DNA from: Imbricaverruca yamaguchii
Lineage: Eukaryota; Arthropoda; Thecostraca; Neoverrucidae
Assembly: GCA_034440575.1 (NCBI GenBank)
Contig: JAOTOL010000971.1
Location: 72,001 to 136,000, forward strand
Length of the DNA stretch: 64,000 bases
Direction of reading: 5' to 3'
The notes under the pieces are model-generated. The model had not been told where the DNA came from. It did not search any database and worked only from the letters and a program-made list of their open reading frames with translations. Below, one piece after another: positions 1 through 64,000 of the stretch (the stretch's first letter is position 1; each line of letters begins with the position of its first letter). The position numbers were made by a program, and so were the translations under genes.

Positions 1-269
1 TTTCCGATCATTTGCCACCATTTCCAAGATTCTAGCTGTCTTATTACCTCAGATTTCGCCTTCTGAAGTATGGAAGGTTCGAGCGGTTCCCTGGGCTGAG
101 GGCATTTGGCATTTTTCCCGTTATAAGGCATTTGGAAGGCAGCCGGGCTCGCTATGCCTGCCATCTGTTGGCACCCCAGGGAACCGCTCGAACCTTCCGT
201 ACTTCAGAAGGCGAAATATGAGGTAATATGGCCGCCAGAATCTTGGAAATGGTGACAAATGATCGGAAA
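1..269. mobile_element. Hairpin MITE (cut by window edge)
   Basis: Bases 1-95 and 175-269 are near-perfect reverse complements of each other, separated by about 80 bases, so the whole segment can fold into one long hairpin. The outer end reads TTTCCGATCATTTGYCACCA. This is the layout of a non-autonomous inverted-repeat element (MITE). The left end may extend beyond the window, so target-site duplications cannot be checked. It encodes nothing. Confidence 0.75.
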
Positions 270-1330
270 TGAATTGCCTCGACGATGTAAGGCTCAAGCG
301 GACTCATTTACCCGCTAGTCTGTTTATGAGATGCAGAAATGTCCAAAATTTGGTCCCAGCCAAAATCTTCAAGTGGCCAGGGCCATTAAAAGATGTGAGA
401 AATTTGCATTTCTGATGCTTCCATTGTGTTCAGCGGCCAAAAAATGCATCAAATGATGGGTAGCTGCTATCGATTTTGGCAAAAAGTGTGCAAACCTAGT
501 ACACATGATCACAGTCACCCCCTGTATCCACCCCTGGCTTGAAGACCTCTCGAAGCTGGAGGGCTCCTAGTATAGCTCATGGGTAAGTGCCAATTTGATG
601 GAGGAATTCCGGGAGTTCAGAGTTCTGGTTTGAAATAGGATGGACCTCTGTGAACTGGAGAAACCCCTTGAAGCTAAAAGGGTCCACTTAGCTGTTAGGA
701 TATATATAGCTGTATGGGCCCCTTGCGGCTCAATTGCCCCTACATGTGCTAGATAGTCTATGGAATTGTTTGAGCTCCTGCAGTTCTAGAGGGCCCTGGG
801 AGCTGGGGAACTCTGAGAAGTATGGGAACTTATGGGACCTCCAGGAATTAGTGAGCCCCTAAATGCTGGAGGAGTCTTTACAGCTTTAGAAGGTCCATTG
901 CAGCGGTATCACTTCGAAATTGGGAGGGGGGATAAACTCCGGACGCGGTAAGTTTGAACCGTATAGACCCCCCCACCCGAAAAAAAATCCTTGGATTTCA
1001 GCTACTTCTTTTTCAAAGTCATTTTCAAACGCTTGAATTCAATGTTTAGTTAATTTAATTTCTCAGATTTACCATTGTTAAAATGATATTTAGAGGACTA
1101 AAAGTTCCACCAAAATCCGCAAGTGTCACTACTTATCATTACTTATGAACATCCAGCTTTATGTCGCATGTGCTGGACTCGATTTTATGATCACCATAGA
1201 GCAATGCTGTATGTTAACCAGCGCCGTCTTTCCTGTCAAATCCTCACACCCAGTCTCGGGGGCGGTTGAAGACCCCTCTAAAATCCAAACTAAGCATAGC
1301 ACGAAAACGAAAAGAGAGCCACCGGGGAAA
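270..1330. other. Unrecognised intergenic DNA
   Basis: I see no gene, RNA or clear repeat here. Around 520-535 a short CCCCTGTATCCACCCCTGG motif resembles the end motif seen at 18042-18055, which may mark a decayed transposon end. Short ORFs near 1145-1457 overlap a C-run and are not supported. Confidence 0.4.
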
Positions 1331-1339
1331 GCGCGCCAA

Positions 1340-2159
1340 GTGGGGGGAGCCCCCCCCCCCCCCCCACTTCCCCCTTACCCTAAAAGTTACGCTTTCACGT
1401 GACGGGGACCAGCTCGGATTGCCAGCTTTCGTTTCACAACCTTTTTTATCTTTTTGAGTTCCTTTTTGGGGGTTTTATAAAAAAAAAAAAAAAATAATTT
1501 ATTTGGAAAAAGAAAAGGAAAAGTGACGGCCACCTAATTATTTTCCCCCAAACCACCCAAAAAAAAAAAAAATTTTTTTTTTTAATTTTTAAATTTTTTT
1601 TTTAATTTTTTTTTTTTTTTTCTTTCCAAAGTGCGAGAAAAAACCTAGAAAAGTTATTTAAACTCAAAAAACCTAAATAAAAAAAATACTTTATTAAAAC
1701 CTATTTGAAATACAAAAAAATAAAAAATAAAAAAAAATAAAAAAAAAAAAAAAAAACATTTTATGTTTTTAAATTTTTAAAAATTAAAAAAAAATAAAAA
1801 ATCTTTAAACCTTAAACCCCGATAAACATTAAAAATTTTAAACAACTCCTTGATTCACTACACCCTGACCAACTAAAAAAAAATTTTTTAAAAAGCAATT
1901 AAATTAAAAAAAAAAAAGCATTAAATGGGGCCCCCCCCCCCCGGTCCTCCGCCCCCCCCCGCAAAACCGGAAGGGGGGGGGAGACCCCCCCGAGGGGTTT
2001 AAACACCGCCCTGGAGGAGGGAGGGAGAGAAATCCAACCCCCCCCCCCCTTCCATTTAAAACCCCAAACTCTATAGTGGAAACGGGCAAAACCTTAATTA
2101 CCGACCTTAAAAGGAAAGGAGAAGTGTTTAAATTAAAAAAAGAAAAAAAAAAAAAAACC
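1340..2159. repeat. Homopolymer-rich low-complexity block, likely sequencing artefact
   Basis: The block is almost entirely runs of A, T, C or G (long A/T runs at about 1465-1920, then C and G runs at 1930-2055). This is unlike any neighbour. The far end (1999-2159) still aligns, with many indels in homopolymers, to the left end of the TTAA-ended transposon family seen cleanly at 31345. That suggests real sequence with inflated homopolymers rather than true low-complexity DNA. ORFs read through it should be ignored. Confidence 0.6.
1999..2159 (+). mobile_element. Left fragment of TTAA-ended transposon, split by the giant element
   Basis: It starts TTAAACACCGCCCTGGAGG, a noisy copy of the family end TTAACACGCGCCCTGGAGGG, followed by an AAATCC motif and C-rich stretch as in the copies at 30931 and 31345. 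The element is interrupted at 2160 and resumes at 15543 (GTTAGGGGCCGTTAAAGT). The match is blurred by homopolymer errors, so the exact break point and target-site duplication cannot be read. Confidence 0.5.
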
Positions 2160-4586
2160 ACGTCCGTGAAGTTGGCAGGAGTTCGATATTCACATTCAGC
2201 AGAATTAGACGACCCCTTCGATTTCGCCCAAACTCGGTGAGACGGTAGTACCAAGGTCCCTGACCCACCATGCAGACGCATTCCACGGGGCATCGAATGG
2301 TTTGACCGCCAGAGGTCAACATAGGTCAACAATCAAATAATGCCGGAATGCCTAGGATATATAGCGCATTCGATTCGCAACGACACGCTGATTCCGACAC
2401 TGCTATTATTTACTCCGTAGCACAAACGGTTAATGAGTTATAACCAATTATGTACCTATATTACTCACAGCATTGCTTCCCACACATTCCCATGCATTAT
2501 TCACTTTCCCATTCAGGAAATGTGTATGCAATACACATAGTCGTAACGCCAATAACGTGGGCAGTCCAGCGGTGGCACTAGAATCATTGGCGTCCGATTA
2601 ATTCCGGAGATATATCAAAATATGTCCCGATAAAATCAGTTTTCGACCTAATGGTTAATTTCCCATAGGGTTTAGCATGGGACCCGGCGGAACTGGAAAT
2701 CGCGACCCCTTCAATTTCTTTTAAAATCGCTACAAACATATGTGGTGCAAAAACACGTCGACAACTCACGCCGTTTCCCGGGGCATCGAAAGATGTGACC
2801 TACAGAGGTCAACGAGTTCCAGTTCGATATTCGACTTTGACCTATATGTGAGGATGGAGCATGTGACTGTCATTACTTGGCATGCTCAAGTCGTAGTGGA
2901 AGAAAGCAAATTAAATACGCTTCAAATCTAAATCGAAATTGAAACGTTCAATGAGATATGTGACCTTGGCAGGTCAGAGGTCATGTCAGGTCAAGCCGTT
3001 CACATGATGGAATATGTACAAAAGACACAACGTTTTAACACCAGTAACATGGACAGTCCAACGGTGGCACTAGAATCATTGGCGTCCGATTAATTCCGGA
3101 GATATATCAAAATATGTCCCGATAAAATCAGTTTTCGACCTAATGGTTAATTTCCCATAGGGTTTAGCATGGGACCCGGCGGAACTGGAAATCGCGACCC
3201 CTTCAATTTCTTTTAAAATCGCTACAAACATATGTGGTGCAAAAACACGTCGACAACTCACGCCGTTTCCCGGGGCATCGAAAGATGTGACCTACAGAGG
3301 TCAACGAGTTCCAGTTCGATATTCGACTTTGACCTATATGTGAGGATGGAGCATGTGACTGTCATTACTTGGCATGCTCAAGTCGTAGTGGAAGAAAGCA
3401 AATTAAATACGCTTCAAATCTAAATCGAAATTGAAACGTTCAATGAGATATGTGACCTTGGCAGGTCACAGGTCATGTCAGGTCAAGCCGTTCACATGAT
3501 GGAATATGTACAAAAGACAGCAACGTTTTAACACCAGTAACATGGACAGTCCAACGGTGGCACTAGAATCATTGGCGTCCGATTAATTCCGGAGATATAT
3601 CAAAATATGTCCCGATAAAATCAGTTTTCGACCTAATGGTTAATTTCCCATAGGGTTTAGCATGGGACCCGGCGGAACTGGAAATCGCGACCCCTTCAAT
3701 TTCTTTTAAAATCGCTACAAACATATGTGGTGCAAAAACACGTCGACAACTCACGCCGTTTCCCGGGGCATCGAAAGATGTGACCTACAGAGGTCAACGA
3801 GTTCCAGTTCGATATTCGACTTTGACCTATATGTGAGGATGGAGCATGTGACTGTCATTACTTGGCATGCTCAAGTCGTAATGGAAGAAAGCAAATTAAA
3901 TACGCTTCAAATCTAAATCGAAATTGAAACGTTCAATGAGATATGTGACCTTGGCAGGTCACAGGTCATGTCAGGTCAAGCCGTTCACATGATGGAATAT
4001 GTACAAAAGACAGCAACGTTTTAACGCCAGTAACATGGACAGTTCAACGGTGGCACTAGAATCATTGGCGTCCGATTAATTCCGGAGATATATCAAAATA
4101 TGTCCCGATAAAATCAGTTTTCGACCTAATGGTTAATTTCCCATAGGGTTTAGCATGGGACCCGGCGGAACTGGAAATCGCGACCCCTTCAATTTCTTTT
4201 AAAATCGCTACGAACATATGTGGTGCAAAAACACGTCGACAACTCACGCCGTTTCCCGGGGCATCGAAAGATGTGACCTACAGAGGTCAACGAGTTCCAG
4301 TTCGATATTCGACTTTGACCTATATGTGAGGATGGAGCATGTGACTGTCATTACTTGGCATGCTCAAGTCGTAATGGAAGAAAGCAAATTAAATACGCTT
4401 CAAATCTAACTCGAACTTGAAACGTTCAATGAGACATGTGACCTTGGCAGGTCACAGGTCATGTCAGGTCAAGCCGTTCACATGATGGAATATGTACAAA
4501 AGAAACAACGTTTTAACACCAGTAACATGGACAGTCCAACGGTGGCACTAGAATCATTGACGTCCGTTTAATTCCGGAGATATGTC
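2160..4586 (+). repeat. Left terminal inverted repeat: unique end plus four ~492-bp tandem units
   Basis: After a unique end segment, a unit marked by ACTAGAATCATTGGCGTCC recurs at about 2578, 3070, 3563, 4056 and 4545 (the last cut short by an AT microsatellite), a period of 491-493 bp. Units are nearly identical, indicating recent amplification or homogenisation. Each unit reads open for 61-63 codons on both strands, but these are the same sequence repeated and show no gene-like features. Confidence 0.92.
2961..2993. promoter_or_regulatory. Cluster of AGGTCA half-sites in each 492-bp unit
   Basis: TGACCT (2961-2966), AGGTCA (2971-2976), AGGTCA (2978-2983) and AGGTCA (2988-2993) lie within 33 bases. 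The middle pair is a direct repeat spaced by one base (DR1), the arrangement bound by RXR- or HNF4-type nuclear receptors. The same cluster recurs in every unit of both terminal repeats, with small changes. A second TGACCTACAGAGGTCA pair lies at about 2797-2812. Binding is inferred only. Confidence 0.35.

Positions 4587-4589
<3 letters not shown>

Positions 4590-4651
<62 letters not shown>
4590..4651. repeat. AT dinucleotide microsatellite
   Basis: An uninterrupted (AT)n run of about 31 units lies exactly where the left tandem array stops, and has replaced the rest of the fifth unit. Confidence 0.97.
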
Positions 4652-4653
<2 letters not shown>

Positions 4654-5045
4654 TTGTTTCGCTTAATGCTCCAATTGCTGGGCCAATAAAGTAATGTCTA
4701 CATGGCAAAAGTTCGCGTGGTAGCTGCTTCGATTGCAGCGATCGCACGTCAGTTACAACTTACGACAGACATATAATGATATTCGTAATGGTGTATTCAT
4801 TCTGACTGGGTTTGTTATTCATATTCGCATTGACACGGGCACTGGTTGACATCGGTCACGCCCGCACAGCGCAGCAGCAGCAGATGTCAGTGCAGTTAGA
4901 TGAATATCACTTATGGACACACGAACAAGGCATTCACCACTGGCGCGGTTGCCGGCTACGCCACTCAATCACGCACCAATCGGACTCCTTCCACGCCGGC
5001 CACCACAATCGCACAGCCCTGGAGTCCGCGGGCGCACAGCTGGCT

Positions 5046-5249
5046 TCACGTGGAAATCTTGTTGGGCTTGATGAGCTCGATCAGCTTCTTGTTGATGTCT
5101 GCGCAGATCTGGAGCGACTGGTCGCGGATCGGCTCGTACTCGGCCAGTGCTCGCCGGTCGGCCACCGTCTTGCGCATCTGGAAGTTGTTACCGTTGCCGG
5201 TAGCTAACTTACGCTCCAGCGTCGTTAGCTTCGCGAAGGTCTCATCGCT
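5046..5249 (-). CDS. Exon-like ORF, helical charged C-terminal segment, unknown protein
   Basis: The minus strand reads 67 codons ending in a stop at 5046-5048. It begins right after a candidate acceptor (GTGCCCGGCAG, AG at 5250-5251). The peptide begins SDETFAKLTTLERK and ends ELIKPNKIST. It is charged and likely helical or coiled coil, with GC-rich third positions like a real exon. It would be the last exon of a minus-strand gene inside the giant transposon, downstream of the protease exon at 11585-12292. A GTAAGT inside it could alternatively be a donor of a tiny intron. I recognise no family. Confidence 0.4.
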   Translation of the reverse strand, partial: SDETFAKLTTLERKLATGNGNNFQMRKTVADRRALAEYEPIRDQSLQICADINKKLIELIKPNKIST

Positions 5250-5699
5250 CTGCCGGGCACACATGGATACGGTCAGCAGCGCCGCGTCACCGAATCGGCA
5301 ATGAAGTGTGTGTCCAGTGGCCACGAGGCGACATAGACACCGCCTTCACGCCGTCTCGGTGCGGCACATAATGTTGATGTGCTGCGCACACGCTGCGCAC
5401 AACCAGTAAGAACGCCGGGTAGAACAAACGTCCCCGAATTTATCAGCGATGTGATTGTTGAAATTCCCTCGAGATACGACACAAAATATTGCACCAGATT
5501 GTGCATAGAAAGTATGCATACAAATCAATAGATCGCGGAAAAGTATGATGCCCAATGCTACTAAAGTATATTTGTTAACTTGTACATAGACACCTGTTGG
5601 GTCTCAAGCCGCGCAAATGTCACAGGCGGCTGGCACCAAGTAAGAGGGTCAGACACAGCCCTGGTCTATCAACTGCAGGCGTTGGCTGGCTGTACACAG

Positions 5700-6345
5700 G
5701 CCCAGTGCGGGAAGGTGCTCGCAATGTCCTTACAAGACCGGGCAACGCGAGCGGGACTGCAGCAACGACGACCCATCAGCCAGTGCCGTCAAACGCGAGC
5801 GAACGGCACTGCAACTGCTATGAGTCCGGCGTTTGGCGGCACTGGCATGAGCTGGTGATGAGCCAGTTGTGTTCGGTGAGAGTCCTCGGGATGTCGCAGA
5901 GCCCTCGTACCTCGTCCCTACCCAATACTGCAGAGCCCTGCTCAGCACCGTCCACTTGCCCGTCTCGAACATGTGCTGGAAGCAGCCAGCCGTATCGACC
6001 CGGAGGTTTGACTTTTTAGCGTGCTGTTTGTCTGGCGATATCGAACGGGGCCAGCTCTGTGACCGGAATCAGCTTGTCCATGATATCACGAACTTTGCGC
6101 TCGTTCGCAGTTCGCCAGCCGGGCACACTTTCGCTGAGGGCGCGCACCCGGGTGTTGCGTGTTCAGCAGGACAGCATCGAGCTCAGGTCGGCGGGCAGGT
6201 CTGCCGCCTGGCCTTCGGCAGTTTGCGCTGCAGCCGCACGCAGACGCATACCGCGTCTGATTCCTCTACGGCGCCGTGGCCCAGACGAAGGCGACAGGCG
6301 AGCCTGGTTTGCCACATTCGTTCGGCGCAACGACTAGCGATCGCC
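5700..6345 (-). pseudogene. Decayed coding-like stretch, minus strand
   Basis: GC-rich sequence with codon-like composition in the giant transposon. Minus-strand frames read peptides such as RALSESVPGWRTANERKVRD followed by IMDKLIPVTELAPFDI, with an in-frame stop shortly upstream. A second open piece contains CFQHMFETGKWTVLSRALQY. These look like broken parts of the same minus-strand gene as the neighbouring exons, but frame shifts and stops prevent a gene model. No family is recognised. Confidence 0.3.
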
Positions 6346-6379
6346 CGAAACAGACTAGCATGCACCAGTCACGGGTGAC

Positions 6380-7355
6380 TGATGATTCGGTGGAGAGTGC
6401 ACGCATGTTCGTCCGCTCCAGTTGAGCTCACCACAGCCAAGCTCACATGGTTCGTTTTCTGCGATACGCATTCAGATGCAACCATCTCAACGCAGTGTAA
6501 AATAATTGACCATGTGACCTGGAAATTCACAGTTAATGGAGTTGTGCTATTTCATCCTTGCCTTAGGTTTTTACCATTTTGCCACATGTGTGGACAGTCG
6601 TTATACACACGACTACTAAATAATGTAAAATGCATGTGACTGAAGTGAAGGGTATCCCCCTTTTTAATCCTTAAGTGACGATCCTTTATTTTCTTCAAAT
6701 CTTCCACTATTCCCAAGGAACTTCTTTCTTCATCCGCACAGTTAATGGTGAAATAATTTTAGGACACTGTCTCAACGTATGCAAATGTAATGCTCATACT
6801 GTGTGACCTGATCGGGACCAGTGATACCCAACCAATGGGCCTACACCAACCCGAAGACAACAAGCAACAAGTAAATAAGTACAATCTCCGACTTATCATG
6901 CACCATGTGATATTTGGAGGGCAATGCGTCTTGGCCACATCTTACCAGGTTAAGCCGGACGATTTTCATCCCGCCCTCCATCGCAAAGAACTCGGCATAT
7001 CACAAACGTTAAGCTCTGAACTTTATATCATTACGCTGTCGTATTAACCTGAGACCCGCCGTTCTGGTTATATCTAGCGGCCATATCCATACCACTTTCG
7101 TCATGCATTACCATCCCGTAAGCGTCTATTGGCGCTAAATGATCTACCATGGTCAATGCGCCCTAAAACCCTAATCACACACACCGTAAGCTTCCACTGA
7201 TATCTGCAGACAGGCAATGGTCTGCCGCACTGCACTCAGTGTTCACATTCTGTCCAAGAATGAGATCGCAATATTACAATACAATGCAGCATAAGATAAG
7301 TCATAACACTTTGAGTCATGCACAATAAACATGGTCTAAGAAAGTGACATTGTCG
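6380..7355. other. Transposon interior without recognisable features
   Basis: AT-leaning sequence between exon-like ORFs of the giant element. I see no coding exon, RNA or repeat. It is plausibly intron of the minus-strand transposon gene. Confidence 0.3.
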
Positions 7356-7359
7356 CCAT

Positions 7360-7507
7360 TTAAATATAAGAATATGTAGTCAATGCGGTGGCCGCCGACG
7401 TCGACGCTGCGCCTAGTGAGGCGGGCTTTGCCTCGTCTCGGTAAGCAGGACGAGGAGTCCGGTGCTCACCCTCAGATGCACTCAGCTCCTCGGACGACAC
7501 CGAGCTT
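7360..7507 (-). CDS. Exon-like ORF, Ser/Glu/Ala-rich, unknown protein
   Basis: On the minus strand an acceptor (TTTTCGCAG, AG at 7508-7509) is followed by an open frame beginning SSVSSEELSASEGEHRTPRP and running to a stop at 7360-7362. The region is GC-rich in an AT-rich surrounding, which is typical of an exon. A GTGAGC after codon 12 could be a donor, making the exon shorter. It has the same strand as the protease exon and lies in the same transposon. It is low-complexity, so no family can be named. Confidence 0.35.
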
Positions 7508-7863
7508 CTGCGAAAACACGACAAATTATCTCGATATTTTTGTCTTATTTTACGTCACATAGATTTATGGTATAAGAGCAAAACAATCCTTTAATGGCTT
7601 ATTCAGTCCCGTTTGGCTCCAATTCAATTTGTTGCAAACTATTGCGGGCAAGGACTTAAGCCAAGGGAGTTAAAATTGAACCATAGTGCAATAAATATGC
7701 AAGTGAAGCCACCCTGCCAATCTCCCCTGTAATGTCTTTTAATCTATAGGAAGTGGCTTCGGAAGCTAATTAGGCAGAACTGTGGTGTATAGATGACAAT
7801 TCAGCACAGCTAGAGATGCAGAAATAATATGCTAATCGATCACATTTTGCTCGGGCAAATAAT

Positions 7864-8316
7864 ATGAAGCGCTTTCATGAAGGATTATTGCGCGAAATAC
7901 TTCACAACATTTTTAAACATTCTCAGCATATACTAAAAGCTAAAAATGATTGCTTCAGACAACCTTACCAACAATCAATAAGTGAAAACGCATTCGCTGC
8001 ATTCAGGAAATACTTGCAGGTGGAAATCTTCAATGAGATCAATTCAAACAATGAATGCCTAACCTGCAGGATATGTCCGGCATATGATGGACAGATGTTC
8101 AGCAAATCCTGCAAAATATTGGTTGTTTTGAAGATGGTTTATTTACCATTTCTGAATGGTAATATTTTATGAGCACTAAGAATTCCTTTTTGGTTATTAT
8201 CATGACTACATTCCCCTAAGGCAACCAATTGTTTGTCAGAATATTGTAGTATACACTAACATGTTCTTAATGTTGTGAAACATTTCGCGCGATACTCCTT
8301 CGTGAAACGCCTAATA
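7864..8316. mobile_element. MITE-like element with ~45-bp terminal inverted repeats
   Basis: The left end (GCGCTTTCATGAAGGATTAT, then GCGCGAAATACTTCACAACATT) is the imperfect reverse complement of 8270-8316. The interior is AT-rich and non-coding. A third, isolated copy of the end motif lies at about 11545-11582 on the minus strand, next to the protease stop codon, hinting at another decayed copy. Confidence 0.55.
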
Positions 8317-9048
8317 GCTATATTGCATCTTGTTATACATAAAAATAGCTTTCCAAACAGTTGCAGATGGATAACGATGCAACAAGAATGACATCTCACA
8401 AGTTGGCCGGTCAACTCCGACTGACTGCAGATATGAATGAATGGAATTGTGCGATATCGTCTTGAATAACACTGCATATTTATAGGCATGGGTCACGAAT
8501 CAGTACCCTGAAATCGGATGGTTTGTCAAATAAAATAAAATAAAAAAGCATTTATGATGCTTCTTAAAACTCATACATCTTTCAATGTCTAGTTATTATT
8601 GATTTCATGCCTATTGGTTTTTCACTATGCAGGGCGACGTAATTGTCAACTGCATAACTATCGGTACCCCGTGCGTTTTTGGCACCATGGAACACATAAG
8701 GAACCAAAACTTTGATAGCTATTGGACATGAAGTAAAAAATCATGTTTTCATTGAGCTTCATCAACAAAAATGTGAGCTATCACCGATAAGTGCACTAAC
8801 CAGCCCTTCACGTCTGAACACGCATGACCGTAATGATTGTATATAATTAGCAATTGCAAATGCATTCTACATTCTGCGAATTATCTGTTATATTACCCAC
8901 ATCATTTTGAGTATACAAAAATATTTATGAGAACTTGCAAGCCTAAACAAATTATATGCACCCTGTTTAATCAATAATGTCATGTCATCGCAATAAACCA
9001 TCAGGGTGTCTTACAGGCAATTGTGTTTAAAGAATAAAACACGACTTT

Positions 9049-9418
9049 CAATGCACCAGGAGGTAATTAGTTTATATTCAAGATCAACGATAAAACGGTT
9101 ATATTAGGGGGTTGGTATAGCTCAGTTGGTTAGAGCGTCTGTCTCACGTGACAGGGGTCATGGGTTCGAGTCGCTCTGCCGGCCAAGGAGCTTCTCCCTC
9201 GCGGTCATGGCGTTACAGTTGCCGACGTCAAATAACCATAGCAGTTGAAAGCGTCGTTAAATAACAAAATAATTATTCGAAATGGTTATATTACAGGACT
9301 AGACATTTCTTGACCGGGGCCACCTTCACTCCTGACGATGGCTCCTGGCCGAAACGTTGAGTCCTGTAATATAATATGATAATAGTTTATTGAACCTCAT
9401 GTATCTCCTGGTGTATTG
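9049..9418. mobile_element. Short inverted-repeat element with hammerhead-like core, Penelope-type terminal segment?
   Basis: The ends CAATGCACCAGGAG (9049-9062) and its inverted partner (9405-9418) flank a segment split by a SINE. Inside, TTATATTACAGGACT (9286-9300) pairs with 9360-9374 as a 15-bp stem around CTGACGA (9332-9338) and CGAAAC (9350-9355). The motif CTGANGA...CGAAA is the hammerhead ribozyme core; hammerheads are known in Penelope-like retroelement ends. A cleavage site was not identified. A second copy of the end and the CGAAACGTTGAG motif lies at 10367-10452. Confidence 0.4.
9107..9283 (+). mobile_element. tRNA-derived SINE with 10-bp target-site duplication
   Basis: The head resembles a tRNA: box A TAGCTCAGTTGG (9118-9129), anticodon-arm-like TCTGTCTCACGTGACAG and box B GGTTCGAGTC (9163-9172). 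The T arm does not pair, so it is not a working tRNA. A non-tRNA body follows, ending GTCGTTAAATAACAAAAT. The insertion is flanked by GGTTATATTA at 9097-9106 and 9284-9293, a target-site duplication. It landed inside the inverted-repeat element at 9049-9418. Pol III transcription is expected from the A and B boxes. Confidence 0.88.
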
Positions 9419-9857
9419 AATATTGTATTTCATTCATTACACAAAATGTATAAAACCTAGGAGCATCTAAGAGCCATTCATCACGGTTTCAAACAATCTT
9501 GCCGGTTATAGTTACTAAGGAATGTAATCAATAGTTTTTTTGGGCTCTCGGTCGACCGAAAGCCATGCAGCCCAGACGGGGTAAGCTACTTCTGGTCAAT
9601 TTGACCAGGCAAGATTTGGGCTTCCGGCTAATGCTCTCTGGCGTAAATGCAAGGGGATTGAAAAGGTTAAGGCCGCAAAAAACAACAGAGAAGTGCCAGA
9701 CGAATTGTGATTATTTTGTTATCATTTCAATCAGCTCCAACATACCTTTTTTCATTATTGTGGATGCACACATGTAGATTAAGCAATACATTTCATTGGG
9801 GAAAGCTACAGAACTCTACAACGAGGACATAATTAATGACACTTGTAGCAGACTTAC

Positions 9858-9988
9858 AGCATAGCCAGGTAGCTCTGCACCGTTACGTTCAGCTTCCTGA
9901 TCCGCTTGATCGGTGGGACTACTCGCTTCGGGCTGAAGTTCTGCATAGCGGTGAGCGGCAGGAACACGGCCCAGTCGGCCGTTTGCGT
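9858..9988 (-). CDS. Internal coding exon of unknown transposon protein
   Basis: The minus strand shows an acceptor (GTATGTCCATAG), 131 bases of open GC-rich sequence and a donor (GCT then GTAAGTC). The peptide begins TQTADWAVFLPLTAMQNFSP and ends KLNVTVQSYLAML. Good splice signals at both ends, GC-rich composition and absence of stops make it a convincing exon. It lies between the protease exon (upstream on this strand) and the candidate last exons at 7360 and 5046. I do not recognise the family. Confidence 0.55.
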
Positions 9989-10187
9989 CTATGGACATAC
10001 AAGTTATGTCAGGCACACAATAACCAAAATTGTCGCATATCATGTTGTTTGACTACTTAAAATGGTTCTCAAATAATCATAGGCTTGCTAACATGATGCA
10101 TGCAATAGATTGTAAGTTAACTAGCCTTGATTACACTTCAAAGGGATATAATAAATTCGAACGCCAGCTTGATGTATATATAAATAT

Positions 10188-10286
<99 letters not shown>
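10188..10286. repeat. CA/AT compound microsatellite
   Basis: (CA)n followed by (TA)n with one interruption (TATG). The long YIYIYI reading frames over it are artefacts of the repeat. Confidence 0.97.
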
Positions 10287-10366
10287 AATGCGCATACATT
10301 GACAGCACATTTTCCATTGAGCATTTCTTGTTACAGACCATCTGTGTAAAGAAAGCATACTACCTT

Positions 10367-10608
10367 CAATATACCAGGAGGTGCTGAGTTGACATCAAAA
10401 GTAACGTTAAAGATTATACTTTATTACTCAACGTTTCGGCCAGGGGCCATCGTGATCTGATCCACTAAGCCTCTAATATTATGTAAATACCATCGGATGT
10501 GTATGTGTGATATCGGAAATACCAACTGAAAGCTTTCGAAAGCTACGTATATACATTCGATGGTGTTTACATAATTTTAGAGACTTAGTAGATCAGACAC
10601 TACATAGT
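10367..10608. repeat. Second copy of hammerhead-like element end plus long hairpin
   Basis: CAATATACCAGGAG at 10367-10380 and ACGTTTCGGCCAGGGGCCAT near 10430-10450 repeat the element at 9049-9418. It is followed by an imperfect inverted repeat of about 60 bp (about 10450-10511 against 10548-10605; arm motif CACTAAGCCTCTAATATTAT), which would fold into a large hairpin. Confidence 0.55.
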
Positions 10609-11024
10609 AACATTAGCGGAGTTCCGACAGTTTGTATGATATACAAATGCAGTACAATGTGACTGAGTACTTCACTTCTAAGGCGCAAGTAACACATACA
10701 CAGCACTTTTTTGAAGCAATATTGTATTTATTTCAAACACTCCATCTTTGGCATTCCTCACAGGTGGTTAGAACAGCTTGCCGTAGTTATATATACCCAG
10801 ACTATAACAATCTGCTTCAACAACAACTTCTGTCTCACAATCCTTGGCTAAAGCATTGTGAATGGGATAATGGACAGTATGAGGCGTTTTCACGAATGAT
10901 GATTGTGCCAAATGTTTCAAACATATTAAATATTTCGATGAATATTAAAGTATTCCGAAAAAGTATTTCACTGCTTTTGGGAAAACAAATTATAATAATA
11001 AATAGCACGGACTTTTTGGCACTC

Positions 11025-11275
11025 CCGCTTCCATAGTCTACCTACCGTCTCGTCGGCAGCCGCTTCCATAGTCTACCTACCGTCTCGTCGGCAGCCGCTT
11101 CCATAGTCTACCTACCGTCTCGTCGGCAGCCGCTTCCATAGTCTACCTACCGTCTCGTCGGCAGCCGCTTCCATAGTCTACCTACCGTCTCGTCGGCAGC
11201 CGCTTCCATAGTCTACCTACCGTCTCGTCGGCAGCCGGTTCCATAGTCTACCTACCGTCTCGTCGGCAGCCGCTT
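11025..11275. repeat. 35-bp minisatellite, seven copies
   Basis: The unit starts CCGCTTCCATAGTCTACCTA and ends CGTCTCGTCGGCAG. Seven near-identical head-to-tail copies follow one another with no spacers, so it is not a CRISPR array. It lies inside the giant transposon. Confidence 0.97.
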
Positions 11276-11584
11276 AGAAAATGCTTTTAGCAAGGAATAT
11301 GCAATATATAATATTTGAGCTGGCAATATGTTGCAGGAATTCCCAAATAGTTCAGTTTAGTCCAGAATAGTCCAGAAATATCATAATGGTTACGTATTCA
11401 TTGTTTGCAATTATCCCATTTATTATTTACACCTATTTACATTTCCTAAGTACAGTCAATGCGTTTTTAACTATTGATTGCCATTAAAATTACCTGAAGC
11501 AATCGTGTTTAACTTTTGGTATGTTCTGAAATGTTCTCAAATAATTTAAACCACTTCGAGCAATAATCCTTCGTGAAACGCCGA

Positions 11585-12292
11585 TTATGTCATTTCATTT
11601 TGGCTATCTGAAAAATGTCTTACGTTCTCCATTGTCGTTCGGACTTCCGTCCGGTAAGCCTGGAAGAAGGTCAGTCGTTCTTCGACGTTGTCGCCTGGAT
11701 GGCGAACGTCTCCCGCGCAGAGAGCGGCGGCGTGCAGACAGACGTGCAGGCCGCAGGACACGCTGTCATCCTGCCGCGGGATGTTATCGGGGACTACCAG
11801 CCGCCATCCCTGCCATGAGTCAGGTCGACGGCCCGCGTTGATCAGCGCTACCACGTCGGCCAGGACCCTGTCCGGTGGACTCCTCGGAGTCAGTGAGTCC
11901 ACTAGCACGATTCGCTTTCTTCTGTAGGCGACGATGAACATGCTCCAGTGGCGGAGTCCTCCATACGCTTGCAGGTTGAAGGGCACCAGCCACAGATCGG
12001 ACTTGTGAATGGCGTACTGAGTTTGCAGCTTGTCGGTCAGCGCTCGTGATAACGCCAACTTCCTCATCACGATCAGGGCGTGCACACTAAACACGATAGT
12101 TTTTGACGTCGCTTTACTTCCCACAGCAAGGAGGTAGGCGTCCATCACGGCATCATCCAGCATGCAACCGGGCTCTAGGGTAGTCATACTTTGGGCGTTC
12201 ACGAGTGTGTTACCCACACGCACAATGCTTTTTTCTTGTACTGGTGGCGTCTTTGTTTGTGGTGGTGGTGTCTCACAGGGACCCGACAGGTG
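11585..12292 (-). CDS. Ulp1/SENP-like (C48) cysteine protease domain of the giant transposon
   Basis: A minus-strand open frame ends with a stop at 11585 and stays open upstream to about 12292, where a candidate acceptor (CGCCCGTAG) lies, so it is probably an internal or last exon; no ATG opens it. Counting residues from the in-frame codon at 12223, it shows the Ulp1-fold order: substrate-binding MLDDAVMDAYLL (21-32), His92 in RHWSMFIV, Asp109 in LVDSL, Gln151 in PRQDDS and Cys157 in SCGLHVCLHA. All four catalytic positions are present, so the enzyme may be active, cleaving SUMO-like or polyprotein substrates. Such domains are often carried by large eukaryotic DNA transposons. It lies just inside the right terminal repeat. 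A host SENP gene is less likely given that position. Confidence 0.8.
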   Translation of the reverse strand, partial: HLSGPCETPPPQTKTPPVQEKSIVRVGNTLVNAQSMTTLEPGCMLDDAVMDAYLLAVGSKATSKTIVFSVHALIVMRKLALSRALTDKLQTQYAIHKSDLWLVPFNLQAYGGLRHWSMFIVAYRRKRIVLVDSLTPRSPPDRVLADVVALINAGRRPDSWQGWRLVVPDNIPRQDDSVSCGLHVCLHAAALCAGDVRHPGDNVEERLTFFQAYRTEVRTTMENVRHFSDSQNEMT

Positions 12293-12367
12293 CTACGGGC
12301 GGCGTGCCTGGTCCGCGACCGGGTAGATGCGCCACCAGCCGGCCGCACGAGGCGAACACAGCCCGGA

Positions 12368-15300
12368 GTAATGACAGTCACATGCTCCATCCTCACATAT
12401 AGGTCAAAGTCGAATATCGAACTGGAACTCGTTGACCTCTGTAGGTCACATCTTTCGATGCCCCGGGAAACGGCGTGAGTTGTCGACGTGTTTTTGCACC
12501 ACATATGTTTGTAGCGATTTTAAAAGAAATTGAAGGGGTCGCGATTTCCCGTTCCGCCGGGTCCCATGCTAAACCCTATGGGAAATTAACCATGAGGTCG
12601 AAAACTGATTTTATCGGGACATGTTTTGATATATCTCCGGAATTAATCGGACGCCAATGATTCTAGTGCCACCGTTGAACTGTCCATGTTACTGGCGTTA
12701 AAACGTTGCTTCTTTTGTACTTATTCCATCATGTGAACGGCTTGACCTGACATGACCTGTACCTGCCAAGGTCACATGTCTCATTGAACGTTTCAAGTTC
12801 GGGTTAGATTTGAAGCGTATTTAATTTGCTTTCTTCCACTACGACTTGAGCATGCCAAGTAATGACAGTCACATGCTCCATCCTCACATATAGGTCAAAG
12901 TCGAATATCGAACTGGAACTCGTTGACCTCTGTAGGTCACATCTTTCGATGCCCCGGGAAACGGCGTGAGTTGTTGACGTGTTTTTACACCACATATGTT
13001 TGTAGCGATTTTAAAAGAAATTGAAGGGGTCGCGATTTCCAGTTCCGCCGGGTCCCATGCTAAACCCTATGGGAAATTAACCATTAGGTCGAAAACTGAT
13101 TTTATCGGGACATATTTTGATATATCTCCGGAATTAATCGGACGCCAATGATTCTAGTGCCACCGTTGAACTGTCCATGTTACTGGCGTTAAAACGTTGC
13201 TTCTTTTGTACATATTCCATCATGTGAACGGCTTGACCTGACATGACCTCTGACCTGCCAAGGTCACATATCTCGTTGAACGTTTCAATTTCGATTTAGA
13301 TTTGAAGCGTATTTAATTTGCTTTCTTCCACTACGACTTGAGTATGCCAAGTAATGACAGTCACATGCTCCATCCTCACATATAGGTCAAAGTCGAATAT
13401 CGAACTGGAACTCGTTGACCTCTGTAGGTCACATCTTTCGATGCCCCGGGAAACGGCGTGAGTTGTCGACGTGTTTTTCCACCACATATGTTCGTAGCGA
13501 TTTTAAAAGAAATTGAAGGGGTCGCGATTTCCCGTTCCGCCGGGTCCCATGCTAAACCCTATGGGAAATTAACCATTAGGTCGAAAACTGATTTTATCGG
13601 GACATATTTTGAAATATCTCCGGAATTAATCGGACGCCAATGATTCTAGTGCCACCGTTGAACTGTCCATGTTACTGGCGTTACAACGTTGCTTCTTTTG
13701 TACATATTCCATCATGTGAACGGCTTGACCTGACATGACCTCTGACCTGCCAAGGTCACATATCTCGTTGAACGTTTCAATTTCGATTTAGATTTGAAGC
13801 GTATTTAATTTGCTTTCTTCCACTACGACTTGAGTATGCCAAGTAATGAGAGTCACATGCTCCATCCTCACATATAGGTCAAAGTCGAATATCGAACTGG
13901 AACTCGTTGACCTCTGTAGGTCACATCTTTCGATGCCCCGGGAAACGGCGTGAGTTGTCGACGTGTTTTTCCACCACATATGTTCGTAGCGATTTTAAAA
14001 GAAATTGAAGGGGTCGCGATTTCCCGTTCCGCCGGGTCCATGCTAAACCCTATGGGAAATTAACCATTAGGTCGAAAACTGATTTTATCGGGACATATTT
14101 TGAAATATCTCCGGAATTAATCGGACGCCAATGATTCTAGTGCCACCGTTGAACTGTCCATGCTACTGGCGTTAAAACGTTGCTTCTTTTGTACATATTC
14201 CATCATGTGAACGGCTTGACCTGACATGACCTCTGACCTGCCAAGGTCACATATCTCATTGAACGTTTCAATTTCGATTTAGATTTGAAGCGTATTTAAT
14301 TTTCTTTCTTCCACTACGACTTGAGCATGCCAAGTAATGACAGTCACATGCTCCATCCTCACATATAGGTCAAAGTCGAATATCGAACTGGAACTCGTTG
14401 ACCTCTGTAGGTCACATCTTTCGATGCCCCGGGAAACGGCGTGAGTTGTCGACGTGTTTTTGCATCACATATGTTCGTAGCGATTTTAAAAGAAATTGAA
14501 GGGGTCGCGATTTCCAGTTCCGCCGGGTCCCATGCTAAACCCTATGGGAAATTAACCATTAGGTCGAAAACTGATTTTATCGGGACATATTTTGATATAT
14601 CTCCGGAATTAATCGGACGCCAATGATTCTAGTGCCACCGTTGGACTGTCCATGTTACTGGTTTTAAAACGTTGTGTCTTTTGTACATATTCCATCATGT
14701 GAACGGCTTGACCTGACATGACCTCTGACCTGCCAAGGTCACATATCTCATTGAACGTTTCAATTTCGATTTAGATTTGAAGCGTATTTAATTTGCTTTC
14801 TTCCACTACGACTTGAGCATGCCAAGTAATGACAGTCACATGCTCCATCCTCACATATAGGTCAAAGTCGAATATCGAACTGGAACTCGTTGACCTCTGT
14901 AGGTCACATCTTTCGATGCCCCGGGAAACGGCGTGAGTTGTCGACGTGTTTTTGCACCACATATGTTTGTAGCGATTTTAAAAGAAATTGAAGGGGTCGC
15001 GATTTCCAGTTCCGCCGGGTCCCATGCTAAACCCTATGGGAAATTAACCATTAGGTCGAAAACTGATTTTATCGGGACATATTTTGATATATCTCCGGAA
15101 TTAATCGGAAGCCAATGATTCTAGTGCCACCGCTGGACTGCCCACTTTATTGGCGTTACGACTATGTGTATTGCATACACATTTCCTGAATGGGAAAGTG
15201 AATAATGCATGGGAATGTGTGGGAAGCAATGCTGTGAGTAATATAGGTACATAATTGGTTATAACTCATTAACCGTTTGTGCTACGGAGTAAATAATAGC

Positions 15301-15542
15301 AGTGTCGGAATCAGCGTGTCGGTACGAATCGAATGCGCTATATATCCTAGGCATTCCGGCATTATTTGATTGTTGATCTATGTTGACCTCTGGCGGTCAA
15401 ACCATTCGATGCCCCGTGGAATGCGTCTGCACGGTGCGTCAGGGACCTTGGTACTACCGTCTCACCGAGTTTGGGCGAAATCGAAGGGGTCGTCTATTTC
15501 TGCTGAATGTGAATATCGAACTCCTGCCAACTTCACGGACGT
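12368..15542 (-). repeat. Right terminal inverted repeat: partial plus five ~492-bp units and unique end
   Basis: The same unit as in the left arm, in reverse orientation. The marker GGACGCCAATGATTCTAGTG recurs at about 12650, 13140, 13633, 14125, 14616 and 15108 (one carries GGAAGCC). It starts in mid-unit at 12368 and ends with the unique terminal segment 15120-15542. Units differ by a few substitutions and one-base indels, for example a missing C near 14038. The right arm is 0.75 kb longer than the left, so copy number has drifted. Confidence 0.92.
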
Positions 15543-16366
15543 CCGAGAACCTTTCAAGTTAGGGGCCGTTAAAGTAAAAACAATTCGCAGCGCCAGACCA
15601 CAAAAGTCGGCGCCGATGCGCTTCCCGTATATTGACAAAAGGGAACTGTTCTTGAAAACACTAGCGGCTTGTTTGATGCATTTTGTTATGCTGTGTAACT
15701 TAAAAGTCATGCTAGGTAGCCAATGTCAACTCAGGTCAAGTTCATGACTGGCTAATAGAACCAAACTTGGTCAACTGGAGTATTGTCAAAATGCAAATGA
15801 CTGTCATGCGATTGTTGTCACTTTACATGTTACTTGCTACACATCCCGAAATCTACTGTTTGCCATTGTGTGCCTAAGAGTTTCCATACTTTATTCATGT
15901 ATTTCGCTCCTTTCTTTGCGAAGCCGACTGTGCCGAACCGCCCAACTGAGCAGTCGGGTGGGCAACCCGGTTCCGGTAATTGGAGCAGGTAATGACTTGC
16001 TGAAGTGCTCATATATAGGTGACCTGAGGTCAAATGGCGGATCTGACATCTGTATTGCATCATTAGTAATGTCCAAAGTATCATTGATGCCAATTTTGAA
16101 GCATTTAAACACAATGACAGCAATCCATAACATTTGCAAGCCAATCCAAGCAAACACAGACAATTTTGCACTTTTGACCTCATTTGACCTTGAAGATATT
16201 GACCTAAGGTCATGACATTTTCGCAGCACAATAGAGTTCGCCATCGTGCCCATCCACCGTGCGAATTTCGTTGCTCTAGCCTCAGTAGGAGCCAAGATCT
16301 GACGGGGGTCGGAATCCGCCCCCCTCAGTGCGCGTAATTTTCCGAGGCCCTCCAGGGCGCGTGTTG
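15543..16366 (+). mobile_element. Right part of TTAA-ended transposon, split by the giant element
   Basis: From GTTAGGGGCCGTTAAAGT to CCTCCAGGGCGCGTGTTG this matches 31521-32303 along its whole length. The end is the reverse complement of the family's start. No transposase is visible; it looks like a non-autonomous element of roughly 0.95 kb. It carries TGACCTTGA (16185-16193), a TCAAGGTCA-type monomer site, and TTGACCTAAGGTCA. Confidence 0.8.
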
Positions 16367-16559
16367 CCCTCTTGTAGCATGAAAAACATAAAATTTTGGA
16401 CAATGGTTTTATGGTAGCAAATATGAACATGCAATTACCCTTTCTATGCTTTGCTATTTTACGGGGACACATTTCGATGCAATGACAGGCAAAGCGGATA
16501 AAGCGTCTGGCATTGAGGGTATGTACTCCCTACATGGAAGGTGGCGTCCCTCAGGCTAG
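16367..16559. other. Short unrecognised spacer
   Basis: No feature seen between the end of the TTAA-ended element and the LINE tail. Confidence 0.4.
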
Positions 16560-17171
16560 GACATAAAGACATAAAGACATAAAAGATGAGTGCAATTATG
16601 AGCCACAAGGGCCCTTCTTGGTTGCACTCTGTACACTGAACCAGTTGCCCACCAAATCTGTCAATCAGCCCTCCCTGTAATACTGAAAAGCAAGCCCTCT
16701 ATTCTTATAATGATTCTCTATGCTGTTTTTAAAGATGTTCAATGTGCTGCTACTGACAATGTTTTCTGGCAGCTGGTTCCAGTGTTCTACTACCCTGTTG
16801 GTGAAGAAAGTTTGCCTTAACCTTGTTATGCTGTGGTTAACTTTAATTTTGAATTTATGACCTCTAATTGCATCATTTCTGTTCAATTCAAACATTTCCC
16901 CAAGGTATCCCCTCTACAGACCATGGACAAATTTAAAGACCTCGATGAGATCTCCTCTCAGCCTTCTATATCTAAGTGAAAACATACTCAATTTCTGCAA
17001 TCTTTCCTCATATGCCAGGTTGCTTATGCGGTATGCCATTAACCATTTTGTAGCCCTCGTTTGTACTCTCTCTAAAAGCCAACAATCTTTTTCATAGCTA
17101 GGAGACCAAGCTTGGATGCAGCATTCCAAATGTGGCCTGACGTATGCACAGTAAAGCTTCCTGATCACTTC
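16560..17171 (-). mobile_element. CR1/L2-like LINE, 3' part of reverse-transcriptase ORF and tail
   Basis: The minus strand encodes the C-terminal part of a non-LTR reverse transcriptase: EEVIRKLYCAYVRPHLECCI, then RVQTRATKWLMAYRI, SYEERL-like LAYEERLQKL and RRLRGDLIEVFKFVHGL, then (after an in-frame TAG) a segment with RGHKFKIKVN and FFTNRVVEHWNQLPENI. This is the typical CR1/L2 ending. The ORF closes near 16665 and the 3' end is marked by repeats of TTTATGTC at about 16561-16585, the short-tandem tail expected for this clade. It is truncated at the 5' side and dead (stop codon, SINE insertion). It continues at 17528. Confidence 0.88.
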
Positions 17172-17527
17172 CTCACTTTTTTTTCTTTTTTTTTTAAATT
17201 TGATGCGAGTTGTTGCTGGGGTGGCTTGAGAAGCCAGGGTTCTATTGCTAAGCAGAGCTTGTTGCGTGAACCCTGGCCCCACCACCCGATCCATGAGCTC
17301 CAGTTCAACGGCAGAATTTAGACCGAAAGTTTAACGTGCCGCCAATGCACCGACACGGCCGCCTGGTAGGTCGTCCCCGGCCTTATCGGGCCAGCTGCCA
17401 ACTGACACTCCCGGCCGGGGGCGAAATGGGAGCGCGCGAAGCGACTCGAACCATGTGTTGCCAATACAGGGGAGACCGGTGCAGGTCAGCGCTCTAACCA
17501 ACTGAGCTACCAGGGCGGCTCAGGCGG
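17172..17527 (-). mobile_element. tRNA-derived SINE inserted in the LINE
   Basis: On the minus strand the head reads GCCGCCCTGGTAGCTCAGTT; box A is at 17498-17509 and box B (GGTTCGAGTC) at 17443-17452. A body and an A-rich tail (17172-17200) follow. The element is flanked by CACTTC at 17166-17171 and 17528-17533, and removing it rejoins the LINE reading frame, so this is a target-site duplication. Length is about 356 bp. Its head resembles that of the SINE at 9107 (same box A), but the body differs. Confidence 0.85.
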
Positions 17528-17763
17528 CACTTCTGTATGATACATTCCTATTTATTGCCCCGAGCATTCTCAGTGCCTTCTTCCTGGCTTCCTTGGACTG
17601 TTCTGATGCCCCCAGTTCTGTGTTTAGAATAACACCTAAATCCTTCTCCTGTTGGGTCACTGATAGCACTTGGCCTCCCATCAAGTATGGAGCCTTCATA
17701 TGCTGCTTACCTACATGCATGATTTTGCACTTACCAAAATTAAATTTCATGAAAGGGGCGCCA
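17528..17763 (-). mobile_element. CR1/L2-like LINE, 5' fragment
   Basis: The minus strand reads KFNFGKCKIMHVGKQ, YLMGGQVLSVTQQEKDLGVI and KEARKKALRMLGAINRNVSY. This is the reverse-transcriptase segment (..KC.VMH.G..; EKDLGV) that directly precedes the part at 16560-17171. The copy is truncated at about 17763. It is a relic, with no upstream RT catalytic YADD region in the window. Confidence 0.85.
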
Positions 17764-17774
17764 CCTTCCTCATA

Positions 17775-17825
17775 AGGGACTCCTTTTCCTGATCTCATTT
17801 CATGAAATCAGGAAAAGGAGTCCCT
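17775..17825. repeat. 19-bp perfect hairpin
   Basis: AGGGACTCCTTTTCCTGAT (17775-17793) is perfectly complementary to 17807-17825, with a 13-base loop. It lies at the truncated 5' edge of the LINE. Origin unknown; perhaps a repair-generated inversion. Confidence 0.9.
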
Positions 17826-17829
17826 CTGA

Positions 17830-18498
17830 AATACTTCAGCTGGATTATTTTTCATCCAGAGGCGTCCCTATAAGATAAAAAGGCACACCCTTGGAAGGAA
17901 AGGCGCCCCTTCGGGAAGGGCTGAGTGCATCCCGTGCCCTCCGATTTTGCAGCCAGAGGCGCCCCTCCAGGTGTTTTCCAGTGGCTCCGCTTCAAATAAA
18001 TGGCGCCTCTCCAGAGAAGTGCCCCTATGCCAATTCCTGGATCCACCCCTGATTACAACATTGCTCTCTCGCGTTTATGAACTCGCGCTAGTTATACAAC
18101 TGTGCACATTCACGTGTGGCTTCTCTTGCAAATTTGACAACTTCCGTCGAACTATTAAGAGGAAAGCAGACAACTTGGTAAAAGGTTCTATGTTTTACAT
18201 GTCCGGAACAGCAATGCGGCAGTGTAAATTAAAAACCAGCGATGAGAGCACCGTTCAAGCACGTTATGACGGATTTTTCTGGGAAACCCCTGGTCATTTA
18301 GGATACGACTGCTTGCTATCGCAACGGCTGCAAACAAAAATAGACTTGATCATCCAATTCCTGTTACACTCAATCATTGTAAGCACGCCGATCCTTCGAC
18401 CCATTTGAAATTACTTCCATATCTCACCATTCTGATACCGTACGGCAAGCCACGTCGAATGCCACCCACATAATGTGAATTTGTGAAGTCACAGCCAC
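17830..18498. other. Possible decayed transposon end and unrecognised DNA
   Basis: Segment 17850-18055 has GGCGCC-rich blocks and ends TCCTGGATCCACCCCTG (complement CAGGGGTGGATCCAGGA), a motif common at ends of some invertebrate DNA transposons. No partner end or coding sequence was found. Nothing is recognised from 18060 to 18498. Confidence 0.3.
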
Positions 18499-19500
18499 GA
18501 AACGCGAGGATGTTGAAAAATTAAACTACCCTTTGACCTTGAGGCTCGATCCGACATGTCCCGGGTTGAAATCTTGCTCGAGAGTTGCCCACGGGCCATC
18601 TCTTGATACCAAGCATGGGTAGCGTTGGGAGAAAACGAAGAAACGTGGGGAGACCGATGAAATGAGTTGGATCTTTGACTTTCAAAATTAATGTGATTTC
18701 TGAACAGTTTGCTAGAGTACGATGCAGCATGTCGAACGACTCCACTTGATGAACATTGAAGACATAGCGACGAGGCGCGAGGACTTCAAACGATTTAAGC
18801 TAACCTTCGGTCTTGTGTTTCACATTGACCCCGTATTTAAATGTTACTTGAGGTACACTACGGGCTATTGCTTGGTACAAGATGTGGGTGGGTTAGGGCG
18901 AATAGAAAGTTCGGGGCTACCAAAGAAATTGGTTTGACCTTTGACCTTAGAAATTAGTTCAATTTTGCAACATTATACTATGGCACAAGCCACCTAGACT
19001 GACACCCACTTGATGCAATTGGAACCCATAGCGACGAATCGCGAGGACTTACAAAATTAAAACTAGCCTTTGACATTTAGGTTTGACCTTGACATATCCC
19101 GGTTTCAAAATGTTGTTCGAGGGTTCATCATAGCTGTCGCTTAATAGTGCATATGGGTAGGCTTGGGCGAAAACCACAAAAAAGTAAGGCGACCGAAGAA
19201 ATCAGCTTGCACTTTGATCCGTCGAGATTATTTCGAAATATAAACTTTTTGACACTGCACAAGAAAACGCGAATGACAGCACGAATGACATCTATTGAAT
19301 TGAAGCCAAAGCGATGAAACGCGAGGACATCGAATAACTCAGTCAAACCTTTGACCTTGATATGTCCCGGTTTGAAATGTTACTGAAGTGTTCCCCACTG
19401 ATTATTGCTTGATACCATATTTCGATAGGTTTGAGAAAACCAAAAAAAAAGGCGACCGAAGCGTCAGCTTGGCCTTTGTCCTTGAAAAAGTTCGATTGCT
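18499..19500 (+). repeat. Degenerate ~275-bp tandem repeat, about 3.5 copies
   Basis: The marker CGCGAGGA recurs near 18500, 18777, 19038 and 19320. Within each copy the order is the same: TTTGACCTT, CATRTCCCGGTTTGAAAT, GCTTGATACCA, a GGGTAGGYTTGGGCGAAAAC-like block, GGCGACCGAAG, then an ATTGAAG...AGCGAYGAA block. Copies are well diverged, so the array is old. It carries a DR1-type TGACCTTTGACCT at 18935-18947. Confidence 0.7.
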
Positions 19501-19548
19501 TAGCTTTCTGATACTGCATTGTTCTTGCATTCTTTTACGCTCAGGTGC

Positions 19549-19756
19549 TGTTGCGCTAACGTACATTTTCACTTACGAATTTTTGCGCTTACGTACATTT
19601 ACGCTTACGTACTTTTGCGCTTGCGTGCATTAGAGTTTACGTACATTTGCGCTTAAGTACAAATGCCATACGTACATCTGCGCTTACGTATATTTGTTTA
19701 CGTACACTTGCTTACGTACATCTGCCATACGCACATTTGTTCTTACGTACACTTGC
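19549..19756 (+). repeat. Degenerate ~16-bp repeat (TTACGTACATTTGCGC-like)
   Basis: About twelve irregular copies of a unit close to GCTTACGTACATTTGC. Reading frames over it yield TYICLRTLAYV-like peptides only because of the repeat. Similar short-unit arrays occur at 32905-33050 and 47930-47995. Confidence 0.8.
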
Positions 19757-19759
19757 CCC

Positions 19760-20640
19760 AGAATCTATGAAAACACCCAGTTTCCGTTCCGCGTTCTTTC
19801 CAGTGCCAGAAAGATTTTCCTTCATTCACTGTCAGACTTTATGTACCTTTCTGATCGTGATCGAAAGTTTCTTAAATTCAACTTGTGCACAATCAGGATC
19901 AGCTGCGTGAAACATCATTGTATTTAACGTCATTCAATGTTCACTGCATGCTCACAGTTAGAAGCGAACATGAAGAACCCCTCATTGGACGATTGGACGC
20001 TTGAAAGGAACTAACATTTCGGTTTCCCCGAAGCAGACGTCACAGGAGCTCAGCTGTGGTTTGCATTTAATATGTTGATGCTTAACTCGATTTTGGAAGT
20101 TGGCACCATTTCGTATATGGCGCACTATTTAAAAATTGTGGTTGGTGGATTAAACATTTCGCGTCAAAATGGTAGGTATTTGGGAGTAGATTATCTGGGG
20201 CTGTGATGTTATCTCCAAAGGCGACAATCATTAGTGGATTAACTGGTAGGTACGCACACGCTTTAAATTGATATATGCTGGCCGGATTGAACCGTTTGAA
20301 CACGAGAAGCTGTGGCCTGGGTCATTCGTGACGTGAGTTGTGGCGTGACGGCTACCACCTAGGTAGGGTCCTACCTTATTACTAGGATGTGATTGTTTGC
20401 GTTTAGCTGATTTGAACCGTTTTCTGTGTTTGATATATCCATGCATATGGTATTGTGAGTTTTATATGCATGTTGTTTGTTCACACGTCTATATGCATGG
20501 CTTCCATACTTCTATTAGGTATTTTTGGAGATCAGGGTAACTTGTGATCCCTTGGATTTGTAAAAAATATGATGCTCTTTAACGTGATTAGGATGATTCA
20601 AGCAGTCGTTTTCTCTCCAAATCGTTCCTTTTCAGTTGGA
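19760..20640. other. Unrecognised intergenic DNA
   Basis: No gene, RNA or repeat recognised. CpG frequency falls towards the right end of this stretch. Confidence 0.4.
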
Positions 20641-21108
20641 AAAAATACATGATCATAATCCTCACTGCAATTATAGTCCACTTTGAGGTCATATACTCCC
20701 ACCAGTGAATATTAATAATAAGCTATGATAGTAGCACCATAGATTGAGTATAATACAGTTAGGGGCACAACATGACCCTGGATGTTGACACACCCCTAAG
20801 CTCCAATTCACCACCACTACAAATATAGTCACTCCAATTGAGGTTATTTTCCAAAATTTTCAAAGGTCTGCCAGCAGTTGTTTAAGGCATTTCTAATCCT
20901 CTAATTTATAATTTCCTTCTTGAGGGATCGAAGCATTTTAAGCTGCAATCCAAGAGCACTGCTGGTCAGTCAGGTGGGACTCAGATATTGACATATATCT
21001 CAGGACCTATAACAGATAGAAACAAATGCAAGCCCTATTTGACAGTCCTTGAATTGTGCTCCCAACAGTAGGTGGTGTAATTTAAGGTCAGGTCATCTGA
21101 AATTCAGG

Positions 21109-21144
21109 TCAAGGTCATGAAGTCAGGATCTCAGGTCAAGGTCA
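21109..21144 (+). promoter_or_regulatory. Two TCAAGGTCA monomer sites
   Basis: TCAAGGTCA at 21109-21117 and 21136-21144 is the extended half-site bound by FTZ-F1/SF-1 and ERR type nuclear receptors. Both lie in a repeated AGGTCAAGGTCATGAAGTCA context, so they may be repeat-derived. Function unknown. Confidence 0.3.
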
Positions 21145-22789
21145 TGAAGTCACCTAGGTAGGTCATGGAATATATAAATTGACACATCTTGGTGATACAA
21201 GCACGATGACAGTAATTTCAGCCTTCTAGCTTGATGCAGTGCAATATAATGCACAGAAATGTGTAGTGACCTCAGGTGACCTCAGACCTTGGTGAGGTCA
21301 CTGAGCAAAAATGTCAGTGGTAACATTGAGCATAGCTTCCATCTACATGCCACAACCATTGCGAGATCATTCCAAGCACAAATATGTGACCAGGAAACAT
21401 TTGTATATTTTACCATAGCCCTATAATGGGGAAGCCATGGCCGTGACCTGACTTAAGGTCACTGCTATGAAAAAACCTGATATACATATTATGGTCCCTG
21501 ATGAGATCATGACATGTTTGAAATCAATCACCAATTATTGTGGAAATTATGCCACCTAGAACTCCAAGTGTAGTTGAGTCCAGTCGCCTGATCTGGTGAC
21601 CTGACCTGAGATGACCCAGGATGAAAAATGTATGACAATATGTGGAAAAGACCAATGAACAGCTATGCGAGGTTTGGCCTTGCTAACCGATTGGTTTGGC
21701 GGAAAATGAGTAAAACTGGAGGGGGCAGATATCTTGCCCCCGGATGTGTGCAGGTTAAACATTACAAATATCATGGTTCACCATGATCTGTAGTTTTACA
21801 TTCTATTATTTTCAGGTAGATACCTATTAGGTTTGTAGGTACCTATGTACATGCCTACCTACTTCTTGTTTCCAGAAGCTGCTGTCTGCATTCATTCTGC
21901 ACTAATCAGCAGCACCGTAACCCACATGGGTTGACATGCTCTAAAACCCCAATAATTGTCATCACTAATCAGCAAATTACATCATTAAGTTATGATATAG
22001 TTACACACCATACATATGCATAACTGCAATGGTTGTATAGCATGTGTATGATGTGCAACCACACATGTTATTCATTATACACACTAGACCCTAGTTCTTT
22101 TTGTTCCATTTGAAACAAGGGAAGCTGCTTCAGCTGGATCCTGAACTGCTGCAAACTATTGAGTGTTGTCACTGATGGACTTGATGTTTTATGTAAGCAT
22201 TATGTAATTATAATAATATGTGCCATAGGCATACCTATGAATACTGTGTCACATAAATAGTCAAAATTGGATGTTTTAAACACAGTCCTATATGGAGGAC
22301 AAAAGTTTCAGTGCATTCCACAAGCCAGACCTTTACATTATCAAAACATAGCCTTACATAATCAAAAGATACAACTAACTTCCCTTGCATCCAAACTAAG
22401 CTGCAATGATATCCTCAACAGTGTAATTCCATGTGTGAACAATTTAAACCTTAGGCACACAGACAATTATTGAAAATGCATAATCTAGCATAGGCCAGTT
22501 GCTTTCTCAATTGCTTGTGCTGTTATCATCATGGAGAAATCCAGCAGCTCCACATATCAGTCAGAGTATGCTGGGTGATTCTGCCAACATCAGAAGACTC
22601 CACTCTAGTGATGAATCATTTCTGAAATAGGGTGGAATATACCACTCTGAATTAGAGTATCAGTGATATAACAGCACTGAATAGATATCTTTTCCAAAGA
22701 AGTATCATCATATTTCTTGATCTGTGGGTATGAAATCTCCATGCTTTGCTTCCAACAGTCTTGTGTATAATTATCATGCTTATGCTTAG

Positions 22790-22890
22790 GGAAGGGATGG
22801 CTGAGTGGTTAAGGTGGTGAACTCTGGATACCAAAGTCATGGATTCAAAAGCTAACACCACCCAGAACATTAACTGATCCTGTGGCCCAC
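22790..22890 (+). mobile_element. Decayed tRNA-Leu/Ser-like SINE head
   Basis: GGGATGGCTGAGTGGTTAAG (box A at 22798-22808), then TACCAAAGTCATGGATTC (box B-like at 22841-22850). It is homologous to the SINE at 60455-60585. Where that copy has GGTTCGACAC, this one has GGATTCAAAA; the lost CpG fits the CpG-poor segment around it. Confidence 0.6.
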
Positions 22891-24838
22891 CAGTGCAGGG
22901 TTAAAATATTGGTTTTTCATTAGGTGTGAGATGTCAAAATGAGCATAGCAGGATGTCGAAATTTGACATGCAATTAGTGTAATTAAAAAATATCTGATGC
23001 CTTTCAGACTAAACTTGGAGTTGATGGTGTAGGTGATTATGACTGGACCTTTGTCATTTGTTTTAAGATCCATAATTTAAGAAAAAATGTATTCGGGATC
23101 AGGAGAATAATAACTATGATGAACTGGTATTGTATCAAATATCACATAGGTCATCCCTTTACCAGAATTGCATTGCAAAATGTTTGTGTAACACCATTCC
23201 ATATTGAGGGCATGCACATGCTATTTATAAACAGGATACTGTTACGAAGCAGGCATAAATACTTCATATCAATGAGCAGGATGCTGATACTTCTTGAAGA
23301 AGGATGTCGGTTGAGTGTTCAGAAAGTGGAATAATTTATAACTGAGCAACTTTGATAAGCCTGCATATTGTATTCAATGCAGGGCTTCATAGCTTGCTGA
23401 ATAAGGACTTAAGGAGTGCTGGATGATACCGGGTTTCAGGATACTGGGTAGACTATCTGAATCAGAAGAGGCTCTGTGATACGGTTTTAGGAAATCTCCT
23501 GATCAGAGGTCATTGGTGCACCCCAACTACGGCATATTTGAATTGTTGAAGACCATCAGGATGTCTTCAGTTGAGTTCATGTTGATTTCATAATCAGCAG
23601 CTAGCAAGCAAGGATGCCACAAAAGCCATAGACAGGGAGGTCGATTTAACTTTCATTAGGTGGTATTTTCCACCCACTTTCTTCAAAAATTTCACACTGC
23701 ACCAGTGAAACAGTGTGGGCTGTGTCATTAGCCATAATTGTGTATAACATGTCATGAAGCATCCAATAAATTGTGCAAAAAGTATCATGAAACATCCAAA
23801 AACAATCATGCTTATTATTGTCATCACAGATTGTGATGCACAGCCATCTCCTCTTCATGGGTGCAAAATGGCCAAGGCAGTCAATGTTCCCAAAAACACC
23901 ATCATAGTACACTTTGATATATACAAATGAACTATATATTGTGATCTGCTATGAATGTTATCTGTCTAGATAGGCAGACTACTCTACCAGAGTTTGGCCT
24001 GGTACCAAGGTAGTGTTGTCAGTGTTAAGCTGGGTATTCCTAGCTGAGAGATCTCCAGAAATGAGCAAAAACATAACCTAATGAGTATGCTACTGGCTCA
24101 AAAGTGAGCTTGAAGAGGATGCACAATATTTCAGGCATGTTACAATGGCACATTTAACAAAAACTTAGGTGGTCCTCAGTATTCATGTGCATCTGATCAT
24201 GCATCCAGGTGTCCCCTGTTATGGATCACTTGAAAACAGTAAGAAATGTTATGTATACAAAATAATGAACCTGAGTTTTGGTAACTATATTTTGCTTTGG
24301 ATTTGGCATGTGAAGAAAAGTTGCAATGATGTTTTTAGTTATGTGATTAAGACAATGTGACCATTCATTTTTTGGCCAAATGTACATTTTTCATCTGGTA
24401 ACCAACAATAAACATGAATGCCTAGTTCCCTCAATTGCACAATTACATGCACAATTACCCTTCCAGCTTGAAAACGAATCACTTCATTAATGTATGGGTT
24501 GCTCCATGAATTGTGAGCCTGTTTTGCCTGCTAGCCTCCTTTCAACACATAATGCAAGTGCACCTGCAATGGAAGATGAGTGTCAAGACAGCTTACATTG
24601 AAGACAGTTAGTAAATATAGCAAGGCATGAAAGCATCATGATGACATGTGCCCAATGCAAAGTGAAGCATTCTCCCTATCATGGCTAACAATATAATTGG
24701 CTGAGATGCCACATAGAATGCATTGATGCCAGTCAAGCCTCCTGAGGATGTCCATTGAAGAGATCATGAGGGTCAGGATATGTTTTGCAATCCTTTTTTG
24801 TATTGAACTACATGGCATGTTTTTGCTCATCAGTGAAA

Positions 24839-24883
24839 CCCTGTAAGCCATTTTTCGGAGGTCCACAAAAATGGCTTACAGGG
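24839..24883. repeat. 17-bp perfect hairpin
   Basis: CCCTGTAAGCCATTTTT (24839-24855) is perfectly complementary to 24867-24883, with an 11-base loop. It stands alone in AT-rich, CpG-poor DNA. Confidence 0.92.
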
Positions 24884-25157
24884 TGGTTATTTAATATTAT
24901 TTCTCATGTTCACTGTTTGTCAATTCTTGTTTCAGGGGATACACCAACAGTTGTGGAATTGAAGTTTTGTGCTATGAGGTGGCTTCAATCCTTGTTCATT
25001 CCATTCTCAATCTGTATCTTATTGAACCCTTCCTTGGTTACCATGGAATCAAATGCATAAGTTTTCTTTTGATCACTTGTGAAAATATTTTAAAATATTT
25101 TCCAGATCATTGTACCTTTTCCGTCAGAGGTGTTCAAGTATTCCAGCCACCAGCGCG

Positions 25158-25164
25158 TATAAAT
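25158..25164 (+). promoter_or_regulatory. TATA box upstream of the GC-rich ORF
   Basis: TATAAAT in a GC-rich context (CAGCGCGTATAAATCGACAT), 144 bases upstream of the ATG at 25308 and just where CpG frequency jumps. Start of transcription would be expected near 25188, giving a ~120-base 5' UTR. Inferred from motif and position. Confidence 0.5.
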
Positions 25165-25307
25165 CGACATGGAGTAGGCATTTGCGCGGCATCTAGACAT
25201 ATTCTGACGAGCTCAATAGTCTTACTAGAAGGTGTTGCTGCCTGCTTCCTCCGCCGCCTCCATCCTCCCGCGGTCGGGACGGCCGGACGATCGCCGGCCG
25301 CCCCGCC

Positions 25308-26156
25308 ATGACGCGCTGGCGATCTGAGTACCGGCGCTCTCATCGCGGCTGCACGGGCGACCAGCTGCTGGCCACCTGGCAGGCCAACTTCAGCGAGCGC
25401 AACCACCTGCGCGCCGCCATGATGTCGTCGCACTTCGAGCTGGGTTCGCCGGCGGACGCGGCCAGCAGCAGCAACGGCAGCGACGAGGACGGCCTCCCGC
25501 CGACCGCACTGCGACGCCGCCACCTGGAGCTGACGTCGCCCCGGCCGGCCGGGCCCGGCGAGGCGGCGGCCTGGCCGATACCGGGCGGAACGGCGAGAAA
25601 CACGACCGGCCGGCCGAGGTCGGCGGTCCTGCCGGGCTGCGCGATCGACTCCCGACCGACCGGCGATCTGCGACCGTCGAGTACCGCCGCCGGAGCCGTC
25701 GAGACCCGCGTGCCGGACGCCGGCCGGCCGTGCGCGAGCGCCACCGCCGTCAGGTTCGCCGACGAGCCTACTCGGCCGCCGGCGGCGGTGGCGGGAGGCG
25801 CCGACCAGCGCTCGGACACGCGGCAGAAGCCGGCGACGTCCGCGCCGGCCGAGCGGCGACCGCCGTCGCCGTTCGCCGCCTTCGGCCACGCCGAGCGCGG
25901 CCGTGACGTTGGCGGCCAGCGCACGTTCAACGTGACGGCGCCGCCGGCGGAGGTGCACGACTCGGCGCGCGCCGCCGCCGCCGGCTGGCGCGCCCAGCAG
26001 CGGCGGGACTCGGCACTGGGCGACCTGTTGTCGGCCGGCCGGCCGCCGCCGCCGCGACTCACCCGCTGGACCACAGAGTACCAGCGCTGCTACTGCCTGC
26101 CACTGCAGCTGCGCTGCCATACGGCCGCCACTCGAGAAGGCCTGCGGGGCACCTAG
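25308..26156 (+). CDS. 282-aa GC-rich ORF with terminal Trp-x-x-Glu-Tyr motifs; possible microtubule-binding protein
   Basis: A single open frame from an ATG in good context (CCCCGCCATGACG) to TAG at 26154, in a CpG-rich island. A related short motif stands at both ends: TRWRSEYRRSHRG (residues 2-14) and TRWTTEYQRCYC (about 254-265). Short W/S/T-EYQR motifs occur in the MDM1 and MAP6/SAXO microtubule-associated families, so this is a tentative lead only. The middle is rich in Pro, Ala, Arg and Ser and looks disordered. There is no signal peptide or membrane segment. The opposite strand is also open for 328 codons, a common effect in GC-rich DNA; I prefer the plus strand because of the TATA box, start context and motif pair. 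It could be only a first exon of a longer gene. Confidence 0.5.
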   Translation: MTRWRSEYRRSHRGCTGDQLLATWQANFSERNHLRAAMMSSHFELGSPADAASSSNGSDEDGLPPTALRRRHLELTSPRPAGPGEAAAWPIPGGTARNTTGRPRSAVLPGCAIDSRPTGDLRPSSTAAGAVETRVPDAGRPCASATAVRFADEPTRPPAAVAGGADQRSDTRQKPATSAPAERRPPSPFAAFGHAERGRDVGGQRTFNVTAPPAEVHDSARAAAAGWRAQQRRDSALGDLLSAGRPPPPRLTRWTTEYQRCYCLPLQLRCHTAATREGLRGT

Positions 26157-29100
26157 CTGCGCTGCCGACGATGGCGACTACGGCGACTACCACGGCTGTG
26201 TCCGGCAGCTACCTTGCGCGTCTACGGCGGTGGCGAGGCGCGTCTGACGACCGCCGGCACCGGCCGGACGCGGAGGGGCATGCCGCCGATGGTGTTGGTC
26301 CGCGGGACGGTGATTCTGACTCGGTCCGATGGTGATCGGATGGTGCGCCCCAGTGCGGTCTTCAGTGCCCTGTGGAGCAGCACACCCGTAGACCAGAGAC
26401 ACGTGCCCGCGACACCAAAAATCAGCCGCCGTGATGTTGCCACGTCGACCGACATACCTACTCGTCATAACCGATTATCTGAGCTGAATGTGAAGCTGTA
26501 CCGTCCATTGGTGGCTGGCGAATGTGGCGTGTCTCCCACCGAATGGAGCGTGCGATGGTGACCTGCCGGTTTATCAGCGCAAGTCAATTGTATCGTCTGG
26601 GTATTCCCGACTGTTGCGTGTAACCGTGGCAGGGTTGACAAGTCTTCTACGTGGCGTGCACTGATGGTTGACAGTTTATTCAGCACATTATGTGGTGACT
26701 GAGAAACACGAAGATAGGTACGCTATCCTATTTTAAGTCAATACTTGTTTGATATCAATAGTTTTACATATTGTCACATTTTGAATTATTCAAGGATTTT
26801 GTTGGCTGATTAGCCAGGGGAAGTATTCCTTGAGACTTCTTTGGACAGGCCAAAGATATCGTCAGAAAAAATGACTAGTGGTGTTCAGAGATAAGTGGAA
26901 AATAATTGTGTTTTCCCTTCAAAACAGTCCTGCATATTGATGCACTTAGCACTTGCTTTTGCGGCCTGCTTCTACATCCACCACTGCATTTAGGAAAACA
27001 ATGTAAAGTTGTATGATAACTTTTTATCGCAAGTGAAAACAATATGTATATGTCCTACTCAGGGTTTGAAAAATAGGCTACTCCTAGACTTGGCATCTAG
27101 AACATTATCCTCCCTAGCAAAGTTTTCTCTCATGTTTCACATTTGGAGGTTCAATTGTTTGGAGGTTCAATTGTAATGTTTGATAGTGAACTGTTCTGAG
27201 GTAAAGTGCCCAGGGTTCACTGATAAGTGCAAACTGATATTTGTCTGATATGTGGTAAGTGTCACGGATGTTTTTAGTTATATCCCCAAATGACTCATTG
27301 CACATTGCACTCTCTTTTCGAGCACTTAGTAGGTTGCTTTTACCCCACTAAGACTGCTTGCATTGGAGTGGTTTTCATTGCGTGATTTCAGCTGCTCTGG
27401 GTATTACTGCATCTTGAAATCTGCGAAACACGAGTTCCCTTTAAGCTAGTGGTGCTTCCAAAAATATTTTATGTCTATGATCAGCATCTTCCATCACAAT
27501 GATATTGTGATGTCTATATCATTCATGTCTGTCGATGCCATTAACATAGATAACATCATTTCTCTCACCACTCGTTGCATCAGTGCAATTTCTGCTGTAG
27601 TCATGGCGTCTGCCACCACCAGTTTTACTAATAGTAAAGTGCAATGGATGCAACCTACATTGATTAACGCAGGTATCTCATTGACAAATCATCCATGTCA
27701 TTAACCACATGAATTCATATTCATCAAGCATTTCATTATTTGTATTTTACCACATCATAGTTCGAATTTATTTATACTATTAACAGATGAGGTTATGTGT
27801 ATTTTATCACATCACAGTTCGAATTGATTTGTAATATTAGCAGATAGAGCGCAATATGTCCTGGCTGACGATGTGCTTCTCGTCGACAAAGCTGTTGGCC
27901 ATGTCACGTGATCTCCGGCCGCCTTAGCTGGGCCGACGCCGCAGAAGATGGAGCAGTATGGCGCCGGTGCCGGCGTTTTCTGACTGTGTCATCAGTTTGC
28001 CGTTCAGAACGCGTCAAATGGTGTGTGCCACTGCCACTGCTGTGATATCCGCGAATCTCTCGGAATCTATTCTGAGGTCTGATTCTGCTGGAAACTTGAA
28101 TCGGAGAAATTATCTCCGTGTTACGTGGGATTGTAGGGGAAACATGCTATGCGAACGGATAGCACAGGTGCTGATTCCAGTGTGCGTTCGTCCAATCATG
28201 TCTGTGAGTCTAGGAATCGAGCTGTTTTGTACGCTTTTAATAACGAATCGGTGACTCGCTCGTTGCCCATGAGGACCGCGGCATGGGTGAGGTAGTTGTG
28301 CACGTTATCTCACCTCGTACTGGAGGATTGTCTTGCTTTGCGGTGTGCGAGTCGACTAGCGATTGGTTTGTGGTTAGCATCGTAGATCGCACACAATGTT
28401 GAAGTTGGCGATAGTCTTAACGCCAAGGATGATTTTAGCGCGGTGGGTATCATTACTATCGGTACATAGGTTATCACTGAAATGTGGCTGACAACGCCAT
28501 GTGTTAATCCAGCTACGTTTCGGCATGCCCGATTTGTGACTTGCGGTATCCGAAGGGTTAACGTGATTATACCTGTGCTACTTTGGGTCTGGTCGGTTAC
28601 CGTAATAGATGCGAATCGATGCCCGCAAGAGAATGCAACCTACCGTCGTACGCACTTCGGACTTGAACTGCTCATGCATTGATCGATCTTCCAACAACTA
28701 TGCAGGGTGATGCTGTTTTCAGCGTCGTCTTACCATACTTGTTTGTATGGCATGGAATATTATGCATGTCGTGTTCGTACTAACGTGTTTCAATGTAATT
28801 GACAAGGGAAGGGTGTGCTGGGCAAGTGTGTATTGCGGCGTGCAACCTGTTTGGTGAATGACTACTGTGTCATGGTTCGTACGTATATGTGGTCTCACAG
28901 TGGAAGTGTAATTATCGCACTGGATACAATGTCCAAGCACTAACCACGCTGTGTTTATTCTGACGCTACACGGTATCTGGACGCGGTGTGTTCGTGACAC
29001 ACGTACGTCGCTGCACCGTCCGAGCTGGCAGGCACAGTGAGCTTGAGCTTGGAGACCTTTTGAGTTTGAGGATCCCGCCTGTTGGGCCGAGCCATTCCTG

Positions 29101-30930
29101 TAACTGCTGAAGTTAACATGCCGATGTCCGGCTCGACGATGGGCCGGATTAACGGACAGAACTGGAACATGCTATACAAAAAAAAAATTGTTGGGCTGCC
29201 ATTAGCCTGTGTTGTAGTAGGATGGGCAAGGCAACTCGAAGTTTGCCGCCATCCACCTCCCGGGTGTTAATTTGCTATTTTAGTAATGCTACATAATATA
29301 ACGCTCGCGAATTAGTATGTCGGCCTTTTCATGAGATTCTCTTCACATATTCCAACTGAACGATGCGCACACTCATCTTAGCCAGTGTAACATGCTTTCT
29401 CTTGAAATATTATTCACTGTGAACAAGGATTAACATCGAGGGCCTTCGTCGGCGCTTAGATGCGAGGAACGAGTCATCGCCTAGTGCGGGAGCTGACCAT
29501 GTGATAATGGCTCTCCGGCATCTATGCATCGAACAAATAACCCGTGGCGGGAGCGTTCGCTCCTGCTCCTGTTCGCTACGGCTGAAAAAGAAATCGATGC
29601 TACTCGAAATTGGGTAGAGTATTGTGTAACACCATGTACTGTGGGAGGAAAATTTAAAGGCCCCTCTGTCCCGCGTCCAACTGACGGCTCGAGATGGACG
29701 AATCCGGGAGGGGAGGGAAGGGCGTTGAGCATCAGCTGGAATTCTGTGCTTAGTGTGCTGACTTCGGAAGGTGCACAACCGGGGGCTTCCCGAGCCGCAT
29801 GAAATCCCCGTTTTGTTTTGTTTTGCTTGCTTTTGTAAAAAAAAGAGGGAGATGGTGACTCAGTCCCGCTGTAATTATAGCAGCACGCAATGAGACGCTT
29901 CCAAATTTATAGCATCGCTCAGCCAATGATAATTATCGTCGGCGAATGGAATGATGGAGCTGTGAGTTGGGGAGCAGCCCCATGTGAACGCCAAGCCGCT
30001 CTGCTACGGCGGCAGTGATGCAAACCGGGGAGAAAGAAGTGCTCCGGGTGGTAAACGGCCTCGAAATGCGGCCGCGACTAAGACGGCGGTGCCGCCTCTG
30101 GATGAGAAAGGTAATGACGTAAGTGGTGCAAATTTGCTAATGTACCAGCTGCGTTGCTACTCGGGACATGTAAGCTGGCATCGAAATATGTAAATATTAA
30201 GCAAAATAAGCCTTTTCCGTGATCAACCGCAGTTATTCATGATGCCATTCAGTGGTCTATGTTCGCAACGTACGTCAAAACACTGGTGCTCTTTCTTCGT
30301 TCCAGTGGGAAATCAAACGTTGATCATAATGTTGATTATTGCGCTTACGTATACCATGATTGCTCTGGAATGCTGATTAACAATATGTTGGCAAATATAT
30401 TCTACGACGTTCAGGTATGATAATGGGACTTCTCTGGAATCCTCTGGGAAGTGTATGGTGGGGAACCGGGAGGTGTCAGATGCGCCCTGGAGGCTTTACA
30501 CCATGAAACAAATTAAACGGTGATTAAATTTCAGGATTCTGTACTCACATTTGTAGTCTGCATCGGATTTAGCTTGCCACGGCAAGAGAAACTCATGGAA
30601 CTGTGCATTTTGCGTGTGAGTTCTGTCGGCTGCTACTCAAAATATGCCTAACTCCGTCGACCCAGAGTTAATTTACGGTAGTCAACAAAGTTACGAACTA
30701 TGCCCTGCTATGCAAGTCGAAGAAACCTGGCGCTGCTAGGTATGCGTAAATAGATCAAGCTTCGGAAGTTCTTGCCGCCACAGAAGTTGGTTTTAGAGGC
30801 GCAATGTATGCGGCGTGCTGCATTCTCTGCATATGCTTGTGGAGGAAATTGTTTCGAGATCGGCAAATGAACTTAGTGCAGGTTTCGGCGTCGAACTTTG
30901 CTCGATGCTTAGCTTACAGAGCTGCAGCAC
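26157..30930. other. Downstream flank and unrecognised intergenic DNA
   Basis: 26157-26560 stays GC-rich and may be 3' UTR or intron of the ORF at 25308. The rest shows no exon, RNA gene or strong repeat that I can support. ORFs of up to 122 codons at 27958-28254, 29410-29778 and 29984-30193 have no recognisable motif. A pure A run lies at 29177-29187 and C/T-rich runs are few. Confidence 0.4.
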
Positions 30931-31344
30931 TTAATACGCGCCCTGGAGAGGGGGGGGGGGGCGAAATCCGCCCACCCCTCCGGTTTTTCGTAGATAACTC
31001 AGTTGTCTATCGGCCGGTATCTCTTATATCGGCCGGTAAAATCTGGAGTTCAGATTTTACCGGCCGATATACGCCATTGTTTGTGTACCTGCTTAAAAAT
31101 GACCGGTGCGTTGTTAAAGTAAGAAAAACAAAAATGGACCGAACATTTTTCGAGTTAGGGGTCGGTAAAGTAAAAAAAAAAACAGTGCCAGACCACAAAT
31201 ATCGGCGCTGATGCGCTTCCCGTATATTGGCAAAAAGGAAATGTTCTTCGAAACACTAGCGACTTGTTTGATGTATATTGTTATGCTACATTGTTTCAAA
31301 GTCATGTCAGGTCACCGAGGTCGTCAGGTCAAGTTCATGACAGG
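30931..31344 (+). mobile_element. TTAA-ended transposon, truncated copy
   Basis: It starts TTAATACGCGCCCTGGAGAG, followed by a G run, CGAAATCCGCCC, TATCGGCCGGTA motifs, GAGTTAGGGGTCGGTAAAG and CGCTTCCCGTATATTGGCAA. It stops at about 31344, where a second copy of the family begins, so the two stand head to tail. An internal 20-bp hairpin lies at 31026-31070. Confidence 0.75.
31026..31070. repeat. 20-bp perfect hairpin
   Basis: ATATCGGCCGGTAAAATCTG (31026-31045) is perfectly complementary to 31051-31070 with a 5-base loop. The single arm motif ATATACGCCAT..TCGGCCGGTA occurs in other copies of the TTAA-ended family, so this looks like a local inverted duplication within one copy. Confidence 0.92.
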
Positions 31345-32303
31345 TTAGCACACGCCCTGGAGGGGTGGAAGGCGAAATCCGCTCACGCCTCCGATTTTTC
31401 GTACATCACTCCATATTGTACCGGTCGATATACGCCATTTTGTTCGTACCTACTTGGAAATGATAGGCGCATTGCTTAAAGTAGGCAAAAGGAAAATCGG
31501 CCGGGAAGTTTTTAAGTTAGGGGCCGTTAAAGTAAAAACAATTCGCAGCGCCAGACCACAAAAGTCGGCGCTGATACGCTTCCCGTATATTGGCAAAAGG
31601 ACTGTTCTTGACAATACTATGACTTGTTTGATGCATATTGCTATGCTATATAATTTAAAAGTCATGTTAGGTCGCCGAGGTCATCATGACAAGCTAATGG
31701 AACCAAACTTGGTCAACTGGAATGTTGTCATAAATGGAAATGACTCATGCGATTGATGTAGCATTGCATGTTATTCCCTACACATCCGGAAATATATTGT
31801 CTATCATTGTGTACCTAAGCGTTTCTACACTTTATTCATGTATTTCACCCCTTTCTTTGCGAAGCCGATTGTGCCGAGCCGCCTAACGGAGCAGTCGGGT
31901 GGGCAGCCCGGTTCCGGTAACTTGAGCAGGTAATGACCTGATAAAGTGCTTGTATATAGGTGATCTAAGGTCAAACGGCGTATCTGGCATCTGCATTGCA
32001 TCATTAGTAATGTCGGGAACATCTTTAATGCCAATGCTTGGACATGTAAACACAATCACACCGATCCATAACAATGACAAGCCAAGCCACGCAAAGCCAG
32101 AAAATTGTGCTATTTTGACCTCATTTGACCTTGAAGATATTGACCTAAGGTCACGGAATTTGCACACAATAGAGTTAACTATCGTGCCCATCTACCCTGC
32201 GAATTGTGTTTCTCTAGCCGTAATAGGAGCCAAGATCTTAGGGTGTGAATTCCGCCCCCTCCAGTGTACGTAATTTTCAGAGGCCCTCCAGGGCGCGTGT
32301 TAA
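31345..32303 (+). mobile_element. TTAA-ended transposon, full-length copy (~0.96 kb)
   Basis: It begins TTAGCACACGCCCTGGAGGG and ends CCCTCCAGGGCGCGTGTTAA, so the termini are inverted repeats and abut TTAA-like sites. The interior is the same as 15543-16366. No transposase ORF is present, so it is non-autonomous. A TTAA target would fit the piggyBac superfamily, but the usual CCY start after TTAA is not seen, so this stays open. It carries TGACCTTGA at 32126-32134. Confidence 0.8.
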
Positions 32304-32904
32304 GCTGTGCACAACTGCGATAGTCGACAGTACATCCTCTCCTTAATTGCATGCAACTCAACAACTCCGAATTCCGAAATGTGTACGAACTCCGGTTTAG
32401 TTTCCATTCTCCAATTGTGTGAATGCGATCGGCAATAAGCATCTCTCATGACCACCATTGTCCTGGCCACCACTGATGTCCGTGGATGGTACGTGGATAC
32501 CATTATCAATCGGGTAGGTTCCCGTGACACATTTTTGTATCGTCGAAGGCTGTCGCAAGCTGTCGTCCAGCATTCTCACGCTCATTTTCATGGCGAGGCC
32601 GGTCATTATGCTGTGTTGAAATGCGCTGTAGTCGATGGGATGTCCGTAACACTGCCACTTTCAAGAAGTTCACGGCGGATTTATGGCGCGTAAACAGCCG
32701 CGTCGTTCGTTGTGTCGCTGTACGGTCTGTAACAATGTACGCAGCACGATCGCCGGTACAAGTGGCGCTAGTCAGCAATGTGTCACGCTCTCAGACCGAA
32801 ACGTCTCACAGCTCCCAGCTGCAATCTCCACGTCGCCAGCAACTTCGCTTTTGCTTGGATACGCTTAATGCCATCTTCAAGTGGGAATTGTCGGTACACA
32901 ACGT

Positions 32905-33050
32905 TGAATAAGCGGCCGAAGTTCGCGTGGCTAACGTTCGCAGCATTAACTTCGCATGGCTGTATTTTGCATGACAATTTTCATATGGTTAAGATTCGTA
33001 CGGTCAAATTTCGCATAGCAAAAGTTTCCCATGATTAATCTTCATATCGT
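32905..33050 (+). repeat. Degenerate 17-18-bp repeat (TTCGCATGGCTAA-like)
   Basis: A run of loose copies: AAGTTCGCGTGGCTAACG, TTCGCAGCATTAAC, TTCGCATGGCTGTATT, then CATATGGTTAAGATTCGTAC. About eight units with much divergence. It resembles in style the arrays at 19549 and 47930. Confidence 0.6.
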
Positions 33051-33054
33051 ATGC

Positions 33055-33860
33055 AGTTTTAATGGCTTTTCGTGTCCCCAACTTTTGAACTTTTTAACTG
33101 TGAGGCGAGTCGAAAACTTAGGGTAATGCGTGGTGAAAATCCAAAAATGTATCGTTTGATCTAGTGTATCCTTGTTTCTAAGAATGGAAGGGGCCATCCC
33201 GTTGACTGCGCTTCTGATTGACGATATTAGGTAGGTCGTCATTGTAATTGCATTTGGATGCGCCAGTGCCTCTACTTGATTTATTCACCATCTGTTGTAT
33301 ATTTAATATAGGATGACATGAAAATGTTCATCATGCTGAAGAGCTACGTGGCTAAATACACGCGTTGTCACCATCAATTTCGAGAACGTGCTTCCTGGCA
33401 TATTTATTGCCCGGGAACTTCTTTCCGAGAGCTTCGATACAAGCTTCGAACGGCAGTGAGCATGTTGCTAAAAAACGGTCGAAGAATATTGTCGTCTACG
33501 ACCCAAGTTATTCGATATTTGATGCAGCTGTAAGAAATAGCGTGGAACATTCGGATTCACAGAAGGGTGCAGCCCCCGATCTCAACTTGTTTCGTACATC
33601 TAACACAAAAGGATTAGTGTTGATTTTTGTTCTAAAATGGGATGGGGCATAGCAACTTAACTCTGGGCTTATTGTACTGACCCCAGAGTGAAAATGCCAT
33701 AGGAACCGTCCGGAATTCGGCGGCGAAACAGATTCCTATACGTGGCTATTTTATACTCCGGTATTAAAGATATGTTCTAGGTATACCTTTCACTCATATT
33801 TATGCAGCTGGGAATGTTTAGCTATCGCAAATCAGTCCAACTGCCCTGCCAAACTAGAGG
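33055..33860. other. Unrecognised intergenic DNA
   Basis: No supported gene or repeat. ORFs at 33318-33652 overlap each other in different frames and show no family motif. Confidence 0.35.
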
Positions 33861-33867
33861 AGCCGCT

Positions 33868-34310
33868 TCATGTTCCTGTACCAGACCATTCAGCTCGTGG
33901 CCGACACCGTCGACATGGTCAGAACTCGGCGTCGTTGTGAGCGCGGGCGCCCGTGCGGCTGCAGTGCGGCGGCCGGCGGGGCGGCCGGGCGTGTCGTCTG
34001 GGTCGTCTCTGCGGAGTCGGCCCAGTGGCGAGTCATCGTCGTCGGCGGCGTCAGCTGCGGCGCCGGCCGGAGCAGACGCAGCTCGGCGGTCGGGCGGTGC
34101 AGTAGGCGGCCACGAGCTGAGGCGCTCTGGTCGGGCGGGCTGACCATCCGCGCGAACCCCCTCCAGCGCCGTCTACGTCTCGTCGAGTGCAACAGCAGGC
34201 CCAGTGAGTACTACAGTTGGTCCGCCTGGTGCAGCGCACCCACTGCCACTGTCACTGCCGTGATGAGTGAATCTGTGCAGTTATTGCGCTTCGTGTGGAG
34301 GGGAGTATAA
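33868..34310 (+). other. GC-rich open patch, possible exon
   Basis: A CpG-rich island in AT-rich surroundings, open in several frames. The plus frame from an ATG at 33870 starts MFLYQTIQLVADTVDMV, whose first 17 residues look protein-like before low-complexity sequence; a GTCAGA directly after could be a weak donor. There is no second line of evidence, so this is a candidate only. Confidence 0.2.
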
Positions 34311-37300
34311 GTTGTGAGCCTGTGCTCTTACAGGCATAAAAGGCAAGGTGCAAATTGGAAGGTAAAACGGAACACACCAATTCTACCATCGATCGATCGC
34401 TGCATTTAGGTTTGCAGAGGATGAGAGTGGTCGTAATGAGAAAATTGATGGCACACACATTGAGAGACCATTTCTGTAGCGACAACGCGCCCGGTTAATT
34501 CAATTTTCCATCGCGCTACCATATGTTTAAAGTGTTTTTGCTTTCCGCAAATTAATTTAATCCGAGCCCAGCCGGTGTGGGGTGTTCAGCGCACGTGGCA
34601 TGCGCGTGGGGAGGTGTTCAGCCATATGTGACGCGCGGATGGGAGAGGGGCGGCTTTTTCCAATCCCGACCATCTGCGGAAGCACTCTTAAAATTCCTGA
34701 TTGAAACTGCTACGCAAGGGCCAGGAGATTTGGGCGCATTTTTGTGTAATTTTCTGGGGTGGATGAGAATTCACGTTAGGTCAACAAGATAGGCACCTTC
34801 CGAAACGTTTTGAAGCAGATTCTGACCACGTAATATAAATACGGATTTCATGTTTTGGATACAATAGATATTTTGGTGAATTAAATCCGGAGAGAATAAA
34901 AGACTTGAGTTCGTATATCCCGGATCATATTAGGCTGGGGTCAATTTATGTAAGTTGCCACATATCGCTGATCCAGCAATATTATCATTTTATTACTTTA
35001 ATTTATGTGGCTTGTGTGAAAATTCACCAATGTGGTATACATCGTGTATTTTTGTATATTGTAGCCTGACCATAGCGTCTCATAGCATAGCAGTAGTCCT
35101 CGCATAGCAGCAGTCCTCGAATAGGTACTATTATGGTACATTTACCATGAAATGCCCCGTTGATTGTACAGATGATATTAGCAAGCAGTAGGTTGATGTA
35201 ATTTGCATCTTGATGCAAGAAACCTTTTGGATGGAATACAATCATGCCAACGTAAATACTTTCTATGTCAAGAACACATGGATACAACCATGGTCAAGCC
35301 TGACCATTCCAAAGCCATGAGGATACAAATTTGCGCATGAGATCTGTTACGTTTTAAAGCCAATGTAGATGACCTTTAGGACTTACATTACTTGTACCTT
35401 CATCTCATTACCTTGCGCATGGGTCCGACATAACCCTGTCCCGTCTTTCATTCGCGGACTAAGGGTTGGCACAATTACATTTGGGTTTCTTCCCTCCTCT
35501 GGGATTGGTTTGATGAGATTATTGTCACGACCAATTGAAAGACTAATATAAATGGAAGCAGATAATTGGCTGACGAAGGCACCCCAAGGCCCGGGGTTAC
35601 ACAGCGTGTCTCAGTTCCATGAAGTGGTCATGGTGTGCGTGGCCTGATAGTTATACTATCCGACTAGTCCTTGGGCAGGAGCGATCTAGGATTGGCACTT
35701 GGCATGCTCGCATCTATGCTCAGATCTATGCTCGGACTTGTACCCGCATCTGTGCTCGGATCTGTGCGGGATCTGCGGGACTGTTGTCGGCAGAAGCACA
35801 TCTCCATCAAGTTCTGACAATTATTGGTATGGTGGTGATATGCCGGATAGCCTATCTGAGCTTCTGACTGGATGAGGTTAATATTTGTTCGAAAAGAGTA
35901 GTCAACGTGCGGCAGCTCGGGCAAGACTAAGACTTGATGAACGCTGGATATTAAAAAGCTTCTGTAAGGCAGCTATTTGATATTCAGTGTAGTGGAAGAC
36001 GAATGATCACACGTGAGCGCGAGGAACGACACGAGGAAGAGTAAGAACTTGATGAAGTTACATAGCTCGGAGCAACGGTTCCTGGCCTTCTCGAGTCGTT
36101 CATCTTAGCACCATAAAGCTATTTCAATTCACATCCTCATTAAGCATTTCAATGCAATGCGCATTAATTATTCATGCGCCTTCATATGTTTGTGTCCCCT
36201 ATTGTAGTAAAAATGTGACTTGCATGAATCCTTTCGTATCGCAAATTATACTGGACTGATGCATTTTGCAAATTTGTTTCCACTCCTAATACCTCTATTT
36301 ATCAATCATGAAAAACTTTCATTGAAAGTCTATGATAGTACTGATAATTATCAATAATCATTCGCTAACTTCCCAAATAATTGAACATCTACTGGTGCCC
36401 TATCGCCGCCGCTGTCACGGTACGAAAGAACGTCGGCGTCAGAAGTTCCTCCTCACTGTATCCGCTCGTGCTCCGACTCTGTTTTTTAACCTGCACCGGC
36501 TGAGTGCAATGTCCCGCTCCGCTGATCAGAAACGCGGCGAACGTTCCGTTCAATGGAACCGTTACCTTTAGCACCCAGAAGTTGGATGTCAGCGCGATGG
36601 CAGCTGCAGGCACCGTGCGAAGTGCGGTAACGGTAACCGCACGGTCGCCGTGCTCATCCACTCAAACCTCTGTCAGGCATGTCACGTCACCTCTGGTGTG
36701 CTCGATGCGAATCATCTGGACATGTTGTAGACTGACATGATCGACGTATTGATGCCTAACTGTTGCCTAGACATGGATAATTGGATAGACATAGTGTATG
36801 CAGCTACGCTGCACTCATCATTAGGAATCAGGAGCCCAAGCAGGTTGGCCGTATAAGGGAAGCGGTTGGTCATCAATTGTCCATTGATCCAATCCATCCG
36901 TCTGAAGAGGTTATGAGGTTAGGACCTGGTGGGCAAGGTCGTGGGCTGACTTGAAGCATGACGACAGCTCATGGGACAGAGGATGCATATCGAACTGTGG
37001 GACCATGGTGGTATCTCTACTGGTTGCATCGTCATGCTGTTGCGACAAGACTGTCCGAATGCTGGCCGTGACCGACACTTTGGTCGAGTCAGCTAATGCA
37101 ATGTGCTACTCCGCAGTATGCGAGAGGTCTGGTTTACTTGCTGGGAACACTTCGGCAGTGAGCATTCAAAACGCAAGCAAGCGCGTGGGAAGTGTGCTCA
37201 CCGCTTGCTGATAACTTTATCGGCGAAAGACTAGGTTTGATGCGTTATTGTACTTCAGGTGTGCTTCATGTGAATAGTCATAGCGAGTTAAGGTGTGTCT

Positions 37301-40240
37301 TCTCAATTCTTTTTGCTGCCCTCTTAGATACCAACAATAAATCTGAAACATCCAATCATTTGTGAGCTAAATCACAATGCATGTTAATTGTACTGACGTC
37401 CTCAAATAGCCACCACTTGTCCTTTATCAGCATAATATTTGATGAATTAGATAAAGTTGCTTAGAAATGTCGACTTCGTCAGGCTCGATTCTTTTCGCCG
37501 TTCCAATGGCTTAGATACGAAGCAATGACCAGCGTTCTCTCAGTCTTGACCTGATAGAGGTTGCAAAGTAGTGGAAATTGCATTTAACTCGTTTGTTTCA
37601 TTACGAAGAGATAGACAGCAGATAAGCTTCTTTGGTCTGGACTTGCGCCAGCATGATATGCTCAGCCATGTCGTATTATCTAAAATGCCTGCTTCACGCT
37701 TTTTGGCGTAAAATCGACATCCCATGAATGAAAGTGACCACTGTGGACAGTCCATCGTGCAGATGCGCTGGAAAGACCGTTTATCTGAACGTAGCTTGCC
37801 TAATTAGCGGCATGCGATGATGGACAACGCCACACAAATAAACCGTTGGTGCTGGCACCTAAGCTCAACTTGCGTGGTTAATGGTAGGCTAACGTGCAAT
37901 ACCACTGGCCTGTTGCGGACCCAGCTGTCGGCCGGAAGCCTCCTCGGGCGCCCGCCGGCGCCAGTCCGTTGCTGACGTAAGTGTACGGCGCATGGACTGT
38001 TGCAACACGCCGCGACCCGGTGTCGCTTGGTACTTTTTGCTTGGTCATCCCCGGTGTCGTCGGCCGGTCGGTCGCCGCCCATGGACACTTCCGCCATGTA
38101 CCATGTCACCACGTTTCCGCCATGCGACATACGACACGAGAATGCAGGACGTCTCCGGTCGAGTGCCGGGTACTGGAGTGCCTCCCTCTGAGGTTGGATG
38201 TTCCACTGGCTTAACACAGGCGCATGACTAACGTGCGGCATATGGGAGGGTACGGATTCCCCCTGCCCCTGATAGCCCGCGCGTGGTCCGCGGCTGGACA
38301 CGACAGCCGCACAGTTAGGCAAGGGACACGACCGGACATGGGGCTGGACGGCTGGCTGTAGCGGTGTCGGGACAGTGTCTGTGGTCCGAGCTGTGGAGAG
38401 GTGCTGGTCTAAAGCTGTGGAGAGGCGCTGGTCTGTGTGTAAAAGCGTGGACTGCAGGAACAATCGTCAAGTGTCAATCCGTCGCCGTTTTGTTCGTCTG
38501 AAAGTCTTGACGTTTGAACGCGATCGTCGGCAGCTTTATTTTCTGGAAAGTTGTTGCGAACGAGGTCTGGCACCAGACTAATCATGAGTCAGTTGGATAA
38601 CCCTCCTATAGCTGATGGTTCGCACTACACACGCATCGACCAGGTTCCACACATGGCATAAACAGCGGTTGCTCTTTGGAGGTGATGTGCCCCTCGATAG
38701 GGATCGCGTAATGGAGAAACGCAGGAAGCTACTATAACTGTATTTCTGGAAAGAAGATTACATTTTTTTTAGAGACTTCTAGCATTCGATGAAATCACCA
38801 TGGAATTCTGCGAGCTCCATAGTCAAGTTTTTTTGCACGAATTACATGCGCTTTCATTTTTCTGATGCTCCTATGCTACCCTTTGATATATTACTGTGAC
38901 ATTCATTTAATAAAATTCGCAAATAACTCTGTATGTGATTCAGACATTTCCACTTCTCTTGGCTCTTGCCGAGACCGAAATGTGCAGCAGAAGCCTTCAA
39001 TGTACATTCTTTGCTCAATGCTTGCTTTCAGCTTCATAGTAAGGAGCAAACTGCAGTGCTATCAATTCATGAAACAAATGCATAGCTAGGAGACGGTTAT
39101 ATCGAAGCTGGAGACAAGAACATCAATATGAACAGGGCTCGAATAGGGCATACAGGTTTATATCGGTAAACTGAACAGGCATATAATGAAAAGTAAATTG
39201 ATTAAAAAATACAGTGTGGAGGACGCAAGTGCATTGTCGACAAGCATAAGAGAGTGAGGGCGGATATGTTGCAGCAAAACAAAGAGAACTGCGCGGACGT
39301 TTGGGCAGATTTTCAGTCGTGGTGTGTGAAATTCTGCAAAGACGGCATCCTAATGCCGTAGCCTTAGATACATAAACTAGGTTCATAGTAGGTGGGGAGG
39401 GAAGGTGAAGCCACATAAACGGCAAGTCCTTCCAGGGAGCAGAACGTCGCTAACATTAATTTTTTACAAAGTTAATGAACGATTTTTAGACTTCCCTTTT
39501 CCATATTTTAGCGTTTGTGTGTACTTATGCCGTCAGGAAACATGCGATTCACTGGGTGTGACGATTCAGGCAAACGGAATACTAAGCGCCATGCCTGAAG
39601 AGCGCAGCAGTGGCGTGGTGCAAGTGAACAGCAACTGGCCATGCTTCTAATCAAGGGCTGTCTCAATCACATGCTGAGTGTGGCGCGATCGGTAGCACGG
39701 CTCGGTTGGCATGTGGAGCGAGCGGGCGTATGGCAAGCGAAGAAACTACTAGTCATCGAACAGTTGACAGTGAAGTCGGCGGCTGCCGTGACAGCTCATA
39801 ATCTCGAGCCGCCTCTGCAGCAAAAGAGTTGCGATCCGTTCACGATCGCCCGACTGGTGACGTTGTAGCACTTCTGACCGTAGCCAGCAGCTGGGACACT
39901 GCAACGACACATTACAGCACCGATGAACCAGACTGTGATGCACAGGGATACTTGTCTACATGATAGCGTGCTATGGCATCTAAGCGACCCGTTCGCTAAT
40001 ATTCCACAGGGCTGTACACTTGAGGAACTAGCAGCGCTTTGTGATTGCACCGAGGACACGGGAAAATTCCCATGCATTGCATGCCGGGTATACTACAGCC
40101 GCCACCACATGCGAATTTGTTCAGTGTATGGCGCGGCAAAAAAGGCCGATGGCATCTGCACTGAGTGGCAAATGCACATTCGTCACCGGGTGAAGCAGGT
40201 GCGCGGCCACGTGTGCGCGCTCCAGCTGTCTGATTAGTGG
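34311..40240. other. Unrecognised intergenic DNA with short duplications
   Basis: I find no exon with convincing splice sites and no RNA gene. Small repeats: a degenerate CTCGCATCTATG-like run at 35700-35780 and a duplicated GCTGTGGAGAGGYGCTGGTCT at about 38390-38432. GC-rich patches at 37900-38460 and 39700-40240 are open in several frames (for example 104 codons at 39923-40237), but without family motifs. Confidence 0.35.
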
Positions 40241-40373
40241 GGGCCGGCGCCACGGGACCGGAACGCCAGTGTCCTGTTCTCACTGGAGGCGTCACGGGAC
40301 GTTCGGCCGGCGATCCTCAGGGCGGCCGACTGGTCTACGTGTGCTGGTGATGTTAACCGGTCAGTCACTGGCA

Positions 40374-40670
40374 CAGTCGCGTCCTCACGAGCTGCCGGTA
40401 CAGTCACGTCCTCACGAGCTGCCGATACAGTCACGTCCTCACGAGCTGCCGGTACAGTCACGTCCTCACGAGCTGCCGGTACAGTCGCGTCCTCACGAGC
40501 TGCCAGTACAGTCACGTCCTCTCGAGCTGCCGGCACAGTCGCGTCTTCACGAGCTGCCGGTACAGTCGCGTCCTCACGAGCTGCCGATACAGTCACGTCC
40601 TCACGAGCTGCCGGTACAGTCATGTCCTCACGAGCTGCCGGTACAGTCACGTCCTCAGGAGCTGCCGGTA
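40374..40670 (+). repeat. 27-bp minisatellite, eleven copies
   Basis: The unit is CAGTCACGTCCTCACGAGCT followed by GCCGGTA; 297 bases make exactly eleven copies. Since 27 is a multiple of three, the array stays open in several frames: QSRPHELPV repeats on the plus strand (ORF 40269-40829) and REDVTVPAA repeats on the minus strand (ORF 40234-40710). Neither frame has a domain outside the repeat, so coding is unproven. Confidence 0.95.
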
Positions 40671-40829
40671 CAGCCCTCCCCACTACCATCACCACCAGTG
40701 GCCGGCGCAATCACCACACATCAATCGCTGGCACATCCACGCCCCCGCCAACCGCTGGGAAAGCGGGGACCACTCCGCGTGGATAAAACATGGTTGGGCA
40801 GCATGCTGTCGTTCGACTCTGGTGGCTGA

Positions 40830-41384
40830 AGAACGTTGTGGAGGGTGCTGAATAGGACACTTCATATCGGATGATATCGTTGGCAGGCACGTAATTTCAT
40901 ACAACGTTGCTGCTGCTCACGTTCGGCTTTCATCTCGGGAAATAAATAGCACCAAGGTCTTATGATTCTCATCTAGAATACTGATTCCATTCCTTCGTTT
41001 GAAATTGAACATTTAGTGAAATACGATGAATGGCTACCCCACCCATTGTATACCACTTACCATATACCGTACCCTCATACTCTTTACTATACGCCAAATA
41101 CCAAGTGCACATATAACACTGTGTTTGCATGTGCGGTTACACGTCATATTACTTTACAGCGACAATATCACGACACTAACTTGATCATAACAAATACAAA
41201 CAAAACATCTAACGAAGCAATGACAGCTGTAAGCAAGGACGTAGGGTCGTCCGACAGAGGGGACTAAAATTAGACGATTATTTCATTGCAACGCCAGTAG
41301 GGCTACTAAATAATATTTCTGAGTTGTGTGGAGGTCATGACCGTCCAACATCGTGCTCATTTGAGACCGTGCTAATACAATCTG
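40830..41384. other. Unrecognised intergenic DNA
   Basis: No feature seen. Confidence 0.4.
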
Positions 41385-41672
41385 ACCCAGTTGAGCAATG
41401 TAGAAACGGTAAGCTTCGCTCCGAGTAAAGTATGTATTAACAGAGCGGGGAACAACGTTGGACCTGTAGGCAACTCTCCGAGTTAAGCATGCATTTACAG
41501 AGTGTGGAAAAATGTAGAAACCCGTAGGCAACCCTCCTAGTTAACCATCCATCTACAGAGTGTGGAACAATGTAGGGCCTGTAGGCAACGTTCCGAGTAA
41601 AGCATGCATAGAGAACGGGGAGCAACGTAGGACCTGTAAGCAATGCTCCGAGTTATTCATGTATCCACAGCG
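41385..41672 (+). repeat. Degenerate ~60-bp tandem repeat, about five copies
   Basis: The unit includes AACRTWGGACCTGTAGGCAA, YTCCGAGTTAAGCATGCAT and TACAGAGTGTGGAACAATGT. The copies are diverged. Confidence 0.75.
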
Positions 41673-42057
41673 CTTGGTCCAGTACCGTTTTTTAAAGCCG
41701 ATGATTTCGGACAAGTGAAGTGGTTCGCCCTTCAGGTGACTCAAGCTCGGAGCGGTGGACTCACGACGATTCATGGCGCCGCCACATAAACTTCGTCCCA
41801 CAGCCAACCACCCTTTGTGGCCGGTTTTCCCACCGCTAAATACACATTACCAGCACACTTGCCCGGCCGAAGTCCCCAATTGAGTTTTCTGCCGCTACGG
41901 ATTTTGTGAATTGGCAGCTTTACACCATTAGCTGTCCATGAGGTGTGGGTTTGAGGTCCGTAACCCAAACGATATCCAGGACATGTGGAAATTATGTCTA
42001 CAAGTGTTTCATGTTCTTAGTTTCTGCTTATTTGTTTATTCGCTTGTTACTTGCTTC

Positions 42058-42352
42058 TTTCCTTCTTCTGTCTTCTTCTCTCTCTCTCCCTGTCTTTCTC
42101 TCTGTTCTTCTCTCTTTCTCTTTCTCACTTTCTCTCTCTTTCTCTCTTTCTCTCATTCTTTCTTTCTCTCTGTCTTTCTCTCTGTCTTTTCCTCTGTCTT
42201 TCTCTCGGTCTTTCTCTCTGTCTTTCTCTCTGTCTTTCTCTCTGTCTTTCTCTCTGTCTTTCCCTCTCCCTCTATCTATCTCGCTACATATCTCACTTTC
42301 TATCTTTCTCTCTCCCCTCTCTCTCTCACTATTACCGTCTCTTTCTCTCTCT
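42058..42352 (+). repeat. CT-rich microsatellite (CTCTGTCTTT-like)
   Basis: About 300 bases of almost pure pyrimidine with a recurrent TCTCTCTGTCTT unit. Reading frames of LSLSFS or FLSVFLSV type over it are repeat artefacts. Confidence 0.95.
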
Positions 42353-42835
42353 CAGATTTGGATTCGATTCAGATTTGTACATTCGCGTAACATACACATC
42401 AGTGGCTTTTCATTTTCGCAAGTCTTTGCATGCACAAATTGCATGCTCATGTTCACTTCACGATACATGACGCAAACCATTCATACAGTTTGCTTACACG
42501 TTTGTCTGCGTTACACAGCTTGCATTACACTTTTTGAAACTAGTTGAAACTAGTCATTAGATGACTGTACTACCGAATCTAGCAGTGATACTTTGCAAAT
42601 CACGAAGCATCGAACAAGTTTCGAATACGATCACTTGTGTCGTAGCGGCATTTGCTTTCATAATGTTGGAACGAAACTAGCTATACAACGCTAAGAGTGC
42701 CTGCTCAGCAGTAGCTTTGATACTCTGGAGTTCGGATATTCATCCACAAAGTAGTCTCTTGCCCTTTCTCGCTCTTTCCCATTCCCACCACCCCACCATA
42801 GATGCACAACACACATTCACACACATGGGCACACA

Positions 42836-42957
<122 letters not shown>

Positions 42958-43203
42958 GTGGTCGTTATTGACTCACATATTATGCATATATAAACAGAGC
43001 AATGGAAACATAATTGTATTATGACACCATATCCGCAATGGTGGGTGTGCTAATCTATCAATCTATTATATGCATACGTGCTTCATGTTCCCTATGGTGC
43101 CGGCGACCCATCGTGACGTTGTATCGCCTGTTCCGCTGTACTCAGTGACCGCCTGACCTTCCTCAGGGTGCAGCTGTCAGTCCGTGGTCGCTGTCCCCCA
43201 GAC

Positions 43204-43382
43204 ATGCTGGTCTGGTGGCTTCTGGGCGGCCTGGTGGCGTCCGCCTCCGTGCAGCCGGCGAGCTGTGAACTGTTCACCGCCTCCTCGGAGCTGAAGTCGG
43301 CCTTCTCGCTGGAGCGAGATGTCGCCTCCGTGATCAGCAGATTCATCACCCTGACAGAGCAGAAGCTGTCGAAGCTGAGAAA
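43204..43382 (+). CDS. P4H alpha exon 1: signal peptide and N-terminal helix
   Basis: ATG at 43204 opens MLVWWLLGGLVASASVQPAS, a clear signal peptide, followed by CELFTASSELKSAFSLERDV and a helix ending LTEQKLSKLR. The family usually begins its mature chain with such an (E/D)(L/V)(F/Y)T helix. The donor is AGAAA then GTGAGT, phase 2. An acceptor-like TTCCTCAG at 43159-43166 suggests the 5' UTR is spliced from an upstream exon. Confidence 0.88.
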
Positions 43383-43660
43383 GTGAGTGTTGCGAGTGTG
43401 CAGGTGGTGACGTCAATGACGTCGGTGCGGGTAAAATATGAAGAAGAGCAGAGGGCTCCATGTATTATATTCATTCACATCAGCGTTCATGGAGGCTGAT
43501 GCTAAATTTGAGCATACATGGAAGATACATCCACCCATCATCTCACTACCGAATCGAGTGCATTGGCGATGCACAACGAGGCAATACGACAAGGTTGTGG
43601 TGCTGTAAGTATTCCATCGCGCATGATAATTGATTTGTTCTTCTTTCGTTATGTGGTCTA

Positions 43661-43740
<80 letters not shown>

Positions 43741-46700
43741 TGTATATCTATATATAAATGGAGCCCATGTGTCAATTGTTCCGTCCCGACTCCCCGTCTG
43801 CGATCGTTGTCATGCAATCAAATCCGCCTCTACTCGGAACGTGCGCTCGAGCTGCAAGCCCACCTCACCGTGCCGGACGGGCGCGGGTCCATTGTAGGCT
43901 CGAACTATGAGCCCGCCTCATCGTGCCAGAAGGTCGCGTCTCCACCATGAGCTCGAGCTGCGAGCCGGCTTGTCCGTGCCGGACGTGACCACCGTACCAC
44001 CGCCGGCTGAGCCTGCCAGCCGGCCGGGCGTGCCGGGTACCGTTGGCGTGGTGCAGCTGTCGCGGAGCGCAACACGCGCCGGCGCGCCGCCGTCACCGGC
44101 GACGGCCAGCTCGGCGGCGGCACCCCGAGCCACGAGGTGGCGCCGGCTCGCGCCATAACCATGACAACAGTCAGCTCACCGAGCTGTGCGGCGTGCAGCT
44201 GCCGGATTGTCTGCAACGGGACGTGGCCCGAAGATAATTAAGACACGTCGGTGAACCGAGAAGCCGACCGCGCTGCCGCTGAGAACGTTCGGTGGAGTGT
44301 GAGTCCGCAGCTCAGTGCAGTGCAAATGCGCGCCAGCCAAGTGGAACGTCCGCCGATCACGTGCGAGGATAGGACAGATAGTGTCACTGCAACGTGATCT
44401 TAGTGAAGCCGGAATATATAGTACCACTGTTGGACGCAACCGCCTCGTTTGAAGCATTCCGAATCATTTAAATGTGTCGGATACCCCAGGAACATATCCC
44501 AAATCTATAATTTCGGTTGATAATCAGTACCGGTTAATCACCAGTACCTATGGTCCGAGAGATGCACAGACATACTAGCATTAATACAATGTTCTTAGTA
44601 AAACTTCAGCTGCAAAATTGTGTTGGACCTAGTCGGCTTCAGGGTGTCAAATAGTTTCCATCGTTCTCTGTGGATCCACCAGTGTTCAATTCATTCCTGA
44701 AGTATCACCTCGTCAGAACTTCGTCAGAACACACGCAGACCCGCTTCTCGCTTTGTCGCCGCATGCGTCACTTTGGCAGCGGGTCGCATCGAAATGGCTC
44801 TCCAGAGCCGGCACTGGTCTCGCGGCGCCGGCCGGCGGCACGCGCGTCCACCGTCAGATGACGTCACGACCGGCCTCGTCACGGACGAATGCACACAGTC
44901 ACAAAGCCAGCACACAACACAACGGACCGGTCTAAGCGGTGTCGCCATGAAGCGCTGTGAAACCACAGCCTACATGCATCGTAGCAATAATAACCATTTC
45001 TGTTCCGCTTGCGGCACAGCTGAGCATCGAAGCTTTTGGTACCAGCAAATTATCACGCTCATTGATCGCGATTATGCCTGGAAGTCCAGCTGCCAGTGGG
45101 CTTGAAGCCCGACATCACGCCGTGGCACGCATTGGCTGCTCGGGAGCGGCACGCCTTACCGACAATGTTACTATGGGTCGTTCCGTACGAACATTCTGCA
45201 GTGACATTTTGGCGTTCCCCTCAGCATGAGCTCTAGTTTTAGCAGCTCTCGGTGGTTAAGTTTGGTGTTGTGATGCTGGTCGCCACGGCAGTCTTCCGGC
45301 GGTTGCCGTTGCGGTGGCGGTTTGGTGTTAGCATGCTGGCCGTCACCGCAGTCTCCCGACGGCTGCCGTGTGCGGCGGTGCAGTTGGCGTGCGACCGGGC
45401 GCGGCCAGGCGAAGCCGGGTTACCGACCTGTGCGTGGTTGAAGTCACCAGCCGGCAGTTAGGTGGGGGCCTCGGGAATCCTGTAGTTGACACAATTCGGC
45501 CGGGCGCGCCGCCGCCCCGCCTGTGCATCATCGTCCGGCAGCGTCAGCGGCTCGACGGCCTCTGTCGCGAGGATGTCGGGTCGCTGCCAGTCAGTCCAAT
45601 TTGTTGTTGGGTCTCCAGGATACCGACTGTGGTGATGGCGCATGTCACCGGTAGCCACGCCTGGAATGGTATGTGTCGGTCCGTGATTTGCTCATCTGAA
45701 TCGATCGTGAACAAAATGCAGACAATTTTTAGGAAAGCTGGGCGACGCAAGCGCTCTGACAGTTGTCTGTTCGAAATAGTGACAGCTATGCGCAAGAAAG
45801 GGCATCATAGTCACGCTTGCCTTGCGCAATGGTTCATGCACCATCCATGCTCATTCATGTCGAGGCAATGGCCAAATTGCTTCAATTAAGTCACGAAATG
45901 ATTTAAACGACAATATAATCAATTGGCTACTGCTGACGTTCCTTGATATATACTTCCTGATTTATCATTAATCTTGTTATATTATTGCACTCTGAGATCC
46001 ATATTTGGTGCTATCGTAGTCGGTGCTAGACCTCTCAGACAATGCTTCGCGAGTTCAGACCAACTCTCCACCGATGCTATTTATTATCAGCTATCAAACA
46101 CCATCGAGAGGACGCCAACTAACGTGGTTTTGGTATAGGTGTACCTAATAAGCGATCCTTCTGAACTTCATCGGTTCAGGTATAAAACTTGCATTACATT
46201 ACAAATACCAGTGGAGGTGCATTACAAATACCAGTGATACTGCGACAGTCCGGCTCCTGGAGATGGAAGTAGAAGACCAATTGTAGGTAGAAGCCAGTTA
46301 CCGACTTCTTATTGTGACACGTATTCTGCGTTATATTTTGCATGTTGCGTCTGTGTCGACGATGGCATGCTCCATATCATTTTGGCATTCGTCATAACAT
46401 CATTCCGTTGTGCGTCTTTAACATTTGCTCGATTTGGCTTTATAGTCAGAACTCATTAAGGGCCGTTGTCTGTTTCAGCTACCTGCGTGAGTACAGTGAG
46501 GTAGAGAATGATCTGCACCATAACGATGGAGACAACTTCATGGAAAAGATCGCCGGAAACCCGGTGCATGCGTTTCACCTGGCCAAGCGGTTCGCTGTGG
46601 ATTGGCGCAGGATACAGAACACCATGCGCAAGGACCAGTGGTCAGGTGAGGGAATACATGAAGACGAGGAGGCTCCAGGTCTCAGATTAGCGAGTGTCTA

Positions 46701-49700
46701 TATAATAAGTGGGCTGTCAGACTAAAGAATGTGTGTAGTGAGCTCGATGCATTGCAGACACCGGAATGCATACGCTACTACACCAGAACATAGCAGATGC
46801 GTGGATTGTGACGTGGATTGTGATTGTGAACATAACACATGCAGGTGCGTGGATTGTGACGTCGGAAAATGTTCGTGAAGACTTAAGAGTTTCTGGCCAT
46901 GATAAAGAATGACGATACAACTCAGCCGCGAAGTGAGAGAAAGTCTGCTTATAGAAGTGTCATGATAGTGGTAGGGAACATATGTAGCGAGGTAGCGGAC
47001 CATGTCATATCTTTTCTTTACACCAGTTGACGGCGGCTGACTTCAGAAAGCCGAGATGGCGATCCATTGTTCTGCATTGTCACGAAGCCGGAACCGGGAA
47101 AACAACACCACATAAAGTAGGCAGTTTTACGGTAAAAGCCAAAAACAAAACCGATCTCGTCTTCAGCATGCAACGAAAAAACACCCGCGACGTGTTCTGC
47201 GTTGTCCGTAGAACACAGCCCGCGCGTCAAACGCCTGCTGCGAGCCGCGGGCGGTCGGTCGCGGTAGGCAGGGGCGGCGATTGGCGGTGGGCGGCGGGCG
47301 GTCCGATCCACACGTGGGCCGCCCCACGTGTCAGTCGTGAGTCAAACTCCGCTTGCAGTGGTGCTCGGACTGAGCCGAGGAGATCGCCGCCCGGCGGCAG
47401 GCGGCTCGGCGCAGTCAGACATCGGTGGATGCGGCGGTCGATGACTCTGTTATTGTGACGTGTTATTGTGGCGTCACTGGAACGGCCCATTTGTTCTGCA
47501 CTCACGCGCGTGACGCATTGCGCGCCACGGCGCGCTACCTCGGAGTTCATCATGCTTTCGATCATGACACCTTCGTGTATATTGAACGTTGGAAATCAAT
47601 TTCAACGATAATCTCGTTTGATTACATTGCTAGTAAAAACAGGTGAATTAGCTAAAACGACAAGATACATTGCTCCATCTACTGAAGAGCGGACTTAAAG
47701 GCCGACATTTAGCGGAAGCTCGAGATGGCCGGAGGAATCTTGTTCCAAGAGGCAGCGGCTCGGAATCGAACGCTCCTTTGTGTGCGTGCTAGCCAGCATC
47801 TCGGCACGTCTACTGCGCCGACCAGTTGGGTAACGCACCACGACACTTCGGAGCCGGCTCGGAACATGTCACGCAGAGTTTGAGAGTCAGAACCGCTGAA
47901 GAGCACCTCAAATACTTGGGTGATATCCCGCCTTGCGTACGTATATTTGCCAACCGTATGTTTTCGCTGGCGTACAGTTGCTATGCGTACATTTGTACTT
48001 TAGGCTTCAAATGTGCCGATGTGTGTGCGAGCCTAACCTAAACCAGCGAACTTTAGCCAACCTAGCCTCTATTATCAGGCGCATCAATTTTGAAAATCCA
48101 GCTTAACACGCGTGCCGGAGGCCCTCTCACATAATCTGTTCAGATTATGTCATAATCTGTTTAGGTCTGTTTAAATTGTATTATAATTTTCAGTAGTTTT
48201 GAAAGTCTTGGGGAGGGGCGGATGGAGATTCGGCCCCAAAACCTTGGAAACTACTGAAACTAGAAGCACAAAATCTTCAGGGTAGATTAAGGCTGTAGTT
48301 AACTCGTTTTCGTATACAGGTATTAAGCCTAGGCCAATGTTTTCAGGGTCAAATGTGTCGAGATCTTCCGCCATACCGCGCCGGTGAAACCTTTGTGACG
48401 TTAAAAGACCGGATGCACCACCGCAGTTCTTGTCTTTACCAACGGATTTTTTTTCAGTGGAGCTATGTATCAATTTTTAGCAACGCTATAAATTTCATTG
48501 TAATACCCCCACCCGGTTATGAGACATCGTCGAAAAGCCAGAGATATGGAGGATTTCCCCCTCAGTGCGCGCGTTAGCCGACATTACGTGGTCAGACATG
48601 TTAACTAATTATCACCACAGGCCTTAACGAATAATTGCGGGCGGGGGCGAGGCCCGAGCGAGTATGCTCCCGTGCAGCTCGGCAATAAGTTGGTCCGAGT
48701 AACCCGTCGCGTCGCGCCGCCGAACCATCAAGCTTTCGAAATCATGGTGACTTTTTCGTTACACCGTTTCATATCCTAACATTTTCACTCAGTCTTCAAT
48801 TTCTTCGTTTAATTCTGATGGATCTAAAATTGATTAAATCGATATAATAAATTTGATCTGTCCACACGCTCGGATGACAGACCTGCTGCGAAGCAACATA
48901 AGTTCAAATGCGTCGACCTTATCTTTCCTTCTTCCTTCCGAAGCCTTCCGAGAGAACCCAAAGCGAATTATTCCTCTGGCGGTGGCTAGGTTTGCGTCAT
49001 GCGTCATTGTTGCGGCCAGCGGAAATTAGCGCTCCCGCACAGAAAGACATTGATTTATCATGAAGCTGATTTTGCGACATGAAGCGTTACGCGAACATTA
49101 CAAGATCGCATTGTACAATATGCACGGATCCTCGCTCTTCCAGGCATAATATTTGTATAATTGGGTCTTAAATCCAGACGGTGCTTTTAGGTCAAATACG
49201 GAAATGTTTGTGATACATAAGACATTGTCCCAACGTATGACATCTGATTCCTTTTCGAGTTCTCCTCGCTTGTTATAGTAGTAACTTCACCAGATCATAG
49301 CTAGCATAGTGTACCCAGCTTTCCTCTTTATAATGAAAGCCAATTCACGCAATTCTATATGCTATTAATCAGACTGCATTTTGGGCGCAAACACAGATAC
49401 TAGACTAAATTTCGTCTTATGGTCGTGGGCTCGATCTCCAGAAGCTACAGTCTGTTCACTACTAATAATCTCAACCAGTTCCCATTTCTGCTGAAACTTT
49501 CTCTGAACTGCAATGGTTCATTTGTACTGTAGTCGGCATTGACAGCAAATTAAGCATCACATCGCATGTAGCGATAGTCTTATTTTGGCACGGGGAGGCA
49601 TTCTTTATTCTTTGTTCATCATTTCTTTTAGTCTTATGGACCGATTTCTCGTGAGAAACTGAACAGTAGTCACGAACTAAGAGCATTAAGTTCGACTTCT

Positions 49701-52700
49701 CTTCATCAGAGCTTTACCATATCCCGCTTGGTCGTCAACGGACACTTGTACCAGTGACCTCGTATAACCTTTTGTGATATTTTGTCAACGTTGGACCGGT
49801 CTTGAATACCATTGTACGTTATGATCGGATTCGGCGTTGAAAATTAACTCACACTTAATCTTGAAGCTGAAAGAAGGCCACATAAATTCACCCTAGGCCA
49901 ACCCTAGGCCAACTAGGTCAGTCAAGGTTGAGACTGGGGGGGGGGTATCGTTCGAGGGTACGAGTGTCTCCTTTGAGGCTGAGACCTCAAGCACTTTCGA
50001 AGTAAACAGACATGGAGTGGAACCTAAATGTCACAGGCACGTCACCAGCCGTCCACGCATGTGCATCTCAGCCTACGCAAATCCGGCCACCACATCTCTC
50101 CGGTCGTGCTGGGCGTGTGGCGGTCGGCACCCTGCCTTCTGTCCAGATACATTTGTAACTTCGGTGTCACTGTCAGCCCTGCATCTTTGGTTGGTTATTT
50201 AGACCCAGGGCGTATTTACCGCGTTGGTCATACCGCGCACATTGCCCTACATCTTTACTGCCAGTCCAACGTTAGGCACTCCAGCTCCGCCAGTGAGTGC
50301 TGTACGTTCTCACAGCCGAGCTCACCATACTCGCGCTCCGCAGACGTGTCGAAGCAGATCGAGTCGCTGAAGCTGGGCACGCGGCTCCCGAAGGAGTCCG
50401 ACATGCTGGGCGTGGCCAAGGCTCTGGTGCGTCTGCACGACACTTACAACATCGACCTGGACCGACTGGCCAGCGGCGACATGCTGGGAGTGCAGACCTC
50501 CGCCAGTGAGTGTCCAACACTCATCGGAGTGTTACAGGCTGGGAGTGCAGACCTCCATCAGTGAGTGTCCAACACCCATCAGAGTGTTACAGGCTGGGGG
50601 TGCAGACCTCCGCCAGTGAGTGTCCAACACCCATCAGAGAGTGTTCCATGCTAGGGGTGCAGACCTCCGCCAGTGAGTGTCCAGACACTCATCGGAGAGT
50701 GTTACAGGCTGGGGGTGCAGACCCTCCGCCAGTGAGTGTTCAACACCCATCAGAGAGTGTTCCTTGCTAGGGGTGCAGACCTCCGCCAGTGAGTGTTCAA
50801 CACCCATCAGAGAGTGTTCCATGCTAGGGGTGCAGACCTCCGCCAGTGAGTGCCAGACACTTATCGGAGAGTTTTACAGGCTGGGAGTGCCGACCTCCGC
50901 CAGTGAGTGCCAGACACTCATCGGAGAGTTTTACGGGCTGGGGTGCAGACCTCCACCAGTGAGTGTCCAACACCCATCAGAGTGTTACAGGCTGGGGGTG
51001 CAGACCTCCGCCAGTGAGTGTCCAACACTCATCAGAGTGTTACATGCTGGGAGTGCAGACCTCCATCAGTGAGTGTCCAACACTCATCAGAGTGTTACAG
51101 GCTGGGAGTGCAGACCTCCGCCAGTGAGTGTCCAACACTCATCAGAGTGTTACAGGCTGGGAGTGCAGACCTCCATCAGTGAGTGTCCAACACCCATCAG
51201 AGTGTTACAGGCTGGGGGTGGCCGCCAGTGAGTGTCCAACACCCATCAGAGTGTTACAGGCTGGGCAACCCGCAGGTCCAACACCCATCAGAGAGTGTTC
51301 TTGTGGGCCGCCAGTACACCCTAGAGAGTGTTTGCTAGGGGTGCAGACCGCCAGTGAGTGTTCAACACCCATCAGAGAGTGTTCCATGCTAGGGGGTGCA
51401 GACCTCCCCAGTAGTGCCAGACACTTATCGGAGTTTTACAGGCTGGGGACCTCGCCAGTGAGTGCCAGACACTCATCGGAGAGTGTTACAGGCTGGGGTG
51501 CAGACCTCCATCAGTGAGTGTCCAACGCCCATCAGAGTGTTACAGGCTGGGGGTGCAGACCTCCGCCAGTGAGTGACCGGCACCTATCAGAGTGTTACAG
51601 TCTGGGGGGGGGGGGGCAGACCTCCGCTAGTGAGTGTCCAACACTCATCGGAGAGTGTCCCATACTCGGGGTAAAGGGTGGAGATCCTGGCCAATAAGTG
51701 CCATACATCCATCAGAGTGTTCTATGCTGGGTGTTCAGACCTGGGCCATTAAGTGCCAGGAACTCATGAGATAGTGTTCTAGGCTAGCAATAAAAAAGAA
51801 TATAGTGTTTTTGAGTCAGTAAAGAAAGACGCATTGAACTGACGTTTAGACAAATGGAACTGCTATATGATCAACATGGTCGATGCACCCTAAAGCCACA
51901 AATGGAACTGCAACATGTCAAAATGTTGATTTTTAACATTTTACAGTTTTAATGTTCGGTTAAAAGAGCTTGCCACAATGAATAGCCCACATATTTAAAC
52001 GACGTTTGATGTAAATATTTCATGGTTAAGTTCACTGCTTTGCTTAAATTTGTGGTATTAGCCCAAATAAGCTAATCATGGTGAGACATGTCAACAACAA
52101 CAAAATTCCGAAATATCCAAGAAACCTTTTTGTCAGGTCTGATGAGAAAAGTAATTCCTGACAGTTCATATAAATATCTACTGAATAATGTGTAACATCT
52201 TCTAAAATGTTTTCGAGGTGACCTCACTCAACCGGCTCAACCAGCGATCTTAGATGATCTGACTCCTATATTTATCCCTTCAACACATGCAAATTGATGT
52301 CGGGAAAGGTGCTGGAAATTTGTGCGCGCTTGCTTGCGCCGTTATTCGCTATCGTGAAAGAATCACAGGGCAAGAAGGGGATTTCCTCCTCCCCTCTCTC
52401 CCATCGGGGATAGTGGTGACTCTTGATAGTGTGCGGCATTTTGCCACCTTCGCCAGTGAGGGGGGGTGCGACCCATGGCGTTTCCAAACGAAACGTGCTA
52501 TAGAGTCGAAACGAAAACAGGTGTGTGGGGTAGGACGATATCTTGCGATTGACACCTGATTTTGTATCAGGGGTAATAGGTGGCACTCCAGGTCAGGTCG
52601 AAAGACAAAATTTCGCAAGAATCGGGACGTTTAAGGTCAATCCAAACGTTTCTTAAACTGCAGTATATATGGACTTTTGGTTAGCATCAAGGTGTTCATC

Positions 52701-55700
52701 GATACTTTGCGGATATAGGTACATTTCAAGCTACATTTAAGGCATAGGTCACGGGTCAGGCTAGGCCAAGATTTGTCTTTGCATCTGAAAACTTAATAGG
52801 AAGTTGGCAAAACTTACTGCTTGCACCCACTCCGGGTAAAAATTGACGGCAAAATCGTGTTTAAGACTTAAAAGAACCCTAGATGTCCTGTCAAGCTACA
52901 AAAGGTCATCCGAGGCTAACATATGTCAATGATCTTGCATAGGCTTTGAATAGTACAGGAATAGTGTTCGAATATCATTTCAGTCAACCTTCGACGTAAC
53001 CCGCACAAAATGTGTCGCTTTAAGCCACCACGTTATGTCAGGATGACATGATCCTGTATTTCGTTCCACATTTTTCGGAAGTGTTCCCCTTTATGCCAGC
53101 ATACCTTATGAGACAAGTCAAACTTTTCTACAAAAAGGTACTAACAATACGTCCCAGAAGGTACAGTAAATTTCCATGGGTTCGGCCGAGTTGTTCAGAT
53201 GTTATCCACGAAAAACCTTAGCAGGATGGAGAACATCCACTGGCAAAAATTAGAAAATGCCACTAGGAAAAGTAAGGAGATAGCAAATGATTTAAACAAG
53301 GCGTTTAGATGCGACTCGTTTTCTTCCACAATTGTGCAACAGCGGGCTTTTTTATTGCTGGAAGCTGGTGATTGTTGGACGAAAAGCCAAATAATAAAAA
53401 CCCATTGGACTCAGGGAGTTTAATGAAAGAACAATGAACGCGGTTTCTTTCATCGTCGGGTAGTAACGTTGAGCTCTCCAGCAGGAAAAGCAGAGGACAA
53501 TTTTCCAATTCTGGTTGACGTTAGGACGGGTTTCCAACCGTGGCTGAGGTTGTTGTTCTCTATTTCGACTATGTCAGCTTACTGACATCTCGTTCTTCTC
53601 CAGCTCTGACAGCCCAAGACTGTATGTACATGGGCAAACACTCGCTCAAGCAGCGCATGTACTTCCGCGCCGTCGAGTGGTTCGACACTGCACTGAAGCT
53701 GGCCGAGCGCGAACAGAACGGCACGGTGGCACGTGAAGACATCATACGCTTCTCAGCCAGGGCCAGAATCGCCGTACGTAACGCCATAGCTCAGCGAACA
53801 GCAGTTCAGATGCATAGAACTGCTCAGTGTTTTGTCCCTTATTGGTCTGGCCTCAAGAGTTAATCTCCGCATTGCTAGGGCAGCCTGTGGAGGAAATGAA
53901 AACGCATCTCTGAGCACCTTTGGATTAATAACGGGAAAAATGGTATTGGTCTTCATAAAACATTGCTTTGTTCTTAGCTAGATTGGCATCGCCAACGACG
54001 CCGATGCATTCTGAATGGACCAAATACCATTGTCAAGAAAATGCAAGAAAATACCATTTCCTTTGTATTGAAGCTCAAAAGTTCTACACATATTGGTGCA
54101 AGTCTTCCTTACAATTGCACGTTTATGTGGACCGTGTCATAAATACTTCGAAGGATGTAAAATATTGGTTAGAGCTGACTCCCCAGATCGGGTACTGTTA
54201 TTACACTGTGTTCACAGCATCCTTCGAAAGTAACGAATTGTAGGGCTACCTTCTTCTGAATGCAGTCCAGACATTACATCATTTACGATATATGAATTTT
54301 ACCTACTGCATCGTGGCAGGCATAGCTTCACCCTTACATGGACCACAGCTGAGATGAAAAGAAAAAACTGCGATCAGCTATATTTTATACCTAATACCTT
54401 TACCTATAGGAATATAATTGGTTGCTAACTAAACCCGTGCTAGGAGTGGAATTGACTCTCGTCCAGGGTTGGCATCGTTGGCGCCATTTTGCAACAAATC
54501 GCTGCTTGGAATTGCTGAATGAATTGAATGAATGAAAAGCTAATCCGGCTATGGCATAATGAAAGCCACAGGACATAGTCGCATCGAAGAGTACGAACAT
54601 CAAAGTGTGTCATTTTTCCCGGGTTCGCCGCCTGAAAATATGTCAATCACAGGGAAGTGTCTCGTCAATTATTCTGTTACCATCAATCAGAACGTGAGCC
54701 TCAATAATCACTGCATCCCCAAAGTATCCCATGTACGTTACAAAGTGCACATATTTAGGATGTTGATCGTTACTTTTTCCCATACCACATGACAATGAAA
54801 TCGATGCGCCCTAAAGCGCAAGGAGCTAACTAACTTCGCTTTATGTAGTATCTCTCTTCGAATCCCGAGAAAAGTGTCCATGATGCACACACCGATTGGA
54901 TTTCTCTGATACCAGTGGGACGGTTAACCAAACACTGACGGACGACGTTCGATGACGTCACTATCGTTTCAGCACGACGAGGTGGCGCTGACGCCGAACC
55001 ACACCAACGTGTACGTGCTGAGCGAGCCCCTGAACGGCCGCTCGCCGGCGGAAGTTCGGGGCAGCGATTTGGAGGCGGGCCGCGTTCGGTTCCAGCTGGG
55101 CACGAACATCTCCACCGAGCAGGACTTCCTCAACTACAAGGCGCTCTGTCGTGGCGAGCAGCTGCTGGTGGGTCACGTGTCGGTCGGCCCGTCAGGCGCG
55201 TGGCATCCGCGGTCTGAGGGGGTCATAGGACGGGGTAGCAGACTATTGCCGAATATTGGTTAATGAATGAGTAAAGCCCTGCTCCCCAATGGTTCAGAAT
55301 CTGGTGTAGAAACAATAGAAACATTCATCACGGGAGGTGCGAGAAAATGGATATTTGGCACCGCTATCAGCATCAAATCGTCTCGCTTTTTCGATTCGCT
55401 AATATCGTCGTTATGATGAGATGCCATTAGTGTGTCTCGTGTCTCCAGGGTCAGTATTTGCTTCAGTAAGGTGTAGACAGCAATAGGGTGAAGGATTGTA
55501 AGCAGCATAAGTAAAGAAAGCATCCTAAAACTAGTAAAGGCATGATGAAAATGATTGTGAGTAACGGTCGCAAGTTTCGTCTGTCCGATGATTGCTCGTT
55601 CGCTATGCCTGGAAGTTGGAGAGTCCATACCTAACCTGCGGTTAGGTATGGACGTTTGGACGTTTTTCCATCACGGGTGTCTGGAGACTTGAAGGCCCGG

Positions 55701-58700
55701 ATTTGGAAAAGACATGCGTCGGTGTATACTCTATTGGTGTTGAAACAGTTGCACAAGTTGTCGCCGTATTGCATAATTATCAGCCCGGGCAATGCAAGGG
55801 CATTAGCGGATGCTGGAATTTGAGAACCATTTACCGTGCAAGCAAGGAAAACCCTATAAAATCACAACAACGCTCTGCTAACTGCCTACAACTGATACTG
55901 TAACACGTATGCGATCCGACTGGTACTGTAGCACCCGGAATTGATTTGAATCGCAGCGGAGCAGATAGATGACTGCCGCACTGTCTTCTGTCGCGGGTGT
56001 GCTCGACGACTGAGGAAGTCCGACGATCTGGCATCAGCATCTGGCGACCCACAGTCGTGGTCGAGCCATCACCACGTCCGGTGATGGCAAATAATCCGTG
56101 CTGCGAGCAGCGGGAACGAATGCGGCTGAGAAAAGCCCCCTTTTTGGAGCACTAACGCATCACTGATTATGGTTGAGTTTTATCACGTTGCTCAGGTTTT
56201 GTGTTAAGCTCTGTACTGCAACTGCATACCTAGTTGTTCATCTCGTGTTAGCTATTCATTTATTTCGCTAATAAGTCACGCACGAATTATTTTGCTAGCA
56301 TCCCGTGCGTCATGGTGAAGCCCGAAGATGCAGCGCGACCTTAAGAGCGTTTTACACAACTGGTCCTGTATTGCAGCTCCCAAAGGAAACATCCAAACTG
56401 AAGTGCTGGAATTCAGATCGGGGCTTTGCTTATTTCAAGCTGAGGCCAATCAAGGTGGAGCAAAAGCACATCGACCCGGACCTGTATATGTTCCACGACG
56501 TTATAAGCGACGAGGAAATAGAATTCATCAAAGAAACTGCAAACACCGAGGTTAGTATTCGTGTTCTGGAGTCATGCAACTAAATGTAGCCGAGTGCGGA
56601 CATGTATGCATACTTACATGTGTAAGCACGTATTTTTGCAGTTGGTCACGCAATGGAGCAGGAGGAAGACTCCATTCCATCGTGGCAGGATGTCGACCTG
56701 GGGCAGGGACGGGAGACCCTGTCGAATCAAACGCTGCACGTTTACGGCAGGATGTCGACCTGGGAGCTGATGCAGCTCTCACACGTTCCAGTTTCTATTG
56801 CCGTTTACCATACGTCACCAAGGAGGCTCCGTGTGAACTGCTTATTGCACCATATCATTCTTTGCGAACCATTGTCATTGTGATGCCATTCGCGTGTTTC
56901 GCTCTGTTCTGCAGGCTGATTTCTAAGGAGGGCGTACCACATGTTGAAAGTTCGTTATCCATACATAAAAAACTTATGCCATATCTCCTTCCATTTTGCA
57001 CTGTTGTTACTTACTGCTTGTTTTATCGGATATTTATCGGATGTCGGGATTGCAGCGTTTTGGTAGCACTCAGCCGGCATCATCAGTCGATTTGTCGATG
57101 TATTTAGGTCAAGGTTAGATATCATATTGTGCACATTGTCGCCTATAAATTCGGAGATGCTGCTTTTGATGTATACAGCAACTGTATTTATTATTTCGTG
57201 ATGTGCACCGGATACCTCAGAGATTAACGGGTATGAGGTGCAGCTTGCAAACCCGCTACGCCAGCCAAATGAACGCGCACTTCCTTCGCTAGAAGAGATA
57301 TCTCTTCATTTGTATCCGTTCGCATCACGCCTAGACTAGCTGCAAGCAGCGTGCTCCCTAAAGTGTAAGCATTGAATGTTGAACATGGAGCATTTCGTAT
57401 GCTGCCCTTGTTCACATTGTACACGCGTAACGTTTACAACATATATACAAGATTTATGTCATATATACTACCCATTAAGTAAGCACAGCACATATATTTA
57501 CGCTTCATTTTAATGTCGAAACGCTTACCGTTTCTTGTTCTTCAAAACGACCAGAACATTTTTGGTCACTGTACTTTAGCTATGGCTTAAGCAGACGAGC
57601 TTCTCAACCACCCAGTGCATTGATGTATCTTACTTAGTGTTTGAGGATCAATACATCGCTGGCTACATCGCTGGCTACATCGCTGGTTTCACAGCGATGT
57701 ACTCTTTATTCATGGGAATGTGCAAGGAAGGTGGATTTCCACCTTCTTCCGTTAGGTCTCATGGCCTTATCCACCACCAGTTACCGGTCTGGCAATGGTA
57801 ACCCTAGCACTGCTCGACCTCACGCGTTCATCAGCTGTCGCGCTCTCTGGCGATCGGAGGCAGTACCGGCGGCCGTGGCCGTGCCTGACCCGCCCTGACC
57901 TGACCTGACCTGACCGTCAGCTGTCGCGCTCTCTGGTAACCGGAGGCAGCACCGGCGGCCGTGGCCGTGCCTGACCCGACCTGACCTGACCTGACCGCCA
58001 ACTGTCGCGCTCTCTGGTGATCGGAGGCAGTACCGGCGGCCGTGGCCGTGCCTGACCCGCCCTGACCTGACCTGACCTGACCAGACCGCCAACTGTCGCG
58101 CTCTCTGGTGATCGGAGGCAGTACCGGCGGCCGTGGCCGTGCCTGACCCGCCCTGACCTGACCTGACCTGACCGTCAGCTGTCGCGCTCTGGTGATCGGA
58201 GGCAGTACCGGCGGCAGTTGCCGTGCCTGACCCGCCCTGACCTGACCTGACCTGACCTGACCGTCAGCTGTCGCGCTCTCTGGTGATCGGAGGCAGCACC
58301 GGCGGCCGTTGCCGTGCCTGACCCGCCCTGACCTGACCTGACCTGACCGTCAGCTGTCGCGCTCTCTGGTGATCGGAGGCATGGCCGGCGGCCGTGGCGT
58401 GCCTGACCCGCCCTAGCCTGCCCGCCCTGATCTCGTGACCTGACCTGACCGTCAGCTGTCGCGCTCTCTGGTGATCGGAGGCAGTACCTGCGGCCATGCC
58501 CGTGCCCGCCCTGATCTCGTGATGACCCGACCGTCAGCTGTCGCGCTCTCTGGTGATCGGAGGCATGGCCGGCGGCCGTGGCCGTGCCTGACCCGCCCTG
58601 ACCTGACCTGACCTGACCTGACCGTCAGCTGTCGCGCTCTCTGGTGATCGGAGGCAGTACCTGCGGCCATGCCCGTGCCCGCCCTGATCTCGTGATGACC

Positions 58701-59477
58701 TGACCGTCAGCTGTCGCGCTCTCTGGTGATCGGAGGCATGGCCGGCGGCCGTGGCCGTGCCTGACCCGCCCTGACCTGACCTGACCTGACCTGACCGTCA
58801 GCTGTCGCGCTCTCTGGTGATCGGAGGCAGTACCTGCGGCCATGCCCGTGCCCGCCCTGATCTCGTGATGACCTGACCGTCAGCTGTCGCGCTCTCTGGT
58901 GATCGGAGGCAGTACCTGCGGCCATGCCCGTGCCCGCCCTGATCTCGTGATGACCTGACCGTCAGCTGTCGCGCTCTCTGGTGATCGGAGGCATGGCCGG
59001 CGGCCGTGGCCGTGCCTGACCCGCCCTGACCTGACCTGACCTGACCTGACCGTCAGCTGTCGCGCTCTCTGGTGATCGGAGGCATGGCCGGCGACAAGGT
59101 GAGCGACACGCGCATCTCCAAGACCGCCTGGCTGGACGACAGGCGGCACGCGACCATCGCGGCTCTGTCGCGCCGGGTGGCCGCCATCACGGCTCTGAAC
59201 GTCGACGTTCGGCGCGGCGAGGCCGAGATGTTCCAGGTCAGTGCGTGATCAGTATCCCGCCGGACAGTGCAGTCGCATCAACTGATGATTACAGCTATGC
59301 AGGGGCGGCGATGGTAATTAGGTGCAGTCATGTGCAAGTGCCAGGGTGTAAGAGTTATACCAACATAATAATTGGAGCGTTGACCATGCAGTATTATATT
59401 TGTTCACATATTCTTGATTTAGACTGGCATCACCTTATCATGAATGCGAAATGGCGACGTGCCAGGTTTAATATATC

Positions 59478-59512
<35 letters not shown>

Positions 59513-62500
59513 TACAAAAATGTGAATATGTATGCAGATGTGGGCACTGCTAAGTCGTTGTGCATGATTTAGAATATGTGCAGACCTGTATTTCGAGACA
59601 TTTTGCGGCAACGTGATTGTGATTGTGTTCGGCGCTTGCAGCATCATCTTCGTTGTAATAGCCATAACACCGCTGACTAGGTCAACAACCATATCCGTTC
59701 GACTAATGCCTGCCCGGATAAATGCAAGCGGCTGCATGATCATGGCTTCACAGCGATGCTTCCAGGAGCGCGGGCGTGGGAAAATGGCAGCGGTACACAC
59801 CGGGGCATACCGAACCGCACTGGCACGGGCTCTGTATACCCATTAGCCTGTGTCGATAATTTTCACAGCAGTGTTATCAAAAACGGCTACCGTTTTTATT
59901 TTGCCTTGATATGTGCCTAACAATTTGGCATACAAATTAGATCGCTGGGCAATTGGAATATTTTGGCATATTGGACCACTTCCTTTTTGCGAAAATACGG
60001 AAAGCGCATCAGCGCCGATATTTGTGGTCTGGCGCTGATCAAATTTTTTTACTTCCGCGACCCCTAACTCGAAAAATTTTCGATCGATTTTCATTTTCCT
60101 TCCTTTAAACAACGCGCCGGCCATTTTGAAGCAGGTACACAAACAATGCCGTGTATCGGCCGGTAAAAACTTAAAAGTTCTCTACGAAAACCCGGAGGTG
60201 TGGGCGGATTTCGCCCCCCCTCCAGGGCGCGTGTTAACAAGTAAACATCATGATACAGCCGCGGTTTCTGCACTTAGTCATTTGGAGACTTCAGCATCAC
60301 TCGCTGGGCGTAGACACATAGGCAAAGCTTCATATTTTTCGCTGTTTGAACTACATAGCAGCATGATTGAAGGAGGCTGCTTTGTACGCATGTGTATCAC
60401 GTACCAAATACCTCCCTATTTGTTTGTTTATTGGTTGGTTCACGACACACTTTATGCACATTCACGGCTAATGGCGCCGCCCACACTGTTTCGCCGGTGG
60501 GCCGGATGGAAACTGTGTCGAACCCGGGACCTTTGGTACCCATAGCCCGACACCTTAACCACTGGCCATCCCGCCCCTCCCTATTTGTTGCATGTTGAGA
60601 CATTCAGATAGACTTTCCACATGACGTTCAGACGAAAATCAGATAAGTTGGTGATAAAAATGATTGAAATTCGCCGTGATCACCATGGGACCATCGATGT
60701 CTATTTTTTTCCCCAAAGGTACACATGTCAGACATCAATCAATGAACATTGGTATATTTAAGGCAAACATCGCGGGAAGGTGCGGGGCACAACTGACTGA
60801 CGGCATAGAGCACCCAGTTCTATCTTTCATGAAACGCACAGTCATTTTAGCATATTCTCCACGTAACTCTTAGTTGTTAGCACGGGCAAATGCTGCCGGT
60901 GCAAGTAGCAAGCCCGGATGTAGCCGTCCCCCTCTCCTTCCCGTACACGGTTTTTGTAGCTAGCGACACCTGTTCACGCATCGTTCAACTGACTGACCGT
61001 GCACGGGAAACTGCGGAACTGACATTGGCATGTCCACATAGCCATCAAGTTCGAAGTTTGGCGTGTGGCACGTGAGGGCCAGTTCGAAGGCCCCGTCCCA
61101 GGGTATCAACTCCTGCAGGCTCTCTGTGGTCTCATTTAGTCTCGGAGTTCTCCTGGGACGAACGCTGTGTCTCCACGCTCATTTTTGCCTCGGATTGCAC
61201 CTGATACGTTCAACAGCGAACTGGCGCTCTGCTCTGTCACCGCTACAGAGAAATGTCTGGAGCACCATTTCGCTGTGAGCATACCAGGCACTGGAGTGGA
61301 GGTACGGCATCACGATGCTCACGACTTCCCCATGCTGCAGCCGAGTGAGCTGCAGCCGGCGCAGCACATGCCGCGGCCCATCTAGCTAGTTGTGCTGCAC
61401 TTTCGCGCGAAACCACATCGGATAGTAAACCCTCCACAATGGATTTAACGATACGCCGAAGGTTTTTCCATGCAGCGTCTCCCAGGCCATGATCTGATAC
61501 GTACACTGTACGTGTCAGATCACGGTCTATGTAGCGCATATCATGCTGCTATGTATTTCAAACAGCGAATAAATATGAAGCTTCGTGTATATTTCTATGC
61601 CCAGTGAGTGATGATGAAGTCTTCAAATGTGTAGAAGTGCAGAAACCGCGGCTGTATCATGATTTTTACTTGTTTAAACCTCAGAGTTCCTTGTAGGCCC
61701 CAAAATGGACATTTGCTGGTGTATTAGAAGACATAAGATAGCCGATATTTTCTAACTGTCGATTTTTCGACCATACTGCGTTGTTTCAGTCGACTCAGCT
61801 CATCGAGACGATCAAAAAGAGATACTATTTGGCCCACTTATCTGGATTGTTTCTCATAGCTAATAAGGTGCCGACTGCCGAAAACAGTCTTTTGCTCAAA
61901 CGCATTTTGAGAAAAATATGCCGATTGCCCGGCGATCTAATTTTTATGCCAAATTCTTGGGCACATATAAAGGCGAAATAAAAACAGTAGCCGTTTTTGA
62001 TGACACCACTTTGACAATTCTCGACACAGGCTAATAATCATCCACACTGGCGCCGGCTCTGTACACTCAGTCACACTGGCGCCGGCTCTGTATACCCAGC
62101 AGCCAGCTGATCGCAATTCCGTTTACCTGCTGATCGAGATGCGACTGCGTGAGGAAGTCAGTGGACGTTGCACGATATGTGCAGTATGTAGCTTGCGCCG
62201 GATAAGGTCAGTAATACACCGTCACTGAATGGGCACATTGCGATGCAAAGAGAGCAATACAATCGAAGTCATGACGAGGATTCATTGCTGGTGATAATGC
62301 AGCGTGAGATAGCATTGGATAGCATAAATGGTATCTAATGTAAATATTCCCCCCCACCGCACGCGCCCAGTAACTCGTTCATAACAAACATCATTAAGCA
62401 TGGGTGAAGAGTTTATAAAACATTCACATCTGGATTTAGATGCTGAAAACACACTTACTCGTTCTTCAATGCCACTAGTTCTATCACCTGCACGTGTACG

Positions 62501-63090
62501 CCAAGCAGTTAGACCAGCTTCCTCCCGGAGCAACACCTCGACTTACAAAGCGCGCTATCACCGGTAGCCGCCAACTGTCGCGACGGCTCGCTGTCGCCAG
62601 ATTCGCCGGCGGCGTTCGGCCGCCACAGCTCTCCGTCAGAGGGTTCGGCGCGCGCTGTGACGCACAGATACCTACTCACTGCACTCCGTCTATGTCCTGC
62701 CTCGCTCTCACAGAGACACACTCACGGTATTCCATCTATGCCCTGCCCTACCCTGGCAGGACAAGCACATGGTACTCCGTTTATACCCTGCCACACTCTC
62801 GCAGAGACAAGCCCACGGTACTTCGTTCATGCACTGCCCCACCCTCCGCAGAGACAAGCCCGTGACACTCTGTTTATGCCCTCCCCGCCCTCGCAGAGAC
62901 AAGCTCACAGCACTCTGTCTGCACCCTGCCAAGCACCACGAACTCCTCGCGCCCCCATCTGCTACCGGAGCTCCCATCTGCTGCCTGAGCGGCCGGTCGC
63001 CGACTGTTGCCCATGTTGTTGCAGATGTCGCGCTACGCCAGCGGCGGCCATTACATGCTGCACTTTGATACCAAATACGCGTTTCGTAGG
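43204..63090 (+). CDS. Prolyl 4-hydroxylase alpha subunit gene, 5' eight exons (3' end outside window)
   Basis: Eight exons (43204-43382, 46479-46645, 50344-50505, 53604-53773, 54973-55167, 56377-56550, 59057-59236, 63025-63090) with GT...AG introns join to 431 codons with no stop. The product is a collagen prolyl 4-hydroxylase alpha subunit, a lumenal ER enzyme that pairs with protein disulfide isomerase and uses iron, 2-oxoglutarate, oxygen and ascorbate. Visible parts: signal peptide (about 1-20), N-terminal dimerisation helices (about 22-150), TPR-like substrate-binding domain (about 170-260), and the start of the 2OG-Fe(II) oxygenase domain with the first two iron ligands in HFD (422-424). 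Vertebrate family members are about 520-550 residues, so about 100 residues, including the distal His and the 2OG-binding Lys, lie to the right. Exon 3 and exon 7 border arrays of copied splice sites. Which paralogue it is cannot be said. Confidence 0.93.
43383..46478. other. P4H alpha intron 1
   Basis: It holds a (TA)n-(GA)n microsatellite at 43662-43741 and three loose ~65-bp GC-rich repeats (GCTCGARCT...GTGCCGGACG) at about 43845-43985. A near-duplicate ~60-bp pair (TTTGGTGTT...TGCTGGYCGYCACSGCAGTC) lies at 45260-45370, and an 18-bp duplication (GCATTACAAATACCAGTG) at 46190-46235. ORFs of up to 173 codons in GC-rich parts show no family motif. Confidence 0.6.
43662..43741. repeat. TA/GA compound microsatellite
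   Basis: (AT)n of about 30 units followed by (GA)n, in intron 1. Confidence 0.96.
46479..46645 (+). CDS. P4H alpha exon 2: N-terminal domain
   Basis: Acceptor TCTGTTTCAG, donor TCAG then GTGAGG. The joined codon AA+C gives Asn. The peptide NYLREYSEVEND, then NFMEKIAGNPVHAFHLAKRF and DWRRIQNTM, matches the family's conserved NPV(H/N)A(F/Y).L.KR...DW block. Ends in phase 1. Confidence 0.93.
46646..50343. other. P4H alpha intron 2
   Basis: It holds a possible LINE relic at 47709-47906, a short-unit degenerate repeat (GCGTACGTATATTTGC-like) at 47930-47995 and a GC-rich patch at 47220-47420. At 50284-50300 a lone CTCCGCCAGTGAGTG copy, matching the end of exon 3 plus its donor, stands upstream of exon 3. 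Otherwise nothing is recognised. Confidence 0.55.
47709..47906 (-). pseudogene. Possible reverse-transcriptase C-terminal relic
   Basis: The minus-strand frame ends RSVRFRAAASWNKIPPAISS, resembling the closing F..A...WN.LP..I block of many non-LTR retrotransposon proteins. It is too short for a firm call. The same bases contain a weak tRNA-like box B (GTTCGATTCC), so a SINE head is the alternative. Confidence 0.3.
50344..50505 (+). CDS. P4H alpha exon 3: end of N-terminal domain
   Basis: Acceptor GCGCTCCGCAG; G+AC gives Asp. The peptide has DVSKQIESLKLGTRLPKESD, MLGVAKALVRLHDTYNIDLD and RLASGDMLGVQTSA, matching the family's P...D..GA..AL.RLQ.TY.L block before the substrate-binding domain. 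The donor is TCCGCCA then GTGAGTG, phase 1. The donor and the preceding ~20 bases are copied many times downstream. Use of the first downstream copy would add codons in frame and then meet a stop at 50562-50564. Confidence 0.93.
50484..51660 (+). repeat. Minisatellite copying exon 3 end and its splice donor 18 times
   Basis: The unit (about 52-61 bp) contains CTGGGAGTGCAGACCTCCGC, then CAGTGAGTG and CAACACTCATCAGAGTGTTA. The first 22 bases are the coding end of exon 3 and GTGAGTG is its donor. After the true donor at 50506, I count 18 further copies with an intact GTGAGTG. Copies near 51260 and 51410 are damaged, and two very degenerate units follow to about 51780. Units come in subtypes (AGGCTGGGAGTG; CATGCTAGGGGTG; CCAGACAC), so the array grew in blocks. 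Confidence 0.93.
51790..53603. other. P4H alpha intron 3, remainder
   Basis: AT-leaning sequence with no recognised element. A few AGGTCA motifs occur around 52580-52640 and 52750. Confidence 0.45.
53604..53773 (+). CDS. P4H alpha exon 4: peptide-substrate-binding domain
   Basis: Acceptor TTCTTCTCCAG; A+CT gives Thr. The peptide reads LTAQDCMYMGKHSLKQRMYF, RAVEWFDTALKLAEREQNGT and REDIIRFSARARIA. It matches the family's L(T/S)..DC...G..AY....Y..A..W...AL TPR segment. NGT is a possible N-glycosylation site. The donor is ATCGCC then GTACGT, phase 0. Confidence 0.93.
53774..54972. other. P4H alpha intron 4
   Basis: No repeat or RNA recognised. Exon 4 ends RARIA and exon 5 starts HDEVALTPNH. 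In relatives there are usually several more residues of TPR helix between these points, so a very short exon could be hidden here; I could not find one. Confidence 0.4.
54973..55167 (+). CDS. P4H alpha exon 5: end of TPR region and linker
   Basis: Acceptor TATCGTTTCAG, donor CAGCTGCTG then GTGGGT, both phase 0. The peptide has HDEVALTPNHTNVYVLSEPL, then TEQDFLNYKALCRGEQLL. The YKALCRGE block equals the conserved Y..LCRGE before the catalytic domain. Third positions are strongly GC-rich. NHT and NIS are possible N-glycosylation sites. Confidence 0.9.
55168..56376. other. P4H alpha intron 5
   Basis: Contains a perfect 14-bp hairpin at 55623-55653 and nothing else I recognise. Confidence 0.45.
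55623..55653. repeat. 14-bp perfect hairpin, 3-base loop
   Basis: GTCCATACCTAACC (55623-55636) pairs perfectly with 55640-55653 around a TGC loop. Confidence 0.9.
56377..56550 (+). CDS. P4H alpha exon 6: start of catalytic domain
   Basis: Acceptor CCTGTATTGCAG, donor ACCGAG then GTTAGT, phase 0 at both ends. The peptide has LKCWNSDRGFAYFKLRPIKV, then DPDLYMFHDVISDEEIEFIK. The F.L.P.K.E and L..FHD.IS..EI..(I/V)K blocks are diagnostic of the family. Confidence 0.94.
56551..57825. other. P4H alpha intron 6, 5' part
   Basis: Contains a duplicated GGCAGGATGTCGACCTGGG (about 56683 and 56750) and a 15-bp triplicate CTACATCGCTGGCTA-like run at 57650-57690. Otherwise unrecognised. Confidence 0.5.
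57826..59056 (+). repeat. Minisatellite copying exon 7 splice acceptor and exon start 14 times
   Basis: The unit (about 82-100 bp) has CTGACC repeats, then CGTCAG (acceptor), CTGTCGCGCTCTCTGGTGAT and CGGAGGCA (first ~28 bases of exon 7), then GTGGCCGTGCCTGACCCGCC. There are 14 copies before the true exon; 12 keep CAG before CTG, two (near 57998 and 58088) read CCAACTG. From 58380 on, copies whose next bases are ATGGCCGGCGG (as in the real exon, ATGGCCGGCGA) alternate with copies reading GTACCTGCGG, a higher-order pattern. Each CTGAC also fits a branch-point consensus. Confidence 0.93.
59057..59236 (+). CDS. P4H alpha exon 7: catalytic domain
   Basis: Acceptor CTGACCGTCAG, donor TTCCAG then GTCAGT, phase 0. 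The peptide starts LSRSLVIGGMAGDKVSDTRI, then SKTAWLDD and RRVAAITALNVDVRRGEAEM. It matches the family's LSR..V....... R.SK.AWL......V......R....TGL.......E block. The acceptor is the last of fifteen near-identical ones. Splicing to an upstream copy of the GTACC subtype would read about 17 codons and then a stop. Confidence 0.93.
59476..59509. repeat. TA microsatellite
   Basis: About 16 TA units in intron 7. Confidence 0.95.
59980..60237 (-). mobile_element. TTAA-ended transposon, truncated minus-strand copy
   Basis: On the minus strand it starts TTAACACGCGCCCTGGAGGG (60237 downward), then CGAAATCCGCCC, CGGCCGATACAC, TTAGGGGTCGCGGAAGT and CGCTTTCCGTATTTTCGC. This matches 30931-31230. It is 5'-complete and 3'-truncated, and sits at a TTAAAC-like site in the arm of the larger inverted-repeat element. 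Confidence 0.75.
60455..60585 (-). mobile_element. tRNA-Leu/Ser-like SINE head
   Basis: The minus strand reads GGGATGGCCAGTGGTTAAGG (box A region at 60559-60568), TACCAAAGGTCCC and GGTTCGACAC (box B, 60515-60524), followed by a GC-rich body. It is the same family as 22790-22890. Confidence 0.7.
62671..62940 (+). repeat. ~56-bp tandem repeat, about five copies, upstream of exon 8
   Basis: The unit contains CAGAGACAAGCYCACGGYAC, TYYGTTTATGCCCTGCC and CACCCTCG. It lies about 85 bases before the exon 8 acceptor. Unlike the arrays at exons 3 and 7, it shows no exon 8 sequence. Confidence 0.85.
63025..63090 (+). CDS. P4H alpha exon 8: iron-binding HxD motif
   Basis: Acceptor CATGTTGTTGCAG, donor CGTAGG then GTGAGT, phase 0; 22 codons read MSRYASGGHYMLHFDTKYAF then RR. 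Family members have Y..GG.Y..H(F/Y)D here; His422 and Asp424 would be two of the three iron ligands. The gene continues past the window; no further exon is visible before 64000. Confidence 0.93.
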
Positions 63091-64000
63091 GTGAGTATAG
63101 GGCTACCGGGGCGGCTGTCGAGCGGACGGGCTGCGAGGATAGCGCAGGCTGCGCCGAGTGAAACAGAGCGTTCCCGACCGCAATAGTGTCTGTGGAAGTC
63201 AGCAATCGCCGTCACCACAAGTGACGTACTTTGCCATTGGTCGCCACACTAAGTGATTACGTTCGGAGTTGAAAAGTGACACCGGCTCACCTTGGCCGTC
63301 GGATAAGCGGTTGTGGCGGACGTGTGGTACGACGTATCGAATCTCTCCTGGCCAATGCCGGCGGTGTTCTTCCGAGTCCGGCACGAGGCCGCCCGACCTC
63401 ACCCACCCGGCAACATCTGTCCAGAGGTGCAGGTGCTGGTCGGTGCGCGTGCTTGTGAACGTGCATAACGTGCAGATAAAGCGCGTGCACATGGGTGCAA
63501 AGCGACACGTCGGTGGAGGATGGTACCGGCCACTCCACGGATGTCAGCCCCATTGGCAGCTGCACTTCAGATCTGTCACGGTCTGTAACATGCGTCACAG
63601 TCAGCCAGTCACGTTGGCCGGGATACGCTGAGTACGTGCGCATCTACGGTCTGCCACGCCCACGTTTACGGTTGCTTGTCGTGGTGCACCAGCACTAATG
63701 CATAAACACCGGCACACCACGACGCGCTACATGTGATGTGATCCTCGACTTGGTCGCGGATGCCCGTTCCAAGATCACGGAAAACCATTGTGGGTCACGG
63801 AAACACTCCAAAGATGACGGAGACGCGGTGCAAGATGATGCGGACCCGTTCTAGTGAGGGAGATTCATGACAGGTTGCTGCGGACCTGCCACGTGTACTG
63901 GGAACCGTCGCGGTTCTCGAAGACCCGCTACCAGGTCACGGGCAGCCGTGCAATTCATCCTGATCGGTCACATGCCGCCGGTCGGCCGACCGACCAGCAG
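63091..64000. other. P4H alpha intron 8 (to window edge)
   Basis: GC-moderate sequence with several overlapping ORFs of up to 120 codons on both strands but no motif of the hydroxylase C-terminus or another family. No next exon was found. Confidence 0.5.

Follow-up and report, generated by a model that had tools for sequence, protein, structure and literature searches.

Exon-edge minisatellites at an acceptor and a donor of a prolyl 4-hydroxylase alpha subunit gene of the barnacle Imbricaverruca yamaguchii

Structure of the P4HA-like gene and content of the window

The DNA analyzed (the window, 64,000 nucleotides), which corresponds to positions 72001-136000 of scaffold C738, carries a P4HA-like gene on the forward strand, which lies at 43204..63090 within the window and was identified by full-length homology, including the catalytic region, as an intact prolyl 4-hydroxylase alpha subunit. 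Based on a human sequence used as bait, together with splice consensus and reading phase, eight exons were placed inside the window. Exons 1 to 3 are at 43204-43382, 46479-46645 and 50344-50505, and exons 4 and 5 at 53604-53773 and 54973-55167. Exon 6 (56377..56550, phase 0) joins exon 7 (59057..59236), which has 180 nt or 60 codons and the donor CAG/GTCAGT, and exon 8 is at 63025-63090. The last exon lies beyond the window at 68036-68272 (coordinates continued from the window), also on the forward strand, and the reading frame runs uninterrupted up to the stop at 68272, giving 532 or 530 residues depending on the choice of exon 8.

The nearest proteins were crustacean P4HA, with 42% identity to those of Daphnia pulex and Portunus over 96-97% of a 431-residue query and 74% identity to Portunus for the last exon. 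A PDB search with exons 6 and 7 joined gave prolyl 4-hydroxylase subunit alpha-2 (E = 2e-11), and a Pfam search with the exon 6-7 fragment returned no relevant match. The true splice sites of exons 3 and 7 are fixed because protein homology runs across the junctions. Exon 7 opens with LSRSLV directly after exon 6, relatives having LARSMV, LSRAMV and similar sequences, and its start coincides in the protein alignment with a conserved L-S/A-R-S/A stretch, which places the true acceptor AG at 59055..59056. The exon 3/4 junction likewise aligns with relatives free of gaps (GVQTSATLTAQDC vs GRQTRAELTAQDC). The gene structure given in the earlier note was upheld.

Two versions of exon 8 were observed, the one at 63025-63090 and a second at C738:138211-138282 (66211-66282 continued). 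Both are in phase 0 and both carry the catalytic histidine-x-aspartate region (HYMLHFD, HYNYHED); they appear mutually exclusive, because the frame stays open with either one. A strong donor-like sequence, AAG/GTGAGC, is located at 59099 inside exon 7, 42 bases past the exon start, and its use would shorten the exon.

Elsewhere in the window, inverted arrays of one 492-bp satellite were found at 2544-4587 and 12367-15158 (97-98% identical), and between them, on the minus strand, a frame for an Ulp1-type peptidase (11585-12292); together they look like a mobile element. A frame at 25197-26153 matched the Pfam family CCSAP (centriole, cilia and spindle-associated) with E = 2.4e-12.

Arrays at the exon 7 acceptor and the exon 3 donor

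An array of 14 decoy units ending with the true exon start was delimited by TRF at 57831..59093 on the forward strand, directly before and into exon 7. The earlier note had described 14 tandem decoy acceptors, each with a copy of the exon start, and the TRF result together with 15 cores (CTGTCGCGCTCT; 14 decoys and the true exon at 59057) confirmed it. The decoy cores start at 57835, 57921, 58002, 58093, 58179, 58268, 58354, 58456, 58538, 58629, 58711, 58802, 58884 and 58966, with a spacing of 81-102 bp, close to the 82-100 bp first given. TRF scores reached 1682 and some units were 100% identical; the array is far beyond chance.

Each unit consists of an intron end, mostly a CTGACC tract with CGTCAG, followed by 12-37 bases matching the start of exon 7 and a spacer. 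CGTCAG was present in 11 decoys, and the leftmost decoy (57835) reads ATCAG, sits in unique intron sequence and has no CTGAC tract. The AG was intact in 12 of the 14 decoy acceptors, as first counted. The two exceptions, at 58002 and 58093, are preceded by GCCAA and have AA in place of AG at 58000..58001 and 58091-58092, respectively. The motif CTGAC was concentrated in the array, with 54 of its 120 forward-strand occurrences in the window falling within 57826-59056.

Units 7, 9, 11 and 14 and the true exon are of the type GGCATGGCC, and units 8, 10, 12 and 13 of the type GGCAGTACCTGC. The alternation of two subtypes claimed before holds for units 7-14, except that units 12 and 13, of one type, are neighbours; units 1-6 belong to a third type (GGCAGTACCGG or GGCAGCACCGG). 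Within a type, units 7-14 show 99-100% identity, unit 7 excepted. Units 1-6, which include both lost acceptors, are read as the older part of the array because they are more varied. The earlier suggestion of stepwise amplification was upheld.

Over 58614..58829 the decoy whose exon part starts at 58802 is identical to the true acceptor, a stretch of 216 bases between -188 and +28, and the decoy at 58629 matches it exactly from -100 to +28. If 59057 is the site used, the deciding information would therefore have to lie beyond +28 or upstream of -188. Splicing to any of the 14 decoys would lead to a stop within 17-51 codons, so that the early stop previously ascribed to decoys of a GTACC subtype is present, but in every subtype.

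The mirror image of this array, with opposite polarity and in the same gene, was found at the end of exon 3 (TRF, 50479..51658, forward strand) and had escaped the earlier note. Its start lies inside exon 3, of which it covers the last 27 bases, and it comprises about 21 units of ~55 bp, each containing the exon end and CCA/GTGAGT or close variants, and two degenerate units extend it to about 51790. GTGAGT occurred in 19 of the 23 units listed, namely in the true donor at 50506 and in 18 decoys, and each of these decoys leads to a stop.

Further arrays were observed towards the end of the gene. A 27-bp tandem array at C738:140257-140437 (68257-68437 continued) starts in the last P4HA codons and runs across the stop codon. 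Intron 9 holds an array of acceptor-like units, CTGACC...CCCCACAG/CTGAG (C738:139373-139671, 67373-67671 continued), and an inverted partial copy of this array, 84% identical and accompanied by part of exon 10, is located at 71794-70977. The pentamer CCTGA recurs as a repeat nested within two of the gene's arrays, at 57884-59051 in the window and at 67437-67608 (continued); its reverse complement, TCAGG, is a telomere repeat of some beetles.

Recurrence at kinase exons and placement of the arrays

The 767-Mb genome was searched with the protein-kinase family, and of 136 matches 30 loci were taken with 1.5-kb flanks. One kinase of this genome is 82% identical to its counterpart in Pollicipes pollicipes and 76% to that in Amphibalanus, which places the animal among the barnacles. 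Arrays seeded at a donor edge were present in four of the 30 loci: L038 (CDK7; 57 bp x 26.7), L043 (EGFR, where the array belongs to a neighbouring exon that ends in MRLPSYTQQ), L045 (35 bp x 22.7) and L050 (two arrays of 46 bp next to each other).

A second sample, drawn from the same list, not in strict order, comprised 48 short kinase exons together with flanks of 250 bp, and the sequences were unseen beforehand except for L063, which lies inside L045. Splice sites of the first 40 were placed by hand, except for 2 of the 40 donors and 4 of the 40 acceptors. According to TRF the donor was within an array in 6 of 38 exons and the acceptor in 1 of 36 (the known L063 plus L073, L081, L084, L087, L091 and L092). 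Among the further eight exons, L096 has an acceptor array of three 110-bp copies with 68 exon bases in common, and L099 has three copies at its donor, an array missed by TRF. Exon-edge arrays thus occurred at 9 of the 48 short kinase exons (8 of 47 if L063 is set aside). This frequency has a wide error, since the batches differ (1 of 20, L063 only; 6 of 20; 2 of 8), and kinases may be atypical. The weakest case is L073, with 3 exon bases in common with its units. Left out of the count were L086, which resembles a decayed exon-edge array, and L059, L065, L067, L080 and L090, the arrays of which end just before or at the acceptor; CTGAC branch-point-like motifs were noted in the units of L065, L067 and L090.

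The positions at which arrays start are the clearest sign that they are seeded at exon edges. Between the donor and +120 the coverage by arrays stays level, which means that each of the six merged arrays beginning within -60..+120 of one of the 38 placed donors begins in the exon. Under uniform starts over this interval the probability is (1/3)^6 = 0.0014, or 0.004 for the five arrays without L063; like the other exon-edge tests, this one was made post hoc, with the pattern already in view. In the 30 kinase loci, shallow exon-edge overlaps numbered 3 against 0.73 expected (P = 0.029), while overlaps of any depth showed no excess (3 observed, 5.5 expected, P = 0.98), the EGFR exon being outside the exons counted. 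The strict donor motif was not enriched in array units overall (5 of 44 arrays vs a shuffled mean of 3.6). In the P4HA gene, 3 of 10 arrays with a period of at least 15 overlapped an exon edge, which under random placement has P = 0.03, or P = 0.039 when whole exons may not be covered; the test is not independent, because both focal arrays are among the three. The last three exon starts used in it were 1-8 nt off, which was judged not to affect the count of three.

Origin of the arrays and choice among splice sites

The exon 7 and exon 3 arrays are mirages, that is, minisatellites of a duplicated exon-intron boundary. This reading is based on the units, the retained splice signals, the mirror array at the exon 3 donor and the recurrence at other exons. 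Mirages have been described in amphioxus (globins BflGb6 and BflGb9, Adh3, PGBD5), where, in the parts of the two reports available to us (PMC3087553, PMC3902484), they appear as minisatellite-like duplications of 5' or 3' intron-exon boundaries with units of 10-160 bp, AG or GT kept in many units but not in all, variable copy number and length instability, RT-PCR having suggested regular splicing. The P4HA arrays have units of minisatellite size (15 of 81-102 bp in the one and 21 of ~55 bp in the other), these span a homology-fixed exon-intron boundary, most of them keep AG or GT, and, as in amphioxus, donor and acceptor boundaries are both affected; every mirage feature that can be read from one sequence was found in both. 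They differ from the amphioxus arrays in their arthropod host, in having 15 and about 21 units as against the 6 and 3 given in those same parts for two BflGb6 haplotypes, in the occurrence of both polarities in one gene, and in the frequency at the sampled kinase exons.

The most probable explanation, to which we assign a probability of roughly 0.7, is that the arrays are driven by mutation, largely neutral and tolerated in introns, and that exon definition selects the site next to the exon. A tandem duplication of the exon 7 boundary (intron 3' end and exon start) would have seeded a minisatellite, which then would have grown stepwise on the intron side. Slippage or unequal exchange, starting from exon edges, would account for such growth. 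Under exon definition, the site taken would be the one that makes the exon shortest when paired with the splice site at its other end. The true site stands first among the copies of the donor array and last among those of the acceptor array, and in either position would give the shortest exon. Whenever a decoy is used, the transcript would meet a stop codon and would probably be degraded.

A regulatory role of the decoys, the idea raised in the earlier note, is in our opinion improbable; the decoys would compete with the true acceptor and, by way of unproductive splicing, adjust the amount of functional P4HA, perhaps in line with copy number. In favour of it are the 12 intact decoy acceptors and the 18 intact decoy donors, the stop behind every decoy of the gene, and a human minisatellite said to provide several splice donors in a title in the reference list of PMC2572611. 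However, two acceptors have lost their AG, exons of unrelated genes have such arrays too, and the amphioxus mirages, the nearest counterparts in print, are reported in the parts of the papers available (PMC3087553, PMC3902484) to leave splicing undisturbed.

The conservation of the decoy donors points to no clear constraint. Across 11 donor arrays GT was intact in 122 of 130 decoy copies, a count biased upward because copies were recognised by their likeness in 16 bases around the site (L073 yielded none). Recent growth of the arrays explains this retention, and a function would do so as well. In a substitution test covering four long donor arrays, 14 of 932 sites were substituted within the donor 9-mer vs 128 of 4083 elsewhere (Fisher P = 0.006), but when a 9-base window was slid around the unit a value as low was obtained in 7% of cases. 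Conservation of decoy donors was accordingly rejected as evidence of function, P rising to 0.07, and under this control no clear selection for or against the donors was detected in the four arrays. Weak constraint is compatible with both the raw contrast and the slide control.

The way in which decoys were thought to act, a spliceosome scanning from one branch point past many candidate acceptors, is also unlikely. Scanning from a branch point takes the first AG met, and 10 of the 12 decoys that keep the AG (the exceptions being 57835 and 58538) have a CTGAC of their own within 25 bases before it, so that scanning from such a branch point reaches that unit's own AG first.

It is about equally doubtful that the array lengthened or created an intron by growing within exon 7, in the stretch that separates an ancestral acceptor at 57835 from the remainder of the exon, with the duplicated AGs making the intron. 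The leftmost copy, which follows unique intron sequence and has an AG but no CTGAC tract, looks as an ancestral acceptor would, and a model of intron gain from mirages has been proposed for the amphioxus globins (PMC3087553, in the part available). Outward copying of an exon edge would, however, yield the same picture. An assembly artefact, with long-read or polishing errors enlarging short duplications, is very improbable in spite of the 5,000 N in the 190,791-base scaffold, since the units show ordered subtypes, private substitutions and lost AGs, and period and sequence differ between the arrays of different loci.

Two human systems may be compared. The minisatellite of the gene 6-16 (IFI6), judged by its title in PMC2572611, resembles the P4HA arrays in that tandem units each supply a splice donor; its repeated donors serve an interferon-induced transcript, while the P4HA decoys are predicted sites only. 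Internal tandem repeats at exon-intron boundaries in human segmental duplications can alter splicing and form new introns; in the part of that report available (PMC2812944) they average four 30-bp units in recently duplicated paralogues, whereas the barnacle arrays are longer and occur in P4HA and kinase genes. Among the papers listed in literature searches, judged by title and beginning of the abstract, there was no study of exon-edge minisatellites in arthropods, and repeat-related terms gave no match in the available part of the Pollicipes genome paper (PMC8917513). Mirages as such are already known; what is new is the phylum, the length of the arrays, the presence of both polarities within a single gene, and how often arrays turned up among the exons sampled.

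The occurrence of mirages far outside the cephalochordates, and in number within the sample, suggests a little-noticed mutational process at exon edges. Tentatively, and at rather low odds, exon-edge minisatellites might form a genome-wide class touching about a tenth to a third of coding exons and arising from mutation seeded at splice junctions; exon definition alone might then pick among dozens of locally identical sites, and the length of its array may determine how much productive mRNA each gene yields. The arrays bear on the proposal that introns are lengthened or born from such repeats. How a choice is made among identical splice sites is a long-standing question, for which artificial minigenes are the usual test. 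The barnacle arrays, the largest of which have up to about 29 decoys, offer a natural test of this choice among near-identical copies in collagen-processing and signalling genes, and transcripts across them would reveal how strict exon definition is and what fraction is lost to decoys.
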